Shown here: positions 1 to 44,578 of the stretch, piece after piece
How positions within the stretch are numbered: position 1 is the first letter of the stretch
Layout of the letters: each line of letters opens with the position of its first letter
IMG/VR virus record: IMGVR_UViG_3300033142_000724
Coordinates: 1-44,578 of that record
Direction: 5' to 3' (one strand)
Length of the DNA stretch: 44,578 nucleotides
Source of the DNA: a virus
Translations under genes and position numbers: made by a program
Notes under the pieces: generated by a model
Seen by the model: the letters and a program-made list of their open reading frames with translations, nothing else
Told to the model about the DNA's origin: nothing
Database searches by the model: none

Positions 1-15
1 CCGCGCGACACATAG
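1..15. repeat. Terminal direct repeat, left copy (candidate cos end)
   Basis: The sequence CCGCGCGACACATAG is identical to the last 15 bases of the window. It is more G+C-rich than the surrounding A+T-rich DNA. Lambda-type GpA terminases cut staggered cohesive ends just upstream of the small terminase gene, and a filled-in overhang would appear once at each end, as here. The alternative is a trivial assembly overlap of a circular or circularly permuted genome. Confidence 0.6.
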
Positions 16-178
16 CCCGCTTTTATGTGTTAAATCGGCACAGTACCTTTTTAATTTTTTGTCGATTTTTTCAATGATTTTGAGCACTTACACAGCTTAA
101 CATTAACTGGCGGGAAATTTGATGAAAAAAGAAAAAATTTGATCGATAGTTCGTATATAAAAACAATTCAAATAAAAA
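16..178. other. Non-coding left end
   Basis: An A+T-rich stretch with several A- and T-runs and no convincing gene. If the genome ends join, it lies between the basic protein gene (179-916, minus) and the small terminase gene. It may therefore hold terminase recognition sites (cosB-like) and the leader of the packaging genes. I see no clear terminator hairpin in it. Confidence 0.5.
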
Positions 179-916
179 TCATCGAGGCTTATCAAAAAGC
201 TTATTCAAAACTTTCACCCACATACTACGAAGGTTCAATCGACTGAAATAAACTGTTCTGCTTATCTTCATCCATCTAACACGTTTAATTGATCTTGCCT
301 TTGGTGAATCAAATCTTTGCAGCATTTGAATCTTTTGCTTTCCTCTTCTACCACGGCCAATCTTATATAGACCAGATTTCATATTTTTATGTCCATGAAT
401 CATAAATGGTTTTTTTCTTCCCTTTCTTCTAGAAATCATTTGTATCATAACAACCGCTCTGGTGTGTGGGGTTGATGCGCCTTTTACTTTCGTATCATCA
501 GGATCTTCAAAATCATTTGTTCTCTTCATTCTGAATGGTGATTTGTGCAAACCTTTTCTATCACCTTTCCTTGAAAGTAAATGTGCCGTTCTGGTACGCA
601 ATGATGAAGCTCCACCTTCTTGCTCTATCCATCCTGTAAACCGCTTAGAAGCTATTGAGCCCACCCTAGACTCTTGACTGGCTATAGGCTCTCTGAAATG
701 GCTCTTAGACACCCTTACGCGACTCTGGACGAATCTAGGCGACCGTACCACCATCCGACTAGGCAACACATCTTTTACAATGGTGTCACGTACACCAAAA
801 GCAAAGTTGTTCAACATCATACCAGTTGCCACAGCAAACCGCTTTGGCTGTCTCATATAGAATAGCCATAGCCTTTTCAGATCCCTGTCTTCCAATGCGA
901 ACATTTGTTTAGTCAT
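179..916 (-). CDS. Putative minor tail / tail-completion protein (phage tail protein Z-like)
   Basis: A 245-residue, very basic protein. Residues about 27-110 follow a pattern I recognise from phage morphogenesis proteins of the minor tail Z/tail-completion kind: an Ala/Asn-rich helix (ATGMMLNNFAFGVRD), a segment of the form M-V-R-x-P-x-F-V, then a Ser-rich strand and an R-F-T-G-W-x-E-Q-E-G motif. The rest is Lys/Arg-rich with no recognised domain. It is the only minus-strand gene left of the control region and would be read first by a leftward late transcript that continues across the joined ends into the terminase. No strong ribosome site precedes the chosen ATG; the next in-frame ATG is four codons in. 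The family call is inference. Confidence 0.7.
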   Translation of the reverse strand: MTKQMFALEDRDLKRLWLFYMRQPKRFAVATGMMLNNFAFGVRDTIVKDVLPSRMVVRSPRFVQSRVRVSKSHFREPIASQESRVGSIASKRFTGWIEQEGGASSLRTRTAHLLSRKGDRKGLHKSPFRMKRTNDFEDPDDTKVKGASTPHTRAVVMIQMISRRKGRKKPFMIHGHKNMKSGLYKIGRGRRGKQKIQMLQRFDSPKARSIKRVRWMKISRTVYFSRLNLRSMWVKVLNKLFDKPR

Positions 917-1006
917 GGTCCAATGGTATCACAACTCACCATCCTTTCCACCTTCCAATACCACCACCAGGGCAAATACCAATACAAACCCACCATTGCA
1001 AAAACT

Positions 1007-1071
1007 CTTATATGCTGAGAGCTATTAGGTGATCTAAATTCTCAAAAAGTGATCTAAATAGTGATCTAAAT
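1007..1071 (-). promoter_or_regulatory. Candidate leftward (late) promoter with three repeat operators
   Basis: Read on the minus strand, three copies of ATTTAGATCAC (1071-1061, 1059-1049, 1039-1029) lie upstream of CATATAAG (1014-1007), a possible -10 element. The copy nearest the gene covers the place where a -35 box would sit, and no TTGACA-like box is visible. That fits an activator-dependent promoter or a repressed one. It would drive the 916-179 gene and, through the joined ends, the packaging and virion genes. Confidence 0.4.
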
Positions 1072-1510
1072 TGCCCACCCTTTCCAATCATTTCAATCAG
1101 TTACACACAAACAGTGAATATGTAAAAAAGCCTAGATCACCAATCTTTCACCAATCATTTCAATTGATTGAAGATATTTAGTGATCCAATTTCCCTCTAT
1201 ACCTCGTGTATAAGAAAAATATTTATATAATGAATAAAAAGAAAATATAAAATATGTACATACATGCAAACACGTTTTCCCTATACACGTATAGATCAGC
1301 AGCGAATACAGCCAGATCACTTTTTAGCTATAACCAACGGCAATCATTAAACAATTATAGGTGACGCCAGATCGCAGAAAAAGCCCACTTTTAATTCACC
1401 AACAATATCAACCACTTAGCCAATAATTTAGATCACCTACTAAATAGCCCGGTCGGGTCGGCTCCCAAGATGGAAATAATCCAACGTGCACGGCCTAGAA
1501 TTTAGATCAC
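1029..1510. repeat. ATTTAGATCAC repeat array in the divergent control region
   Basis: Five exact copies of the 11-mer are visible: 1029-1039, 1049-1059 and 1061-1071 in one orientation (GTGATCTAAAT), and 1426-1436 and 1500-1510 in the other. Partial copies occur at 1133-1140, 1181-1188 and 1313-1320. Some copies match further: two share ATTTAGATCACTTTTTG and two share ATTTAGATCACCTA. The copies flank an A+T-rich core (about 1190-1290). Operators, activator sites or replication iterons all fit. Confidence 0.75.
1084..1164. repeat. 14-base direct repeat CCAATCATTTCAAT
   Basis: Exact copies are at 1084-1097 and 1151-1164, inside the control region between the two groups of ATTTAGATCAC sites. 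The second copy runs into CAATTG and a small palindrome (CAATTGATTG). No function can be assigned, but its place between divergent gene blocks suggests a second type of regulatory or origin element. Confidence 0.5.
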
Positions 1511-1528
1511 TTTTTGGGCACCTACAAT
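1500..1528 (+). promoter_or_regulatory. Candidate rightward (early) promoter
   Basis: A full repeat copy (1500-1510) is followed 12 bases later by TACAAT (1523-1528), a 5/6 match to the -10 consensus. The repeat covers the -35 position, where no TTGACA-like box is seen. The transcript would start about 80 bases before the first plus-strand gene. Confidence 0.4.
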
Positions 1529-1610
1529 CACCACACATCGCACAATGTAATAAATTTGCTTTGAATTTTCCAATTTCTGTGATAGTCAAAACAGATCGGA
1601 GGTGTATTTT

Positions 1611-1814
1611 ATGCCAAAAGGAAAAGTAAAAAGTGAAAGACGTTGCCCATTCTGCAAAGAAAGCTTCAGCTTCAAAAAAGCTCTGGTTGTTGGTGGTGAA
1701 CAACATTGCCCATTTTGCAAAAGGTGGGTGATTTGGCTACCTGCCAGTTTCCCTAAAAGAAGTGGAGAATGGATAACACCACAGATCGCAATGTTTGAAC
1801 CACACTTCAGATAA
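1611..1814 (+). CDS. Small zinc-ribbon protein
   Basis: A 67-residue protein with two CPFC knuckles about 22 residues apart (C-x2-C...C-x2-C), the usual geometry for one structural zinc. The N-terminus is Lys-rich and the C-terminal third is Trp/Pro-containing with no known motif. The ATG was preferred to an upstream in-frame GTG because CGGAGGTG sits 6 bases before it. It is the first gene of the rightward block and is separated from the next by 342 bases, so it may form its own transcript. The role is unknown; DNA or protein binding is a guess. Confidence 0.75.
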   Translation: MPKGKVKSERRCPFCKESFSFKKALVVGGEQHCPFCKRWVIWLPASFPKRSGEWITPQIAMFEPHFR

Positions 1815-2047
1815 CCAGCCAACCCCTAACAAACCACTTTCCCAAAAATTCAACGTTTCCAGCAAAATAAAACATCGACACCCAATCCTAGACTTTTTCA
1901 AAATTTCTCAGAAACTTTTACACCTACCAAGTTTCCCAATGTTTTCAACACCTTAGCTGAAAATTACACTGGTGCACAAACACCCCAAAAGCCACACAAG
2001 CCACTTAAAAAAGTTTTGAATGCTGGTGTACCTTCAAAATTCAAAGC

Positions 2048-2073
2048 CCTTCAGCAGCCTTCTAGGTGCCTTA
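2048..2073 (+). repeat. Dispersed element CCTTCAGC-N6-CTAGGTGCCTTA, copy 1
   Basis: It matches 5145-5170 at 20 of 26 positions, and both copies lie in gaps just before a gene. A shorter inverted match (GGCTGCTAGGTGC) occurs inside the gene at 13792. The function is unknown. Confidence 0.45.
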
Positions 2074-2091
2074 AAAACGATTTTTTAAAAG

Positions 2092-2114
2092 TTTGGCAAG
2101 CCAAAAATTTTTTT
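2092..2114 (+). terminator. Weak terminator- or attenuator-like hairpin
   Basis: TTTGG and CCAAA (2092-2096, 2101-2105) can pair around CAAG, and a run of seven Ts follows (2108-2114). The stem is short, so it may only slow or partly stop polymerase between the first small gene and the main early block. Confidence 0.3.
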
Positions 2115-2156
2115 GAATGCTGCTAGTCTAAGAAAATAGAAAGAGAGGAAAACAAG

Positions 2157-2486
2157 ATGAAAACCACAACAGAAATCAAATTGAGTAAAAACATGATACA
2201 AGGGCTTTGTGATGCTAATGAGCAATGTTGTCGATCTGTCGGTTTTCCAACCAGTGGCAATTTGTATATATGCTCAAGAGACACCGTTGAAGATTATGGT
2301 GGTGATCCGAACAATGGTGACTATCGCAACCCTAGTGATTTTGTCCCACTGCAAATTAAACACACCACAGCTCGTGCACTTATTTTTCGTGGGCTTGCCA
2401 CAATGCACACTGACCCAACAACTGGAGCTGAATTATCAATCTCTCTTACCACTGCTGGTCGCGAGTGGCTTGCCAACAATGCCTAA
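2157..2486 (+). CDS. Hypothetical early protein
   Basis: A 109-residue soluble protein that I do not recognise. It has a Cys pair (ANEQCCRS) and a Gly/Asn-rich middle, and its C-terminal part (ARALIFRGLATMH...LTTAGREWL) resembles the end of a winged-helix domain, where a helix is followed by a strand and LTxxGxxxL. That makes a small DNA-binding protein possible. A clear ribosome site (AGAGAGG) precedes the ATG, and it opens the main early block. Confidence 0.75.
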   Translation: MKTTTEIKLSKNMIQGLCDANEQCCRSVGFPTSGNLYICSRDTVEDYGGDPNNGDYRNPSDFVPLQIKHTTARALIFRGLATMHTDPTTGAELSISLTTAGREWLANNA

Positions 2487-2625
2487 CTTCTATACCAGCC
2501 TGATCGTTTGTCTGATAGTTTTGATACCAGTGGCCAGGGTGCTAAACTTTGATTCACATACCGTGGATCACACCCCGTCCAGTGGAGTTTGCAAAAGGGT
2601 TGAACCTGCAAAGGAGCGAGACTGA
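2479..2625 (+). CDS. Small single-pass membrane protein, short overlapping gene
   Basis: A 48-residue open frame starting inside the last codons of the upstream gene (ATGCCTAAC). Residues 5-19 (YTSLIVCLIVLIPVA) are strongly hydrophobic, so one N-terminal membrane segment is likely. The protein ends in AKERD, and its stop codon overlaps the next ATG in the form GGAGCGAGACTGATG. This is the same junction that joins many proven neighbours, which is the best evidence that it is translated. The ribosome site is weak and translation may be coupled to the upstream gene. Its function is unknown. Confidence 0.5.
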   Translation: MPNFYTSLIVCLIVLIPVARVLNFDSHTVDHTPSSGVCKRVEPAKERD

Positions 2626-3011
2626 TGGAAAACAAAAACAATAACAAATGTGTTGGCTGCATCTATCGCGGTTACAAAGACACAGATGAACCCTGCTGTC
2701 ATTGTAAGAATAATAGCTGTTTTCTCTGGCCACAAGATCCACCACGACAACAGCCCAAAGACTTTGAAAAAGTAACACTGATCAAACGTGTTATTAAGTC
2801 TGGTCCTTTCTATTGGTCTGGTAAAACTTGGGTAAAAGATATTAGCCAAGCTGCTATATACAACGATCATAACTATCCTAACTGGTTTGATGATGATAGT
2901 GATGGATCTTGGTATAGGGATGGTATGAAATATTACCACGATATAAAAGGATTGAATGCTACCATCAAACAGATCAACTTGATTGTTGATTTTGTGGAAG
3001 ATGGTTACTAA
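2625..3011 (+). CDS. Hypothetical protein with N-terminal Cys cluster
   Basis: 128 residues. The first 35 carry six cysteines in a zinc-knuckle-like arrangement (CVGC...CCHC...C). The remainder is acidic and aromatic, including a WFDDDSDGSWYRDG stretch and a predicted C-terminal helix. I know such N-terminal Cys clusters from many unnamed phage early proteins, but not this exact family. Its start overlaps the preceding stop by one base, and the next gene begins directly after its stop codon. Confidence 0.7.
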   Translation: MENKNNNKCVGCIYRGYKDTDEPCCHCKNNSCFLWPQDPPRQQPKDFEKVTLIKRVIKSGPFYWSGKTWVKDISQAAIYNDHNYPNWFDDDSDGSWYRDGMKYYHDIKGLNATIKQINLIVDFVEDGY

Positions 3012-3899
3012 ATGAAACAGCAATTCATAGAAAAGAACTTTCGCACAAAGTCATGGAATCTAATTCACCAATGCAACACCATTCTAAACACCTACAAGTC
3101 ACAAGGCTATGATCTCTCACTGAGGCAGCTTTACTATCAGCTGGTATCGCGAGACATTATCCCTAATAGTCAGCGGTCATACGGCAACCTAGGAAATCTA
3201 GTGAATGATGCTAGGCTAGCTGGGTTGCTTGATTGGAGTATGATAGTTGACCGTGGAAGGTCCACCATAGCCAACACCCACTGGAACAACCCAGCTGAAA
3301 TAGTTAGGGCTGCTGCAAATAGTTTCAGAATAGACAAATGGAAGAACCAACCAAACCATATTGAAGTGATGGTTGAGAAACAAGCCCTTGAAGGTGTGCT
3401 TCAGCCTGTCTGTTCTCGCCTAGATGTTAATTTCACGGCCAACAAGGGCTATTCAAGCCAGTCTTTCATGTATTCCAAGGGCAGAGCCCTAAAGCGTATG
3501 CAGAAGGCAGGAAAGGCCATTCACGTTCTTTACCTTGGAGATCATGATCCAAGCGGGCTTGACATGGATCGGGATATTGACGATAGGTTGTCAATGTTTT
3601 CTGAATTGCCTGTTGTCAATGTTGATCGGTTGGCTCTTACCATGAATCAGATTGAACAATACAAACCACCAGAGAACCCTGCCAAGATAACTGATACAAG
3701 GGCTAAAAAGTATATCCAGAAACACGGCTATTCATCTTGGGAGCTAGACGCATTGGAGCCAAAGAAGCTTGCACAGCTGGTAACTGATGCCGTTGAAGCA
3801 TTGCGCGATCCTGATCTTTGGGATGATACGCTAGCAAAAGAAGCTGAAATGAAAACAGAACTAGATGAATGGGCTGATGAATATGAAGGGAAGGGGTAA
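3012..3899 (+). CDS. Stand-alone topoisomerase VI A / Spo11-like protein (Toprim domain)
   Basis: 295 residues. The N-terminal part has a winged-helix-like motif, LSLRQLYYQL, with Tyr41-Tyr42 placed like the catalytic tyrosine of the Topo VI A/Spo11 motif (K/R-R-E-x-Y-Y). The Toprim half has the metal-binding Glu122 (EVMVEK), a Gly-Tyr loop (ANKGYSS, about 143-149) and Asp177-x-Asp179 in GDHDPSG. A GHKL ATPase (B subunit) gene is not seen anywhere in the window. Solitary A-subunit relatives (Mini-A type) are known from mobile elements. It may cut or nick DNA to start replication or recombination. Fold assignment is fairly sure; activity is inference. Confidence 0.8.
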   Translation: MKQQFIEKNFRTKSWNLIHQCNTILNTYKSQGYDLSLRQLYYQLVSRDIIPNSQRSYGNLGNLVNDARLAGLLDWSMIVDRGRSTIANTHWNNPAEIVRAAANSFRIDKWKNQPNHIEVMVEKQALEGVLQPVCSRLDVNFTANKGYSSQSFMYSKGRALKRMQKAGKAIHVLYLGDHDPSGLDMDRDIDDRLSMFSELPVVNVDRLALTMNQIEQYKPPENPAKITDTRAKKYIQKHGYSSWELDALEPKKLAQLVTDAVEALRDPDLWDDTLAKEAEMKTELDEWADEYEGKG

Positions 3900-4142
3900 A
3901 TGAACATAGGTGATAAAAAACTTCCATGTCCCTACTGCGGTAAACTGCTTTCTTGGAATGAAGCTATTATGGGTATTGTTGTTCCAATGAATGTTTCTTA
4001 CCCAATTCCTGATGATGCCTATTCAATCAGCAACAGAATACATTGCATCCACTGCAAGAAAAAAATTAGTTGGGCTTGTGCAATAATACCTATTAAAAAA
4101 TATGAATGGATGAAACCAAGCATAGTAAGGGAGCAAGGCTGA
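3900..4142 (+). CDS. Small zinc-ribbon protein
   Basis: 80 residues with CPYCGK near the N-terminus and CIHCKK about 45 residues later, a probable four-Cys zinc site. The loop between them is hydrophobic (MGIVVPMNVSYPIPDD). It starts directly after the Topo VI A-like gene and ends in REQG with the GGGAGCAAGGCTGATG junction, so translation is coupled to the next gene. The function is not recognised. Confidence 0.7.
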   Translation: MNIGDKKLPCPYCGKLLSWNEAIMGIVVPMNVSYPIPDDAYSISNRIHCIHCKKKISWACAIIPIKKYEWMKPSIVREQG

Positions 4143-4372
4143 TGAAATGTAAACTTTGCAACGGTGAATTAGATCGTGGCGCCTGTTACAAATGTGGTAT
4201 AGCTTTTCCTATGCACCCTAATTACGTGAATGTAGATCAACAAGGTTTTGATGATGGGTATAGTGGTACACAAGTGGATCTTAATACTAAACCTACTAAT
4301 TATGTTCGTGGATATAATGAAGGAATAGAGAAAAAAATATTTGAGCAAAGGAACAAAACTGATGCCAACTAG
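4142..4372 (+). CDS. Small zinc-ribbon protein with GY repeat
   Basis: 76 residues. It starts with MKCKLCNGEL and a second pair CYKC, so a single zinc site is probable. The C-terminal half has two related turns, GFDDGYSG and YVRGYNEGIE, a helical pattern (G-x-x-x-G-Y/x-x-G) seen in unnamed phage proteins. The ATG at the TGATG junction is preferred to an upstream in-frame ATG inside the previous gene. No function can be given. Confidence 0.65.
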   Translation: MKCKLCNGELDRGACYKCGIAFPMHPNYVNVDQQGFDDGYSGTQVDLNTKPTNYVRGYNEGIEKKIFEQRNKTDAN

Positions 4373-4619
4373 AATAGATGTAACCGAGTTCACCAGAGAA
4401 CAGATAATAACTGTAATGGCAATTGGTGATCGTCTGGTATGCAAGCCAGTTTGCAGATGGGGAGCACCAACCATCACCAGAGTTATCACAGGGTTTCACA
4501 GGGGCTATTACAAAGTTAGAAGCATAGATGGTGGTCGACCAATGATCACATACAATGGTAGAAACTTTGTTGTTAAGTGGCATGAAATCAAAGCAGTGAT
4601 CAAAAAGGAGCAAGGCTGA
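4362..4619 (+). CDS. Hypothetical protein, first of a tandem duplicate pair
   Basis: 85 residues, starting MPTRID. Aligned with its right-hand neighbour it shares MPTRI, AIGDRLV, R-x-I-T-G-F, a Thr/His-Asn-Gly strand (YNGRNFVVKWHEIKA) and the tail IKKEQG. The pattern suggests a small beta-barrel or beta-sandwich with strand-turn repeats. It overlaps the previous gene by 11 bases. The ATG was chosen because the aligned copy starts at the same MPTRI. Confidence 0.7.
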   Translation: MPTRIDVTEFTREQIITVMAIGDRLVCKPVCRWGAPTITRVITGFHRGYYKVRSIDGGRPMITYNGRNFVVKWHEIKAVIKKEQG

Positions 4620-4876
4620 TGCCAACTAGAATTGAATTAGATGGAAGATCACCATATGAAATTAAGGCTAACATTGCAATTGGTGATCGTCTGGTGTTTC
4701 GATCTGGTGTTTGGGGTGTACACCCTAGGATCATCACCAGGAAGATAACAGGGTTTCTAAAAATGAATTTACCATTAACTTCTGATGGCAAACCAGAAGT
4801 TACACACAATGGTAAAGGTTATGTTGTACATTGGCACGAAATCAAAGCAATCATCAAAAAGGAGCAAGGCAAATGA
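4619..4876 (+). CDS. Hypothetical protein, second of a tandem duplicate pair
   Basis: 85 residues, a clear paralogue of the gene before it: it shares MPTRI, IAIGDRLVF, RIITRKITGF, HNGKGYVVHWHEIKAIIKK and the EQG tail, while the middle has diverged. The copies touch through AAAAAGGAGCAAGGCTGATG, so the duplication probably included the junction with its ribosome site. The function is unknown; two kept copies suggest separate partners or dosage. Confidence 0.72.
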   Translation: MPTRIELDGRSPYEIKANIAIGDRLVFRSGVWGVHPRIITRKITGFLKMNLPLTSDGKPEVTHNGKGYVVHWHEIKAIIKKEQGK

Positions 4877-5052
4877 AAAAAGAAATGATCATCAATTGGA
4901 ATGAAAATGACTACATCACTTGGAGCGAAGGCAAGATCACTGGTGCATGGGTATTCCACCAAAGCACCACCCTACAGATCATCCGCGAAAGGTTTGCACT
5001 ATCAAAGCTTCAGCTAGTGCAGCTGGCTTGGAATGGCACGATCACCATTTAG
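4873..5052 (+). CDS. Hypothetical small protein
   Basis: 59 residues, starting MKKEMIINWNEND, with Trp and charged residues throughout and no known motif. Its ATG overlaps the upstream stop (ATGA) and is preceded by AAAAAGGAGCAAGGC, so the ribosome site lies in the tail of the previous gene. A longer frame starting inside the previous gene was rejected for this reason. It is the last gene before a 138-base gap. Confidence 0.6.
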   Translation: MKKEMIINWNENDYITWSEGKITGAWVFHQSTTLQIIRERFALSKLQLVQLAWNGTITI

Positions 5053-5144
5053 ATTAATTACAGTCTAAGTGAAACCCGTGAATCCCCCTTCTAAGCCCTC
5101 CCACGCTCCACACATACCAGGGGTTAGGTCTAGGCCAGAAGATG

Positions 5145-5170
5145 CCTTCAGCTGGCTGCTAGGTGCCTTA
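5145..5170 (+). repeat. Dispersed element CCTTCAGC-N6-CTAGGTGCCTTA, copy 2
   Basis: It lies in the 5053-5190 gap, 20 bases before the next start codon, and matches 2048-2073 at 20 of 26 positions. The rest of the gap holds no gene. Confidence 0.45.
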
Positions 5171-5190
5171 GAATTGAAATTAGAAAGGTA

Positions 5191-5436
5191 ATGGTGATGG
5201 CAAGACACACAATCAAAACTGACATAACAGCTAAAGATGCTACCACGTTTGGCCTTATGGTTGCTTCAAGACGTATAGAATTGTTTGGTGTTGCGTGGAG
5301 TATCAACCAAACAATAATAGTTATGTCAATGTTAGATCCATCTTCAGCAACATCATATAAAATGTTTGGTAGGCTAAAAGGATTACGATTTAGATCCAAA
5401 GAACTAAGTCAAGAAATAGAAACAGGGTTATTCTGA
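5191..5436 (+). CDS. Hypothetical protein
   Basis: 81 residues, soluble, with a pattern of small and hydrophobic residues (TFGLMVASRRIELFGVAWSINQTIIVMSML) that suggests a compact alpha/beta fold. It is not recognised. AGAAAGG precedes the first ATG and a second ATG lies two codons in. Its stop overlaps the next ATG (TGATG). Confidence 0.62.
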   Translation: MVMARHTIKTDITAKDATTFGLMVASRRIELFGVAWSINQTIIVMSMLDPSSATSYKMFGRLKGLRFRSKELSQEIETGLF

Positions 5437-5648
5437 TGAACAAAGCAGATCTTTATCCTGGTGTATGCTTCAGCTGTCTACAAGAAACAGAAGTTAGACA
5501 ACATGACAATCTATATACCGTAGGAAGTGAAGGTACAAAGCTTTGTCGTCAGTGTGAAAATGAAGTATTGTTTCTGTTACGTGAAAACCGAAGAATAGCA
5601 TCAAATAAGAAAATGGATGATTGGAAAAAGAGAAAGAATAGCAAATGA
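5436..5648 (+). CDS. Small zinc-ribbon protein
   Basis: 70 residues with C-F-S-C near residue 11 and C-R-Q-C near residue 37, a typical short zinc ribbon, followed by a Lys/Arg-rich helix (ENRRIASNKKMDDWKKRKN). The basic tail suggests nucleic-acid contact. It overlaps both neighbours by a few bases. The family is not identified. Confidence 0.68.
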   Translation: MNKADLYPGVCFSCLQETEVRQHDNLYTVGSEGTKLCRQCENEVLFLLRENRRIASNKKMDDWKKRKNSK

Positions 5649-5869
5649 TGCTACACAAAATCACCAAACAGAAAATGACTAAACGCCTTGGAAGATGGCA
5701 CCATTTGCCATGGTCAAAATATCAACACAGGCTAATTAATGATTATGAAACCTTGTGTAACAGAAAGATGGTAAATGATCCTGATGATTGGAGGGAGACT
5801 AACAAATTCAATTGCAAGCCAAAGTGTTTAGACTGTCAATCAATGGTGCCAGGAAAGGAACAAGGCTGA
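5645..5869 (+). CDS. Hypothetical basic protein
   Basis: 74 residues, rich in Lys, Arg, His and Trp (KRLGRWHHLPWSKYQHR). Cysteines near the C-terminus (CKPKCLDC) may bind a metal together with Cys38. It ends in GKEQG with the junction GGAACAAGGCTGATG. The function is unknown. Confidence 0.62.
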   Translation: MMLHKITKQKMTKRLGRWHHLPWSKYQHRLINDYETLCNRKMVNDPDDWRETNKFNCKPKCLDCQSMVPGKEQG

Positions 5870-6075
5870 TGGGTAGGTATGCTGGTAGTAATAAGATTGT
5901 CCCTGCATCTGTTGGTTGGATATTGGGTCACGCAGGGGATTACATTCATATTCGTGTAGTGGGTGGCCCAGATAAGAAAGGTAGATATTCAATTAGAGTA
6001 TTACCGAAAGGAAAGACACTGAAGATTGCTGGTAACAAAATCATTTTAGATAACCCAACTAATAGGAAAGACTAA
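5869..6075 (+). CDS. Hypothetical small beta-rich protein
   Basis: 68 residues, starting MGRYAGSNKIVPASVG. Alternating strands and turns (DYIHIRVVGGPDKKGRYSIRVLPKGKTLKI) suggest a small SH3- or OB-like barrel. The ATG at the TGATG junction was chosen over an upstream in-frame ATG inside the previous gene. It is not recognised. Confidence 0.6.
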   Translation: MGRYAGSNKIVPASVGWILGHAGDYIHIRVVGGPDKKGRYSIRVLPKGKTLKIAGNKIILDNPTNRKD

Positions 6076-6084
6076 AGGGACAAA

Positions 6085-6564
6085 ATGAAAGATGGTATTT
6101 ATAAATGCAGAAAATGTGATAAAAATTTTGATTGGAGTAAAGGTGAAGGTTCAGCATCAGCTGATGGCTCTGTTTGCCAATGTAATCAATGTAACAATGA
6201 CACAATAAATGAATCTTTGGCTAAAGGGGAAAGCCCAGCATCATTTGCACAACAAACCTACCATGGTATTAGGGTTGGATTTGATCAAGCTGTTAGCGAG
6301 CTATTAGATGGAGTATTAGCTGTAAAAAACAAACAGATTGAACAACTGAAGATGGAAGTTGATGCATTGCAATCAGCTAACAGCATACTTCGGAAAGAAC
6401 ACCAGAGCACCAGCAAAAGCAACCAAGGCTATAAAGAAGTTGAAAATTATTTTAGCAATACTCCTAACTGCATAGATTGCCACCACCATAAAGGAATTTC
6501 CATGCTTTGTTTTACTTGTGATGAAGACAAATGTAACTTTCAATCATCATTCAAACCACTATAA
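6085..6564 (+). CDS. Cys-rich protein with central coiled coil
   Basis: 159 residues. An N-terminal four-Cys ribbon (CRKC...CNQC) is followed by a helical middle with a heptad-like stretch (KNKQIEQLKMEVDALQSANSIL, about 79-101). A C-terminal Cys/His cluster follows (CIDCHHH...CFTCDEDKC). Two metal-binding ends joined by a coiled coil suggest a dimeric scaffold or adaptor. The start is preceded by AAGGGAC. A 192-base gap with a large RNA-scale structure separates it from the primase-helicase. Confidence 0.7.
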   Translation: MKDGIYKCRKCDKNFDWSKGEGSASADGSVCQCNQCNNDTINESLAKGESPASFAQQTYHGIRVGFDQAVSELLDGVLAVKNKQIEQLKMEVDALQSANSILRKEHQSTSKSNQGYKEVENYFSNTPNCIDCHHHKGISMLCFTCDEDKCNFQSSFKPL

Positions 6565-6635
6565 TCATTGAACAAAAAAGTTTCTTGTGCAAGGTACTTG
6601 ACAGGATGAATTTCTTTCATATAGGATGCTTGATT

Positions 6636-6752
6636 GTGAAGGCTGGACTATCAGAGACACTGAGCACAACACCAGCCCGCGTGGCATCCTTTCCAGCCTT
6701 CACAGTTTGGGGTGATGTCAACCCTGGTGTTGTGCTTCGTGTTTCTGATAGT
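6636..6752 (+). ncRNA. Interleaved inverted repeats (pseudoknot- or switch-like) before the primase-helicase
   Basis: Arm A, GTGAAGGCTGG (6636-6646), is the exact reverse complement of A' (6693-6703). Arm B (6647-6675) is the reverse complement of B' (6724-6752) at 26 of 29 positions. The order A-B-A'-B' means the two stems interleave. They could form a pseudoknot together or be exclusive alternatives. B' ends five bases before the preferred start codon of the primase-helicase, so the structure could control its translation or be an RNase or terminator element. Confidence 0.6.
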
Positions 6753-6756
6753 ACCA

Positions 6757-9321
6757 ATGCGGACACAGAAAAGAATTGATGTGGTGTTGAAAGAAACAAT
6801 AGCTTTGTTTATCAATGCGGATCGGAAATTGATCCCTTTGAAACAAATTAGGCTAGACCTACCAACAGATAACCCATGGAACAAAAGACCACTATACAAC
6901 AACTGGACCACCAGACAGCACACCAAGAAACAAATTGAACATTTTGCAAAAAGGAAACACAACATTGGATGGTGTCTAGGTCCAAAGGATTTAATAATAG
7001 ATGTTGATGCTCGCAACAATGGCATTGAAGGATTTAAATTACTCCAAGCAGATTACCCACAAATTAATTTCAGCTTCTTTCCATCAGTTTCAACTGGTGG
7101 AGGGGGTTATCATATCTATGCAACCATACCATCAGAAATCGACGGTGCTAGAATTAGAAAAGGATTGCCGAAATACCCTGGCATTGACTTTCTTTCAAAT
7201 AACAGACAGATATTAATACCGGGCTGCATTCATCCAACTGGTAAATCTTATGAATGGATTGCTGATAGTCCATTCAATGATCAACCCCCTGAAATCCCCC
7301 TTAAGCTGTCTAGGCAGCTGGTATATAAAAATCCCTCCCAAACCAGCCAGCAGTCTAGGCAGCACCCTTCCACCTTACATACCCTTTCAGAGTTAGCAGA
7401 ACTGCTGTCAAAGCTTCCCGTTGAAGAGTACGATGATAATGATTCATGGTTCTCTTTAATGGCTTCAGCCCACCACTGCACAGCTGGTGAAGGCATTGAA
7501 GAATTTTTAGAGTGGTCACTAGATGATCCAGAGTACCAGGATGATGAACAAGTAATCAGATCTCGATGGGAATCGCTGGGAAGAAATGAAATAGATCCTA
7601 GAACAGTTAGAACAATCTACCGTGAAGTACAGAAGCATAATGGTGAGCTTCCAAACTTCACCACTGCATTACAGGATTTTGAAGATGATTTTGATAATGG
7701 AAATAATGCAAACTGCTTTGATGATCTGTTTGGTTTTGATGATGCTGCTGATACTACCAGCAATCTACCAGACACAAAGGGATCTAATAAAGCTGATGAA
7801 AGCAACAAGATCAGCCTTGATAGATACATTGGAAAGCTTACCAAAGAAACACCAATTGAACGAATCAATAAAGCTATTGCACAAGTTGGTAAACTATCTG
7901 CTGGAAATCAAGACAGATACATCAAAAAGATTGCTAGACGATCTGGTATCCGTTCAGAAACAATTAGAAGACAGATCAGATCAGAGCAAGAAAAAGCACA
8001 ATCGGATATAGAACAACGTATTGCAGATCGATTGCTGAAAGAAAAGTATTCAGATGGTGAGCATCTGATCTATACAATCAACCAAAGGTTTAGAGTGTTC
8101 AATGGTACTCACTGGTCTATCAAGCCAAAGCATCTATTAGAAAAGCACATTGAAAATATTGCTGAAGAAGTAAGAGATAAGGATAAAGATCTAGAGTTTA
8201 ACATAGCTCGTATCTTTGCAGGGGTTGATCGTATTGCGCGTGGTAGGGTGATGGTGGAAGAAGATTTATTTTCAATGAAGGATGGACCACCACCAATATT
8301 GAATCTAGCCAATGGTGAATTACACTTTGATGCACATGGTAATTCAAAGCTGAAGAGACATAATTACAAATCCTATTTACCCTGGTGTCTAGACCATATC
8401 AAACACAACTCTAAAGCCAAGTGCACTCTATATGATAACACCTTACTTGAAATATTCTCCAAGGCTGATGAACCAAAAGAAATAATTAGGCATATGTGGG
8501 AAATGCTGGGCTATGCAATTCAATCTGAAAAGAACCTTCCTATCTGGTGTATGTTCTATGGTCATGGCGCCGATGGTAAAAGCACCATCATTAGAATATG
8601 GGCTGCAATGCTAGGACCAGCAGCCATTTCACAAAGCCTATCTAGCCTAGATATTAGAAAGAATAAACACGCCTATTCAGAGTTACCAGGAAAGCTATTA
8701 CAGTATGATGCTGATCTAGCTGATGGTGTGTACCTGCCTGAAGCTTATCTAAAGAATGTTTCTGAAAATGGCTGGTTGCTTGCAGATCCAAAAGGAATGA
8801 CACCATATAACTTTAGAGCTTGCATTACATCCATTGCAGCAACCAACTATTTACCACCAATCAGAAATCTATCTAAGGGTGTTGCAAGGCGGGCAATGCT
8901 CATACCATTTAACCGAAGCTTTAAACAGGAAGAACAAGATATAAACAGGGCTGATAGAATAATTCAATCTGAATTGTCTGGTGTGTTGAACAAAGCATTG
9001 CAAGGGCTGAAGCGACTTAGAAAACGTGGTTACTTTTCTGAACCATCTGAATGCAAGCAATTAAAAAATACATGGATGGAACATAGTTCAAACATCTTAG
9101 CATTCTTGAATGAAGTGCAGCCAATCAGAAAGGATAGTTGGAGAAAGAGAAAGATGAATGCTAAGAAGCTCTATGAACAATTAAATGATTGGTACAATGA
9201 AGAAGAGATTGAAGGCAGAAACCGTGTCAGTTATCGCGGTATGGTAAAGAAATTGCGTGATATGGGTTTCATTATCAAACGTGGTAGCAGTGGCCTAACC
9301 TCAGTGGAAGTTAGAAGGTGA
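6757..9321 (+). CDS. Bifunctional primase-polymerase / SF3-type helicase
   Basis: About 854 residues. The N-terminal domain is an archaeo-eukaryotic Prim-Pol type primase: K-x-P-x-x-x-W entry motif, then IIDVDARNNG with Asp82 and Asp84 as metal ligands, and GGGGYHIY. An acidic linker (about 295-340) contains FEDDFDN and CFDDLFGFDD. The C-terminal part is a D5/SF3-like helicase with Walker A GHGADGKST (602-610) and an Asp-rich Walker B-like segment (LLQYDADLADG). It would prime and unwind at the phage origin. The start is uncertain: ATG 6757 lacks a good ribosome site, GTG 6781 follows AGAAAAG, and GTG 6712/ATG 6715 would include the upstream repeat arm. Confidence 0.9.
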   Translation: MRTQKRIDVVLKETIALFINADRKLIPLKQIRLDLPTDNPWNKRPLYNNWTTRQHTKKQIEHFAKRKHNIGWCLGPKDLIIDVDARNNGIEGFKLLQADYPQINFSFFPSVSTGGGGYHIYATIPSEIDGARIRKGLPKYPGIDFLSNNRQILIPGCIHPTGKSYEWIADSPFNDQPPEIPLKLSRQLVYKNPSQTSQQSRQHPSTLHTLSELAELLSKLPVEEYDDNDSWFSLMASAHHCTAGEGIEEFLEWSLDDPEYQDDEQVIRSRWESLGRNEIDPRTVRTIYREVQKHNGELPNFTTALQDFEDDFDNGNNANCFDDLFGFDDAADTTSNLPDTKGSNKADESNKISLDRYIGKLTKETPIERINKAIAQVGKLSAGNQDRYIKKIARRSGIRSETIRRQIRSEQEKAQSDIEQRIADRLLKEKYSDGEHLIYTINQRFRVFNGTHWSIKPKHLLEKHIENIAEEVRDKDKDLEFNIARIFAGVDRIARGRVMVEEDLFSMKDGPPPILNLANGELHFDAHGNSKLKRHNYKSYLPWCLDHIKHNSKAKCTLYDNTLLEIFSKADEPKEIIRHMWEMLGYAIQSEKNLPIWCMFYGHGADGKSTIIRIWAAMLGPAAISQSLSSLDIRKNKHAYSELPGKLLQYDADLADGVYLPEAYLKNVSENGWLLADPKGMTPYNFRACITSIAATNYLPPIRNLSKGVARRAMLIPFNRSFKQEEQDINRADRIIQSELSGVLNKALQGLKRLRKRGYFSEPSECKQLKNTWMEHSSNILAFLNEVQPIRKDSWRKRKMNAKKLYEQLNDWYNEEEIEGRNRVSYRGMVKKLRDMGFIIKRGSSGLTSVEVRR

Positions 9322-9326
9322 AACAA

Positions 9327-9524
9327 ATGATTGAAGAGAAATGTAAAAGATGTGATCACAAGTTGACTTGCTTTGAAGGGCAAGTATTCCCATGTGAAAG
9401 ATGTGATCAAGGAATTGATCTGTATGCTGAAAGAACTGGTGCTGATGCTGCTGCATTGAAAAGGATGTTACGTTGCAATGAAAACCCAGTTGTAAATTTA
9501 GTTAGAAAGGCTGTTGGCATATGA
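9327..9524 (+). CDS. Small zinc-ribbon protein
   Basis: 65 residues with C-K-R-C, a further Cys near residue 16 and C-E-R-C near residue 25, a four- or five-Cys zinc site. The C-terminal half is a plain helix. GAAGGTG precedes the ATG. A GTG nine bases upstream, overlapping the primase stop, is a possible alternative. It may be an accessory of the primase-helicase, by position only. Confidence 0.65.
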   Translation: MIEEKCKRCDHKLTCFEGQVFPCERCDQGIDLYAERTGADAAALKRMLRCNENPVVNLVRKAVGI

Positions 9525-9838
9525 GTAATTTAATGTCCTTGCGGGAAGAAATAAAGCAACTACAAGAACAAGTTGCTAGATGGATGAACCGAACTGAAAA
9601 GGCCGAATTCGAACGCGACAAGGCACTAGTGTGCAAATTGGATCTACTTCGTGTTGTTGAATTAGCATATCGCAAACACCAATTGGACGATCACACAATC
9701 GGATCTTGTGAACTTGGGGATCGCCTTTGTGACGCAATCTGTAATGAAGTTGGCGCTAGTGTTTTCTCTGCATGGGTTGAAGGCATAGATGATGGTGATT
9801 CATTAATTGAATTCATCAAAAAGTTTGAGGAAAAATAA
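9521..9838 (+). CDS. Hypothetical protein with N-terminal coiled coil
   Basis: 105 residues. Residues about 5-50 form a charged heptad-like helix (SLREEIKQLQEQVARWMNRTEKAEFERDKA in pattern). The rest is acidic and mixed, ending in a Lys/Glu helix. It probably dimerises, and I do not recognise the family. It overlaps the previous stop by four bases (ATGA) and the next gene starts directly after its stop. Confidence 0.65.
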   Translation: MSNLMSLREEIKQLQEQVARWMNRTEKAEFERDKALVCKLDLLRVVELAYRKHQLDDHTIGSCELGDRLCDAICNEVGASVFSAWVEGIDDGDSLIEFIKKFEEK

Positions 9839-10102
9839 ATGAGCACCAAAAAGAAAAAGCCAACAACAACCCATGTGTTGAAACGGCTAAGGGGTGAAGT
9901 TACTAGGCTGAAGAAACGCGATAAGATGCACACCAATCATAAGATGCACCTATACTATTATATATCTCGTATGTCTCAATTCGATTGCTATACACCAGAA
10001 AATAAATGTGATCTGAACAATCAAACCAAATTAGATGAATGGTGCCCAAGTTGTCTAGCTAAACATCTGATGAACGCAACTGGTGTAAAGGAGCAAGGCT
10101 GA
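9839..10102 (+). CDS. Hypothetical basic Cys-containing protein
   Basis: 87 residues. The N-terminal 35 are very basic (STKKKKPTTTHVLKRLRGEVTRLKKRDK), and four cysteines (Cys50, Cys57, C-P-S-C near 69-72) can form one zinc site. It ends in VKEQG with the AAAGGAGCAAGGCTGATG junction. The basic part suggests nucleic-acid binding. Otherwise unknown. Confidence 0.62.
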   Translation: MSTKKKKPTTTHVLKRLRGEVTRLKKRDKMHTNHKMHLYYYISRMSQFDCYTPENKCDLNNQTKLDEWCPSCLAKHLMNATGVKEQG

Positions 10103-10287
10103 TGGTAACTCTCAACATGAAACGTTACAGAATGCTGCATAAGAAAGCAATGCAAGTTGATGAACAACCATACATCCCTTTTAGAAAGTGGCTTAGACAA
10201 GCTGCAAAGAACAAAGACATTAATGTGATTGGTGTAACTGGTAAGGTGCAACAGATTCTAACACCACCCAAGAAAGGTAAGAAGTAA
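10102..10287 (+). CDS. Hypothetical small basic protein
   Basis: 61 residues with many Lys/Arg, including the tail TPPKKGKK. A helix with FRKWLRQAAKN is followed by a short strand pair. It starts at a TGATG junction and its stop overlaps the next ATG (TAATG). Not recognised. Confidence 0.6.
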   Translation: MVTLNMKRYRMLHKKAMQVDEQPYIPFRKWLRQAAKNKDINVIGVTGKVQQILTPPKKGKK

Positions 10288-10577
10288 TGTCTGCTGATAA
10301 TGGTGTATACATCTTAAAAACAGATGGACCACAATACAGGGTGAAACATCTTCAAGCAATTGAAAATGTACATTTTGATGATGAACTAGGTGATTTCACA
10401 GAAGACAGCAACATCCATATACTAAATGCTAGACGTATGTGGAAAGGCTGCACTGTGTTTGATAATGATCTAGAAGCAATGCAGAAAGCTAGAGACATTT
10501 ACACCAGGATTCTAGAAAGTGATTGCCCAATCTGCGAATATGGTATTTCATTTATTGCTATCAAGGAAAAATTCTAA
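10287..10577 (+). CDS. Conserved phage protein of the MSADNGVYIL type
   Basis: 96 residues. The start MSADNGVYILKT and the following YRVKHLQAIENV match a family of about 100 residues that I know from many unrelated phages, without known function. Conserved-looking Asp, Glu and Trp residues and a C-x2-C near residue 83 are visible. It overlaps both neighbours by one base (TAATG junctions). Confidence 0.72.
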   Translation: MSADNGVYILKTDGPQYRVKHLQAIENVHFDDELGDFTEDSNIHILNARRMWKGCTVFDNDLEAMQKARDIYTRILESDCPICEYGISFIAIKEKF

Positions 10578-10735
10578 TGGTATATTATTTAGTACCAATT
10601 TTGTTTTTTGTTTCTAGCGCTTTTCAGCTGTATCATTTTTTTGTTAAAGACAACTACTTAAATTTTATTGCTTCATTAGGTTTTCTAATTGCTGCAATAT
10701 CTGCACTTCATAGTGCAAGAAAGATTACCAAATGA
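10577..10735 (+). CDS. Small two-pass membrane protein
   Basis: 52 residues with two hydrophobic segments, about 3-20 (YYLVPILFFVSSAFQLYH) and 28-44 (NFIASLGFLIAAISAL), and a basic end (SARKITK). The ATG is at a TAATG junction and is preferred to a longer frame inside the previous gene. Size and topology fit a small holin or an early inner-membrane protein. It is about 1 kb upstream of the amidase, so a lysis role is possible but not shown. Confidence 0.6.
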   Translation: MVYYLVPILFFVSSAFQLYHFFVKDNYLNFIASLGFLIAAISALHSARKITK

Positions 10736-11097
10736 AAGTCATTTACATAGCTGGACCATTCAGAGCTGATACCACATGGGAAATTGAATGCAACGTTAGA
10801 AGGGCTGAAGAATTGGGGCTATGTGTTGCATCACTTGGGGCAATGCCATTAATACCTCATGCCAATACAAGATTCTTTCACGGTTTGATTGATGATCGGT
10901 TCTGGCTAGATGGTACACAAGAGTTGTTGAAGCGATGTGATGCAGTAATAATGATGAAAGATTGGCAATGCTCAACAGGTTCAAAGGGTGAAAAGGAATT
11001 GGCAGAAAATTTGAACATACCAATTTTTTATGAATCTGAAACTGTCAGTGCTCTTTATGACTGGCTGAAAAAAGAAAACGAAAAAAGGAATTACTAA
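10732..11097 (+). CDS. DUF4406 / nucleoside deoxyribosyltransferase-like protein
   Basis: 121 residues. The start KVIYIAGPFRA is the typical first strand and loop of this Rossmann-like family. A PLIPH segment and a later ...CDAVIMMKDWQCSTGSKGEKELAENLNIPIF follow, with Ser and Gly-x-x-x-E in the place of the catalytic Glu of nucleoside 2-deoxyribosyltransferases. It may modify or salvage nucleotides; members of DUF4406 are mostly untested. It starts at an ATGA overlap with the upstream stop. A large hairpin follows the gene. Confidence 0.8.
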   Translation: MKVIYIAGPFRADTTWEIECNVRRAEELGLCVASLGAMPLIPHANTRFFHGLIDDRFWLDGTQELLKRCDAVIMMKDWQCSTGSKGEKELAENLNIPIFYESETVSALYDWLKKENEKRNY

Positions 11098-11107
11098 AGT
11101 GGATCAA

Positions 11108-11240
11108 TTCGATCCCTGTAATGGTGTGCTGATGGTAGCAATAAAAACAACTAACGAAAGGGCAACGGCTACACCACAAAATATGTTCAGTGTTGAAGGA
11201 AGAAGCTCACGACTATCAGCACACCATTACAGGGATCGAA
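11108..11240 (+). ncRNA. Large perfect stem-loop between two early genes
   Basis: The 26 bases at 11108-11133 are the exact reverse complement of 11215-11240, around an 81-base loop. No reading frame of note runs through it. The 3' arm is followed by AAAAAGAAAGG and the next start codon (11259), so the helix stops just short of the next ribosome site. It could be a processed RNA, an RNase III site, a translation switch, or a structured small RNA. A T-run is missing, so it is not a standard terminator. Confidence 0.65.
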
Positions 11241-11258
11241 AAAGAAAGGAAATGAACA

Positions 11259-11561
11259 ATGCCAGCTAAACCAACTAGGCCAACTAGATCAGTTGCCATG
11301 GCGGCGAAGTGTCATAACTGCACTGGTGGTTATCTAGATGGAAAAAAGGATTGTGAAAATACTCAATGTGAATTGTACCCATGGATGCCATACAAGAAAA
11401 TGAAACCCGATCTTGAATGGCTCAAATACAATCCAAAGCAAAAGGGGTTGGTAACATGGGAAGATTCACAAAGGGATCTAACAGACGAACAAAGGCAAGC
11501 AATTGCTGATCGGTTGTCCAAGTCTAGAAAATTGGAAGCTGATTGTGAAGATCTATTCTAG
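11259..11561 (+). CDS. Hypothetical Cys-cluster protein with acidic EDLF end
   Basis: 100 residues. A Cys cluster in the N-terminal half (KCHNCTGGYLDGKKDC..CELYPWMPYKK) looks like a zinc site and belongs to a pattern common in phage early proteins. The middle has Trp and Lys, then a helix (TDEQRQAIADRLSKSRKL). The C-terminus is EADCEDLF, an acidic Leu-Phe end shared with several replication proteins of this genome. AGAAAGG lies before the ATG. Confidence 0.72.
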   Translation: MPAKPTRPTRSVAMAAKCHNCTGGYLDGKKDCENTQCELYPWMPYKKMKPDLEWLKYNPKQKGLVTWEDSQRDLTDEQRQAIADRLSKSRKLEADCEDLF

Positions 11562-11570
11562 GGGGATGTG

Positions 11571-11804
11571 ATGGGTAAAAAGAATACATATAGTATGAAT
11601 GAAAATAGTTCTTGGGCTGATGTAAGAAAAGAACTTATGAGAATTGTTGAAACATATTTATGTGATGGACCTGGACCAATAGAAGAAAGAATTGCATTTG
11701 TAAAAGAATGGATTGGAGCACAAACTAGATTAATTGAGAATATAGTAATACACCTTGATAGTGCAGTTGATAAAGTATTTGAGAAAAGGAATAATCTTAA
11801 ATGA
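11571..11804 (+). CDS. Hypothetical helical protein
   Basis: 77 residues, mostly predicted helix with Glu, Arg and Ile (VRKELMRIVETYL, IAFVKEWIGAQTRLIENIVIHLDSAVDKVFEK in pattern). The ATG follows AGGGGG; the GTG just before it is also possible. It overlaps the amidase gene by four bases (ATGA). No function is recognised. Confidence 0.6.
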   Translation: MGKKNTYSMNENSSWADVRKELMRIVETYLCDGPGPIEERIAFVKEWIGAQTRLIENIVIHLDSAVDKVFEKRNNLK

Positions 11805-12478
11805 ATCATAGCATTATAATCAACGGTGAAGATGTTGGGTTGCCAAATGGTGTTCTTGGTAGTCACTATAAATCAAGCCTTCTATTACCTCATTTCAAAC
11901 ACAAGCCCAGAAGAAGAAAGCTGAAGCATCTGGTATTGCATGAAACAGCTGGTAACACCGCTCGCGGTTGTATGCGAACGCTGGTCAAGAAAGGTTATGG
12001 TGTCCATCTAATTCTAGATCGCAAGGGTGTTGTTACTTGCCATGGAGATCTAGCAACTGAAGTAATGATTCATGCAAACCAGTTGAACAAAACTTCTATT
12101 GGTATTGAAGTTGTAAACCCTTATGCACCAAAGATTGCAGCATATGATTTTGATTCCATCCCTGCTGAGTGGTGGTGCTGGTGTCCAGATAAAAAAGATC
12201 GGCAGTATGTCTTACCAACAGATGCACAGTTAGACACCTTATATATTTTGATCCCTTGGTTGTGTGAAAAACTTGGTATCCCCTATGTGTTTCCCACTTG
12301 GTATTTAAATCCTAGATGCCGCAAACGGAAGCGACCATCACCAGGAGTTGTTGCACATAGAGACTTTGCAAAACATGCGGATGGAAGATACCTTCTAGAA
12401 TGGTTGATGCTTGGCCACCGTGGAAGTTTAACAAAAACAAATAGCTTTCACAGCCTGTTCACAAAGGAGCAAAGCTGA
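11801..12478 (+). CDS. N-acetylmuramoyl-L-alanine amidase endolysin (Amidase_2 type)
   Basis: 225 residues. The zinc ligand His47 lies in LVLHETAGN, a middle His in VMIHANQLN, and the last part of the site is AHRDFAKHADGRY (His186, His192 or nearby). TSIGIEVVNPY is the usual central strand. It cleaves the bond between muramic acid and the peptide in peptidoglycan. No signal peptide is seen, so it needs a holin. It is in the rightward block, far from the holin-like gene at 21750-22259. It ends in KEQS with the AAAGGAGCAAAGCTGATG junction. Confidence 0.88.
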   Translation: MNHSIIINGEDVGLPNGVLGSHYKSSLLLPHFKHKPRRRKLKHLVLHETAGNTARGCMRTLVKKGYGVHLILDRKGVVTCHGDLATEVMIHANQLNKTSIGIEVVNPYAPKIAAYDFDSIPAEWWCWCPDKKDRQYVLPTDAQLDTLYILIPWLCEKLGIPYVFPTWYLNPRCRKRKRPSPGVVAHRDFAKHADGRYLLEWLMLGHRGSLTKTNSFHSLFTKEQS

Positions 12479-12660
12479 TGCAATACATAATTGTAATAGG
12501 TGCGGGTTACTTTGAAGGCTGGCATAAAAATATAATGAACTGTGCATCAGTTTGTTCATCAAAAAGAAAAGCACATACCTTTAATAAACAAGAAAAAGTT
12601 AGAAGAGTTATACAAAGGTTGCGTGGGTTGAGCTATCCCGCACACATGGAGATCAGATAA
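12478..12660 (+). CDS. Hypothetical small basic protein
   Basis: 60 residues. It has a hydrophobic start (MQYIIVIGAGYF), two cysteines and a basic second half (KRKAHTFNKQEKVRRVIQRLRG). The ATG overlaps the amidase stop and the gene ends in a TAATG junction. The function is unknown; its place between the amidase and a membrane-anchored protein suggests a lysis role only by context. Confidence 0.55.
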   Translation: MQYIIVIGAGYFEGWHKNIMNCASVCSSKRKAHTFNKQEKVRRVIQRLRGLSYPAHMEIR

Positions 12661-12920
12661 TGGGTAGCATACTAACAACCGTGATTGCAATTGCTACAAT
12701 ACCAATTGAGGCATATCAAAAGTGGAAGAAGAAACAAGCCAAGAAAGCTGCAATCAAAAAGGCAAAGAAAGAAGCATTGGAAAAAGAAAAAGAACGTTGG
12801 TCAAATTGGCGAGCGGATAGGCTGAAGATTGGTGAAGAGAACCATGCAAAGAATACAGCTGCAATCATAGAGAAAGCAAAGCAAGATATAAATGAAGTGG
12901 ATGAGAATCCATACGAGTGA
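12660..12920 (+). CDS. Membrane-anchored Lys/Ala-rich coiled-coil protein (possible spanin-like)
   Basis: 86 residues. Residues 2-20 form an N-terminal membrane segment (GSILTTVIAIATIPIEAYQ), followed by a long charged helix (KWKKKQAKKAAIKKAKKEALEKEKERW in pattern) and an acidic end. An N-terminal anchor with a following coiled coil is the layout of inner-membrane spanins such as Rz, and the amidase is two genes upstream. The segment lacks clear polar flanks, and no overlapping Rz1-type lipoprotein gene was seen, so the role stays tentative. Confidence 0.6.
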   Translation: MGSILTTVIAIATIPIEAYQKWKKKQAKKAAIKKAKKEALEKEKERWSNWRADRLKIGEENHAKNTAAIIEKAKQDINEVDENPYE

Positions 12921-12948
12921 TCGCAACTCTCAGGGGAAAGGTGAAACA

Positions 12949-13173
12949 ATGGAAACATTAACCGCAACTGGCAGAAGAAAGGCACTGTTGCTTGGTGCCA
13001 AAATGATTGAATGGTATCTGTTGAAGAAAGGAGAGGTAACGATCCCTGGCTTTGGTAAGTTCTATCTTTCAGCAATCAAGGTGAAGGCTGCTGTTGGTGA
13101 TGCAGATACAAAAGAAGTGTTTGCAATTCGCTTCAAACCATCAGCAAAACTAAAGGGGGTTTTCAATGGGTAA
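12949..13173 (+). CDS. HU/IHF-like DNA-binding protein, copy 1
   Basis: 74 residues. The motif V-T-I-P-G-F-G-K-F-Y-L and the end IRFKPSAKLKGVFN match the saddle part of HU/IHF proteins (v-x-l-x-G-F-G-x-F ... v-x-F-x-x-x-x-x-L-K). The N-terminal helices are short. The arm that carries the R-N-P-x-T-G tip in HU seems reduced. It probably bends or coats DNA. AAAGGTG lies before the ATG. It overlaps its paralogue, so the two may form a heterodimer. Confidence 0.78.
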   Translation: METLTATGRRKALLLGAKMIEWYLLKKGEVTIPGFGKFYLSAIKVKAAVGDADTKEVFAIRFKPSAKLKGVFNG

Positions 13174-13414
13174 GTCATATGAACAGCAAGAAAAAGGAGT
13201 GCTGAAAGATGCAGCTGAAATCATCACACAAGAGTTAGAAGGTGGTGAAGAAATTAGTATACCCAAGTTTGGCAAGTTCTATCTTACCAAGATCAACACA
13301 TCAACCACCATTGGTGGTGCACCTGATACAGTGATGAACAAAGTTTGTTTCAGACCTTATGGGCAATTGAAATCTAGAGTTGCCAAAAAAGAGTCTGTTG
13401 ATGATTTGTTTTAA
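13166..13414 (+). CDS. HU/IHF-like DNA-binding protein, copy 2, acidic DDLF end
   Basis: 82 residues. It shares IPKFGKFYL and a VCFRPYGQLKSRV end with the gene before, so it is a divergent second HU-like protein, with the same reduced arm. It adds KKESVDDLF at the C-terminus, an acidic Leu-Phe end like those of other replication proteins here. IHF-style heterodimers with one tail-bearing subunit are a reasonable idea. It overlaps copy 1 by eight bases. Confidence 0.75.
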   Translation: MGKSYEQQEKGVLKDAAEIITQELEGGEEISIPKFGKFYLTKINTSTTIGGAPDTVMNKVCFRPYGQLKSRVAKKESVDDLF

Positions 13415-13423
13415 GGTGATGCA

Positions 13424-13774
13424 ATGAAACATTTATTTATATATGTTGCTGGTCCAACACAAAGCTATATGTATGAAGATAAGGCTGATAGGATTGCTGG
13501 TCTAGATGTTATCTTCCATCGGCTAATTGATGCAGGAATACCAACACACCAATCAGATGTGTATAACAAAAGTGTTCTAAGCTGCTGTTCTGATCTGCTG
13601 GTGATAGCATATAAAGGTTTCAATGATGATCCTATCACCAAGAATATGATTGCTTTTGCCAGAGCAAACGACATACCAACATTCATCATGAACCCTGGTG
13701 AAAGCTCCAACCTGGACAACTTCATAACTGTATTGAGAAACCGCACCACTAATGGTGCACAACAAACCCGATAG
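13424..13774 (+). CDS. Divergent nucleoside deoxyribosyltransferase-like / SLOG-like Rossmann protein
   Basis: 116 residues. It opens with LFIYVAGPTQSY, the same A-G-P strand-loop as the gene at 10732. Later SDLLVIAYKGFNDDPITKNMIAFARANDIPTFIMN follows the family layout. The Glu expected after the Gly-rich loop is replaced by Asn/Met, so catalysis may be lost. It may bind a nucleotide or nucleotide-derived ligand. The ribosome site is modest (AAGGTG). Confidence 0.65.
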   Translation: MKHLFIYVAGPTQSYMYEDKADRIAGLDVIFHRLIDAGIPTHQSDVYNKSVLSCCSDLLVIAYKGFNDDPITKNMIAFARANDIPTFIMNPGESSNLDNFITVLRNRTTNGAQQTR

Positions 13775-13791
13775 GGGAAAGGTAAGAGACA

Positions 13792-14322
13792 ATGAAGATT
13801 TCAGTAACCATCGATGTGGGCTCGGAGAATGAAGAAGGTGTATTGAAGCTGCTTTCTAAGCTCAATTCTAACGCACCTAGCAGCCCTTCAGAGGGGTCTA
13901 GACCGGCTCCGAGTGCCACAACCAAGCCCATTGGCAAACGGGACGTTAACAAGGCATATAAGGACCTTACAGAAGAGAATGGTGCAAAGGCTGGAAGGGC
14001 TGTGCTGGCCAAGTTTGAAGCTGATGATATTGGGGAGCTTGATAAGGGCAAGTATGCTGAGTTTGTGAAGGCTTGCAAGGTTGCGCTTGGTGGTGGTGGT
14101 GATGGTGGTGGTGAAGAGACTACTGAAGAAACCCCTGAAGAGAGCACTGAGGAAACCATCACCAAGAAAGATGCCAAGAAAGCCTTAATGGATCTGATTG
14201 GTGAGAATGGAAAGAAAGACGGACTGAAGGCATTGAAGAAGCACAAGGTAGAGAAACTATCTGAATTGGATGAAAGCAATTATGCTGCATTTGTTCAGAC
14301 TTGTTCAGAGTTGATGGGCTGA
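13792..14322 (+). CDS. Two-repeat helical protein with acidic linker
   Basis: 176 residues. A short strand-rich start (KISVTIDVGSENEEG) is followed by two related domains of about 54 residues, from about 47-101 and 123-176. They share I-x-K-x-D-x-x-K-A, L-x-x-E-N-G-x-K, and E-L-D-x-x-x-Y-A-x-F-V. The linker is Gly- and Glu-rich. This single domain is known at the ends of various phage proteins, with no fixed function. The pair may be a protein-protein platform in the DNA-handling module. Confidence 0.7.
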   Translation: MKISVTIDVGSENEEGVLKLLSKLNSNAPSSPSEGSRPAPSATTKPIGKRDVNKAYKDLTEENGAKAGRAVLAKFEADDIGELDKGKYAEFVKACKVALGGGGDGGGEETTEETPEESTEETITKKDAKKALMDLIGENGKKDGLKALKKHKVEKLSELDESNYAAFVQTCSELMG

Positions 14323-14343
14323 AAAGAAAGGGATGGTAAGACG

Positions 14344-14733
14344 ATGGCAAAGAAAAACTCACTGAATGAAATGATTGCTGCTGCTACCACTGAATTCACA
14401 GCTGCAATCATCGATGCAATCAAGGCTGCTACATTGGATGATCTCCAATCACTAGCACCAACAAAGCGGAGAGGCAGAAAGCCCAGTAGAAAGCCCGGAC
14501 CTAAGCCCGGTAGAAAGCCCGGACCTAAGCCCGGTAGAAAGCCCGGACCTAAGCCCGGTAAGAAACGCGGACCAAAGCCCGGTTCAAAGCGCAAGCCCGG
14601 ATCTAAAAAGCCCGGACCTAAGCCCAGTAAGAAGAAGGCAGATGTGAAGAAGGTTGCAAAGAAGGTTGTGAAGAAGGCAGCTGTGAAGAAGGCAGCTGTG
14701 AAGAAGACAACCAAGCCAACTGAAAAGAAGTAA
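14344..14733 (+). CDS. Histone H1-like / AT-hook-like basic repeat protein
   Basis: 129 residues. A short helical start (about 1-38) is followed by RGRKP and repeats of R/K-K-P-G-P-K-P-G (about 42-95), then KKVAKKVVKKAAVKKAAVKK. The RGRKP unit is an AT-hook core, and the Lys-Ala tail resembles bacterial histone H1-like proteins. It should bind DNA with little sequence demand and compact it. Together with the two HU-like genes it forms a chromatin-like set. The DNA under the repeats has a 24-base tandem unit. Confidence 0.8.
   Translation: MAKKNSLNEMIAAATTEFTAAIIDAIKAATLDDLQSLAPTKRRGRKPSRKPGPKPGRKPGPKPGRKPGPKPGKKRGPKPGSKRKPGSKKPGPKPSKKKADVKKVAKKVVKKAAVKKAAVKKTTKPTEKK
14486..14634 (+). repeat. 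24-base tandem coding repeat
   Basis: The unit AGAAAGCCCGGACCTAAGCC (plus four bases) is repeated about three times exactly and then in changed copies. It encodes the R-K-P-G-P-K-P-G motif. Such a repeat can expand or shrink by slippage, so the length may vary between relatives. Confidence 0.7.
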
Positions 14734-14739
14734 TTGCAA

Positions 14740-15969
14740 ATGGGTTTACTAGCACAGCCTAGGAAACCTAGCTGGTCTGCCAGTTCTGCACATCGCTGGA
14801 TGCAATGTTCAGGGTGTGTAGGGCTGTGCAGATGGGTTGAACGTTCACCATCTAGTATCTATGCAAGGGAAGGTACAGCAGCCCACCACCTAGCGGCTAT
14901 CTGTTTAGAAGATGGTTGCATTCATCCAACACATTTGATTGGTGAAAAGCTGACAGCTGAACAATACTATGAAGATGATTACACCTTCACAGTTTCAAAT
15001 GATATGGCGTTAGCTGTTGGCAAGTATACCAGTCTGATTGAATCCCTTGCTAGTCACCACAAAGAAACCATCATACTAATTGAAAAAAAGATCTCACTAG
15101 CCAGCATCAATAAAAATATGCGTGGTGTAATTGATTGCTCTTTGGTGGTTCCTGGTGAAAGTCTGAAGGTACTAGATTACAAACATGGAAAGGGTGTGAT
15201 TGTTGACATTGAAGATAATGAACAGCTTATTTATTACGCACTAGGAGTAATAGAAAAGTTAGATTCAATGGGTGTTGATACTGACTTCAAAACAATAGAG
15301 CTATTTATTGTGCAGCCTAGATCATTTGGTGCATCAATTAAATCCTGGTTGATTGACAACCCTAGAAAATTTGTGAATACGTGGCACGGCAAGATCAAAA
15401 AAGCATACATAGCAACAATAGAAAACCAGGATGAATACCACATCAATAAAGATTGCAGATGGTGTAATGGTCTGGTGTGGTGTCCTAAGCTGAAAGAGTT
15501 TTGCCTAGACATTCAACGCAACATTGAAGGCAGGTATAAACAGATGAAAGATTTAAAGCCAAGTGAACTAACAGAACTGATCAGGGTTGCACCATCTGTA
15601 AATGCATATCTCCAAGCTGTTGCTGGCCATGGTAAAGAACTTGCATTGAATGGTAAAAAGTTTGATGGGTACAAGCTGGTACAAGCTGGTAGATCTTCAC
15701 GCAATTGGTTGAGTGGTAAAGAAGCTGATGTTATTTCATTCCTAGAAGATGAATGTTTCTTGGATGAAGAAGATTTCAAAACAGGTAAACTAATGTCACC
15801 AGCACAGCTAGAAAAGGAGATACCAGCAAAGCTATTTGACAAGTTAGGCAAATTCATTCACAGAAAAAGCTCAAGTGGTTTTGCATTGGTCCCTAACTCT
15901 GATCGAAGGCAAGCAGTAACAACAGCTGAAGATGATTTTGAAGATGATTTTGATGATCTGTTTAGCTGA
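14740..15969 (+). CDS. DUF2800 Cas4-like PD-(D/E)XK nuclease
   Basis: 409 residues. The start SWSASSAHRWMQCSGC and the layout match DUF2800. The nuclease core is Asp132 (GVIDCS), then Asp146 and Lys148 (VLDYKHGKG). Cys23 with Cys239, Cys242 and Cys248 (CRWC...C) is placed like the 4Fe-4S ligands of Cas4/AddB-type nucleases. It probably trims DNA ends for recombination or replication. The end EDDFEDDFDDLFS carries the acidic Leu-Phe motif. A TTG two codons upstream, directly after the previous stop, is an alternative start. Confidence 0.82.
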   Translation: MGLLAQPRKPSWSASSAHRWMQCSGCVGLCRWVERSPSSIYAREGTAAHHLAAICLEDGCIHPTHLIGEKLTAEQYYEDDYTFTVSNDMALAVGKYTSLIESLASHHKETIILIEKKISLASINKNMRGVIDCSLVVPGESLKVLDYKHGKGVIVDIEDNEQLIYYALGVIEKLDSMGVDTDFKTIELFIVQPRSFGASIKSWLIDNPRKFVNTWHGKIKKAYIATIENQDEYHINKDCRWCNGLVWCPKLKEFCLDIQRNIEGRYKQMKDLKPSELTELIRVAPSVNAYLQAVAGHGKELALNGKKFDGYKLVQAGRSSRNWLSGKEADVISFLEDECFLDEEDFKTGKLMSPAQLEKEIPAKLFDKLGKFIHRKSSSGFALVPNSDRRQAVTTAEDDFEDDFDDLFS

Positions 15970-15980
15970 AAGGTGAATTG

Positions 15981-16181
15981 ATGGTATATAAGATTGAAGG
16001 TGCAACCATCAAAGCAACAACTGGTAAAGCTATTCTAGTTGAAGCTGATTGTTTTGATGAAGATGAATGGATACCACTATCACAAGTTGATGATGAATCC
16101 GAGATATGGAGCAAAGGTGAAGAAGGTACATTGACTGTTAGTGATTGGATTGCAAACAAGAAAGGGTTGAACAATGACTGA
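15981..16181 (+). CDS. Hypothetical small acidic protein
   Basis: 66 residues, strand-rich first half (VYKIEGATIKATTGKAILVEA), then an acidic patch (FDEDEWIPLSQVDDESEIW). The I-x-A-T-x-K-A-I-L-V motif and W-I-P-x-S look like a small beta-barrel that I have seen beside phage single-strand binding genes. AAAGGTG lies before the ATG. It overlaps the next gene by eight bases. Confidence 0.65.
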   Translation: MVYKIEGATIKATTGKAILVEADCFDEDEWIPLSQVDDESEIWSKGEEGTLTVSDWIANKKGLNND

Positions 16182-16737
16182 TTTTATTAAGTCACCAGTT
16201 GGAAGGGTTAGTTTTCCATCAGTGTTTGAAAAAACATCATTTGAAAACAGTGAACCAAAGTATTCTGTAACTCTATTATTTGATGCTGATGATCCTGGTT
16301 TGAAGAAGCTAAAGAAGTTAGCAGCTGAAGCAATTAAAGAAAAGTGGAATGATGATCCACCTTCCAACATGCACAACCCTTTTAGAAAGGGATCAGAGAA
16401 ACCCGATCTAGATGGGTATGAAGGTAAGATATTTGTGAAGTTCAGTTCAACTCGTAAACCACAAGTAATGGACAAGTTCAAAAATGAATTGACAGATGTT
16501 GAAGATTTTTATGCAGGGTGCTTTGCTAAAGTGATGTGCAATACCTATGCATATGACAACATTGGAAGAGGTGTTGCTTTTGGGCTTGGCCATGTGCTGA
16601 AAGTAAAGGATGGTGATCCCTTTGGTGCTGGTTCATCTGATCCAATGGATGATTTCGCAGATGATTTTGATGATGATGATAATGATGGTGATGATTCTTC
16701 TAATTCAAGTGATGATCTAGATTCTCTTTTCGATTAG
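16174..16737 (+). CDS. DUF2815 single-stranded DNA-binding protein
   Basis: 187 residues. An OB-fold body (about 1-145; KYSVTLLFDADDP, then YAYDNIGRGVAFGLGHVLKV) matches the DUF2815/Enc34-like phage SSB family. It would coat single-stranded DNA at the fork. The tail (about 148-187) is almost all Asp/Asn/Ser and ends in DDLDSLFD, like the acidic docking tails of T7 gp2.5 and bacterial SSB, but with an own Leu-Phe core. It sits between the Cas4-like nuclease and the DNA polymerase, a common order. Confidence 0.85.
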   Translation: MTDFIKSPVGRVSFPSVFEKTSFENSEPKYSVTLLFDADDPGLKKLKKLAAEAIKEKWNDDPPSNMHNPFRKGSEKPDLDGYEGKIFVKFSSTRKPQVMDKFKNELTDVEDFYAGCFAKVMCNTYAYDNIGRGVAFGLGHVLKVKDGDPFGAGSSDPMDDFADDFDDDDNDGDDSSNSSDDLDSLFD

Positions 16738-16746
16738 ACTTTACCA

Positions 16747-18750
16747 ATGCCATTCAACCCACAAGTTGTAATTGATTTTGAAACCCGTTCAGAATTGAAC
16801 ATAACAAAAACATCTAACCATGTTTATGCAACACACCCTTCAACTGAAGTGATGTGTTTAGCATACAAGATCAACGGGAAAGAAACACAACTGTGGTTAC
16901 CTGATGATCATCTAATGCCAGAAAGCTTAGAAGGTATCATCAATAATGGCTGTGAAATATGGGGACACAACGTAGCATTTGAAAGAGCAATCTGGAATGC
17001 TATCATGGTTCCTGTTTTCGATTGGTGCAAAGTCAGTTTCAATCAGTGGTGCTGTTCTGCTGCACAAGCTGCTGCACTTTCATTGCCACGGTCACTTGAT
17101 AAGGTTGCAAAAGTTCTGAAGCTCACTGAACAGAAAGATGCATCTGGACATAAGGTAATGATGCGTCTTTCTAAACCTCGCAAACCTTCCAAGTATGATA
17201 AGAGCAAGTGGGATGAAACCCCGGAAAAATTACAGAAGCTTTACAGGTATTGCAAGCAAGATGTTGAAACTGAATATGCACTAACTGAAAAGTTACCAAA
17301 GCTAATACCATCTGAACAAAAGCTATGGCTGCTAGATCAGAAGATAAATGAACGGGGTGTATACTGCGATAGAGAAACCATCAACACCATCTTAGATATT
17401 ATTGATAGCATGTATGAAAATGCTTGTATGGAATTAGCAGAAATAACTGGTGGTGGGATTACTACACCAAACCAACGAGACAGAATAAAAGACTTTATAA
17501 GTTTTGTTGGTGGGCTTGATATGGATTCTCTAAATAAAGAAGATGTAATTGCAGCATTAGAAACAGACTTACCACCACCAGCTAGAAGGGTGCTGGAAAT
17601 TAGGCAGTTGCTAGGTAAAGCCAGCCTTGCAAAATACAAAGCATTCATTCAACGTATGAGTGCAGATGATAGAGTAAGAAATACTCTTATCTATTGTGGT
17701 GCTGATAGAACAGGCAGATGGGCTGGAAGTGGATTGCAGGTGCATAACATTGCGCGTGGTATGTTTAGTGGTGAAGATGAAATTAATTTCTGCATTGATA
17801 AAATCCAGACAAAGTGCCTAGATATTCTAACCATGATATATGACACCATCACTGATGTGATCAGCTGGCTAGGTAGATCAATGATTATGGCACCAGCTGG
17901 CAAGATGCTTTATTGTGGTGACTATTCTTCAATTGAAAACCGGGTTTTATTCTGGCTTGCTAGAGAAACAAAAGCATTGAAGGCATTGAAAGCAGTTGAT
18001 GCAGATCCAAAGAATAACCCAGACCTATACCGCATCACAGCAGGTACCATCTATAACAAGCAACCATTGCAGGTTACCAATGATGAAAGGTTTATAGGCA
18101 AGCAAGCTAACCTAGGTTTGGGTTATGGTATGGGTGCAACCAAGTTCAAAAGCAACTGTGAAGATAAAGCTGCTGCAATGGGGATGTATCTAGACTTACC
18201 ACCAGAATTCTATAAACGAGTTACAAAGACTTGGCGAAGTACATACAGCAATGTAAAGAAGTTCTGGAATGATATTGAATGGGCTGTGATAAATGCAATC
18301 TTAGATGGTAAGACTTCAGTTGTAAATAAATACATTCAGATTCAAATGAAGAAAGGGCTATTGCTTATTCAGTTACCTAGTGGAAGGTGCCTTGTATATC
18401 ATCAACCAAAGCTATCTGAAGAAATGACTTCATGGGGTGAAATGAAATACAAGATTTCTTACATGGGAAATCACAGCACTTCTAAGAAGTGGGTGAAGAT
18501 CTATTCATGGGGTGGAAAGTTTGTTGAAAACATTGTGCAAGCTGTATCAAGGGATCTACTTGCTCACGCAATGACAACAATAGATGAAGCTGGTTACTTC
18601 ATTACCATGCATGTACATGATGAAATTGTGTGTGAAGAATCTGAACTGCCATTCAATAAATTCTTAGAGCTAATGCAATCAAAACCAGTATGGGCTTTAG
18701 ACTGTCCGATCAAGGTGGAAGGTTGGAAGGGAAAGAGGTACAGGAAATGA
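16747..18750 (+). CDS. Family A DNA polymerase with 3'-5' exonuclease
   Basis: 667 residues. Exonuclease motifs: VIDFETRSE (Asp10, Glu12), GHNVAFERAIW (about 73-83) and Y-C-K-Q-D-V-E-T-E-Y (about 167-176). Polymerase motifs: A, GDYSSIENR (Asp392); B, K-Q-A-N-L-G-L-G-Y-G (Lys452); C, HVHDEIV (Asp625, Glu626). All are intact, so it should be the replicative polymerase. It lacks an obvious acidic end of its own. The next gene starts inside its last codons (ATGA). Confidence 0.93.
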   Translation: MPFNPQVVIDFETRSELNITKTSNHVYATHPSTEVMCLAYKINGKETQLWLPDDHLMPESLEGIINNGCEIWGHNVAFERAIWNAIMVPVFDWCKVSFNQWCCSAAQAAALSLPRSLDKVAKVLKLTEQKDASGHKVMMRLSKPRKPSKYDKSKWDETPEKLQKLYRYCKQDVETEYALTEKLPKLIPSEQKLWLLDQKINERGVYCDRETINTILDIIDSMYENACMELAEITGGGITTPNQRDRIKDFISFVGGLDMDSLNKEDVIAALETDLPPPARRVLEIRQLLGKASLAKYKAFIQRMSADDRVRNTLIYCGADRTGRWAGSGLQVHNIARGMFSGEDEINFCIDKIQTKCLDILTMIYDTITDVISWLGRSMIMAPAGKMLYCGDYSSIENRVLFWLARETKALKALKAVDADPKNNPDLYRITAGTIYNKQPLQVTNDERFIGKQANLGLGYGMGATKFKSNCEDKAAAMGMYLDLPPEFYKRVTKTWRSTYSNVKKFWNDIEWAVINAILDGKTSVVNKYIQIQMKKGLLLIQLPSGRCLVYHQPKLSEEMTSWGEMKYKISYMGNHSTSKKWVKIYSWGGKFVENIVQAVSRDLLAHAMTTIDEAGYFITMHVHDEIVCEESELPFNKFLELMQSKPVWALDCPIKVEGWKGKRYRK

Positions 18751-19016
18751 GGGAATCAAAGATTGAATCCTATGCTGTAAAGATAGCCAAGCAAAAAGGT
18801 TTTATGGCTGTCAAGTATAAGGATGAATCTAGAAATGGTGGGCCAGATCATTTATTTCTTGGACCTAGCAAAGATATATTTTGGATTGAATTTAAAAGAC
18901 TAGGGGAGAAACCAAAACCACACCAATTGAAGTACCATGATATGCTTAGGTCACTTGGCTTTGAAGTGTATGTAATAGACTGCAAAGAAGATGTTGATGA
19001 ATTGTTTGGTATATAG
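18747..19016 (+). CDS. VRR-NUC domain nuclease
   Basis: 89 residues, the size of stand-alone viral VRR-NUC proteins. Motifs: Glu7 (IESYAVKIAK), Asp34 in NGGPDHLF, Glu48-x-Lys50 in IEFKRLG and Gln60 (HQLKYH). These proteins cut branched or structured DNA. The end EDVDELFGI again has an acidic Leu-Phe core. It overlaps the polymerase by four bases and the helicase by one (TAGTG). The frame starting 19 codons earlier inside the polymerase was rejected. Confidence 0.85.
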   Translation: MRESKIESYAVKIAKQKGFMAVKYKDESRNGGPDHLFLGPSKDIFWIEFKRLGEKPKPHQLKYHDMLRSLGFEVYVIDCKEDVDELFGI

Positions 19017-20428
19017 TGCACTTCACCCCATACCAGAAGCAAAGGGAAGCTATAACCTTTTTATTGAAGCACCCTTTCTCTGGTGTGTTTGCTGATCCTG
19101 GTGAGGGAAAGACAGCAATCACCCTTTCTACAATCAACATTCTAAAACGACTGCGAACCAATTACAGTGCATTGATAGTTGCACCGTTGACAGTTTGTTA
19201 CAATGTTTGGCCAGATGAAATAGCACTATGGGACCAGTTCAATGAAATTGATTGGTGTATTCTCCATGGGAAACACAAGCTAGAAAAGCTCCAAGAGAAA
19301 CATGATCTATATCTTATAAACCCCGAAGCAATGAAGTGGTTGTTTCAAAACCTTTCACGGTATTATAGAAAATTTCCTTACTATCATTTAATTCTAGATG
19401 AGAGCACCAGATTTAAAAATATGCGTGGTGTTCAGAACAAAACTGAAAGATGTAGAGCACTGAAGATCTTTCTTCACCGATTCAAAAGGCGTACCATTCT
19501 AACCGGGACACCAATCCCGGAATCATTACTAGATATATTCGGGCAAATGTATTGTATTGATGAAGGTAAAACCCTTGGTAAACACATTGTCATTTTCAGA
19601 GAAAAGTATTTCAATGATCGTGGATACAAACACCACCACAAATGGATTGCAAGGCCAGAAGCAAGCAAAGCAATTGAAGAAAGAATTGCACCTAGAATTC
19701 TTAGAATAGAAACAGAACACAAAAAAGATCCTATCATCAATAAAGTATGGGTAACATTACCACCAGAGATTCAAGCCAACTATGATGAATTAGAAAAGAA
19801 ACTTTATACCACCATTGAAGGTGAAGAATATTTTACAGATACAGCAACCAGCAAATACAATGCACTTAGACAAATTGCATCAGGTTGCCTTTATGAAAAA
19901 ATAGATTCTTTTGAAAACACACCTAAACTTTTCAGAAGAAAAACTTATAATTTACACCTTGCAAAATTTGAAGCTCTAGAGAATCTGATAAATGAGCTTC
20001 ACGGTAAACCGCTGCTGATAGGATACTATTATAGATTTATCATACCTCACCTAGAGAAAGCCCTAAAGGTGTCTCTACCTGCCTTGAATGGTGACACCAG
20101 CCAGTCTACAATGAAAAAGTATATAAGGCAGTGGAACAAAAGCAAGCTACCACTGATGGTGGGCCAGCCCCAATCTATAGGCCACGGGTTGAACCTGCAC
20201 AAAGGGATCGGGCGAGATATAGCATGGTACAATTTACCAGATCGGTTTGAATGGTTTGATCAGTTCAACAGAAGAATTCACAGATCTGGTGTAACAGCTA
20301 GGGTGCACTTGATACTTGCTCGAAACACCATCGATCAGTTATTATGGTATCGACTGCACAAGAAAGGTTCCAATCAGCAGACTCTATTGGATGGGCTGAA
20401 AGGTTATCTAAAAGAAAGGTATGGATGA
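19016..20428 (+). CDS. SNF2-like superfamily 2 helicase/translocase
   Basis: 470 residues. The start [11 protein letters not shown] is a Q-motif, then Walker A at 29-33 (DPGEGKT), DEST at 128-131, T-G-T-P-I-P-E-S (motif III) and a second lobe ending in [12 protein letters not shown] and [10 protein letters not shown] (motifs V and VI). It should move on double-stranded DNA. Together with VRR-NUC it forms a pair found in many phages. It uses GTG as start, directly at the upstream stop. Confidence 0.88.
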
Positions 20429-21198
20429 TGAAATATTTTTTTATTATTTTTCTAATTGGTTGTGTAGAACATCACCACCATTATTATGATGCAAGCCCAT
20501 TAGAAGATGTTTCATCTTCAGATGGTGATACAGATTCAGATAGTGATACAGATACAGACACAGATGCAGATTCAGATAGTGATACAGATACAGACACAGA
20601 TGCAGATACAGACACAGATGCAGATTCAGATAGTGATACAGATACAGACACAGATGCAGATACAGACACAGATGCAGATTCAGATAGTGATACAGATACA
20701 GACACAGATGCAGATTCAGATAGTGATACAGATACAGACACAGATGCAGATTCAGATAGTGATACTGGTCTAGGTTGCTTAGAAGGTAGCTATACTATTG
20801 AAAACCAGTTTGATGTAATACCAATTCAACCATACAGCTGCATCAGTGGAAATCTAATAGTTGATGCACCAGGATTACAATTACTAGAATTACCAAATTT
20901 AAAAAGCATTGGTGGCAATCTGTGGATCACAGGATCATTCTTCAACCTAGATGGTATTTCAACAATAGTAAATATTGGTGGTGATTTAAATATTAGTGGT
21001 TGTGAAAACCTAGTAAACCTAAATGGTCTAGAAAATATTATCACTATTAATAATTTATATATGTATGAAAACCCAAGCTTGTTAGGGTGTGAAATATGTG
21101 AATTTATCAACCAACTAAATTTAACCCCTGATAATTTTGAAGTATACTATTTTTTAGAAGATGAATGCTATTCTGAATTGAATGGTTTTGATTGCTAA
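20425..21198 (+). CDS. Surface lipoprotein with Asp-Thr/Ser repeats and receptor-L-like repeats
   Basis: 257 residues. A short signal with lipobox L-I-G-C (lipidated Cys at residue 13) is followed by VEHHHHYY. From about 37 to 114 there is a nearly pure Asp-Ser/Thr/Ala stalk. The C-terminal part (about 116-257) has strand repeats of the G-x-L-x-I-x-x-x-x-x-L-x-x-L type ([25 protein letters not shown]), as in receptor L domains, and six or more Cys. It is probably exported to the outer membrane. Such stalked lipoproteins are common in Myxococcota, so host origin is likely. It may block superinfection or mask the receptor. Confidence 0.78.
20533..20766 (+). repeat. 36/18-base tandem coding repeat
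   Basis: Five 36-base units encode [12 protein letters not shown], with two 18-base half units (DTDTDA) inserted and a last partial unit. The units are nearly identical at the DNA level, which suggests recent expansion by slippage or recombination. The stalk length is thus probably variable. Confidence 0.8.
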
Positions 21199-21208
21199 AG
21201 GAGTATGA

Positions 21209-21760
21209 ATGATGCAATTCAAACACTATTGGAAGTGGCTAATGGTTCTGTTGTTTTTATTGTTTGTACTTCTGTTCTTATCAGCTGGTGAATCCAATGC
21301 AACTACCAAAGAAACTACATATACCATTGAAGAAATTAAAGCAGCTTTAGATTCACTGAATGAAAAGTATATTACACCAGAAATGATACCAGCATATTAC
21401 AAAGCACAAAGTACCTACCAGATACCAGCATTTTTATTGATTGCAATTAGCCAACCTGAAAGTCATTTCAAACTTGGTATAAAGGGTGATGAAGGTAGGT
21501 CATGGGGTGTAATGCAAGTTGGTGAATTAGGCAGATCCTATTGCTCTATTGTTTGTGGTGAAATGAAAACAGCTGAAGAAGAAATTATGTGTGGTAGTTG
21601 TTGGTTTAATCATGGTCTAGAAATATGCAAAGGAAGTATTACCAAAGCTTTATCTGCATATGCTTGTGGCAAATGCAAACCAACTACATTGAAAGCTGAA
21701 AAGGGTGTTGAACGAAAACTTAGAATATGGAAAAGACTTCACAAAGAAATTATTGATTAG
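21209..21760 (+). CDS. Exported lytic transglycosylase (SLT-like)
   Basis: 183 residues. A strong hydrophobic segment (10-27) with basic start and a possible cleavage after Ser-Asn-Ala (about 31) marks a signal peptide or signal anchor. The catalytic Glu84 lies in AISQPESHF, followed by G-R-S-W-G-V-M-Q-V and later ALSAYACG, the standard order of soluble lytic transglycosylase domains. Five or more Cys in the C-terminal half suggest disulfides in the periplasm. It cuts the glycan strand and would add to the amidase. A SAR-type endolysin is possible. It overlaps the convergent gene by 11 bases. Confidence 0.82.
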   Translation: MMQFKHYWKWLMVLLFLLFVLLFLSAGESNATTKETTYTIEEIKAALDSLNEKYITPEMIPAYYKAQSTYQIPAFLLIAISQPESHFKLGIKGDEGRSWGVMQVGELGRSYCSIVCGEMKTAEEEIMCGSCWFNHGLEICKGSITKALSAYACGKCKPTTLKAEKGVERKLRIWKRLHKEIID

Positions 21761-22259
21761 CTTGTGCTGCTAGTTCTCTAAGCAATGGCTTCAACTCTTC
21801 TGTATTAATTGTCCCCCTGCCCAACATGAAACCAATTATTGAAGCTCCAATTGCAATACCAAAAATGATACCCATGATATAAGGTGCAAACTTTATCAAG
21901 CTACCTTTGAACCCATTTGCTTTAGATGGTGGTGCTGGTGTTGAAGATCGCTTCTTTGGGAAGACACCACAAACAGACTTATTCAATTCATGATCAACCC
22001 ATAACCTAGCAACTGAATCATCTAGATCACCTAGCTTTGCAAGGGTGTTTCCTTTGTTCTCCTTTAAATCTGTAATGCTGCTTTCTTGCCTAGCTGTTGT
22101 TTCTTTGATGTTGCGTACATCTATTTCAACCCCTGTGATGGTTTTGCTAATTTCACTAACAGTACCATTCACATCTTTAATGTCTGAACGCACATCCTTT
22201 CTTACATGCCCAATATCAGATCGTATACCTTCCAATAATAGCTTTAGTGTATCATCCAT
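21750..22259 (-). CDS. Coiled-coil, C-terminal membrane protein (holin-like, XhlA-like layout)
   Basis: 169 residues. A long helical region (about 1-90; repeated R-S-D-I, V-R-x-D-V patterns) precedes a Pro-rich linker and one membrane segment (about 128-151; YIMGIIFGIAIGASIIGFML). The layout is like XhlA/hemolysin-type lysis proteins and some phage tail-end membrane proteins. AAAGG lies 8 bases before the chosen ATG, which overlaps the upstream stop. It is the last gene of the late block, a common place for a holin. Confidence 0.65.
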   Translation of the reverse strand: MDDTLKLLLEGIRSDIGHVRKDVRSDIKDVNGTVSEISKTITGVEIDVRNIKETTARQESSITDLKENKGNTLAKLGDLDDSVARLWVDHELNKSVCGVFPKKRSSTPAPPSKANGFKGSLIKFAPYIMGIIFGIAIGASIIGFMLGRGTINTEELKPLLRELAAQANQ

Positions 22260-22677
22260 TGCAACAACCTTTTGCATAGTTCAGTTCTATTCTAGCTATT
22301 TCTTCTTTATACCATCTTTGTGATTTAGATAGAGCTTCACTATCATCTTTGATTTCTAGTTCTGCTTTTATCTGTGTTGCCCTTTGAAGTGTCAATTGAA
22401 GCAATGTGTTTTTTTCAGTTGTCAATTCTTCATCAGACAATAGCTCTAGCCTGTTGATGTACTTTCCATCCTTACTAACAACTGTGTTAGTTGGTGCCGT
22501 ATGCATCCTATTTCTTAGATAGCTTGCTTCTTTATCACTGATTGCATATTCACCACGTTTAGGCTGAAAGAAAATTGTCTTCTTTTCCCTAGCTGATGCA
22601 ACAGGATCAATCACCATCTGATCAAATCCAATTACTATTTCAAATTGTTTGATCTGTTTGGTGAGAACAGTTTGCAT
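22252..22677 (-). CDS. Protein downstream of the fibre (possible fibre chaperone)
   Basis: 141 residues with a strand-rich start (about 1-60) and a helical end (about 75-140; LSDEELTTEKNTLLQLTLQRATQIKAELE in pattern). The position directly after the tail fibre gene and the helical C-terminus resemble tail fibre assembly proteins, but no known family is recognised. The ATG after the fibre stop was chosen; an ATG seven codons upstream would overlap the fibre. Confidence 0.6.
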   Translation of the reverse strand: MQTVLTKQIKQFEIVIGFDQMVIDPVASAREKKTIFFQPKRGEYAISDKEASYLRNRMHTAPTNTVVSKDGKYINRLELLSDEELTTEKNTLLQLTLQRATQIKAELEIKDDSEALSKSQRWYKEEIARIELNYAKGCCNG

Positions 22678-22679
22678 TA

Positions 22680-23492
22680 TTAATACCTGATACACCATCT
22701 AGCTGTAATGTTCTTTGGTCTTATCTCTGCACCAACTGGTGATTGCGAATTAAAAATTCCATCAGCTTCAACCCTGATTAATGGTGATGTGGCAATAACG
22801 TTTATTGCTGTATCGCGTAGCACATAACCAGATTGTACACCAGTTTTCAAATAAAATGGTTCTAGTTTTATTTGATTGGTTGTGCTTCCAGCAGGTTCAC
22901 AATAATGTTCATGATCAGCAAGCATATCAGCTTGCACACTTCCAACCGTATGTGCTGCACCATCAGGATCAACTAAACCGGTACTATCATAACCCCGTAA
23001 AAAGTAACCACGCAAATCAGGCAATACCAAATATGGGCCAACTATATTTCTTGTTGTTCCACCAATATCACTAGTTCTAAAAAATGTTAGTGCTGTTGGA
23101 TTGAGAACATTACCAACATATACCATTGCATCTAGATCGACATAGTTAGCAATCAAAACTGTCTGCCCTACTAATGGAAGAAGTCTGATCCCTAGCACTG
23201 ATGGATCAGCAGCAGCAAAATTACTGCCCATCCAACCAACAATTTCGCCAGGATAACCCGCGATCTTCTGGATTGATTCCATTACCTGTGAACCAACAGC
23301 AGCAGATTCAACAACACCATCAGGTGTAATCCCAGCGTGATTTAACAGAGCTTGTATATAGCCCCATTGTTCATCAAGTAATGCCTTTAGATATGGTGTT
23401 CCATCTGGTGTAGTTGGTGTGCTGCTGGCAACAGCTTTAGTATCAGGATAGGTACCAGTAACAACTATTGTAATGTCTTCAAATTTTTTCAT
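22680..23492 (-). CDS. Tail fibre protein with collar-type C-terminus
   Basis: 270 residues. The middle contains LPDLRGYFLRGYD, followed by ADMLADHEH, and it ends in E-I-R-P-K-N-I-T-A-R-W-C-I-R-Y. These are the marks of phage tail-collar/short fibre proteins that trimerise. It is short, so it may be the receptor-binding tip itself. TAGGAGC lies before the chosen ATG, eight codons after another possible ATG. It overlaps the upstream gene only if the longer start is used. Confidence 0.8.
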   Translation of the reverse strand: MKKFEDITIVVTGTYPDTKAVASSTPTTPDGTPYLKALLDEQWGYIQALLNHAGITPDGVVESAAVGSQVMESIQKIAGYPGEIVGWMGSNFAAADPSVLGIRLLPLVGQTVLIANYVDLDAMVYVGNVLNPTALTFFRTSDIGGTTRNIVGPYLVLPDLRGYFLRGYDSTGLVDPDGAAHTVGSVQADMLADHEHYCEPAGSTTNQIKLEPFYLKTGVQSGYVLRDTAINVIATSPLIRVEADGIFNSQSPVGAEIRPKNITARWCIRY

Positions 23493-23502
23493 TGTATTGC
23501 TC

Positions 23503-24198
23503 CTACGTCCAATCAATTACAGGAATGCACCAAGAGTGAAGTGGTTTATACTTCAAAATTAAATTAATAAAAGCTCCCCTAGATGCTGAAGGTATTGATG
23601 CTGAAGCTATGTGTGGTGCACTTGGCCAACCACTAGCAGCACCACCAACAAAAAAAACATAATTCCATCTTTCATGTACACCAGGAATTATTTTATAATT
23701 TTCTATTGAATCATAAGGTGTGTTTACAATTATTTCTATTGGATTAGAAGTAACAGCTTCAATGTAATTTGCTCTAGATGTACCAAAATCAGCCCACATA
23801 AAACCAACTGAAGCAAAAATTATATTAGGATCAATTGCAGGATCATTAGGTGTAACAATTACATTGAACCCAGCATTATTTAGAATGGTTTGCAAGTCAG
23901 TGAAAGAACCTGTACCGGGCTTTGCAAACATAGTGCTTTCTAAAATATCCCTTCTTTCTTGAATGGTAATACTCTCATTGCTTATAATACCGTATTCACG
24001 TTCAAGATCACCTAATAGATCTTCATCAATCAGTTCTGGATTTCTAAGAATACCAAGCTGCTTTAATATAGAATATGCATCATTAGACCCAGCAGATAGA
24101 CCATCAATGAATCTATCAAAGTCATTTTCTAGATCTGGATTCCATGCAACACCCTTTGGTAAAAGTGCTTTAATAATTGCTTTGTATGATAGTGTCAT
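23503..24198 (-). CDS. Mu gp48-like baseplate protein (DUF2313)
   Basis: 231 residues. The start (Y-K-A-I-I-K-A-L-L-P-K-G-x-A-W) and the F-D-R-F-I-D-G and L-x-D-L-E-R-E-Y-G-I segments match the DUF2313 (YmfQ/gp48) family that links baseplate to fibre. The C-terminal part (about 155-231) is longer, with HERWNYVFFVGG and HSWCIPVIDW. It follows the gp47-like gene as in Mu. Confidence 0.82.
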   Translation of the reverse strand: MTLSYKAIIKALLPKGVAWNPDLENDFDRFIDGLSAGSNDAYSILKQLGILRNPELIDEDLLGDLEREYGIISNESITIQERRDILESTMFAKPGTGSFTDLQTILNNAGFNVIVTPNDPAIDPNIIFASVGFMWADFGTSRANYIEAVTSNPIEIIVNTPYDSIENYKIIPGVHERWNYVFFVGGAASGWPSAPHIASASIPSASRGAFINLILKYKPLHSWCIPVIDWT

Positions 24199-24207
24199 TA
24201 GTAATTC

Positions 24208-25641
24208 CTATACAAACGCAACAGCAACCAGCTTAGACAGTTCACCTTGACCAAGTGTATATGTTGTTAACCCATAAGAAATAGATGTACCAAAGTCAAC
24301 ACCTTCTGATGAACCACCTAAACTGTTCAATACATCTTGAATAACTTTTGAAATACTAACCAGAGTAATTGTATCTCTTCTATCAATCTCTGAATCAGTT
24401 GAGTCAACAAAAGGTTTAACACTGATGCTAAAATATTCTAACAATGCTTCTTCAATTTCGTCTTTCGCCTGTTGCAAAATAGTTGCACCACCATCACCAA
24501 CAGCAAGCCCGGATACTTCAACATAAAAACCAGTTCTAGTAATTGGGTTTACAAATAAAGTTTCATTTGTTTCACCTAAAGGTGGCCTAGATTCACCAGT
24601 TACAGGATCAGTATTTATTGAATCTCTTACATCATCCAATAAAGCCTGATCTGGTATACCATCTGGATATGTAGGCTGCACACCTTCAACAAACACAGTA
24701 CGATCACCGGGCAATGAAAGGTTAGTAATTGTTACAGATGCACCAGATGATTCACTTATTAAATCACAGTTAATTTCTATTGAAGTTAGGTTTGCATCTA
24801 TTACTAGAAATATACCATTATTTCCCGGATTTGTTGCACCAAAAACTTGTATATAATGACCAGCCTTAATACCCATATCAACAGTAAAATCAAATATCCA
24901 AGGTGGAAGTGATGAATGTATTTCATTAGTAGGCGCACCAATGAAACTAAACACACTATTTGTTATGGTCCAATGCAATGACTTACCTGCATATGGATAT
25001 GCTGTAGCAACCCCAATTACTTCTTCACTCCATCTTTTATAATCAACACCATTGCCACCACCACCAACAGTTCTGATTTCTGCTAGGATTCTTTGCCGGT
25101 ATGCTTCATCAGATTCAACATCTTCACCTCTAACAGTTGTTTGAAATACAACAGCTTCAGATTGAACATTGGTAATACTGCCTTCAAACTGAAGTGTTGC
25201 ACCAGCTTCCAATACTGTTTCTGATCCTAGTGTTGCTGATGTTACTTCAACATTGAAGTTACCAGCACCACCAGATAACAAACTATCTGTAAGATACCTA
25301 ACCCCATTATCATCACCAGCTAGAATAGAACCAGCTTCAACAGTGTATGCACCATCAGCAATGGCAGTTAGTCTTAATTTAGTTGCTGTTGCTGCTTTTC
25401 TAATAACATCATATTCAATACCAATAATATCTAGATCTTTTCCTGTTGCTGTCAAAGCAAAGTTTTGGAATGATCTTTCAGATGCATACTTGGCCAGAGT
25501 TGTAAAGTTCAGAGATTCAACACCAGCCAGCACCCTAATAAAAGCTTTATCCGCTTCTGGTATTGTTTGGCCTAAAGCAACTTCAAAATTTGAAATGATA
25601 CGATCAAAAATCTGTTGTGTTGTTGGTATTCTTAAAGACAT
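24208..25641 (-). CDS. Mu gp47-like baseplate wedge protein (J family)
   Basis: 477 residues, longer than the usual 350-380. The N-terminal part (T-x-x-Q-I-F-D-R-I, G-x-D-L-D-x-I-G) and the E-S-D-E-A-Y-R-Q-R-I-L motif are typical, as is the C-terminal part after LPGDRTVFVEG. Between YPYAGK and that motif lies an extra piece of about 95 residues (about 217-312) with no match to the family. The extra domain may decorate the baseplate rim. Confidence 0.85.
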   Translation of the reverse strand: MSLRIPTTQQIFDRIISNFEVALGQTIPEADKAFIRVLAGVESLNFTTLAKYASERSFQNFALTATGKDLDIIGIEYDVIRKAATATKLRLTAIADGAYTVEAGSILAGDDNGVRYLTDSLLSGGAGNFNVEVTSATLGSETVLEAGATLQFEGSITNVQSEAVVFQTTVRGEDVESDEAYRQRILAEIRTVGGGGNGVDYKRWSEEVIGVATAYPYAGKSLHWTITNSVFSFIGAPTNEIHSSLPPWIFDFTVDMGIKAGHYIQVFGATNPGNNGIFLVIDANLTSIEINCDLISESSGASVTITNLSLPGDRTVFVEGVQPTYPDGIPDQALLDDVRDSINTDPVTGESRPPLGETNETLFVNPITRTGFYVEVSGLAVGDGGATILQQAKDEIEEALLEYFSISVKPFVDSTDSEIDRRDTITLVSISKVIQDVLNSLGGSSEGVDFGTSISYGLTTYTLGQGELSKLVAVAFV

Positions 25642-26072
25642 TAGATATACTCCTCGACAATCCAGCGAACACCATTTTTTGTAGCAACCATTTTCAAGAT
25701 TGCAATACCATCTTTGATCAATTCAATTGTAACTTCTATGTTATGGCCAGCAGGGTTTCTAACTCTAGTATTAACTAAATCAACAGAACCATTATCAGTT
25801 AGCCATTTCAAAGCAAGCTGGGCTGCATTGTTTACCTTATTCAACATATCAACACTGATGGTCTGTTGTGCTTCATATTCAAACACACTACCAATCTTTT
25901 CATATGGTCCAGTGAAAAGAACATTACCAGCCCAGTTAGGTTTGGTAAATAGGGATATAATAACAGCATTCCATAAACCCTGATCCATCACAGGCTGGCC
26001 TTGATTGATTTGTAGGTTAGGCCCATTCTCATTAATAAAGATCTTTGGGTCACCTTCGTATTTATCAATCAT
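25641..26072 (-). CDS. Mu gp46-like baseplate protein
   Basis: 143 residues. GLWNAVIISLFTKPNWAGN and the helical A-A-Q-L-A-L-K-W-L-T-D-N-G segment match Mu gp46, a relative of the gp25/W wedge proteins with the lysozyme-like fold. The start of gp47 overlaps its stop (TAATG). Confidence 0.82.
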   Translation of the reverse strand: MIDKYEGDPKIFINENGPNLQINQGQPVMDQGLWNAVIISLFTKPNWAGNVLFTGPYEKIGSVFEYEAQQTISVDMLNKVNNAAQLALKWLTDNGSVDLVNTRVRNPAGHNIEVTIELIKDGIAILKMVATKNGVRWIVEEYI

Positions 26073-26620
26073 GGTACATTTATACTTTCCACCTTGGCAG
26101 GTGCTATATCAGCTGTTGAAGGATCATCAGTTATGATAGTTGGTGATATGACACCAACAGCAGGACCTAAACCAATAGTTGCGGTTGTTGTGTGTATGTG
26201 TGCTAAGAACTTAGTAACTAAATCATCATGATCAGCCTTCAATTGATTGAATGCAGTTTCTAGCTCACTAAATCTAACAGCATTATCATTACCAAAATTT
26301 AGAATTAATGTTCCATCTGATTTGAAATAGGCTGATGCTTTCTTAACACCACCATCAGATGAATAAATTTCATGTTCACCGGGACCAGCAGCAGATTCAA
26401 TGTTATCATTTACAGCAACAGCAATTTTCCAAGATTCACCAGATTGAACAATGAAGCACAGTGAATTAGCTGGTGGGTTACTATCAACACCAGCCATTCT
26501 CATTAGTTCAACATCTTGAAGATCATCAGGATCGGTGATCTCTACTTCCATCAATAAAACCTTTTTGTCACCATCCCTATTTTTCTTAACTGTGCTGCTT
26601 ATAATTTTTCCAACTGGCAT
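26069..26620 (-). CDS. Mu gp45-like baseplate spike protein (gpV family)
   Basis: 183 residues. An OB-like start is followed by a strand-rich middle (GEHEIYSSDGG...ILNFGNDNAVRFSEL) and a helical turn. HIHTTTATIG near 141-150 has the His-x-His pair seen at the metal-binding tip of such spikes. It is the membrane-piercing tip of the contractile tail. It overlaps the gp46-like gene by four bases. Confidence 0.82.
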   Translation of the reverse strand: MPVGKIISSTVKKNRDGDKKVLLMEVEITDPDDLQDVELMRMAGVDSNPPANSLCFIVQSGESWKIAVAVNDNIESAAGPGEHEIYSSDGGVKKASAYFKSDGTLILNFGNDNAVRFSELETAFNQLKADHDDLVTKFLAHIHTTTATIGLGPAVGVISPTIITDDPSTADIAPAKVESINVP

Positions 26621-26622
26621 AA

Positions 26623-27915
26623 TTATAACTCTTCAATTAATTGTTCTTCTGCCCATGGTTCATCAACAACTTCACCAGTGAAGGTTTGTGGTGGAACAAG
26701 ATTCAAAATTGCTGATGTTCCCCCTGGTTCAAACAAATATTCAACAGAACGAATTAGAAAATCAAACCCATTTGGGCAGAATATAGAAGGTGATATTACA
26801 CTAACTAATGTATTCTCGCGCCATAATTCACCATTGGCATTATACCAGCTAGATGTAGGGAAAGGAATTGTTAGTGCATCAGCAATTTGTTTAGACCGTC
26901 GCCAATCAGCAGCCTTCTGTATATCATCACCTTCAGTATCATCAGCACTGAAAGTTGTGAATCTAGATTTAGGTACGCGATCATCTTTTGCAACAGCTGT
27001 TTTACTGTTTTTCTTTGGGCTTTGTCCAACTGCTTTATATACATTGAATCTTGCTCTACCATCAAACTTTGCTGCAATGTTTTGGAATGGTGGGAAATCT
27101 TCAAATAGTGCAACCTGTGGTGTTCCTGATGCAGCCCTAGTGAATAGCATCTTACCTTGCACAGTAGAAGATATAAGCACACCTCTCTGCTTTGCCAATC
27201 CTGCTAGGTGTTCAAAGATAGTATCTTCTTTACCTGCTGTAACTCTCTTGAAAGGTTTATCATCATCAATATCAAACTGCACATCTATACCAAGTGGTCT
27301 AACTAATTCTTCAGCCCTTTGCTTTAGAGTTATATTATTTCTTTTGTATGGTGGTTTCAATGTTGAATCAATTGCATCAGCTGTAAAACTCCAACCTTCA
27401 AGCTTCATTTCTCTTCTAGTTGGATTTAATGAAGGGCTAACTACATACAAATAACCTCTAACCATCAATTTACCACCTAGATAAACTTCAGCAGGGTGAT
27501 AAGCATATGGCCTAAATAATTCAACCCTGTCAGCTATTACAGGATTCCAAGCAAGGGAAGCTGTCCAACCATCGGCGGCGGTATCCATTGTACGCATTAC
27601 ACGGCCAGCAGACACAGCCAATTCTTCACTCTTAATAACTAATGTGAAATCATTGCGATCCCTGTCTTCTATTGTAGGGATCACATCTTCCCGCGAATCT
27701 TCTTTTATGGCTTCAATAGGTGCATCACCAGGGATAAAGATCACTTCATCAGGATAGATCATATTAGGATTACCAGATCTTAATACAGTCTGGTTAGCTT
27801 CCCAAATCACTTTCCATTTGGTACCATTACCATATGCGCGTTTAGCTATGGTCCACAGTCGATCACCTTTGATAACTGTGTAATGGGTTCCCGGTATTGG
27901 TTTTGGTTTAGCCAT
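26623..27915 (-). CDS. LysM-containing baseplate hub protein (Mu gp44-like)
   Basis: 430 residues. Residues about 10-64 are a LysM domain (YTVIKGDRLWTIAKRAYGNG...IYPDEVIFIPG). The rest matches the hub family (gp44/gpD): L-V-I-K-S-E-E-L..V.R, then a repeat barrel with RGYLYVVSPSLN and W-R-x-x-x-Q. In Mu the two parts are separate, so this is a fusion, as in other phages. GAGAGA lies before the chosen ATG; an upstream frame of 15 codons inside the previous gene was rejected. Confidence 0.85.
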   Translation of the reverse strand: MAKPKPIPGTHYTVIKGDRLWTIAKRAYGNGTKWKVIWEANQTVLRSGNPNMIYPDEVIFIPGDAPIEAIKEDSREDVIPTIEDRDRNDFTLVIKSEELAVSAGRVMRTMDTAADGWTASLAWNPVIADRVELFRPYAYHPAEVYLGGKLMVRGYLYVVSPSLNPTRREMKLEGWSFTADAIDSTLKPPYKRNNITLKQRAEELVRPLGIDVQFDIDDDKPFKRVTAGKEDTIFEHLAGLAKQRGVLISSTVQGKMLFTRAASGTPQVALFEDFPPFQNIAAKFDGRARFNVYKAVGQSPKKNSKTAVAKDDRVPKSRFTTFSADDTEGDDIQKAADWRRSKQIADALTIPFPTSSWYNANGELWRENTLVSVISPSIFCPNGFDFLIRSVEYLFEPGGTSAILNLVPPQTFTGEVVDEPWAEEQLIEEL

Positions 27916-28711
27916 AAATAACAATCTCTCTACCAGCAGCCAACCACAACCGATCATCACCCTTCAAATTATTTGTTTCTAATAGCTTATCAAAATTAGA
28001 ATCATTCTCACCAAGAGAACCATATTCAGTGATCGCTATTTCAATTGGTGCTCTAGGTTCTTTTAAGATGATTCTTCTTTCAACCTTCAGATTGAATGAA
28101 AGCAATAGCAGATAACGAACAACAGCACCAACCAACTGTGTTACATCTGTTCTGCTTTGTGCTAGGCTGGTGTATCTCATTTCCAATATATTTGATATTT
28201 CAGAAACAGATTGCAGCAGATCCAATCTATCAGTAATTCTATCAAGGCTATCTTGTAAGAAATCACCAGCTTCAATTGCTTGTGCTCTGGTCTGAAATGG
28301 TCCAGTTGTTATAACAGTTGACATTGCAACCATGATTGCCATTGTTATTAATTCAACAATCACAGTAACATTTATATCTTCATCGGTTAATGGTGGTGCA
28401 GATCCACTAACCACCACTTTATCAGGCAGCAGATCTAGTATCAGATCAATTAATGTATTATATAGATTCAACCTATCTTGTATATCTTTAGATGCAATTG
28501 CTGGTATCTGCACCAACCCTTGCAATTGTCCAGCTAATGAAGCTGCATCAAATTCTTCATTTAAAAGACTGTTATCAATACCAGCTGCAATCAAATTAAA
28601 TTCACCACTGATTGTATCATTCTGCAATGCCAATGGTGTTAGGTGGCGAACAATTATACTTTTTGCTCGACCAACAGTGATTTCAATATACAGTCTTTGT
28701 GCTGTTGACAT
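27908..28711 (-). CDS. Tail/DNA circulation protein, C-terminal part (Mu gp43-like, split)
   Basis: 267 residues, mainly helical. The end (E-P-R-A-P-I-E-I-A-I-T-E-Y-G-S...LKGDDRLWLAAGREIVIYG) is the typical C-terminus of Mu gp43. The N-terminal domain lies in the separate upstream gene, joined by a one-base overlap (TAATG). Together the two add up to about 445 residues, near the size of Mu gp43. Confidence 0.78.
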   Translation of the reverse strand: MSTAQRLYIEITVGRAKSIIVRHLTPLALQNDTISGEFNLIAAGIDNSLLNEEFDAASLAGQLQGLVQIPAIASKDIQDRLNLYNTLIDLILDLLPDKVVVSGSAPPLTDEDINVTVIVELITMAIMVAMSTVITTGPFQTRAQAIEAGDFLQDSLDRITDRLDLLQSVSEISNILEMRYTSLAQSRTDVTQLVGAVVRYLLLLSFNLKVERRIILKEPRAPIEIAITEYGSLGENDSNFDKLLETNNLKGDDRLWLAAGREIVIYG

Positions 28712-29247
28712 TATGTGAAATCCATAACCCCGTCTTCAAACTGTTCTGAAGATGATGAATTGGTATCATTGCCTAGACCATCAACAATACCAGCTAACTC
28801 TCTGGCTGTCTCTAGTGACACTTCATCAATTGGTTCAATCCATTCAGTTACAAATTCAGTTACATTACCACTTGTAATAGGTTCATCATTTTCTCTTACA
28901 GAAACTAATTGCAACCCATAGAAACCGTGTACAGGGTGTGTAATATCCCATAGGCCAATTTCCTTGGTTGCCTCAAAAAAGCGATCAGATTCTAAGTCAT
29001 GATCCCTACCATCAAAATAAATATTCAGCGTTTGCCTTAAACTATTGGAACCTAGATCTTGAACAACATTACCAGCAACCTTTGGATATTCAAAGATTCC
29101 TAATCGCTTTTCCCTTGTTCGTGGGTTACCTCTCCACTTAGCAGAAAAGGCTTTCCCACTTGGCGAGATCAATTCAATGGTATTGGCTAGTCTATCTTGC
29201 CAACTAACAGCACCAGATTCTAAAGTATCAATATCGTTTTCAGCCAT
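28711..29247 (-). CDS. Tail/DNA circulation protein, N-terminal part (Mu gp43-like)
   Basis: 178 residues. S-W-Q-D-R-L-A-N and the strands ELISPSGKAFSAKWRGN..K.LGIFEYPKV...QDLG belong to the DNA circularisation (PF07157) N-terminal domain, which forms a ring at the tail end. The rest ends acidic and Ser-rich. The C-terminal half of the family is encoded by the next gene. Confidence 0.8.
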   Translation of the reverse strand: MAENDIDTLESGAVSWQDRLANTIELISPSGKAFSAKWRGNPRTREKRLGIFEYPKVAGNVVQDLGSNSLRQTLNIYFDGRDHDLESDRFFEATKEIGLWDITHPVHGFYGLQLVSVRENDEPITSGNVTEFVTEWIEPIDEVSLETARELAGIVDGLGNDTNSSSSEQFEDGVMDFT

Positions 29248-31226
29248 TATTGATTACCTGCCATTGCAAGATCTACCGGGCTTGACTGCCCTGGTTCCTC
29301 AAAAATTGTACCCTTCAATCCTTCTTCTGTCTCAACTCTTATTGTACCACCAACATTAACATCACTGCTACCACCTATACCCTGGTTAGGTGCAACCCTA
29401 GAAGCTGTTGCTGTTCTTATCATGGCATCACGTAATATTCTAGTTGCTTCAACAGCTTCACCCATTCTACGCCTTAAGGTATCAGCTGGTGATTCTAGAT
29501 CAGTGAAGATTGATGTTATTTGGCCAGCTGCAAATTCTGTTGTTCCTATCTCTTCAGTAAGACCAGCAGAAGCTAATTTCAATTCAGCCATTGCTTTAGC
29601 TTGTTCTTCAACAGTCCCATATCTAGCAGCTTCTTTTGCTAACCTAAGTGCTTCATCAAAACCAAGCCTAGCTTTTTCAGCAGCTTCATTAGCTGGTGCA
29701 AAAACAGCTTCATTTATTACTGTACCAGCAGCAACACCAACACCAGCCGCACCAACTACAGCACCAACAGCACCCAGAGCACCACCAACAGCACCAAGCC
29801 CTTTACCCGCTACACCAATTCCTTTTATATTAGCAAGCAACCCACTAGATGAAGCAAGAGCACCACCAAATGAACTAACTAAACCACCAAGCCCACTGAT
29901 CAAACCAGCAAACTTGATTGCAGCAATTGCAATTAGAATGCCTTTCACTAATGGCCAGTTATTAATTACAAACTTTCCAACACTCTTCACAATAGAAAGT
30001 AAGTCTTTCATGATTGCAATAATAGGCTTTACATCAAACCCCCTAATTGCTTCAATCAATGCTTCTATTCCATCCTTACCATCTTTTTGAAATGCCTCTA
30101 AGAATCTGAACCCTAAATCTATTGCAGCTGATTTAAGGGTTTTTAGTCTAGCTCCTAAACCCTTTCTCATATCAGTTGCCATTTCAGCGGATGAACCTTT
30201 TGCTTTAATTAAACTATCACGATACTTGTTTAGAGCATCACCACCCTTTGCCAAAAGAATATTCACACCAGCAATTGACCGCTTACCAAATATCAGATCG
30301 GTTGCTGCATCACGTTGAGTATTACCCATGTCTTTTGTTGCAACTCGATACTCTTCTAGGATCTGGACAATATCACGCATATTGCCTTTACTATCAGATA
30401 CAACAATCCCTAATTCTTTTAATTTCTTTTGTGCTGCTGGTACTGGCGCTTGTAATTGAAGCACAGCATTCTTTAAAGTTGTTCCAGCTTTACTGCCCTT
30501 TAATCCAGCATCAGCCATTGTACCAACTAAAGCTGCAAAGGTTTCTATTGACTGCCCTGCTGCTGTCATTACTGGACCACCATCAACCATTGCTTCAAAC
30601 ATTTGTTCCATATCTGTATTAGCTGATGTAGTAGTCTTAGCAAACACATCTGTTATTCTAGCAAGATTGGCTGTCTGTGTTTCAGCATCTTTAGATGTTA
30701 GGTTGAATGCTCCTAGTGCATCTGAAGCAATATCTGAAGATCTAGCAAGATCAACATTAGCAGCAGTGGCAAGGTTAACAACTAATGGCAATGCTGCTAT
30801 TGCTTGATCAGCATTAAAACCAGCCATTGCAAGAAAGTCTAAACCTTCAGCAGCTTCAGCAGCAGTAAATTCAGTTGTTGCACCAACTAACCTAGCTGTT
30901 TTATTTAATTCTTCAAAAGCAGCTGTACTCCTTTTAATTCCTTCTGGAAACTTTGCAGCAGCCCTAGTGATAGCTTGATCAAATACAACAAATTCTCTAC
31001 CAGCTTCAAAGATACCACGCCTTAATAAATTGAATCCACTTCGTATTACATCAGCCTTTAGAATTCCTGATGTAATACCTTTAAACTTCTTTGCTTTCCT
31101 AGATGCTTTATCAAAGGCTTTATCAGCTTCAGTACCAAAGAACCTTGAATTACCAGCCATCCGTTTAAAGACAGATGATACTTTATCTTTAGCTTTGAAA
31201 ATAGATTCAACTATAAAAGCAGACAT
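29247..31226 (-). CDS. Tail tape measure protein
   Basis: 659 residues. The N-terminal half has the TP901-type tape measure core (A-T-T-E-F-T-A-A-E-A-A-E-G-L, F-A-K-T-T-T-S-A-N-T-D-M, G-L-K-G-S-K-A-G-T-T-L-K). Hydrophobic segments lie at about 410-500 (IAAIKFAGLISGLGG, Gly/Ala-rich), and a coil follows. By the usual rule of about 0.15 nm per residue the tail is about 100 nm. It overlaps the gp43-like gene by one base. Confidence 0.9.
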   Translation of the reverse strand: MSAFIVESIFKAKDKVSSVFKRMAGNSRFFGTEADKAFDKASRKAKKFKGITSGILKADVIRSGFNLLRRGIFEAGREFVVFDQAITRAAAKFPEGIKRSTAAFEELNKTARLVGATTEFTAAEAAEGLDFLAMAGFNADQAIAALPLVVNLATAANVDLARSSDIASDALGAFNLTSKDAETQTANLARITDVFAKTTTSANTDMEQMFEAMVDGGPVMTAAGQSIETFAALVGTMADAGLKGSKAGTTLKNAVLQLQAPVPAAQKKLKELGIVVSDSKGNMRDIVQILEEYRVATKDMGNTQRDAATDLIFGKRSIAGVNILLAKGGDALNKYRDSLIKAKGSSAEMATDMRKGLGARLKTLKSAAIDLGFRFLEAFQKDGKDGIEALIEAIRGFDVKPIIAIMKDLLSIVKSVGKFVINNWPLVKGILIAIAAIKFAGLISGLGGLVSSFGGALASSSGLLANIKGIGVAGKGLGAVGGALGAVGAVVGAAGVGVAAGTVINEAVFAPANEAAEKARLGFDEALRLAKEAARYGTVEEQAKAMAELKLASAGLTEEIGTTEFAAGQITSIFTDLESPADTLRRRMGEAVEATRILRDAMIRTATASRVAPNQGIGGSSDVNVGGTIRVETEEGLKGTIFEEPGQSSPVDLAMAGNQ

Positions 31227-31229
31227 TGA

Positions 31230-31418
31230 TCAATCCCTCTTTACTTCAACTTCTACTTCTTCACCACCACTTGCTTTTATTAATACCTTGTGCCAGTCAT
31301 TCCAATACTTCAATTCCGGGTATTCCATTTCTTTCAGTTCATGTGGTGTGATGCCTCTATAAAACAGATTGCCTAGCATCTGATCCACCCTGTCTAAACT
31401 AAGAGAAAAAGCGAGCAA
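31230..31418 (-). CDS. Tail assembly chaperone, frameshift extension
   Basis: 62 codons from a TTG without ribosome site, so the part is probably made only as an extension of the upstream chaperone. It is in the -1 frame and overlaps that gene by 25 bases. CTTTTTC (minus strand, 31411-31405) in the overlap allows a slip. It contains YRGITPHELKEMEYPELKYWNDW, a helical pattern with the Tyr/Trp typical of second chaperone domains. The fusion would have about 200 residues. Confidence 0.7.
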   Translation of the reverse strand: MLAFSLSLDRVDQMLGNLFYRGITPHELKEMEYPELKYWNDWHKVLIKASGGEEVEVEVKRD

Positions 31419-31831
31419 ATATTCTCCAATAGGCCAAGGTCCGGCCCTTCAATATTCAGCATTGCACTTTTTTCATTACCAGTAAGACTAGCAGCAACAG
31501 CTAACAGCTTTTCAAAGCTATCACCAGATGGAATACCATTCATTGCAGTTCTAGACTTACCATTAACAGGCTTGTATTCTAACACCTTACCCAGTTTCTT
31601 CACATCACATCTAAGGTGTTGAATCACAAACATCCTGCCTTCACGCATATCAATTTTCAAATACCCTTTTCTAATTGCACGTATTACTTTTTTACCTAAT
31701 CCTTTTATTACCTTGCCAACATTATTATCTTCATCTGAATTATCATAATCTTCTAGATCAATATCATAATAATCTAAAATTAAATTGAATTGTTCAGTTG
31801 CAACTTTGTTGCTAATTAGATCTTCAGTCAT
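31394..31831 (-). CDS. Tail assembly chaperone (Mu gp41 / G-like)
   Basis: 145 residues, between the tube and the tape measure, which is the constant place of tail chaperones. The first half is acidic, and the middle has MREGRMFVIQHLRCDVKKLGKV. The end (GLLENICSLFLLV) lies on the frameshift site. AAAGGT lies 6 bases before the chosen ATG (an ATG five codons earlier is less likely). Confidence 0.75.
   Translation of the reverse strand: MTEDLISNKVATEQFNLILDYYDIDLEDYDNSDEDNNVGKVIKGLGKKVIRAIRKGYLKIDMREGRMFVIQHLRCDVKKLGKVLEYKPVNGKSRTAMNGIPSGDSFEKLLAVAASLTGNEKSAMLNIEGPDLGLLENICSLFLLV
31405..31411 (-). promoter_or_regulatory. Candidate -1 frameshift site in the tail chaperone pair
   Basis: On the minus strand CTTTTTC is read CTT-TTT-CTC in the zero frame. 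Slipping back by one keeps Phe-TTT pairing and opens the frame of the 31230-31418 extension. The zero-frame stop (TAG) lies about ten bases later. P2 and Mu use similar T-rich slips at this gene pair. Confidence 0.55.
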
Positions 31832-31881
31832 TGTATTACCTTTCACGTTTCCCCTGATTGGTTGTTACAGTCAAATTCACC

Positions 31882-32256
31882 TTAAATCTTAGTCCATCGA
31901 TCTACGGGGTGAATCTGGCAAGTTGTTCTGTTCTCTTCCGTTTCGTTGTTCTCAATTTCAATGGTGCCTTCACACTTGTATTCATCACCAGCAGCATTAG
32001 TGTATGAGAATTTGCCAAGATCCAAACTCTCTGAATCTGCGATCAAATTCTCACGTTCATCAGCATTGGTAAGTAATACAATACCTTCACGACTAGGAAC
32101 CCTTTTAACCATTTTCCGCATTGCTTGGCCAGAAGAAGCAATCATAGAGTTTTCAAAGGCTGTGATTGTTTCAGTGAAATTAGCATCAGCAGCAATCCGA
32201 TATGAAACACCATTGCTGGTGAACTTTCGGTTGGTACCTGCAATATCCCTAGACAT
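31882..32256 (-). CDS. Tail tube protein (Mu gp40 / M-like)
   Basis: 124 residues. ADANFTETITAFENSMIASSGQAM and the strand pattern with K-C-E-G-T-I-E-I resemble Mu-type tail tubes. It is directly after the sheath gene. AGGAG lies 8 bases before the ATG, among the strongest ribosome sites of the late block, in line with high demand. Confidence 0.82.
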   Translation of the reverse strand: MSRDIAGTNRKFTSNGVSYRIAADANFTETITAFENSMIASSGQAMRKMVKRVPSREGIVLLTNADERENLIADSESLDLGKFSYTNAAGDEYKCEGTIEIENNETEENRTTCQIHPVDRWTKI

Positions 32257-32280
32257 TTTTTATACTCCTTTCTTTGCTGT

Positions 32281-33840
32281 TTAGGCCAGCAATATCCCTA
32301 GTGCAGTATCAAACTTGACTACATTATCAAGTATGCCACCTTCACCAGAAAGCAATACTGATACATTGGAATCAAAGCCAATGCCACCAGGGCGAATAGT
32401 AATCTTGTCACCCTTTGCAAGTTCTGCAATGGTGAAACCAGCAGTGAAGATCCATCCATGACCTTCAAATGAAGTTGCAAGTGCAATCCAATCATCTAGA
32501 ACTGAAGACACATCACGCGCCTTTTGTCTATCAGTTGGATTACTAACCTTGGTTGTATCAGCAACAATAAAAATACCCTTCCACTTTTCTTGACCAAAAT
32601 TCAGAGCGGTATTGAAAAGAATGTTTTGAAGGATACTAATATTACGCATTGACCTATAACCATTACTATCAACTGGTACACTATCTGGTCGATAGAAGGT
32701 AAGAACATTGGACATAGTAACAGCACCACCTTCAACGGTGGTAGGGCTTAGACCAGCCTTTACAGCAGCATCACGACTATCATAAAAGTTAGTCCAACGA
32801 TCAGCAATGGCACCAGGGATGATACCGGCTAGAATAAATCCTATGTAAGACTGTGCAGCAATATCATTATTGATCTTTGCCATACCACCCATTGCTTGTG
32901 CGGCAATCTCAGCAGGATGATTAGGGGAACCAGGAACACAAATAATCCCATTGGTTCTATCAGTCTTACGGGCATCAGTAATTACAATAAGCCCAGCAGG
33001 TACAGCACCAGAAACACCGGGTTCAGTGTCCCCCATCAGCAACCTAAATGGACGGTGGACAATCTTGGAATACAAACCAACAAAGTCATTGCCAACACCA
33101 TTATAAAGGCTGATAGTATCCATTACTGCTGTATCTTGCATGAAACCATGCACAACATCAGTAAAGAATTTTTCATTCTTACTATCACCAGTGCCAAGCC
33201 CATCTAGAATATTAGTTAGGTTTGGTGATCCAACACCACCAGTCAAAGCAAGAATAGTTGCACCAGTGCCAGCAGGTAAATCTTCATTCAACCCAAGATT
33301 CAAACTAACATCAATATCATTGCCCCACAAACCAACAGACTTAGAATCTAGATCAACTTGTCCAGCACCAGCACCAGCTGATGCAATCAAAGGTAGCTTG
33401 GTATTTGCATTCACAGCAGCAATAACATCAGCCTTCATGATTGCATCTGTAGCACCCTTGGCAACAGGTACAGCAACCCGATCACCAGCTACATACAAAT
33501 AAATTGAACCAGCAGCGGTTGAAGGTCCAGTAAAAGTAATACTGCCATCTGCTGCAATTGCACCAGAGACACCATCAACAGAAACAAAACAAGGGACACC
33601 TTCAGATCCCTGAAAAGCCTTAATGGCCATTCTATGCGCCATTTTACCAGAACCAAATTTCACAGCTGTATCTTCTGGTGAAAATACTTGCACAGGTTCA
33701 ATAGGTGCTGTTGCTGGCGTGGTGCCATCAATAGCCATGATTAGAATTTTACGTGGTACATTCAATGCACTTGGCTGGAACTGTTCATTCTTAACAGCAG
33801 CACCAACAGCAGCAGCCAAGCTAGTTTGCTGCAATCCCAT
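32281..33840 (-). CDS. Tail sheath protein (Mu gp39 / L-like)
   Basis: 519 residues. The start (MGLQQTSLAAAVGAAVK), the P-V-Q-V-F-S-P-E-D-T-A-V-K-F-G-S-G segment and the C-terminal GWIFTAGFTIAEL...RPGGIGFD match Mu-type sheath proteins. It is the contractile layer and proves a myovirus-type tail. AAAGGAG precedes two close ATGs; the second has the same spacing as other late genes and was chosen. Confidence 0.88.
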   Translation of the reverse strand: MGLQQTSLAAAVGAAVKNEQFQPSALNVPRKILIMAIDGTTPATAPIEPVQVFSPEDTAVKFGSGKMAHRMAIKAFQGSEGVPCFVSVDGVSGAIAADGSITFTGPSTAAGSIYLYVAGDRVAVPVAKGATDAIMKADVIAAVNANTKLPLIASAGAGAGQVDLDSKSVGLWGNDIDVSLNLGLNEDLPAGTGATILALTGGVGSPNLTNILDGLGTGDSKNEKFFTDVVHGFMQDTAVMDTISLYNGVGNDFVGLYSKIVHRPFRLLMGDTEPGVSGAVPAGLIVITDARKTDRTNGIICVPGSPNHPAEIAAQAMGGMAKINNDIAAQSYIGFILAGIIPGAIADRWTNFYDSRDAAVKAGLSPTTVEGGAVTMSNVLTFYRPDSVPVDSNGYRSMRNISILQNILFNTALNFGQEKWKGIFIVADTTKVSNPTDRQKARDVSSVLDDWIALATSFEGHGWIFTAGFTIAELAKGDKITIRPGGIGFDSNVSVLLSGEGGILDNVVKFDTALGILLA

Positions 33841-33861
33841 TTTCATTTACTCCTTTGCACC

Positions 33862-34518
33862 TTAGATGGTGCCACTTTTACTTTCATCACTAATTTTGTT
33901 TTCATCTTGTATATCAATAGATGTTTCAACAGTGTGATCAGCTGCATAGGTTCCAACATCACCTAATACTTGTTCATCAACCTTACAGGTTAATTCCATG
34001 TAACCAGTCAAGATTACATATTGGCCGCGAGTATCAGGTTTATCTTTTCTAACCTGTCCAATCCATCTATTAGCAACTGGCCCATCAGTTGAAACATCTT
34101 GGCCTAAATCAATGTTACGAGCATCCATTAAGATTTGATAAATAATCTGTACAAGTTCATCAAATGAATCATCAGCTAAATCAGTTGAAATTTGAAAATT
34201 CTCTAGAGCATTTTCTAATTCAGCTGGTGTTGATGCAGGGTTATTTAATGCATTCCAATCACCAACAGCAGACTTTGCAACAGTCAATTCAACTCTAAAA
34301 GAAATTTCATGCATCACCGGACCAGACAACCCACCACCAGATTTAGGAAAGTCACCAGCACTATAAAAGACTTGGATGGTTCTTTTTTCATCCAATACTT
34401 CTGGTGCTGCTCTAGATGAATCCTGATAACCAATAACAACAAATTTCCCAGAACTAGCAGCACCTAGAAGACCAACCAGTGTTCCCTTTACACTTCTAAA
34501 TCTCATTGGTGCAGCCAT
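33862..34518 (-). CDS. Putative tail terminator / neck protein
   Basis: 218 residues. The start (FRSVKGTLVGLLG) and the middle with V-M-H-E-I-S-F-R-V-E-L-T-V and Y-M-E-L-T-C-K-V-D fit a beta-rich ring protein of the terminator (gpU/Mu gp37-38) kind. Its place directly before the sheath supports this. The last 20 residues are acidic. The exact family is not certain. Confidence 0.65.
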   Translation of the reverse strand: MAAPMRFRSVKGTLVGLLGAASSGKFVVIGYQDSSRAAPEVLDEKRTIQVFYSAGDFPKSGGGLSGPVMHEISFRVELTVAKSAVGDWNALNNPASTPAELENALENFQISTDLADDSFDELVQIIYQILMDARNIDLGQDVSTDGPVANRWIGQVRKDKPDTRGQYVILTGYMELTCKVDEQVLGDVGTYAADHTVETSIDIQDENKISDESKSGTI

Positions 34519-34519
34519 T

Positions 34520-34915
34520 CTAACTTTCCTTATTCTGTGGTCTGGTCAAATACAATCTGATGAATCCTATTGATTGTCCATCTTCAGTTGCTTGCTCTAA
34601 TACAAATGCAACCATTGATGCACCAGCAGTTATAGATGATCTAATTTTAACAGCCCACTTTTCACCGGGTCTTGGTTTACGATCAAGTGAAGTCAAGCGC
34701 AATACAACAACTGGTTTATGAACAACAATTGGCATTCCTGTATCTGGATCAACACTGCGGATATCAAATAGAAGCTGACCACTAAGTAATTCTGTGGTTG
34801 AACCCTTTTTGTAAATCTGTGTTTCACCAGTTGGTGAAATCAATTCAACAGGTAAAGCAAATTCACCTTCAAGAGTATCAGCTAAATCAGCTTCTATTTG
34901 ATGCCGCAAATTCAT
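34520..34915 (-). CDS. Putative head-tail joining protein
   Basis: 131 residues. Strand-rich with E-L-I-S-P-T-G-E-T-Q-I-Y-K, R-P-G-E-K-W-A-V-K-I and I-G-F-I-R-L-Y-L-T-R-P. These mark a small family found between capsid and tail genes and likely related to FII/gp10-like connectors. The ATG comes directly after the stop of a 39-codon gene. Confidence 0.7.
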   Translation of the reverse strand: MNLRHQIEADLADTLEGEFALPVELISPTGETQIYKKGSTTELLSGQLLFDIRSVDPDTGMPIVVHKPVVVLRLTSLDRKPRPGEKWAVKIRSSITAGASMVAFVLEQATEDGQSIGFIRLYLTRPQNKES

Positions 34916-35035
34916 TTACTTATCTTTGACTTTATCCGGTTTAGTTGAAGATCTATCTTTCTTGATTTCCTTATCTTCAACCATAGTCAATTCAACTGGT
35001 TTACCAGATTTATATACTTTCTTCACCACCTTCAT
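34916..35035 (-). CDS. Very small basic protein in the head-tail region
   Basis: 39 residues, starting MKVVKKVYKSGKPVEL and ending in Lys-rich residues (KPDKVKDK). It fills the gap exactly: its ATG overlaps the upstream stop (TAATG) after AAAGGTGG, and its stop is followed at once by the next ATG. This tight fit supports translation. It may be an assembly accessory or a remnant. Confidence 0.6.
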   Translation of the reverse strand: MKVVKKVYKSGKPVELTMVEDKEIKKDRSSTKPDKVKDK

Positions 35036-35223
35036 TAGTTACCACCTTTCTTTGCTTTCTTTTTATTAGGTGGTGCCGGGTTAGGGTTCTCAGATATAAG
35101 GCAACCATCAGCTTCAAACTGTTTCACTCGTTTCTTGTCAAGCTTTTCAGTTGGTACCTTGTCACCATATCCAAAAAATTCACTGCCTATCTTTAATCCT
35201 TTTTTATCATCATTCCAATACAT
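35035..35223 (-). CDS. Small basic protein after the major capsid
   Basis: 62 residues. FFGYGDKVPTEKLDKKRVKQFEADGCLI is a pattern seen in unnamed small phage proteins after the capsid gene (the FI place in lambda). The end is Lys-rich and closes with KKGGN. AAAGGAAAAGGGAAAGGGT lies before its ATG. The function is not known. Confidence 0.65.
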   Translation of the reverse strand: MYWNDDKKGLKIGSEFFGYGDKVPTEKLDKKRVKQFEADGCLISENPNPAPPNKKKAKKGGN

Positions 35224-35243
35224 ACCCTTTCCCTTTTCCTTTC

Positions 35244-36470
35244 TTAGCTCACATCCATGGTTACAAAAGCATCAGTCATAGTAGGAGCAAAGATCGGTGC
35301 AGCCTGTGTTCTAATTGAAACAGTCTTCCAATCAGCAGCAGTGTACGCATCACAATAGAACATTGCAGGATTAACAACAGCACCAGCATTCTTGATCATT
35401 GGTGGCATGGGGGGAGCTTCAGAACTAAACCCAAACAACTGCTGATACAGTTGATCCCTTTGAGGAATATTAGGAAGAAGTTCACCGGGACCAAAGTAAC
35501 GATCACACCGGGCTTGTGTGCTGGTTACTAGCACATCAGCAACAGGCATGTAAGGAACAGGATTATTAGAAGCATCAGTATAAATATCTTGATAGGTAAA
35601 GAGCCAAACAGTGTAACCCTGTGGTGTCCGAAGCCTACCGCGAGGAATAAAACCACCTTCAATCAAATAGGCATGACTAGGTGGCACAGGCATATTCTGA
35701 TTTACTTCAATCAATTCAAAGCGGCGATTATCCGCTTTATCCTTAACATCAGTATTAGCTAAGAAACCATTAATAGCAGTGGCACCCATAATGCAAACAT
35801 TAGGGTCAACATGTCCATCCTGCCTAATTAATGTGCAAGCGCCATCAATATCACCAAGAATATTAGCAGCAATATTAGACCAGCTAGTGCCAACAGCATA
35901 GCTATGTGTACTCTTTCGCACAAAATCATAATATTCTGGTTTATCATTAGCAACGGCACCAATAATTGCATCCATGTAACCAGTTAGAATAGCTTGCGCG
36001 GAAAGCACTTCAAACATACGCAACATTCGCCGCATATGCTCCAAGTGGTGTTGACGAGCGAGATCGCGCATCCTATCAAGTCTAGACCGATTAGCATACG
36101 GGTTTTCACCAGCTGATCTAAACTCTAACTGATCAGCACTAATATCACCTTCTTCTTCAGCCAATGGGAAACGACGACTAAAAGTAGTATAAAGTTCAGT
36201 TGCAGTATTCTTCTGAATACCACCGAGGGGTCTAGAGATCATGCCGCGAGGGATCAAAGCAGAAATCTTTTCATTACCTCTCATAATATCAATTTCTACC
36301 ATGGAAGCATCAGGAGAAAACAGGGTTCTTCCACCAACTTCAGCCCTGCCAAACATTGATTGAAAACCAGAGGGAACACCAATGTGGTCATTTTCGTTAT
36401 AACGATCAACCATAAACCTGCTGTAAAAGTCAGTTGCCAACGGTCCAATATTAAAATTGTATGCAGCCAT
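35244..36470 (-). CDS. Major capsid protein (lambda gpE-like)
   Basis: 408 residues. F-Y-S-R-F-M-V-D-R-Y, R-G-N-E-K-I-S-A-L-I-P-R-G-M and the long helix (SRLDRMRDLARQHHLEHMRRMLRMFEVL in pattern) with A-I-L-T-G-Y belong to the PF03864 type of capsid. Residues about 300-360 carry the last strands. It is directly after the gpD-like gene, as in lambda. AAAGGAG lies before the ATG. Confidence 0.9.
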   Translation of the reverse strand: MAAYNFNIGPLATDFYSRFMVDRYNENDHIGVPSGFQSMFGRAEVGGRTLFSPDASMVEIDIMRGNEKISALIPRGMISRPLGGIQKNTATELYTTFSRRFPLAEEEGDISADQLEFRSAGENPYANRSRLDRMRDLARQHHLEHMRRMLRMFEVLSAQAILTGYMDAIIGAVANDKPEYYDFVRKSTHSYAVGTSWSNIAANILGDIDGACTLIRQDGHVDPNVCIMGATAINGFLANTDVKDKADNRRFELIEVNQNMPVPPSHAYLIEGGFIPRGRLRTPQGYTVWLFTYQDIYTDASNNPVPYMPVADVLVTSTQARCDRYFGPGELLPNIPQRDQLYQQLFGFSSEAPPMPPMIKNAGAVVNPAMFYCDAYTAADWKTVSIRTQAAPIFAPTMTDAFVTMDVS

Positions 36471-36488
36471 TTTTATTATTCTCCTTTC

Positions 36489-36947
36489 TTACTGGTTTTC
36501 AGGTTGAGTTATAATGGTGGTACTCTCAAGATAAATACCAGCCCAGCGCAACACAGTATAACCAGTTGCACCAAAATTAATTGGAACACTAATTACAGTA
36601 TCCAGATCACCAGGGGATTCAACCGTTAAACCACTTTCAGCCAAAACAGCATCACCAACCATTACAGGTGCATTCACATCACCAGCTTGGATATCTGCCT
36701 CTGAAATTTCTTTTAACAAAACTCCGCTGGGAAACTGTGATCCATCAGTAGCAGCAGCATCAGTATATGGAACCCACTTTGCAGTGCTTCCAATTTGTGC
36801 CATTACTGTCCACTTCTTAACTACACCAGTATGTGCACCATCCTGTGCAACAACTTCATTTTCTTTTGTTACAGCTGAACCACGCAACAGAACAGCGGTA
36901 TTATTTACATCAGATCGCAATTGCTGATTACTCGCGGGAAGAACCAT
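36489..36947 (-). CDS. Head decoration protein (lambda gpD-like)
   Basis: 152 residues. It has the size and the place of gpD, with T-A-A-A-T-D-G-S-Q-F-P-S-G-V-L-L and the strands QAGDVNAPVMVGDAVL, typical of trimeric capsid decoration proteins. It would lock the expanded head. Its ATG overlaps the protease stop in the AAAGGTGGTAACTAATG junction. Confidence 0.85.
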   Translation of the reverse strand: MVLPASNQQLRSDVNNTAVLLRGSAVTKENEVVAQDGAHTGVVKKWTVMAQIGSTAKWVPYTDAAATDGSQFPSGVLLKEISEADIQAGDVNAPVMVGDAVLAESGLTVESPGDLDTVISVPINFGATGYTVLRWAGIYLESTTIITQPENQ

Positions 36948-37345
36948 TAGTTACCACCTTTCCTTGCGGCTTCAATGCTGGCGTTGTAATCCGCCTCATT
37001 TCTGATCACACCATCATTAGAAAGTGCTTCAGGCTGCTGTGCAGGGGTTTCAACAACTTCATTAGTTGCTTCAACAGCAGCCTTTGTTTTTTCATCTTCC
37101 CTGGTGGAATCAAAGACAGCAACAGCACCTTCAAGTGCAGCAGCTTCAGATTCACCACTTACCACCTTACAAGCAAGGGCTTTAATTGGCTTAGGATATG
37201 CATCACTTTCAATGATTGGAATAGCCTTAGCAACCCTAGCATCAACAGATGCAGCACCAGCGGTATAAGCACCAGCTTTCAACTCTTCAATTAGAGCATT
37301 CAAATCAGGATGCTCTGCACACAACTCTTTAATCAGATCAGACAT
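36947..37345 (-). CDS. Nested in-frame scaffold protein (lambda Nu3-like)
   Basis: 132 residues, same frame as the protease gene. ATG at 37345 has a clear own ribosome site (AAAGGAG, nine bases before). The product would be MSDLIKELCAEHPDLNALIEE and a helical, acidic protein ending in ARKGGN. Lambda makes Nu3 in just this way, from a start inside gene C. It would direct shell assembly and then be cut by the protease. It is inference from sequence only. Confidence 0.75.
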   Translation of the reverse strand: MSDLIKELCAEHPDLNALIEELKAGAYTAGAASVDARVAKAIPIIESDAYPKPIKALACKVVSGESEAAALEGAVAVFDSTREDEKTKAAVEATNEVVETPAQQPEALSNDGVIRNEADYNASIEAARKGGN

Positions 37346-38614
37346 ACTAAAATTCTCCTTTGTTTTGTTTTGGGGTTTCTGATCTTCTTTCTCTATCTTG
37401 CTTCTATACCTATCAATATGTTTCTGAACAGCTGCTTTATTTTCAGCTGGTATCTTGACACCTCCCCTTGCACCCTTCATTGCAGCATTAGCAGCAAATA
37501 CACCTTTCTTGATTGCTACTAGTGAACCATCAACAACATCAACAAAAGGTAACTTGTATGCACCAAAATTTTGTTTATCATCTGCATCAAACCAAAAGAA
37601 ACCCTGTCTGTATTTGGCTGATGGTTTCTCAGTTGAATTAGTAAATTTCCTTACTCTCTTAATTGCTGCGTTTGAGTCCCATCTTTTATCTACAATTGGA
37701 AAATTCTTAAAAGCAGTTGCACCAGCTTCAATAGAAAGATCAATGCCAGAACTATCAACGGAAGTGTTAGCATGAATAGTAGAGTTGATAGCACCTTCAA
37801 ACTTTGAGACGTTGTTAGTTTCCATTTGAACATAATCAATTAACCCTGCTGTTAATGCATCAGGTTCACCACTATCAGGATCGCGAGCGATCAACAATCC
37901 GCCTTGTCCAAAGTCTTTTTTAACAATCTCTTCTTTTACCTGCCTACCATTTGCAACCTGTGAAATGAAAACACGTTCAATTGAATTGACCAATTTTTGT
38001 AATGTTTCAATACCTTCTTCAGTGTTCACATCAGCTTGCTTCTTTGGTGCATTCTTGGAAATGATCTTTATTCGTTTAATTCCAATGTTCTCTTGGTAGC
38101 CAGTTGTATCTAATCCGACCAAGATAACACCAATTGAACCTGTCAATGCAATCTGTGATACAGCTTCAATTCTGGTTGCTTGTGAAGCAATCCAGTAACC
38201 AGCTGATGCAATCATACCTTCATTGATTGCAACAACTTCTTTCTTAGATGCCAGTTGAGTAACAGCATTTGCAACTTCTTCAACCCCTTGTACTTCACCA
38301 CCAGGAGTATCCATAGAAAGAATTACCTTGGTAACCTTGTTATTACTTTCAACTGTTTTAATTGCATCAATGATTTCAAAATATGCTGTACCATCAAAAC
38401 CAAACAACAGATCAATTAGTGATGGTCCATGCCTAGACAGAACACCTTGGATAGAAATCTTAGCTACATCATCAGTAACTTCCAATAGCCTATTTCTACC
38501 CTGAGAATCTAGATCACCAATTGCATCAATTGAACTACTATCAACATTAGCATTGATAACAGTCTCTAGATAATTCTTCAGGTATTCCGGTTCACATAGC
38601 CAAACATTTTCCAT
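36947..38614 (-). CDS. Prohead S49 (ClpP/SppA-like) protease with scaffold
   Basis: 555 residues. The protease part (about 45-275) has SMDTPGGEVQG (about 100-110), the nucleophile Ser137 in GMIASAGYW and a probable dyad Lys near 187 (IISKNAPKK). A middle domain (about 300-410; FPIVDKRW...FWFDADDKQNFGAYKLPF...AAMKGARGG) resembles one found in other prohead proteases. The end is the scaffold, also made on its own. The portal and decoration neighbours match lambda order. Confidence 0.88.
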   Translation of the reverse strand: MENVWLCEPEYLKNYLETVINANVDSSSIDAIGDLDSQGRNRLLEVTDDVAKISIQGVLSRHGPSLIDLLFGFDGTAYFEIIDAIKTVESNNKVTKVILSMDTPGGEVQGVEEVANAVTQLASKKEVVAINEGMIASAGYWIASQATRIEAVSQIALTGSIGVILVGLDTTGYQENIGIKRIKIISKNAPKKQADVNTEEGIETLQKLVNSIERVFISQVANGRQVKEEIVKKDFGQGGLLIARDPDSGEPDALTAGLIDYVQMETNNVSKFEGAINSTIHANTSVDSSGIDLSIEAGATAFKNFPIVDKRWDSNAAIKRVRKFTNSTEKPSAKYRQGFFWFDADDKQNFGAYKLPFVDVVDGSLVAIKKGVFAANAAMKGARGGVKIPAENKAAVQKHIDRYRSKIEKEDQKPQNKTKENFSMSDLIKELCAEHPDLNALIEELKAGAYTAGAASVDARVAKAIPIIESDAYPKPIKALACKVVSGESEAAALEGAVAVFDSTREDEKTKAAVEATNEVVETPAQQPEALSNDGVIRNEADYNASIEAARKGGN

Positions 38615-38625
38615 CTTGTGACCCC

Positions 38626-39066
38626 TTACAAATTGATCTTTGGGATTAATGCAATTACCATTGCTGTGATCTCTGGCAATAGATCCTGATAATCTTCTGA
38701 ATCTAATGTAACTGTTTTTTCATAATCCAATATGAAATCAACTCTATATGCAGTTGCATCAGTTGCACCAGCAATATGATTAGTTGTTAGTGTTAAATGT
38801 GTATCATCTTCAATACTGGCAACAACCTTTGTTTCATCACCAATCTTGATTTGGTCACCAACACTTAATTCAGTTGTAAACAAAGTGCTAACACCAACAA
38901 CATCATCAGTATCAGCAATAATAGAAACTGTACCTGTTAATTCAACTTCGTTAAGGTGTCCAATTCTTAATGCAATATCAAAAGTTTCACTAACTGCATT
39001 AGCCAACACACTTCCAATTTGATATGCATTGGTTTCAACTGGGTTCTGCATTGATATGGTTTGCAT
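38626..39066 (-). CDS. Virion protein with GTxFTTEL beta domain, copy 1
   Basis: 146 residues. Residues about 46-108 form a domain with L-T-G-T-V, V-G-V-S-T-L-F-T-T-E-L-S-V-G-D-Q-I-K-I-G-D-E-T-K-V, S-I-E-D-D-T-H-L-T-L-T-T-N-H, A-G-A. This is a phage structural motif (V-x-G-x-G-T-x-F-x-x-x-L). The next gene upstream repeats it. The C-terminal 30 residues are hydrophobic. It lies between portal and protease, an unusual place for such a domain. AAGGAG precedes the ATG. Confidence 0.75.
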   Translation of the reverse strand: MQTISMQNPVETNAYQIGSVLANAVSETFDIALRIGHLNEVELTGTVSIIADTDDVVGVSTLFTTELSVGDQIKIGDETKVVASIEDDTHLTLTTNHIAGATDATAYRVDFILDYEKTVTLDSEDYQDLLPEITAMVIALIPKINL

Positions 39067-39071
39067 TGCTA

Positions 39072-39413
39072 TTACTCCTTATATGCAGTTACACCAGCTG
39101 CACCAGCAGTATGATTGCTACTCAAAACAAGATTCAAATTATCACCAATGCTATTAATAGTTTTTACTTCACCAGCAATTTTGATCGCTTGTCCAACAAT
39201 CAATTCAGTTGTGAACAAGGTTCCAATACCAACCACAGCATCACTAGCAGCACTGACAGTTACCGTGCCAGTCAATGCAGTTGTAATTAGTTTGGCATAC
39301 AACTTTTCAATTGCATCTTGAAAGTTTGTAGCACCTAGACCAGTATCAAGATCATCATATGATAAATCAACTGCACTAGCACCACCATCACCGATTGTTG
39401 GACAGTTACTCAT
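39072..39413 (-). CDS. Virion protein with GTxFTTEL beta domain, copy 2
   Basis: 113 residues. A short start with YDDLDTGLGATNFQDAIEKL, typical of fibre-like proteins, is followed by the same domain as its neighbour: L-T-G-T-V, V-V-G-I-G-T-L-F-T-T-E-L-I-V-G-Q-A-I-K-I-A-G-E-V-K, then L-V-L-S-S-N-H-T-A-G-A. The pair came from duplication. The ATG was chosen because it keeps the overlap with the upstream stop small. Confidence 0.72.
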   Translation of the reverse strand: MSNCPTIGDGGASAVDLSYDDLDTGLGATNFQDAIEKLYAKLITTALTGTVTVSAASDAVVGIGTLFTTELIVGQAIKIAGEVKTINSIGDNLNLVLSSNHTAGAAGVTAYKE

Positions 39414-39414
39414 A

Positions 39415-39693
39415 TTACACATCCACTCTTATTTCACCATTTTTATCAATTGCATATATGTAAATATCAATTGGCCCGCGTGCATTGACAGCTTGGCCCG
39501 GTTGATCCAATGCAACACCTTCATCACGATCAGTTGGCACACCTCCACCAGCTGGTCGCCAAGTCTGCAAGTATTCTGTTGTGGTTTCTTTGACCCAAAT
39601 AAAACCACTGCTTACACCTTCAGCAACTTTTGTCCATGCACTAGAAGGTACCAAAACCAAACTAGGACCATCACCAGGGATCGGAACTGCCAT
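39415..39693 (-). CDS. Hypothetical virion protein
   Basis: 92 residues, strand-rich, with W-x-K-V-A-E-G-V-S-S-G-F-I-W and the end G-P-I-D-I-Y-I-Y-A-I-D-K-N-G-E-I-R-V-D-V. It looks like a small beta-sandwich and is directly after the portal gene. AAAGGAG lies 8 bases before the ATG. It may be a portal-vertex accessory or decoration; unknown. Confidence 0.65.
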   Translation of the reverse strand: MAVPIPGDGPSLVLVPSSAWTKVAEGVSSGFIWVKETTTEYLQTWRPAGGGVPTDRDEGVALDQPGQAVNARGPIDIYIYAIDKNGEIRVDV

Positions 39694-39698
39694 TTTAT

Positions 39699-41306
39699 TT
39701 ACTCCTTTTTATTCCAAGGTGCGCTTGGCAACTCTGCATATTCCCTTGCCAGTTTTGCCCTGTTCATTGAACCATCAGATCCGTTATGGTTTCTTGCAAC
39801 CCTATCTAAAGTTTGTGCGCCAATTTCAACATATGTCTTATCAGCTTTTGCGGTTTTCATTGGATCAATGTTTGGCATTGGAATTCCAACCCATGAACTA
39901 GATAACCAAGCGGCGCGCAATCTAGGATCACTCCAACCAGGGGCTTGAATTCTGCCAGCTGCAATTTCACCAGCTAACCAAGATTCATAAACAGGGTGTA
40001 AGAAATCTGCAATTAATTCTTTACGCCATATTTCAGCAACTCTCCAAAAGAGAATTAATGAAGCTCTAGATGCAGAATAACTTTCACTGAACTTCATCAA
40101 CAAAACTTCTAGTGGCATACCAACTGAAGCTGAAAGATGTGAAAGGAAAGCACCAACAAACTTTTCATATGATTCAGCTGGTGCAGTATCCTTAAAGGGT
40201 TCAAGGCTTTCACCTTCTTTCAAACTGAATACACCAACTGAACCAGGAACCCTGAAAGTTGCTTCTGGTAATTCTCTAAAACCAACATCATCAATATTTG
40301 TAATATCTGTTATTTGCTCTGGTGGTGTCTCTGGCAACGCATCAACATTACCCACCATCGGACCAGCACCAACATTTGTGAGTATTTCCTCAAATGGGTT
40401 TGAAGCATCATTTTCTTTTGATGGCTTCACATACATTGTAATTGCTGATTGGTTTATTGCTTTCTTTATTTGTGCTGCTGTGAAATCAGTGAGATTTTCA
40501 AACTCTTGTATTGCATGGGCAAGCCTACTAAATCCCCTGCCTTGTCCTGCATACTCTGGATTGAATCCATGCAACATAAACTTTCTACCTGATACAATAT
40601 CCTTTGCAGGTACCTTCACTAATTTGTATTCTTTTGTTTTATAATCTAATACATAAACATCATAGCTTATTTCCCTACCAGCTGCATCACGTTCAATGCC
40701 ATCACTGCCAGCTTGGAAAGCCCATGAAGAAGTAATAGAGTCTCCCCTAATTTGATTAGGATCAATGAAGCCAATTTGAAGCGGATTCAATAAATTAGAA
40801 TCATCAGAGTAATACAATCTAACAAAATAATCATTATCTCTTTGCTGGAAAATTTCTGCTTGTCGCTGGGCTTGATAAAATGTCGCAGTTTCATTATGTG
40901 TTGACCGTTTATCATTTGCCCACAAATCAAAAGCTTCTTCAACCTTGCTTGCCCATTGCTCTGCTTTCTCAGCTGTAATACCTAACATTTTAAATTTAGG
41001 GGTTGGATCTAATTTCAATCCAACATCAACAACAGTATCAGCAAATCGATCAACCAGTGCTTTTGCTTCTGGTGAATCCTGACAAGTTGATCTAACATTC
41101 TGTCTAAGGGTGTAATGATCTATTTGAAATCCAGCACCACTATTAGACAAACCCATAAACCACTTTGCACCAGCACCCATACCACCTAGATTTGAACTGT
41201 TATGAGATACAACAAATCTAGGTTTATTTCCTGTCATTGCATTAGATGTATTAGGATAACCAGCCTTGCTAAATAACTGGCCAAACAAATCACCAAAGAA
41301 GCTCAT
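39699..41306 (-). CDS. Portal protein (lambda family)
   Basis: 535 residues. R-Q-N-V-R-S-T-C-Q-D-S-P-E-A-K-A-L-V-D-R-F-A-D-T-V-V-D-V-G and the later D-I-V-S-G-R-K-F-M-L-H-G-F.., then E-V-L-L-M-K-F-S-E-S-Y-S-A-S-R-A-S-L belong to the PF05136 portal family. It would be the dodecameric ring for DNA passage. The C-terminal 50 residues are basic. Confidence 0.9.
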   Translation of the reverse strand: MSFFGDLFGQLFSKAGYPNTSNAMTGNKPRFVVSHNSSNLGGMGAGAKWFMGLSNSGAGFQIDHYTLRQNVRSTCQDSPEAKALVDRFADTVVDVGLKLDPTPKFKMLGITAEKAEQWASKVEEAFDLWANDKRSTHNETATFYQAQRQAEIFQQRDNDYFVRLYYSDDSNLLNPLQIGFIDPNQIRGDSITSSWAFQAGSDGIERDAAGREISYDVYVLDYKTKEYKLVKVPAKDIVSGRKFMLHGFNPEYAGQGRGFSRLAHAIQEFENLTDFTAAQIKKAINQSAITMYVKPSKENDASNPFEEILTNVGAGPMVGNVDALPETPPEQITDITNIDDVGFRELPEATFRVPGSVGVFSLKEGESLEPFKDTAPAESYEKFVGAFLSHLSASVGMPLEVLLMKFSESYSASRASLILFWRVAEIWRKELIADFLHPVYESWLAGEIAAGRIQAPGWSDPRLRAAWLSSSWVGIPMPNIDPMKTAKADKTYVEIGAQTLDRVARNHNGSDGSMNRAKLAREYAELPSAPWNKKE

Positions 41307-41311
41307 ATGAA

Positions 41312-41587
41312 TTACCTTCTTCTTAGGTTCAGATTAACTATCCCAGCACCTTCGAGCTTGTTATAAATTGAATCAATCTCAGCTTCCAATGAATCAATCT
41401 GATCTTTCAATGCTTCCAATTTTCGGCGTGTTGCTTCCTGTCTACCTTCACCAGAATCAAATTTATAGTTTTCAATTGGCTGTGCAATCAATGCTAGATA
41501 GGTTTCATTTGCAGCAGCAAGTTGTGCAATCTTGATTTCTAACCTTGCAATTAATCTTGCTCGCCTTGTCGTGTTCATTACTGGCAT
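41312..41587 (-). CDS. gpW-position head-tail joining / small coiled-coil protein (DUF6148-like)
   Basis: 91 residues. L-I-A-R-L-E-I-K-I-A-Q-L and the F-D-S-G-E-G-R-Q-E-A-T-R-R motif mark a small protein that sits between large terminase and portal in many phages (in the place of gpW). The second half is a coiled coil. The start has a weak ribosome site; ATG nine bases later is an alternative. Confidence 0.78.
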   Translation of the reverse strand: MPVMNTTRRARLIARLEIKIAQLAAANETYLALIAQPIENYKFDSGEGRQEATRRKLEALKDQIDSLEAEIDSIYNKLEGAGIVNLNLRRR

Positions 41588-41596
41588 AGTATCCCT

Positions 41597-41642
41597 ATAA
41601 TCCTATAATCTCAAATACTTGTCAAGCATTACTACTTGACAA
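41597..41642 (-). promoter_or_regulatory. Candidate promoter with operator-like dyad before the head genes
   Basis: TTGTCAAG (41619-41626) and CTTGACAA (41635-41642) are perfect inverted copies eight bases apart. On the minus strand TTGACA (41625-41620) is a perfect -35 box, followed after 17 bases by GATTAT (41602-41597), a 4/6 match to the -10 box; ATTATA is one base off. The start would be near 41590, almost at the start codon. A regulator may bind the dyad. Confidence 0.5.
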
Positions 41643-41697
41643 AAAACCAGGGGTCAAAGACCATCGAATGCAGCCTTTCGTTTCCCCTGAGAGGTTA

Positions 41698-41732
41698 CCC
41701 ACCACAGAGCTTCCATCGGGTTTTGTGGTGGG
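41698..41732 (-). other. Hairpin after the large terminase gene
   Basis: CCCACCACA (41698-41706) pairs exactly with TGTGGTGGG (41724-41732) around 17 bases. On the minus strand no T-run follows, so it is not a standard terminator. It may protect or process the mRNA between terminase and portal genes. Confidence 0.45.
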
Positions 41733-41738
41733 GTTTGT

Positions 41739-43697
41739 CTAGCCAGCATTGCTAGTAATGGCGCGGCTTATAGCCTGTAACACCATCTTGCTGTTGATGG
41801 TCTGAAGCTGTACAGCAGTCGCGCCTTTGTCCCTAGCAGCCAGCCTAAGCTTCATCACTTCAGCATCTAGGAATACATCGGAAGCACACAGATTTAGCAC
41901 CCTGAGATCCAATGCTTCATTACGTCTACCACTTGGACAATAGAAACTTCCATCCGCTCTTTTCTCTTCAGCTGTCAGCATACGAAAATACTTTTCGCTA
42001 TAGTCCATTGGAAACGAGCAATAGCCCGGTTTCTGATAACCAGTATCCTGATATGGTATCTTCAGATTGTTGTATACTAAATTCTTATAATAATTAGTTG
42101 ACACTTCACACAAGGTCAAATCAGATGCAACCTTCACTAACTTAAACCGCTTGAAGGTGTGTGTTGTAATGCTATCTCCTTCATCACTCTTCTTCTTTTT
42201 GAGCAATGAAAAACCCTTAGATGGAAACGTATTTTGCCAACCACCAGTAAAACGGTAAACGGTATCGGCGTGCATACCATCACCAGAATCAACCAACACC
42301 AATCTTGGTTCAAATACAGCACCATCTTTTCTTTCATACTTAAACCCATCTTCTAACCAATGCTGTGTTAACTTGTCCCATGCACCATCATTAGGATCGT
42401 CAATTGCACCTTCAATCACATAATAAGCAATGCTCCAAGTTCTGTACCCTAGACCATGTGCACACACTTCAACTTCTAATCTTGCTGGGTTATTCTCATC
42501 ACGTTTAACACCACGTTGCACATCAATAGCCATTGTAAGAAACAAAACTTTATCTGATGGTATTGTCCGGGATTTGTATCCACCACGTAATTCAATTACC
42601 TTTTCCAGTGATGGACGTGCACCAGTTTGCCTATATGGTTCACCAAGATATAGATTAACAAATGAACGCATACCATCAGGTTTCTCTTGTGCTTCTAAAA
42701 ATTTTGCATACAGTTCAAACCATGTGAGCATTCCAACGGGTGAATACAATGATGAAAGATGGTAACTTCTTTTGTATGGTGAATTAGAAGTTGAAGTTGG
42801 TTCCCATCTTCCACGTTTATACATCATTGTTTTGTGATGGTTTTTTATTGGTTCCTTACATCCATCACACAAATAATATACATCTTGCAATACACCAGCT
42901 TTGGTTTCTGCTTTCATTCCAGAACTAGAATCATCATTCCCCCAAACAAGCGGTTGAAATTTTCCGCAATGCGGGCAAGGGATCATAAACAATCTTTGAT
43001 CACCATCTAGGTAACCTTGATAGATTAATGAACTATCAAAAGTTGTTGGTGTAGAAAAGTCAAATACCTTTCTTCTATGTGCCCATGCATTAGTTCTTAC
43101 ATAAGAAACGTCTAGATAATTTCCTTCACCAGATAATAATTGTGGTGGTGCACCGTCAATTTCATCACGAACAAGAATCCTTTTTGAATCGGCTCTAAGG
43201 CTGGCTGCACTTTGAGCTGATGCCATATCCAATGTTCCACCAACAAACTCTTTTATAAAAGTCTTATCACCACTTCTTCTTACTTTTGGGTTTCCACTTT
43301 GAGCAAATATCTTTGGACGAATACCACAAGAATCAATTAATGGTTCAAGTCTTTTGGTTGCCCAGCGTTCAAGCAATCGATCTGTTGCACTGATAAATAA
43401 TATCTCAGCTGGGCTTTCATCCATCCAATATGCAACAACGTTTTCAGCTGATGCAGTTGCACCAATCTGTGCAGCCTTCATCCATGACTGATGTTGTATG
43501 GGTGAGCTAGGAGCCATATTATCCATAATTTCTACAAGGTATGGTGTCCTAGCATTGGACCAGAAACCAGGAAAAGGTGTGTTAGGTGGAAGGATTCTTT
43601 TCCCTTCAACGTATTCAGAGATCAACCCATGGGGTCTAGTGATTGGTTTTCTATTATTCTCTGCAATAAGAAATGCAATATCAGATTCAACTAGCAT
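41739..43697 (-). CDS. Terminase large subunit (GpA family)
   Basis: 652 residues. Lys74 and the following A-A-Q-I-G-A-T (Walker A of GpA type), M-D-E-S-P-A-E-I-L-F-I-S, and a zinc knuckle (CPHCG...CDGC, about 240-285) match PF05876. The C-terminal half with the nuclease Asp residues (MAIDVQRG, VDSGDG) is intact. It is both packaging motor and end-cutting nuclease; GpA proteins usually cut at cos sites. Confidence 0.92.
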   Translation of the reverse strand: MLVESDIAFLIAENNRKPITRPHGLISEYVEGKRILPPNTPFPGFWSNARTPYLVEIMDNMAPSSPIQHQSWMKAAQIGATASAENVVAYWMDESPAEILFISATDRLLERWATKRLEPLIDSCGIRPKIFAQSGNPKVRRSGDKTFIKEFVGGTLDMASAQSAASLRADSKRILVRDEIDGAPPQLLSGEGNYLDVSYVRTNAWAHRRKVFDFSTPTTFDSSLIYQGYLDGDQRLFMIPCPHCGKFQPLVWGNDDSSSGMKAETKAGVLQDVYYLCDGCKEPIKNHHKTMMYKRGRWEPTSTSNSPYKRSYHLSSLYSPVGMLTWFELYAKFLEAQEKPDGMRSFVNLYLGEPYRQTGARPSLEKVIELRGGYKSRTIPSDKVLFLTMAIDVQRGVKRDENNPARLEVEVCAHGLGYRTWSIAYYVIEGAIDDPNDGAWDKLTQHWLEDGFKYERKDGAVFEPRLVLVDSGDGMHADTVYRFTGGWQNTFPSKGFSLLKKKKSDEGDSITTHTFKRFKLVKVASDLTLCEVSTNYYKNLVYNNLKIPYQDTGYQKPGYCSFPMDYSEKYFRMLTAEEKRADGSFYCPSGRRNEALDLRVLNLCASDVFLDAEVMKLRLAARDKGATAVQLQTINSKMVLQAISRAITSNAG

Positions 43698-44433
43698 TAT
43701 CTAAATTCTTTCCTAGTTTATCTGCACCATATTTAATCAGATAGTCATTAAAAATTCTTTGAATATGGGCAAGTGATCTGAATACTTCTTTTTCAATCAG
43801 CTGGTTTATTGCCAAAATACAATCAGGATCATCACTTGAACATATTGCAGCAGCATCAGTTGCTAGTTTATCTCCAAGTGTTCTTAACTCATTTACATCA
43901 ATCAAATACAATTGGGCAAAAATATTTCTTATGGTATGTCGCGGAAGAAGCTGATTTCGTTCTTTTCGATTTGCGATTTGTAGTTTAGTAACTGCCTGTC
44001 TGGATTTTTCCAAGTCAAGACTTGTTTTATCTCGGACAAAATCCCCTGTGATTCCATCTTCATCACCAAACAAATCTTGAATTTCTTCATCAGATGTTTT
44101 GCTAGGCTGCTTTTTACTGGAAAGCTTTTCAGATTTTTCTTCATCATGTGGTGTTTCCTCGCCTAATAGATCTGCAAAGTCTGCTTCAATCTCTGATCTA
44201 GTGCGTTTCTTTTGCTTTTCTTTTTTCTTTTTTGTTCTTTGTACTCTTTTTTTCTGTGTTTCTGTTAGCAATTTTGCTTTCAGATTTTCCATATAATATC
44301 TATTGGTAGGGTGGCGGGGGTCTATTCCTTTAACAGTCTTTGTTAAACGCCCGTCCTTGATCGCAATGCAAACCGCTGCTGGCGTAATACCTAACAATTT
44401 CGCAAATTTAGCTTGGCTCATATATTCAATCAT
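43687..44433 (-). CDS. Terminase small subunit, HTH-type
   Basis: 248 residues. The start (AKFAKLLGITPAAVCIAIKDGRL, about 7-30) is a winged-helix-turn-helix like that of lambda Nu1. A Lys/Arg-rich piece (about 60-80) follows, then an acidic linker with ADFADLLGEE and EEIQDLFGDEDG (about 84-126), and a helical C-terminal part. The acidic Leu-Phe pieces recall those of the replication proteins. It overlaps the large subunit gene by 11 bases. No good ribosome site was seen. Confidence 0.82.
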   Translation of the reverse strand: MIEYMSQAKFAKLLGITPAAVCIAIKDGRLTKTVKGIDPRHPTNRYYMENLKAKLLTETQKKRVQRTKKKKEKQKKRTRSEIEADFADLLGEETPHDEEKSEKLSSKKQPSKTSDEEIQDLFGDEDGITGDFVRDKTSLDLEKSRQAVTKLQIANRKERNQLLPRHTIRNIFAQLYLIDVNELRTLGDKLATDAAAICSSDDPDCILAINQLIEKEVFRSLAHIQRIFNDYLIKYGADKLGKNLDNAS

Positions 44434-44563
44434 AATGTCACATTGTACGAGATGTTAAGGAGAATTGCAATGCTTATCAGTATTTTGTTAAGGGCTTTTT
44501 TCCAATGGTGCCAATTGGCGGAAATTAAGCAATTTTTTACAGTCTCACTGTCGAAAGATCGAG
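44434..44563. other. Non-coding right end (terminase side)
   Basis: 130 bases between the candidate cos sequence and the small terminase gene, the place where cosB-type binding sites for the small subunit would lie. I see A- and T-runs and CCAATGGTGCCAATTGG-like partial symmetry (near 44501-44518), but no repeated site that I can prove. Confidence 0.45.
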
Positions 44564-44578
44564 CCGCGCGACACATAG
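44564..44578. repeat. Terminal direct repeat, right copy (candidate cos end)
   Basis: Identical to bases 1-15 of the window. It is 131 bases upstream of the small terminase start codon, near the distance seen in lambda. See the left copy for the alternatives. Confidence 0.6.

Follow-up and report, generated by a model that had tools for sequence, protein, structure and literature searches.

A phage protein of the Mini-A family

How would the DNA cleavage module of Topo VI-A and Spo11, usually portrayed as working together with a B-type partner, act alone? The question is raised by IMG/VR virus record IMGVR_UViG_3300033142_000724 (44,578 nucleotides, analyzed at full length and termed the window here), in which an ORF at positions 3012 to 3899 (plus strand, as are the Mini-A domains and residues and the replication genes given coordinates below) starts with ATG and encodes 295 residues. 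We interpret the product as a predicted stand-alone Topo VI-A/Spo11-like tyrosine transesterase on the basis of the ORF, PHROG and tblastn matches, conservation and models. The best overall explanation, to which we assign a probability of about 0.5, is a phage Mini-A, that is, a protein of Topo VI-A fold working without any Topo VI-B. A partnerless family this widespread (more than 500 viral stretches in a single scan) that retains the active site would show the solo action of the cleavage module.

The PHROG profile phrog_6247, annotated “DNA topoisomerase,” matches residues 1 to 292 (E = 1.1e-109) and tblastn retrieves homologues from 76 phage and 53 plasmid records (identity up to about 49%); this is therefore not a chance ORF, and the earlier statement that Mini-A relatives occur in mobile elements holds. 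Single scans returned at least 550 relatives in IMG/VR and 181 among species genomes. Pseudomonas phage NP1 encodes a protein with 44.3% identity over 100% of the query (E = 5e-76) that serves as the Mini-A exemplar in a review. The family predates this analysis; PMC8185306 credits it to Takahashi et al. 2020. The NP1 and window proteins share full-length homology (44%), a size of about 300 residues, a winged helix plus Toprim architecture, the lack of a B subunit and coding by a mobile element, and nothing was found that sets the window protein apart from the family; the replication context differs, with Prim-Pol and DUF2800-PolA in the window versus a ligase/ThyX/Sak4 block in NP1. In the defining paper of 2020, Takahashi and co-workers are said to have separated Topo VI, VIII and Mini-A by a C-terminal motif. 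Neither Pfam nor NCBIfam has a family that matches the window protein, PDB sequence searches with this sequence and with a 10-sequence profile returned no match, and TP6A_N (PF04406) has no match anywhere in the 44,578-base record. We found no published test of Mini-A function. Taken together, the sequence and the fold of both halves make membership in Mini-A almost certain, and the window protein is a new member of this published phage family, not a new kind.

The two halves of Mini-A and the Topo VI-A fold

The translation places LRQLYYQL at residues 37 to 44 (with R38, Y41 and Y42 inside), E122 within VEKQAL, and D177 and D179 within LGDHDPSG, the tyrosine pair and the three acids standing at the positions given in the original prediction. 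An AlphaFold2 model built with 123 homologues has a pLDDT of 95.6 and a pTM of 0.88, and the N-terminal 112 residues modeled alone reach a pLDDT of 89.4. In VIA-align, the Toprim half (Toprim domain plus C-terminal part, residues 97 to 264; 3300 to 3803) finds M. jannaschii Topo VI-A as its best match (1D3Y residues 158 to 364; Z 11.1, rmsd 5.0, 153 aligned) and the N-terminal model likewise ranks 1D3Y first (Z 8.2, rmsd 2.2, 69 aligned), the Z score for either half alone being modest. Within 1 Z of 1D3Y, the Toprim half also matches JetD (second best, Z 10.9), a C. glutamicum nuclease, Topo VI from M. mazei and S. shibatae, and two entries of a small Toprim protein; MksG scores 10.6, and Spo11 (8URQ), which is of the same fold class and likewise combines a tyrosine with a Toprim domain, scores 8.9. 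The likeness to JetD and MksG is thus one of the Toprim half, whereas for the N-terminal half Topo VI-A takes first place: after 1D3Y come M. mazei Topo VI (Z 7.2) and unrelated winged helices from 6.7 down, with no JetD or MksG chain among the best 50 matches listed.

In this N-terminal superposition, 1D3Y residues 72 to 143 align to Mini-A residues 11 to 82, a winged-helix (5Y-CAP-like) domain at 3042 to 3257. Because the offset is 61 at both ends, Y42 falls on Tyr103, which we take to be the catalytic tyrosine of M. jannaschii Topo VI-A. That two separately tested halves pick the same structure in the same order, with Y42 on Tyr103, is strong model-based evidence for a Topo VI-A fold. The superposition that had been proposed as a check thus came out in favor of the original prediction, as did, with phrog_6247 and the NP1 match, its assignment to a Topo VI-A/Spo11-type protein of the Mini-A type that combines winged helix and Toprim without a B subunit.

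For the sequence comparison that had been proposed alongside, 26 archaeal Topo VI-A sequences were compared by hhalign, and the match was weak (P 0.009, probability 4.6%) and confined to the Toprim region. Mini-A and Topo VI-A have in common the fold of both halves, the LR-x-LYY motif (consensus STLRELYYISE versus LSLRQLYYQL in the window) and the Toprim acids in the same order; they differ in that no whole-length sequence match is significant, that most of the Topo VI-A segment N-terminal to the winged helix is missing from Mini-A, whose tyrosine lies at 42 versus 75 to 111, and that the window protein has 295 residues versus about 340 to 378. Foldseek found nothing at E ≤ 0.001 with either the whole or the N-terminal model. 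PurE and other Rossmann-like folds led the whole-model list, mostly at an rmsd of about 10 to 16 Å, and were dismissed as noise, since Topo VI-A leads the VIA ranking with either half.

Our models are of monomers, and a dimer is assumed. Topo VI-A and Spo11 are dimeric cutters with hybrid active sites that yield 5'-tyrosyl DNA products, each tyrosine being paired with the Toprim pocket of the opposite protomer (PMC11746154). A large distance between Tyr41/42 and the Toprim acids, which had been put forward as a way to refute the assignment, is for this reason no valid test in a monomer model.

Conservation of the candidate catalytic residues

R38 (3123 to 3125), Y42 (3135 to 3137), E122 (3375 to 3377; a candidate Toprim metal ligand), D177 and D179 of the D177-H178-D179 Toprim DxD motif (3540 to 3548), and S181 are invariant in 163 relatives aligned to the window protein, the viral alignment set having been fetched partly with patterns that contain the YY motif. 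R38 is the counterpart of the Topo VI-A arginine four residues before the tyrosine (R102 in M. mazei). Y41 (3132 to 3134) is replaced by Phe in four of the 163. In the genome alignment set, for which the retrieval patterns lay outside the tyrosine motif, Y42 is kept in 80/80 and Y41 in 79/80. Remote archaeal and actinobacterial-plasmid relatives have FY, CY or WY at this site and the remotest HY, and the second tyrosine is kept in all of 11 further relatives, most of them remote. Since Y42 is invariant whereas Y41 is replaceable, Y42 and not Y41 is the likely nucleophile, a choice with which the N-terminal model agrees. The notion of a Tyr41/Tyr42 active-site pair accordingly survives for its second member alone, the first giving way to F, C, W or H in distant relatives; the proposed check on residue loss had the same outcome, in that Y42 and the acids never vary among the 163 relatives and Y41 does.

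Farther out, the acids are less strictly kept. Among the 11 further relatives, the E122 site is Val in one and Glu in the rest, and the D179 site is Asn in two; the Toprim acids vary further in the remotest archaeal homologues. Four archaeal ORFs (L211, L214, L215 and L216) have a weakly Mini-A-like Toprim region with DLS in place of DHD and, from their sequence, are possibly inactive relatives.

Toward the C terminus, a WELDAL motif (residues 243 to 248; 3738 to 3755) keeps E244 in 133 of 134 sequences. M. mazei E342 lies at Tyr+236, a spacing shared by the Glu of a KxEQQ motif in most archaeal Topo VI-A sequences compared, and by motif order E244 is its candidate counterpart in Mini-A.

Mini-A lacks a Topo VI-B partner

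Topo VI is an A2B2 heterotetramer with a GHKL B subunit. In searches whose controls behaved as expected, neither HATPase_c (PF02518) nor Topo-VIb_trans (PF09239) matched anywhere in the 44,578-base Mini-A record, as anticipated from the original reading that no GHKL ATPase gene is visible in the window. Both families are also absent from nine other Mini-A replicons (eight complete phages and one complete plasmid). The first 15 bases of the record (1 to 15) equal the last 15 (44,564 to 44,578; CCGCGCGACACATAG), and it is therefore probably a whole circular map; IMG/VR attaches no completeness estimate to it.

The idea of a B subunit supplied by the host was rejected, 47 of 48 Mini-A-bearing host genomes having no Topo VI-B. 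A hidden partner encoded beside Mini-A was also sought and rejected: no Pfam family is common to more than four of 125 upstream or 121 downstream genes, and in BLAST clustering of the neighbors the shared ones were integrases, helicases, methylases and similar genes only. With no B gene in the window or the nine replicons and no Topo VI-B in 47/48 hosts, the absence of a partner is a trait of the Mini-A family.

Spo11 makes eukaryotic meiotic breaks with a TOP6BL-type partner, whereas the virus genome that encodes Mini-A has no B-type gene. Topo VIII shares the type IIB A-type core and the association with mobile elements, but it includes an ATPase domain, either fused to the A-like part or forming a pair with it, in contrast to a 295-residue Mini-A in a record with no GHKL match. 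JetD and MksG of Wadjet work with the JetABC/MksBEF SMC complex; no shared defense neighborhood was seen beside Mini-A, nor is an SMC family among the neighbor families listed.

Mini-A in phage replication regions and in small replicons

Genes for sheath, baseplate, portal and large terminase on the minus strand show the window to be a tailed phage. Mini-A lies in an early plus-strand region together with small ORFs, a Prim-Pol/D5-type primase-helicase (6757 to 9321, the start codon at 6757 being inferred) and a replication–recombination module comprising a DUF2800/RecB-like nuclease (14,734 to 15,969), a Gp2.5-like ssDNA-binding/annealing protein (16,174 to 16,737), a family A DNA polymerase, PolA (16,747 to 18,750), an endonuclease or Holliday-junction-resolvase-like protein (18,690 to 19,016) and an SNF2-type helicase (19,016 to 20,428). 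In LWP01 (L007) and loci L078, L082, L120, L131 and L165, Mini-A starts 1.5 to 2.8 kb upstream of the same DUF2800–annealing protein–PolA block, and in NP1 a Sak4-like annealing protein is the next gene downstream. DUF2800 homologues are found in 821 phage records versus 76 for Mini-A, so many phages can do without Mini-A.

Two small circular replicons have a different content. LC711082, an archaeal plasmid of 8776 bp, encodes a relative named “Topo Mini-A” in the record, which is its sole named enzyme; the remaining genes are hypothetical or zinc finger, and Pfam had no convincing match for the ten longer of them. NZ_CP009289 (L220), a Paenibacillus durus record of 15,151 bp annotated as a plasmid, encodes, besides Mini-A, Zot, a paralogous pair of small coat-like membrane proteins and a 519-residue secreted protein rich in Pro and Gly; Pfam searches turned up no domain of a Rep, primase or polymerase, and the record has the look of an inovirus-type element that carries Mini-A instead of a known replication protein. 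Moorella phage MCACPph1 has Zot and three neighboring proteins, a block that includes membrane proteins, in common with NZ_CP009289; it has an annotated replication initiation protein and a G39P-like loader, and Mini-A is absent. This swap between Mini-A and replication genes points to an initiator role, as a suggestive observation and not as proof. Searches for more small replicons yielded only an already known locus via the Paenibacillus Zot and nothing via the archaeal Mini-A. Because Mini-A is the sole recognizable DNA-breaking enzyme in both replicons, the initiator idea is testable, and at 8.8 and 15.2 kb they are small enough for a direct test of replication start by Mini-A; both also encode unannotated proteins, which could be the true initiator.

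Proposed activity and alternatives

The chemistry is probably that of a homodimer. One subunit would contribute Y42 for the attack on DNA and the other the metal pocket (E122/D177/D179), and the products would be a 5'-phosphotyrosine plus a free 3'-OH. R38 and E244 may form a clasp that restrains cleavage, like R102–E342 in M. mazei Topo VI, where E342Q cuts more (PMC13040014). ATP-driven strand passage is not expected, since the GHKL gate is absent. What the cleavage serves is more tentative, and we put the following role at slightly below even odds: Mini-A would introduce nicks or breaks into the phage's own DNA, the 3'-OH ends would start or restart replication or recombination, and the lesions would later be resealed or processed.

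The main rival, which we consider unlikely, is an ATP-independent topoisomerase, with Y42 nicking one strand, the DNA swiveling and the nick being resealed, such that supercoils are relaxed ahead of phage forks. The location of Mini-A in the replication region is consistent with this activity, and a paired active site would permit nick-and-swivel. Mouse SPO11–TOP6BL nicks, reseals and relaxes supercoils, swiveling about the nick being the authors' model (PMC11922745), and M. marina Topo VIII relaxes DNA without ATP (PMC7614492). However, the presence of Mini-A on replicons of 8.8 and 15 kb is harder to explain by a topological need. The hosts' own enzymes also argue against it, as bacteria normally carry gyrase and topo IV.

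A bolder reading, which we regard as doubtful, would make Mini-A a new class of replication initiator, an enzyme of Topo VI-A fold that nicks or breaks the origin and passes the 3'-OH on to a polymerase. In small plasmids and filamentous-phage-like elements it would stand in for HUH Rep, and in tailed phages it would initiate recombination-dependent replication. Improbable, in our estimate, is a strictly rolling-circle-type or origin-specific initiator that nicks the origin site specifically and, like HUH Rep, lets the 3'-OH serve as primer, albeit with a Topo VI-A fold. Its 5'-Tyr and 3'-OH products would be the same as those of HUH Rep, and the 15.2-kb Paenibacillus element without Rep, primase or polymerase domains by Pfam, its Moorella relative with other replication genes, and the 8.8-kb archaeal plasmid with Mini-A as only named enzyme all speak for it; on the other side stand the primase and polymerase already present in many Mini-A phages, the unannotated proteins of both small replicons, and the weak sequence specificity of Topo VI-A and Spo11. 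Finally, a conflict nuclease that destroys host DNA or acts between elements is very improbable, as the close JetD match of the Toprim half is outweighed by an invariant Y42 and R38 that match Topo VI-A and would be superfluous for a plain hydrolytic nuclease, and by the lack of a conserved neighbor family beside Mini-A.

Other sequence features

Roseobacter phage RDJL Phi 1 (L009, 5938 to 6887) has Mini-A annotated as two genes, and the match likewise falls into two parts, which may reflect a frameshift or an error in sequencing. In the window, a 29-nt inverted repeat (90%) and an interlocked 13-nt inverted repeat occupy 6635 to 6752, just before the likely primase-helicase ATG at 6757; the RNA fold has −64.3 kcal/mol (z −7.8) with no Rfam match, and the repeat is a candidate for an origin or a regulatory hairpin. 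An ORF without family match (20,344 to 21,198) contains, at 20,463 to 20,804, an 18-bp repeat in 14 overlapping register copies, and 12-bp repeats at 14,455 to 14,643 (AAGCCCGGT/ACCT) encode a Lys-Pro-Gly-rich tract of ORF 14,344 to 14,733. Near-identical AAGGAGCAAGGC-TGATG blocks at 4109 to 4144, 4586 to 4621, 4840 to 4875 and 10,069 to 10,104 mark the starts of several small early genes and, judged by their sequence, represent a putative repeated ribosome-binding leader.

Follow-up and report, generated by a model that had tools for sequence, protein, structure and literature searches.

What do interleaved inverted repeats contribute directly in front of a phage primase-helicase gene: do they act in the messenger RNA, in the DNA or as coding sequence, or are they a relic? 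The window examined for this question is the entire IMG/VR virus record IMGVR_UViG_3300033142_000724 (44,578 bases), which belongs to a tailed phage that encodes tail sheath and baseplate proteins. Its early gene block, on the + strand at ~2.2–21.8 kb, is almost gapless, and the repeat element sits in one of the few gaps of this block longer than 100 nt (6565–6756, 192 nt). The features on which the argument turns are as follows.

6598–6627, + strand: promoter-like site, with TTGACA at 6598–6603 and a predicted RNA start at ~6632–6634
6606–6779, + strand: possible but unproven 57-aa ORF that crosses the repeats and overlaps the primase start
6635–6647, + strand: arm A, pairing with A' and extending to 6632 in RNA with G·U pairs
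6647–6675, + strand: arm B, from the inverted-repeat search
6692–6704, + strand: arm A', from the inverted-repeat search
6724–6752, + strand: arm B', ending 4 nt before the primase ATG 6757
6757–9321, + strand: primase-helicase (Prim-Pol, PriCT_2 and DUF5906/D5-type), with an ATG start lacking a Shine-Dalgarno sequence

Overlapping hairpins before the primase gene

The pair of overlapping hairpins before the primase is genuine and highly non-random. Arms A and A' are perfectly complementary, as the original prediction had it, over 13 nt rather than 11, and as RNA the A:A' helix grows to 16 pairs (6632–6647 with 6692–6707). The 29-nt arms B and B', with the three mismatches previously described, were recovered at 6647–6675 and 6724–6752 around a 48-nt loop; on the + strand two of the mismatches are G·U and the third is U·C, giving 28 pairs that include two G·U, and one mismatch. 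The arm coordinates bear out the order A-B-A'-B', and base 6647 is common to arms A and B.

In a genome-wide search (match +1, mismatch −3, span up to 130 nt), the top-scoring short-range inverted repeats were, in this order, a hairpin at 11108–11240 (score 25), B (17) and A (13), and all three fall in gaps of the otherwise nearly gapless operon. Across 100 simulated order-2 Markov genomes of 44.6 kb the scores peaked at 14, below the 17 of B, and when the gap was shuffled 2000 times by dinucleotides, not one shuffle attained 13, the score of the A arm. Neither the search of IMG/VR for the exact arms nor the Rfam search with the element returned a match. Also considered and rejected was a tandem repeat of coding sequence in which one unit is inverted (centres offset by 60 nt), as no more copies occur within the window.

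RNA folding and access to the primase start

The + strand RNA of the element folds at −74.6 kcal/mol (z = −7.1), better than the − strand (z = −4.2), which argues for a function in RNA; the spacer folded alone is no better than chance. Two structures had been envisaged for this arm order, an H-type pseudoknot and a pair of alternative folds, and our analysis favours the second. The order is indeed that of an H-type pseudoknot, but the full A:A' and B:B' helices cannot form simultaneously, because they share base 6647. With A running straight into B, the 28-pair helix B would have to be bridged by a loop of zero nucleotides, and on this geometric argument, made without a 3D model, the H-type pseudoknot with both full helices is rejected; only a partial one could form in passing. 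The HDV-like topology that the same arm order brings to mind was likewise set aside, given a helix A of 13–16 pairs, the missing loop between A and B and the silence of Rfam.

The folding of growing transcripts from 6632 also yields mutually exclusive structures, with A:A' present from ~6700 and B:B' taking over from ~6735. In the full transcript, positions 6740–6756 are ~93% paired according to the folding calculation, and forcing A:A' costs 21.5 kcal/mol. In the calculated A:A' fold the start region lies in weaker hairpins, and its exposure is thus a matter of degree.

ATG 6757, the start codon preferred in the original prediction, is likely to be the primase start, given that alignments with homologues begin at Met1 or residue 3: the primases of contigs L011 and L012 align from their first residues and that of PaMx74 from residue 3. 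This ATG has no Shine-Dalgarno sequence, the duplex being calculated at +0.6 kcal/mol versus −3 to −11 kcal/mol for most genes of this phage. The 3' arm had been placed five bases before the start codon and over the expected ribosome site; B' does adjoin the primase start and lies directly on the start region, but at a distance of four bases, and the region it covers holds no Shine-Dalgarno sequence.

The promoter-like site upstream is the strongest in the vicinity; it was noticed after the fact and is defined by its consensus match alone (10 of 12 positions). Its TTGACA can be combined with TATAGG (6620–6625, spacing 16) or TAGGAT (6622–6627, spacing 18) as the −10-like hexamer, and the RNA start predicted at ~6632 coincides with the 5' end of the extended helix A. 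Among the eight such high-scoring + strand sites of the genome it is the only one with a perfect TTGACA; promoter-like sites as a class are no more frequent than in shuffles across the 1–12.5 kb scanned (21 found, 31.8 expected).

The reading that we prefer, with a probability of roughly 45%, is that the element constitutes an RNA-level gate on the primase start site, which RNase III or ribosomes arriving from upstream would open. The element probably acts in the mRNA, where it may hold the start site shut, as a structured stretch that either leads the primase transcript or lies between two of its cistrons. On RNA from the promoter-like site, whose use we infer, A:A' (up to 16 pairs, from the predicted first base) would form first in the cell; after the emergence of B', the 28-pair B:B' would displace it and bury the stretch before the primase ATG, with ATG 6757 itself predicted to lie within an extended, partly paired stem. 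As a consequence of this burial, translation of the primase would be low by default, and its output would be confined to a brief interval or depend on an opening event. Long near-perfect stems, such as one of 28 pairs, fall within the general substrate range of RNase III, and B:B' exceeds the near-perfect mRNA stem of at least ~20 pairs that characterizes its sites; we infer that RNase III would be the likely opener, a ribosome crossing the overlapping ORF on read-through mRNA being the alternative.

An RNA-level role fits best with a set of indirect observations, namely the G·U mismatches on the mRNA strand, the GC-richness of the element, the position of the promoter-like site and the lack of a Shine-Dalgarno sequence at a start region that lies inside the stem. 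Regarding the mismatches, all three transition-type ones across the element and the hairpin at 11108–11240 are G·U on the mRNA strand and none is A·C, for which chance alone would give 1 in 8. In turn, the 51% GC of the element region, compared with 39% for the genome, is consistent with structured RNA, which tends to be GC-rich.

Such a mechanism would have familiar counterparts. Early mRNAs of phages carry hairpin leaders and RNase III processing sites, as exemplified by the lambda N leader and T7 early mRNA, and the element is similar to these in that a long stem separates genes on a polycistronic early mRNA, near a start codon. It differs from them in its two interleaved and exclusive pairs, its 48-nt loop and its start without Shine-Dalgarno sequence, and in being known from sequence alone. 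In phage T4, the start codons of e and soc are masked by mRNA hairpins, and RNA phages show coupled translation; a paired start region in need of opening would be common to these systems and the element. Unlike in these systems, the promoter-like site here lies upstream of the whole hairpin, and both arms would be present on each transcript made from it. If real, the gate would represent a compact case in which a phage restrains its replication initiator by the order of RNA folding.

The comparison with relatives weighs against an RNA gate. Close relatives sought by primase, polymerase and topoisomerase were not found in the collections searched; alignment-guided searches gave 49 primase loci and eight near-full-length relatives at 27–32% identity, and six contigs near in primase have no match to the polymerase of the window. 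At the ~45 primase loci examined, no comparable repeat precedes the gene, and the conserved structure, covariation or known family expected of an attenuator- or riboswitch-type leader is not apparent, with neither an Rfam match nor, in relatives, a homologous element from which covariation could be read. Homologues that keep the primase and lose the pairing were named in the original prediction as evidence against it, and the relatives are of exactly this kind. Given that they are just ~22–35% identical, however, this absence indicates that the element is not an ancestral part of the gene, and not that it is functionless here. Also against the gate, the strongest repeats of several relatives adjoin the primase yet resemble DNA origins.

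In six relatives (L140–L145), a Cro-like gene of 77–88 aa ending in ...LRPDL/M is conserved directly before the primase; it is absent in the window. The element was rejected as a remnant of this gene, whose profile finds nothing in it.

A possible role in DNA and the likely replication origin

A DNA-level role is the main rival, and a serious one, because the repeats of relatives resemble the stem-loops of pRN1 and BIP-1, even though we regard it as unlikely for the element itself. According to this explanation, the element would be a replication stem-loop at which the primase-helicase assembles next to its gene and opens the DNA, a mode of action that has been proposed for pRN1 and BIP-1. A stem-loop is required for the replication of plasmid pRN1, and another has been reported behind the replication gene of Bordetella phage BIP-1, whose protein contains Prim-Pol, PriCT_2 and SF3 helicase domains (PMC4234260). 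The element likewise adjoins a replication gene with the BIP-1 domain order (Prim-Pol, PriCT_2, SF3-type helicase), and its 29-nt stem and 48-nt loop are similar in size to those of pRN1 (21 and 58). Thus, a large stem-loop beside a Prim-Pol/SF3 gene is present, whereas the 3' position and the AT-rich spacer are not: the element lies before its gene, and its spacer has 58% GC in a genome of 39% GC, unlike the spacers of relatives, which are 7–23 points more AT-rich than their loci. The AT-rich spacer is our own observation in relatives and stands outside the published pRN1/BIP-1 definition.

Strong repeats are located directly 3' of the primase in five of nine full-length relatives, with spacers whose AT content exceeds that of the remaining locus; in three of these five contigs, scanned nearly whole, that repeat is the strongest wide-spacer repeat. 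The corresponding AT-rich gaps behind the primase are:

L141, 4078–4373
L142, 4117–4386
L012, 5563–5874
L145, 3564–3791
L005 (phage AchV4), 5590–5836

These gaps with their strong inverted repeats, partly made up of AGGGTTA-type repeats, are probable origins of Prim-Pol/SF3 phages. Our scan of BIP-1 itself detected no strong repeat behind the primase (score 9, not above chance), and since the published example was missed, the repeats surveyed may belong to a slightly different class. The occurrence of such repeats in several distant phage contigs nevertheless bears on the published but little tested idea that Prim-Pol/SF3 proteins act at stem-loop DNA elements.

A further point against the element as an origin is that a separate region, 1028–1511, is likely the replication origin and a better candidate for it. 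Iterons of the type AGTGATCTAAATT occur there at 1028, 1048 and 1060 (+ strand), with a weaker one at 1180, and in inverted orientation at 1425 and 1499; the three left and two inverted right copies are within one mismatch, and weaker copies are present in addition. They point at an AT-rich core (~1195–1295, 25% GC) in a divergent intergenic region, a layout that is the same in relatives. The iteron motif is absent from the element, which was accordingly rejected as an iteron origin. A 12-mer, GTATAAGAAAAA, that the window (at 1208) shares with the gaps 3' of the L011 and L012 primases was discarded as evidence, being too AT-rich on a rough estimate.

Coding and relic explanations, and the second hairpin

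About as doubtful as the DNA-level role is the explanation that the repeats are coding, with a 57-aa protein made from 6606–6779 and its translation coupled to that of the primase, the hairpin being incidental or serving the coupling. This ORF is open across the whole gap, is preceded by AAGG 11 nt before its ATG and has the best codon score of the six frames, although 21–30% of open wrong frames reach higher codon scores and the measure is not decisive. The other hairpin gap likewise holds a spanning ORF with a good Shine-Dalgarno sequence (11099–11270), but spanning ORFs arise in 15–17% of shuffles (17% for 6606–6779). Moreover, no homologue of the 57-aa product was found in searches, and RNA from the promoter-like site would begin downstream of its ATG. 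The peptides read through the repeats on both strands are alike by symmetry, as had been anticipated.

Less probable again is a neutral relic, that is, functionless inverted copies generated by template switching during replication. The absence of the element from all relatives examined and a composition unlike that of the genome are in line with this notion. However, two separate interleaved pairs share one gap, both at a gene start, their mismatches preserve RNA pairing, and a second long hairpin occupies the sole other comparable gap in that part of the operon. Far less credible than any of these is a dual-purpose element, in which the mRNA fold would ration the primase and the DNA stem-loop would be recognised by the primase-helicase, the protein controlling both its own synthesis and its loading site.

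The second hairpin, at 11108–11240, is the strongest short-range hairpin of the genome, with 29-nt arms (one G·U) and a 75-nt spacer, and lies in the gap before ATG 11259, where the 56-aa ORF 11099–11270 crosses it. It leaves the Shine-Dalgarno sequence of its gene uncovered and is therefore not a second example of a gate. Homology between both hairpins was rejected: they have GACTATCAG in common, but ~2% of shuffles match at best (63 of 3000; four comparisons).

Long-stem repeats with arms of 17–33 nt and spacers of 43–74 nt were also observed in other phage contigs, mostly in or beside ORF gaps, and 1.3 Mb of phage contigs contain 12 repeats that score at least 17. Examples are:

L139, 7722–7861
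L068, 3468–3546 and 9623–9701
L107, 1592–1683

Finally, a start-site cassette that includes a Shine-Dalgarno sequence, AAAGGAGCAAGGCTG-ATG, occurs within three mismatches at eight places on the + strand:

2610, 4127, 4347, 4604, 4858, 5854, 10087 and 12463, + strand: AAAGGAGCAAGGCTG-ATG cassette

This cassette resembles the start-associated sequences known from some mycobacteriophages.

Follow-up and report, generated by a model that had tools for sequence, protein, structure and literature searches.

The acidic C-terminal tails with Leu-Phe that occur on several proteins of this virus are the most conspicuous trace of two shared peptides, a proximal motif and a C-terminal tip, which recur on otherwise unrelated proteins, mostly of replication and recombination, and which change in concert within phage genomes. 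The DNA analyzed here (hereafter the window) is a stretch of 44,578 bases from an IMG/VR virus record, in which 69 genes were counted. An earlier note on this sequence had listed five proteins ending in variants of the motif and two carrying it internally, and had suggested that one hub collects them all. All the motifs that it quoted are present, at the ends of the products of genes 11259-11561 (CEDLF), 13166-13414 (VDDLF), 14734-15969 (FDDLFS), 16174-16737 (LDSLFD) and 18690-19016 (VDELFGI), and internally in the primase-helicase linker (CFDDLFGF, residues 320-327) and in the small terminase encoded on the minus strand (IQDLFG, residues 118-123; FADLLG, residues 86-91). The number of such tails also exceeds what acidic composition predicts: 5 of the 69 genes match the pattern [DE][DES]LF.{0,2}$, compared with a mean of 0.09 and a maximum of 2 matches in 5,000 trials in which every protein had its 12 C-terminal residues shuffled. 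The region to which the note assigned these proteins does begin with the primase gene at position 6757, but the small terminase (43687-44433) lies outside it.

The replication region encodes a Prim-Pol/D5-type primase-helicase, two HU-like proteins, a DUF2800 exonuclease, a DUF2815 SSB, a family A polymerase, a VRR-NUC protein and an SNF2-like helicase, the last so labeled because its HMM matches annotated SNF2 proteins. The primase-helicase (6757-9321, plus strand) combines Prim-Pol, PriCT-2 and D5-type domains (PF09250, PF08707, PF19263; phrog_1156). The exonuclease (14734-15969, plus strand) is of the PD-(D/E)XK, Cas4/RecB-like type (PF10926, 2.3e-64; phrog_69 exonuclease), and the Enc34-type, gp2.5-like SSB and annealing protein (16174-16737, plus strand) matches PF10991 (1.9e-38) and phrog_112 and has PDB relatives 4jg2, 4klk and 5odj. 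The genes for these two proteins are adjacent both here and in most of the collected loci, as in a SynExo-type gene pair. The polymerase (16747-18750, plus strand; PF00476, phrog_17) follows directly, and the gene order duf2800-gp2.5-polA is a known and recurrent module (PMC8093625). No close relative of the window came up in queries with the polymerase or the primase; the exonuclease query gave a single distant match (26%), and the terminase query gave one fragment, which is identical across its large terminase.

Three window proteins carry the proximal motif as an FxDDF block, and exactly three do: the exonuclease (AEDDFEDDFDD), the SSB (PMDDFADDFDD) and the primase linker (LQDFEDDFD), which together account for the six highest motif scores in the whole window. 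The exonuclease tail TAEDDFEDDFDDLFS (15922-15966, plus strand) contains the motif twice, with scores of 22.4, the best in the window, and 21.0, followed by a DLF tip. The SSB consists of the OB-fold domain of DUF2815/PF10991 and an acidic, Phe-containing C-terminal tail (residues 156-187), in which the proximal motif DPMDDFADDFDDDD (16639-16680, plus strand; score 22.1) lies just past the OB fold, with D160-F161 invariant across relatives, and the tip SDDLDSLFD (16708-16734, plus strand) closes the chain. In the primase-helicase both motifs are found in the interdomain linker TALQDFEDDFDNGNNANCFDDLFGF (7663-7737, plus strand; scores 15.5 and 14.3) rather than at the C-terminus. The earlier note was right to count this linker, as the primases of other phages carry the proximal motif in the same region.

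The remaining proteins named with these three are of unequal standing. The tails EADCEDLF of the 11259-11561 gene product (11535-11558, plus strand) and ESVDDLF of the second HU-like protein (13391-13411, plus strand; PF00216, 1e-5) are clear in the sequence; among the relatives and phage records searched, the former gave very weak matches only and the latter had no homologue. The VRR-NUC protein, in contrast, was probably listed in error: its VDELFGI end (18993-19013, plus strand) coincides with the segment at which conservation of the fold ends in relatives (VxVIDSxED...L), which align here without the motif, and none of 16 VRR proteins carries the tip, so that we read the sequence as the end of the fold and not as an added docking tail. 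The small terminase is a doubtful member in the window, where its linker motifs IQDLFG (44065-44082, minus strand; score 10.4) and FADLLG (44161-44178, minus strand; score 10.5) do not rise above background and where no homologues of the protein were found in phage records, although small terminases of Casjensviridae do carry the tip.

We then examined loci gathered from phage records, IMG/VR and GTDB genomes, of which 81 SSB clusters were kept. The DLF form did not survive as a motif conserved among relatives, which use other tips; outside the exonucleases and SSBs, the LF tail pattern of the window was matched by only 1 of 2,467 ORFs in related loci. What persists upon alignment of distant exonucleases and SSBs is an invariant Phe in both tails, within a proximal motif of the form A-x-[DE]-[DE]-F-x-x-[ILV]. 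A PSSM for this motif hit 82% of exonuclease tails and 91% of SSB tails, rates that are partly in-sample since the matrix was built from these same tails. The fair controls are shuffles, other proteins, primases and held-out phages: shuffled versions of the same tails carried the motif in 12% (exonuclease) and 23% (SSB) of cases, and other C-termini in 2.7%. In other phages, primase linkers contained 3.45 matches per 10,000 residues compared with 0.32 in other proteins, and 35% of primases reached a score of at least 11 compared with 1.3% of other large proteins.

The copies within one genome resemble each other more closely than they resemble copies from other genomes. Over the ten-residue motif, own-genome and permuted similarity were 18.7 and 11.7 for the exonuclease-SSB pair, 18.0 and 11.1 for primase-SSB, and 15.2 and 10.5 for primase-exonuclease; the own-genome value was reached in none of 20,000 permutations for any of the three pairs (p≤1e-4 for exonuclease-SSB and primase-SSB). 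The flanks of the motif alone also gave significant own-genome similarity, and control windows displaced by 12-30 residues showed no comparable excess. When permutation was confined to SSB clades, which removes shared ancestry only in part, p was 0.0002 for the exonuclease and 0.0002 to 0.013 for the primase. Individual pairs (exonuclease/SSB, by locus) illustrate this: RAEDYF/RAEDYF in L106, SLFQPVKK/KLFKPVGR in L110 and LANEYFKRK/LANKFFKAK in L035. The held-out genomes behave in the same way, with NEFA in both proteins of L142, ADDFADVS...DLV and EDEFDDIT...DLV in Bordetella phage BPP-1, and AYDDED and AYDEDE in Enc34, where Phe has become Tyr in both. The claim that one short motif is spread over unrelated folds is thereby borne out, as it recurs in distant phages and changes in concert within their genomes.

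When a short peptide changes in concert across unrelated proteins encoded by one genome, a common receptor is the best explanation, and we consider it very likely that one or more common receptors keep these copies under concerted selection. Two explanations would dispense with such a receptor. The tails may be acidic and disordered for reasons of composition, DNA mimicry or solubility, their likeness being incidental; acidic tails are indeed general among SSBs, and the Enc34 SSB binds double-stranded DNA once its C-terminus is removed (PMC5686142). We regard this as very improbable, given that shuffled tails, other proteins and neighboring windows do not reproduce the pattern, that unrelated proteins of one phage show the same substitutions (F to Y, D to E, V to I), and that basic variants match between exonuclease and SSB as well (SLFQPVKK/KLFKPVGR, NEYFKRK/NKFFKAK). 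The tails could also have spread as DNA copies through recombination, without any selection for a common partner, and the window exonuclease and primase do share identical stretches, GATGATCTGTTT and GATTTTGAAGATGATTTTGAT. Across genomes, however, identical residues use identical codons at a rate of 0.56 compared with 0.52 expected, so that the likeness cannot generally be put down to recent copying of DNA; the Leu codons of the window LF motifs differ (CTG, CTA, CTT, TTG), and orthologues switch their last residue in parallel, leaving this explanation highly improbable.

The second peptide, an acidic tip with a hydrophobic end, was found on 56% of SSBs, 24% of exonucleases, 13% of primases and 1.6% of other proteins, and on none of 67 related polymerases. 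Its form varies among relatives (DEV, DEI, DLV, DLL, DFL), and 84 genes match the tip of their own SSB compared with 54 after permutation (maximum 75 in 100). Outside Casjensviridae its covariation is modest (exonuclease p=0.03, primase p=0.07). Within this family, which provides the clearest case, [DE][DE]I ends the primase, a small ORF, the exonuclease, the SSB, the SNF2 protein, the small terminase and a recombination-associated exonuclease of Aeromonas phage AhMtk13b, while in Enc34 [DE][DE]V ends the orthologous primase, ORF3, exonuclease, SSB, small terminase and recombination-associated protein; the Enc34 SNF2 protein ends in WDDEED, unlike these. In this pair of genomes 11 and 10 proteins fit the tip pattern compared with 0.8 and 1.0 after shuffling, so that with about one expected per genome a few of the matches are due to chance. 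Erwinia phage pEp has L as the final residue of its primase, small ORF, SSB, SNF2 protein and TerS, and its exonuclease has no tip. Judged by these sequences, the SSB appears to be the source from which the tip has been copied to further proteins of a phage. Separately, Arg-rich SSB tips (GERRRRG and GERRRRRG) replace the acidic tip in L080 and L110, and the exonuclease motif of the same phage is basic too.

Altogether we lean, by a small measure and with the receptors held as provisional, towards an explanation in which the phage would mark its DNA-metabolism enzymes with copies of two kinds of docking peptide taken from its own SSB. The proximal motif of the SSB tail, which recurs in the tail of the exonuclease and in the linker of the primase-helicase, would bind the body of another SSB molecule; SSB monomers would be chained through their tails, and the exonuclease and primase, imitating the SSB tail, may start, hold or cap such a chain on the single-stranded DNA that they produce or require. 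The outcome would be a coupling of exonuclease and annealase, which lambda Exo-Redbeta reaches by other means. The LF tip, which in this phage has putatively been copied onto the exonuclease, the primase linker, the second HU-like protein and the 11259 protein, would dock on the phage polymerase in a T7-like manner. The single hub of the earlier note gains no support as such: concerted change fits a common receptor, but two distinguishable motifs are present and may have different ones.

For the proximal motif the SSB body has, in our estimate, an even chance of being the receptor. We favor it because of published crystal contacts, the chain ends in 4jg2 and 4klk, and the survival of the motif where PolA is replaced. 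The C-termini occupy the concave β-sheet of a neighboring molecule in the Enc34 SSB, 4JG2, 4KLK and T7 gp2.5 (PMC5686142), contacts that could be lattice artefacts, and the 4jg2 and 4klk chains terminate within or just after the proximal motif. Structure prediction was carried out with AF2 on single-chain fusions reading through stop codons, derived from the window in one case and from locus L136 in the other, and with alignments built without rows from annotated phage records. In the fusion of exonuclease tail, linker and SSB core, pLDDT was approximately 56-66 in the tail compared with 44 in the linker.

For the tip, the T7 precedent leads us to favor the polymerase, which has a basic C-terminus and carries no tip in the window, as a tentative candidate for the receptor. 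The acidic tails of T7 gp4 bind basic patches of the family A polymerase gp5 (PMC12593628). The polymerase might then also be the one hub for both peptides, as gp5 is for the gp2.5 and gp4 tails, and the recurrence of the duf2800-gp2.5-polA module (PMC8093625) and the basic C-terminus of polymerases that never carry the tip are in keeping with this. We nevertheless consider it rather unlikely, as the proximal motif is kept in both exonuclease and SSB at loci where a polB-like protein (phrog_1252) replaces PolA. The AF2 model of the window SSB tail with its polymerase also left the tail undocked (pLDDT 34-45), in a run weakened by the short fusion linker and the missing tail alignment.

A receptor of the host, for instance one of the bacterial SSB-interacting proteins, whose normal ligand is the tip of the host SSB and which would be deceived by phage mimics of it, would account for those phage tips that resemble bacterial ones (ADDLPF in L095, PDDMPF in L117 and DDDLPF in a Microcystis phage). 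Most tips lack PF, though, and the exonuclease, SSB and primase motifs covary between phages without an obvious tie to the host, which makes a host hub improbable. The motif that binds the β sliding clamp is of the QL[SD]LF type, and DDLF and DSLF resemble its final residues. We rejected a clamp reading on the first position, since Gln is absent there from every window tail (C, V, F, L, V, F and I instead), and we attach almost no probability to it: the tips DEV, DEI, DLV, DLL and DFL of relatives do not fit and nothing in the proximal motif is clamp-like.

The principle of a docking tail is known from T7, where two carriers (gp2.5 and gp4) that dock on gp5 have been described. The T7 replisome resembles the present system in its gp2.5-like SSB, its primase-helicase with acidic segments, its family A polymerase and the use of the SSB tail as a protein-interaction element. 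In the phages studied here the carriers are exonuclease, primase and SSB, to which Casjensviridae add SNF2, small terminase, a recombination-associated exonuclease and small proteins; there is an additional, separate proximal AxxDF motif, and the receptors are candidates. The bacterial SSB tip (DDDIPF) is likewise an acidic stretch with a hydrophobic end on an SSB, but there the partners own the pocket, whereas in the present phages copies of the tip sit on the partner enzymes. The SSB of Enc34 (ORF6; 5ODJ, 5ODK, 5ODL) belongs to the same DUF2815 family and places its tail in a neighbor's β-sheet; the accessible part of the corresponding paper (PMC5686142) makes no mention of tail copies on other phage proteins, which are reported here. 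Our search of the open-access literature found no description of tail sharing at this breadth.

Lambda Exo-Redbeta and herpes simplex virus UL12-ICP8 also couple a 5'-3' exonuclease to an annealing protein, with different folds. In ICP8 the FNF motif of a disordered tail is thought to dock onto a neighboring ICP8 molecule (PMC12409425). The open-access literature searched yielded no case of UL12 or lambda Exo carrying a copy of the motif of its annealase. The BRC repeat motif imitates the self-association of RAD51. The BRC repeats of BRCA2 engage RAD51 through FxxA, a short Phe motif (PMC8219027); the partner of a recombinase uses a short Phe motif in this case too, but on a eukaryotic RecA-family filament and with unrelated sequences.

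On a broader and more speculative reading, to which we give less than even weight, many tailed phages may use a genome-specific peptide address that is set by the SSB tail and copied onto up to approximately eight unrelated proteins, gathering replication, recombination and packaging enzymes on one receptor; address and receptor would drift together, keeping the machines of co-infecting phages apart. Its carriers would be exonucleases, the primase-helicase, the SNF2 helicase, the small terminase, and HU-like and small unknown proteins. If true, this would explain how a working machine is built from otherwise unconnected phage replication genes and why an exonuclease and an annealing protein from different phages may pair poorly, and it would offer a sequence-only route to unknown phage proteins that belong to the replication machine. 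The docking idea can be tested in phages with a known SSB structure, e.g., Enc34.

Several smaller observations concern neighboring genes. The two-repeat protein beside the exonuclease (13792-14322, plus strand; phrog_408/7721, unknown function) lacks the tip in the window; its HMM matches Enc34 ORF3 and AhMtk13b o73, and the Casjensviridae orthologues carry the shared tip. Of 141 loci, 58 have a match to its profile, the window among them, and the match often lies immediately upstream of the exonuclease. Positions 14344-14733 encode a histone H1-like basic protein with KPGPKPGRKPG repeats, beside the two HU-like genes, and the 20344-21198 protein has a long repeat close to its N-terminal part. 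In L006, L026, L030, L047, L057 and L059 the position of PolA downstream of the SSB is occupied by a polB-like polymerase (phrog_1252, with weak matches to Pfam DNA_pol_B or PolB-exonuclease), and in Acinetobacter phage 4316 the gene at L007:12400-12978, between the polymerase and VRR-NUC genes, bears the annotation DNA polymerase III subunit beta. A phrog_7559 protein encoded near the major capsid gene is also tipped, with ADDEV in Enc34 and QDDEI in AhMtk13b (L144:17801-18085 and L158:43268-43654).

Follow-up and report, generated by a model that had tools for sequence, protein, structure and literature searches.

What do two HU-like genes do beside the replication genes of a phage? A sequence-only reading of this locus had proposed that they form, with a two-repeat helical protein and a Lys/Arg/Pro protein carrying AT-hook-like units, a chromatin-like module that could coat or fold phage DNA or block host nucleases. 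The locus lies in a single IMG/VR virus record, IMGVR_UViG_3300033142_000724, the whole of which (44,578 bases) is the window analyzed here. Genes to ~21.7 kb are on the plus strand and serve replication and lysis; past that point they are mostly on the minus strand and structural, and the GC skew switches at the same place. The features that bear on the question are as follows.

11259..11561, plus strand: 100-aa Cys-containing protein, tail ...ADCEDLF
12949..13173, plus strand: HU1, 74-aa minimal HU-like protein, net charge +8, no acidic tail
13166..13414, plus strand: HU2, 82-aa HU/IHF-like protein, net charge 0, C-terminal SVDDLF tail
13400..13411, plus strand: codons of the HU2 C-terminal DDLF tail
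13424..13774, plus strand: DUF4406/deoxyribosyltransferase-like gene, assigned by eye, between the HU pair and the phrog_408 gene
13792..14322, plus strand: two-copy phrog_408 protein, 176 aa, three-helix domains at ~49-98 and 122-176
14344..14733, plus strand: Lys/Pro-rich basic protein, 129 aa, 24-base repeat
14740..15969, plus strand: DUF2800 / phrog_69 exonuclease, Pfam E 2.3e-64, tail ...DDFEDDFDDLFS
16174..16737, plus strand: Enc34/gp2.5-type ssDNA-binding protein (SSB, T7-type), PF10991, E 1.9e-38, tail ...DDLDSLFD
16747..18750, plus strand: family A DNA polymerase, by profile matches

The proposed module does adjoin replication genes: the exonuclease, SSB and family A polymerase lie directly downstream, followed by a VRR-NUC-like gene and then a SNF2-type helicase gene. 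The idea of three nucleoid proteins in one run fails because gene 13424-13774 separates the HU pair from the two remaining genes. A Pfam scan of the product of this gene gave no significant match; a second DUF4406/deoxyribosyltransferase-like gene, at 10732-11097, matches DUF7768 and DUF4406.

Assignment of HU1 and HU2 to the HU/IHF superfamily

The HU1 and HU2 genes overlap by 8 bases on the plus strand, and a purine-rich, ribosome-binding-like stretch precedes each of them. The overlap had been described correctly; the word 'divergent', also used of the pair, applies to their sequences and not to their orientation. HU2 matched Pfam PF00216 with 26.1 bits (E=1e-5), above the 22.4 cut-off, and HU1 scored 18.7 bits (E=0.0021), below it. 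The two proteins are paralogs (E=6e-7, 35% identity). Against a canonical profile of six HU/IHF sequences (hhalign), HU1 scored 24.5 and HU2 28.3, both above the top score of 22.6 among 400 random phage ORFs (70-130 aa). The membership of HU1 is supported only through its paralogy with HU2 and its canonical-profile score. A phmmer search with HU2 matched IHF-alpha (1ihf, E 0.0037), the nearest solved sequence relative, and single-chain IHF (E 0.0032), with the arm tip in a gap. The likeness to HU/IHF proteins lies in the motifs of the beta-saddle and C-terminal helix (GFGKF..., F[KR]P...LK).

A predicted structure of HU2 agrees with this assignment. The model was built on a 5-sequence alignment and has middling confidence (pLDDT 69.5, pTM 0.46); it consists of a helix (residues 4-25), three strands and a C-terminal helix. 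Its best PDB matches were HU/IHF chains (Foldseek best E 1.2e-2, prob 1.00), with Z up to 6.0 over 70 residues. The HU chains aligned from about residue 12, and helix alpha1 is therefore missing from the model. Sequence and predicted model thus support the HU fold for HU2, as had been expected of the locus.

Both proteins depart from canonical HU/IHF. The N-terminal helix alpha1, which completes the HU dimer body, is missing from HU1 and HU2 in the alignment, the DNA arm is by sequence ~5 residues shorter than that of HU, and the RNPxTG tip is missing from HU1, whose arm tip has no proline. In HU2, which may retain the intercalating proline, GGAPDT pairs with GRNPQT in one alignment, and the tip is gapped in another. 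HU2 also carries the DDLF tail, which was rightly ascribed to one HU of the two. Judged by their sequences, HU1 and HU2 are same-strand, overlapping paralogs of the HU/IHF superfamily. Their overlapping genes and unequal charges (HU1 basic, HU2 neutral) fit an IHF-like HU1-HU2 heterodimer, which is a plausible arrangement.

Distribution of the HU pair

Scans of viral contigs, with single proteins and twice with alignments, found a single HU relative, on the 100.6-kb record L086. It is 35% identical to HU2 and has neither the RNP tip nor a DDLF end; a second HU-like gene lies ~5 kb from it. A genome scan for HU relatives found none, and tblastn searches of HU1 and HU2 over phages gave no match. 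The same search with the L086 relative returned T5-like phages only, weakly (E 0.2). PF00216 was searched against 50 whole records, namely 49 found via the SSB or polymerase plus that of L086; two matched, those of L085 and L086. A search of 11 of the 50 with an HU1/HU2/L086 alignment matched L086 only. The nearest relatives by primase (E about 1e-151), L006 (42.5 kb) and L009 (44.4 kb), had no HU match in their records. These absences are counted in virus records, which can be fragments.

The sequence-only reading had itself set the occurrence of the genes in relatives as a check on the chromatin module, and the result went against it: HU is absent from L006, L009 and 48/50 records, and the rest of the cassette is retained where it is absent. 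By this pattern the HU pair is accessory, a rare, lineage-specific addition beside a widespread exonuclease-SSB-polymerase cassette.

A C-terminal tail shared with SSB and exonuclease

HU2 ends in SVDDLF, the exonuclease in FDDLFS, the SSB in LDSLFD and the product of ORF 11259-11561 in CEDLF. The motif [DEQ][DS]LF, picked after the HU2 tail was seen, occurs in the last seven residues of 4/49 curated window genes; in 5000 shuffles the count averaged 0.016 and never exceeded 1. Among window ORFs of at least 60 aa, a broader pattern, [DE][DES][LMI]F followed by at most two residues, matched 5 of 148; in the other loci it matched 9 of 6360 ORFs. Six of those nine matches are the SSB gene itself, two of the six being one record fetched twice. 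Compared with 53 SSB tails of the family, SVDDLF fits the SSB type, in which acidic residues are followed by a hydrophobic or aromatic end. The available text of PMC5686142 describes the T7-type SSB tail as an interaction segment in T7 gp2.5 and Enc34. The primase carries the motif internally at two places, one of them acidic, and the 43687-44433 protein has it within an acidic stretch.

A general exonuclease-SSB tail likeness across phages was rejected (42 loci, permutation P=0.65), and the sharing of tails is thus particular to this phage. The VRR-NUC ORF end, VDELFGI, which is the fifth window match to the broader pattern, was rejected as a member of the tail set; its relatives (VDELL in L059) suggest that it is part of the domain. 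DDLF as a published peptide motif for phage SSB was also rejected, as the papers found use these letters for an unrelated peptide. A search of partly available literature on phage HU pairs and DDLF tails found no tail-bearing phage HU. The tails shared in the window may have a parallel in L006 and L009, where Phe is the last residue of the Lys-rich protein (GEKF), the exonuclease (FEKF) and the SSB (GQF).

The phrog_408 protein upstream of the exonuclease

The two-repeat protein had been counted as a nucleoid protein. It instead matches phrog_408 over two stretches (E=8.5e-11) and has a net charge of -6. A tblastn search with it over phages gave no match. Of 61 exonuclease loci searched with a local profile built from it, 31 had a related gene on the upstream side of the exonuclease. 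A more sensitive count placed a phrog_408-type gene at most 900 bases upstream of the DUF2800 exonuclease in 30/55 distinct loci, each with at least 350 bases upstream. In family members a variable linker joins an N-terminal segment to a C-terminal three-helix domain. Of the exonuclease-adjacent genes listed, seven (L006, L009, L014, L067, L071, L073 and L079) contain RGRP, an AT-hook-like core. Two-copy phrog_408 proteins near the exonuclease also occur at L040:2819-3478 and L074:4036-4782. The two-repeat protein belongs to the exonuclease-SSB-polymerase neighborhood and is not a nucleoid protein by any evidence.

The C-terminal domain of its predicted structure (residues 122-176) has a pLDDT above 90. 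Among the PDB matches listed for the model, the only notable one was the C-terminal domain (CTD) of the 80alpha Sak annealase (8qe9; Foldseek E 4.0; Z 5.0, rmsd 2.9 over 52 residues). A family profile scored 20.6 against three staphylococcal Sak C-terminal domains, and the best of 60 column shuffles scored 13.5; the score against all seven Sak sequences was lower, 15.0. In an hhalign control against 500 real proteins, a single Sak sequence ranked 9 of 501; of the eight that outranked it, at least five are cryptic members of this upstream gene family. A profile of the phrog_408 alignment gave weak, scattered matches only among PDB sequences, and a Pfam scan of the alignment gave nothing consistent. 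By profile and predicted model, the phrog_408 domain may thus bear a weak resemblance, near noise level, to an annealase C-terminal domain.

As far as the available texts describe them, the domains concerned have relevant partners. The C-terminal three-helix bundle of Redbeta binds exonuclease and SSB (PMC8303780), and Sak80alpha coordinates with SSB80alpha by way of its own C-terminal domain and the tail of the SSB (PMC11846896). The phrog_408 protein differs from both in being free-standing, without an annealase core, and in having two copies of the domain in the window.

The Lys/Pro-rich protein

The Lys/Pro protein contains 35 Lys and 18 Pro in 129 residues, has a net charge of +36 and is encoded with 4.7 copies of a 24-base unit. 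Its earlier description as a basic, AT-hook-like repeat protein holds for composition and repeat and for one RGRK unit; the AT-hook part gained no Pfam AT_hook match, and no other Pfam family match carried weight. Lys/Ala/Pro-rich, H1-like proteins exist in bacteria, for example Chlamydia Hc1. The window protein resembles them in its very basic, low-complexity make-up and differs in its GPKPGRKP repeat and N-terminal helix-like segment.

Counterparts in position and composition exist in L006 and L009: immediately before its phrog_408 gene, each encodes a Lys/Ala-rich protein of 96-108 aa that contains KRGRKPGSK. A basic-composition filter over 64 exonuclease loci passed seven distinct upstream ORFs, several of them doubtful as genes. 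The protein thus has such a counterpart in two relatives and is not a general feature of the neighborhood.

A model for the HU pair

HU proteins are usually viewed as free DNA architects. Our leading explanation, held tentatively, is that an SSB-type (or clamp-type) tail brings an HU1-HU2 heterodimer to the replication/recombination complex of the phage. The reduced HU1 and HU2, made from overlapping genes, would probably heterodimerize, with the basic HU1 doing most of the DNA binding and the neutral HU2 supplying the DDLF tail. This tail would copy the acidic, hydrophobic-ended type of the phage's own SSB, also present on the exonuclease; the pair would thereby dock onto the exonuclease, SSB and family A polymerase and may shape DNA locally at forks or ends, without serving as bulk chromatin. 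As a candidate to read the tails we propose the neighboring phrog_408 three-helix protein. A tail that HU2 has in common with SSB and exonuclease would illustrate how a nucleoid protein can become wired into a replication machine, and a family that recurs beside a common exonuclease-SSB-polymerase cassette would gain a concrete proposed role.

The replication module itself has a known counterpart. The Enc34/Nazgul-like module shares the T7-type SSB (DUF2815/PF10991), polymerase, VRR-NUC, helicase and primase with the window, according to the available part of PMC5686142. Unlike the window, it has no HU gene named there, and the word 'exonuclease' is absent from the main text.

The strongest competitor, which we consider somewhat unlikely, is that HU1 and HU2 are ordinary architectural phage HUs, acting singly or as homodimers, on DNA of the phage or the host, in transcription or compaction, and that the tail is a chance acidic end. 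HU/IHF-like genes are known in phages: two per phage are described for crAss-like IHF_53 and IHF_54 in the available text of PMC7886860, and crAss001 is annotated with two (gp14 and gp42). On these sources the HU pair itself is not new. The available text of PMC7886860 places the conserved crAss-like IHF gene in the structural block and proposes DNA compaction in virion assembly, unlike the setting in the window. The crAss001 proteins gave weak scores only against a profile that includes HU1 and HU2, and no sequence closeness was detectable. The single relative found for the HU pair gives no sign of selection on the tail, as an ordinary role would have it. Against a chance end, the coincidence of the HU2 tail with those of the exonuclease, SSB and ORF 11259-11561 is far above shuffles, though the motif is post hoc.

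A more far-reaching form of the docking model is unlikely in our estimate. Here the HU heterodimer would be a part of the replisome, with DNA binding assigned to one subunit and the tail to the other, and a single docking site, perhaps on the free-standing, annealase-like three-helix protein, would be shared by HU, SSB and exonuclease or contested among them.

We regard as distinctly doubtful the reading in which the DDLF ends are host beta-clamp-binding peptides that tether HU2, the exonuclease, the SSB and the ORF 11259-11561 product to the host sliding clamp. It is a live rival because the clamp motif shares the DLF core: the available text of PMC8341153 gives the consensus QL[S/D]LF, with DLF as its subsite-1 portion, and three of the four window tails contain DLF. 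No clamp gene was recognized among the window ORFs read, and two genes of the nearest relatives that look methyltransferase-like by eye end in QLNLF (L006:4769-5314), a consensus-like clamp-binding peptide, and TIPLF (L009:4244-5215). All four window tails nevertheless lack the Gln at position 1 of the consensus and have acidic residues before LF, as SSB tails do, and the prevalence of the SSB gene itself among the tail-pattern matches in other loci likewise favors an SSB-type tail.

It is very improbable that the HU pair, two-repeat protein and Lys/Pro protein jointly coat or fold phage DNA. The genes are all confined to 1.8 kb, and in L006 and L009 the phrog_408 protein contains the AT-hook-like RGRP and a Lys-rich linker, with the Lys-rich RGRKP protein just upstream, but most records keep the cassette without HU, gene 13424-13774 breaks the run, and the two-repeat protein is net acidic and phrog_408-like. 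Nor was there evidence for a role in packaging DNA or in protecting it from nucleases; the genes belong to the plus-strand early/replication half, apart from the minus-strand structural genes.

Other features of the window

A promoter and terminator scan found sites no more frequent than in shuffles. The product of 20344-21198 contains a long Asp-Ser-Asp-Thr repeat. The terminase (41739-43697) is reported as 100% identical, in the best segment, to one on the 5.4-kb viral contig L087, and a near-identical phage therefore exists elsewhere.
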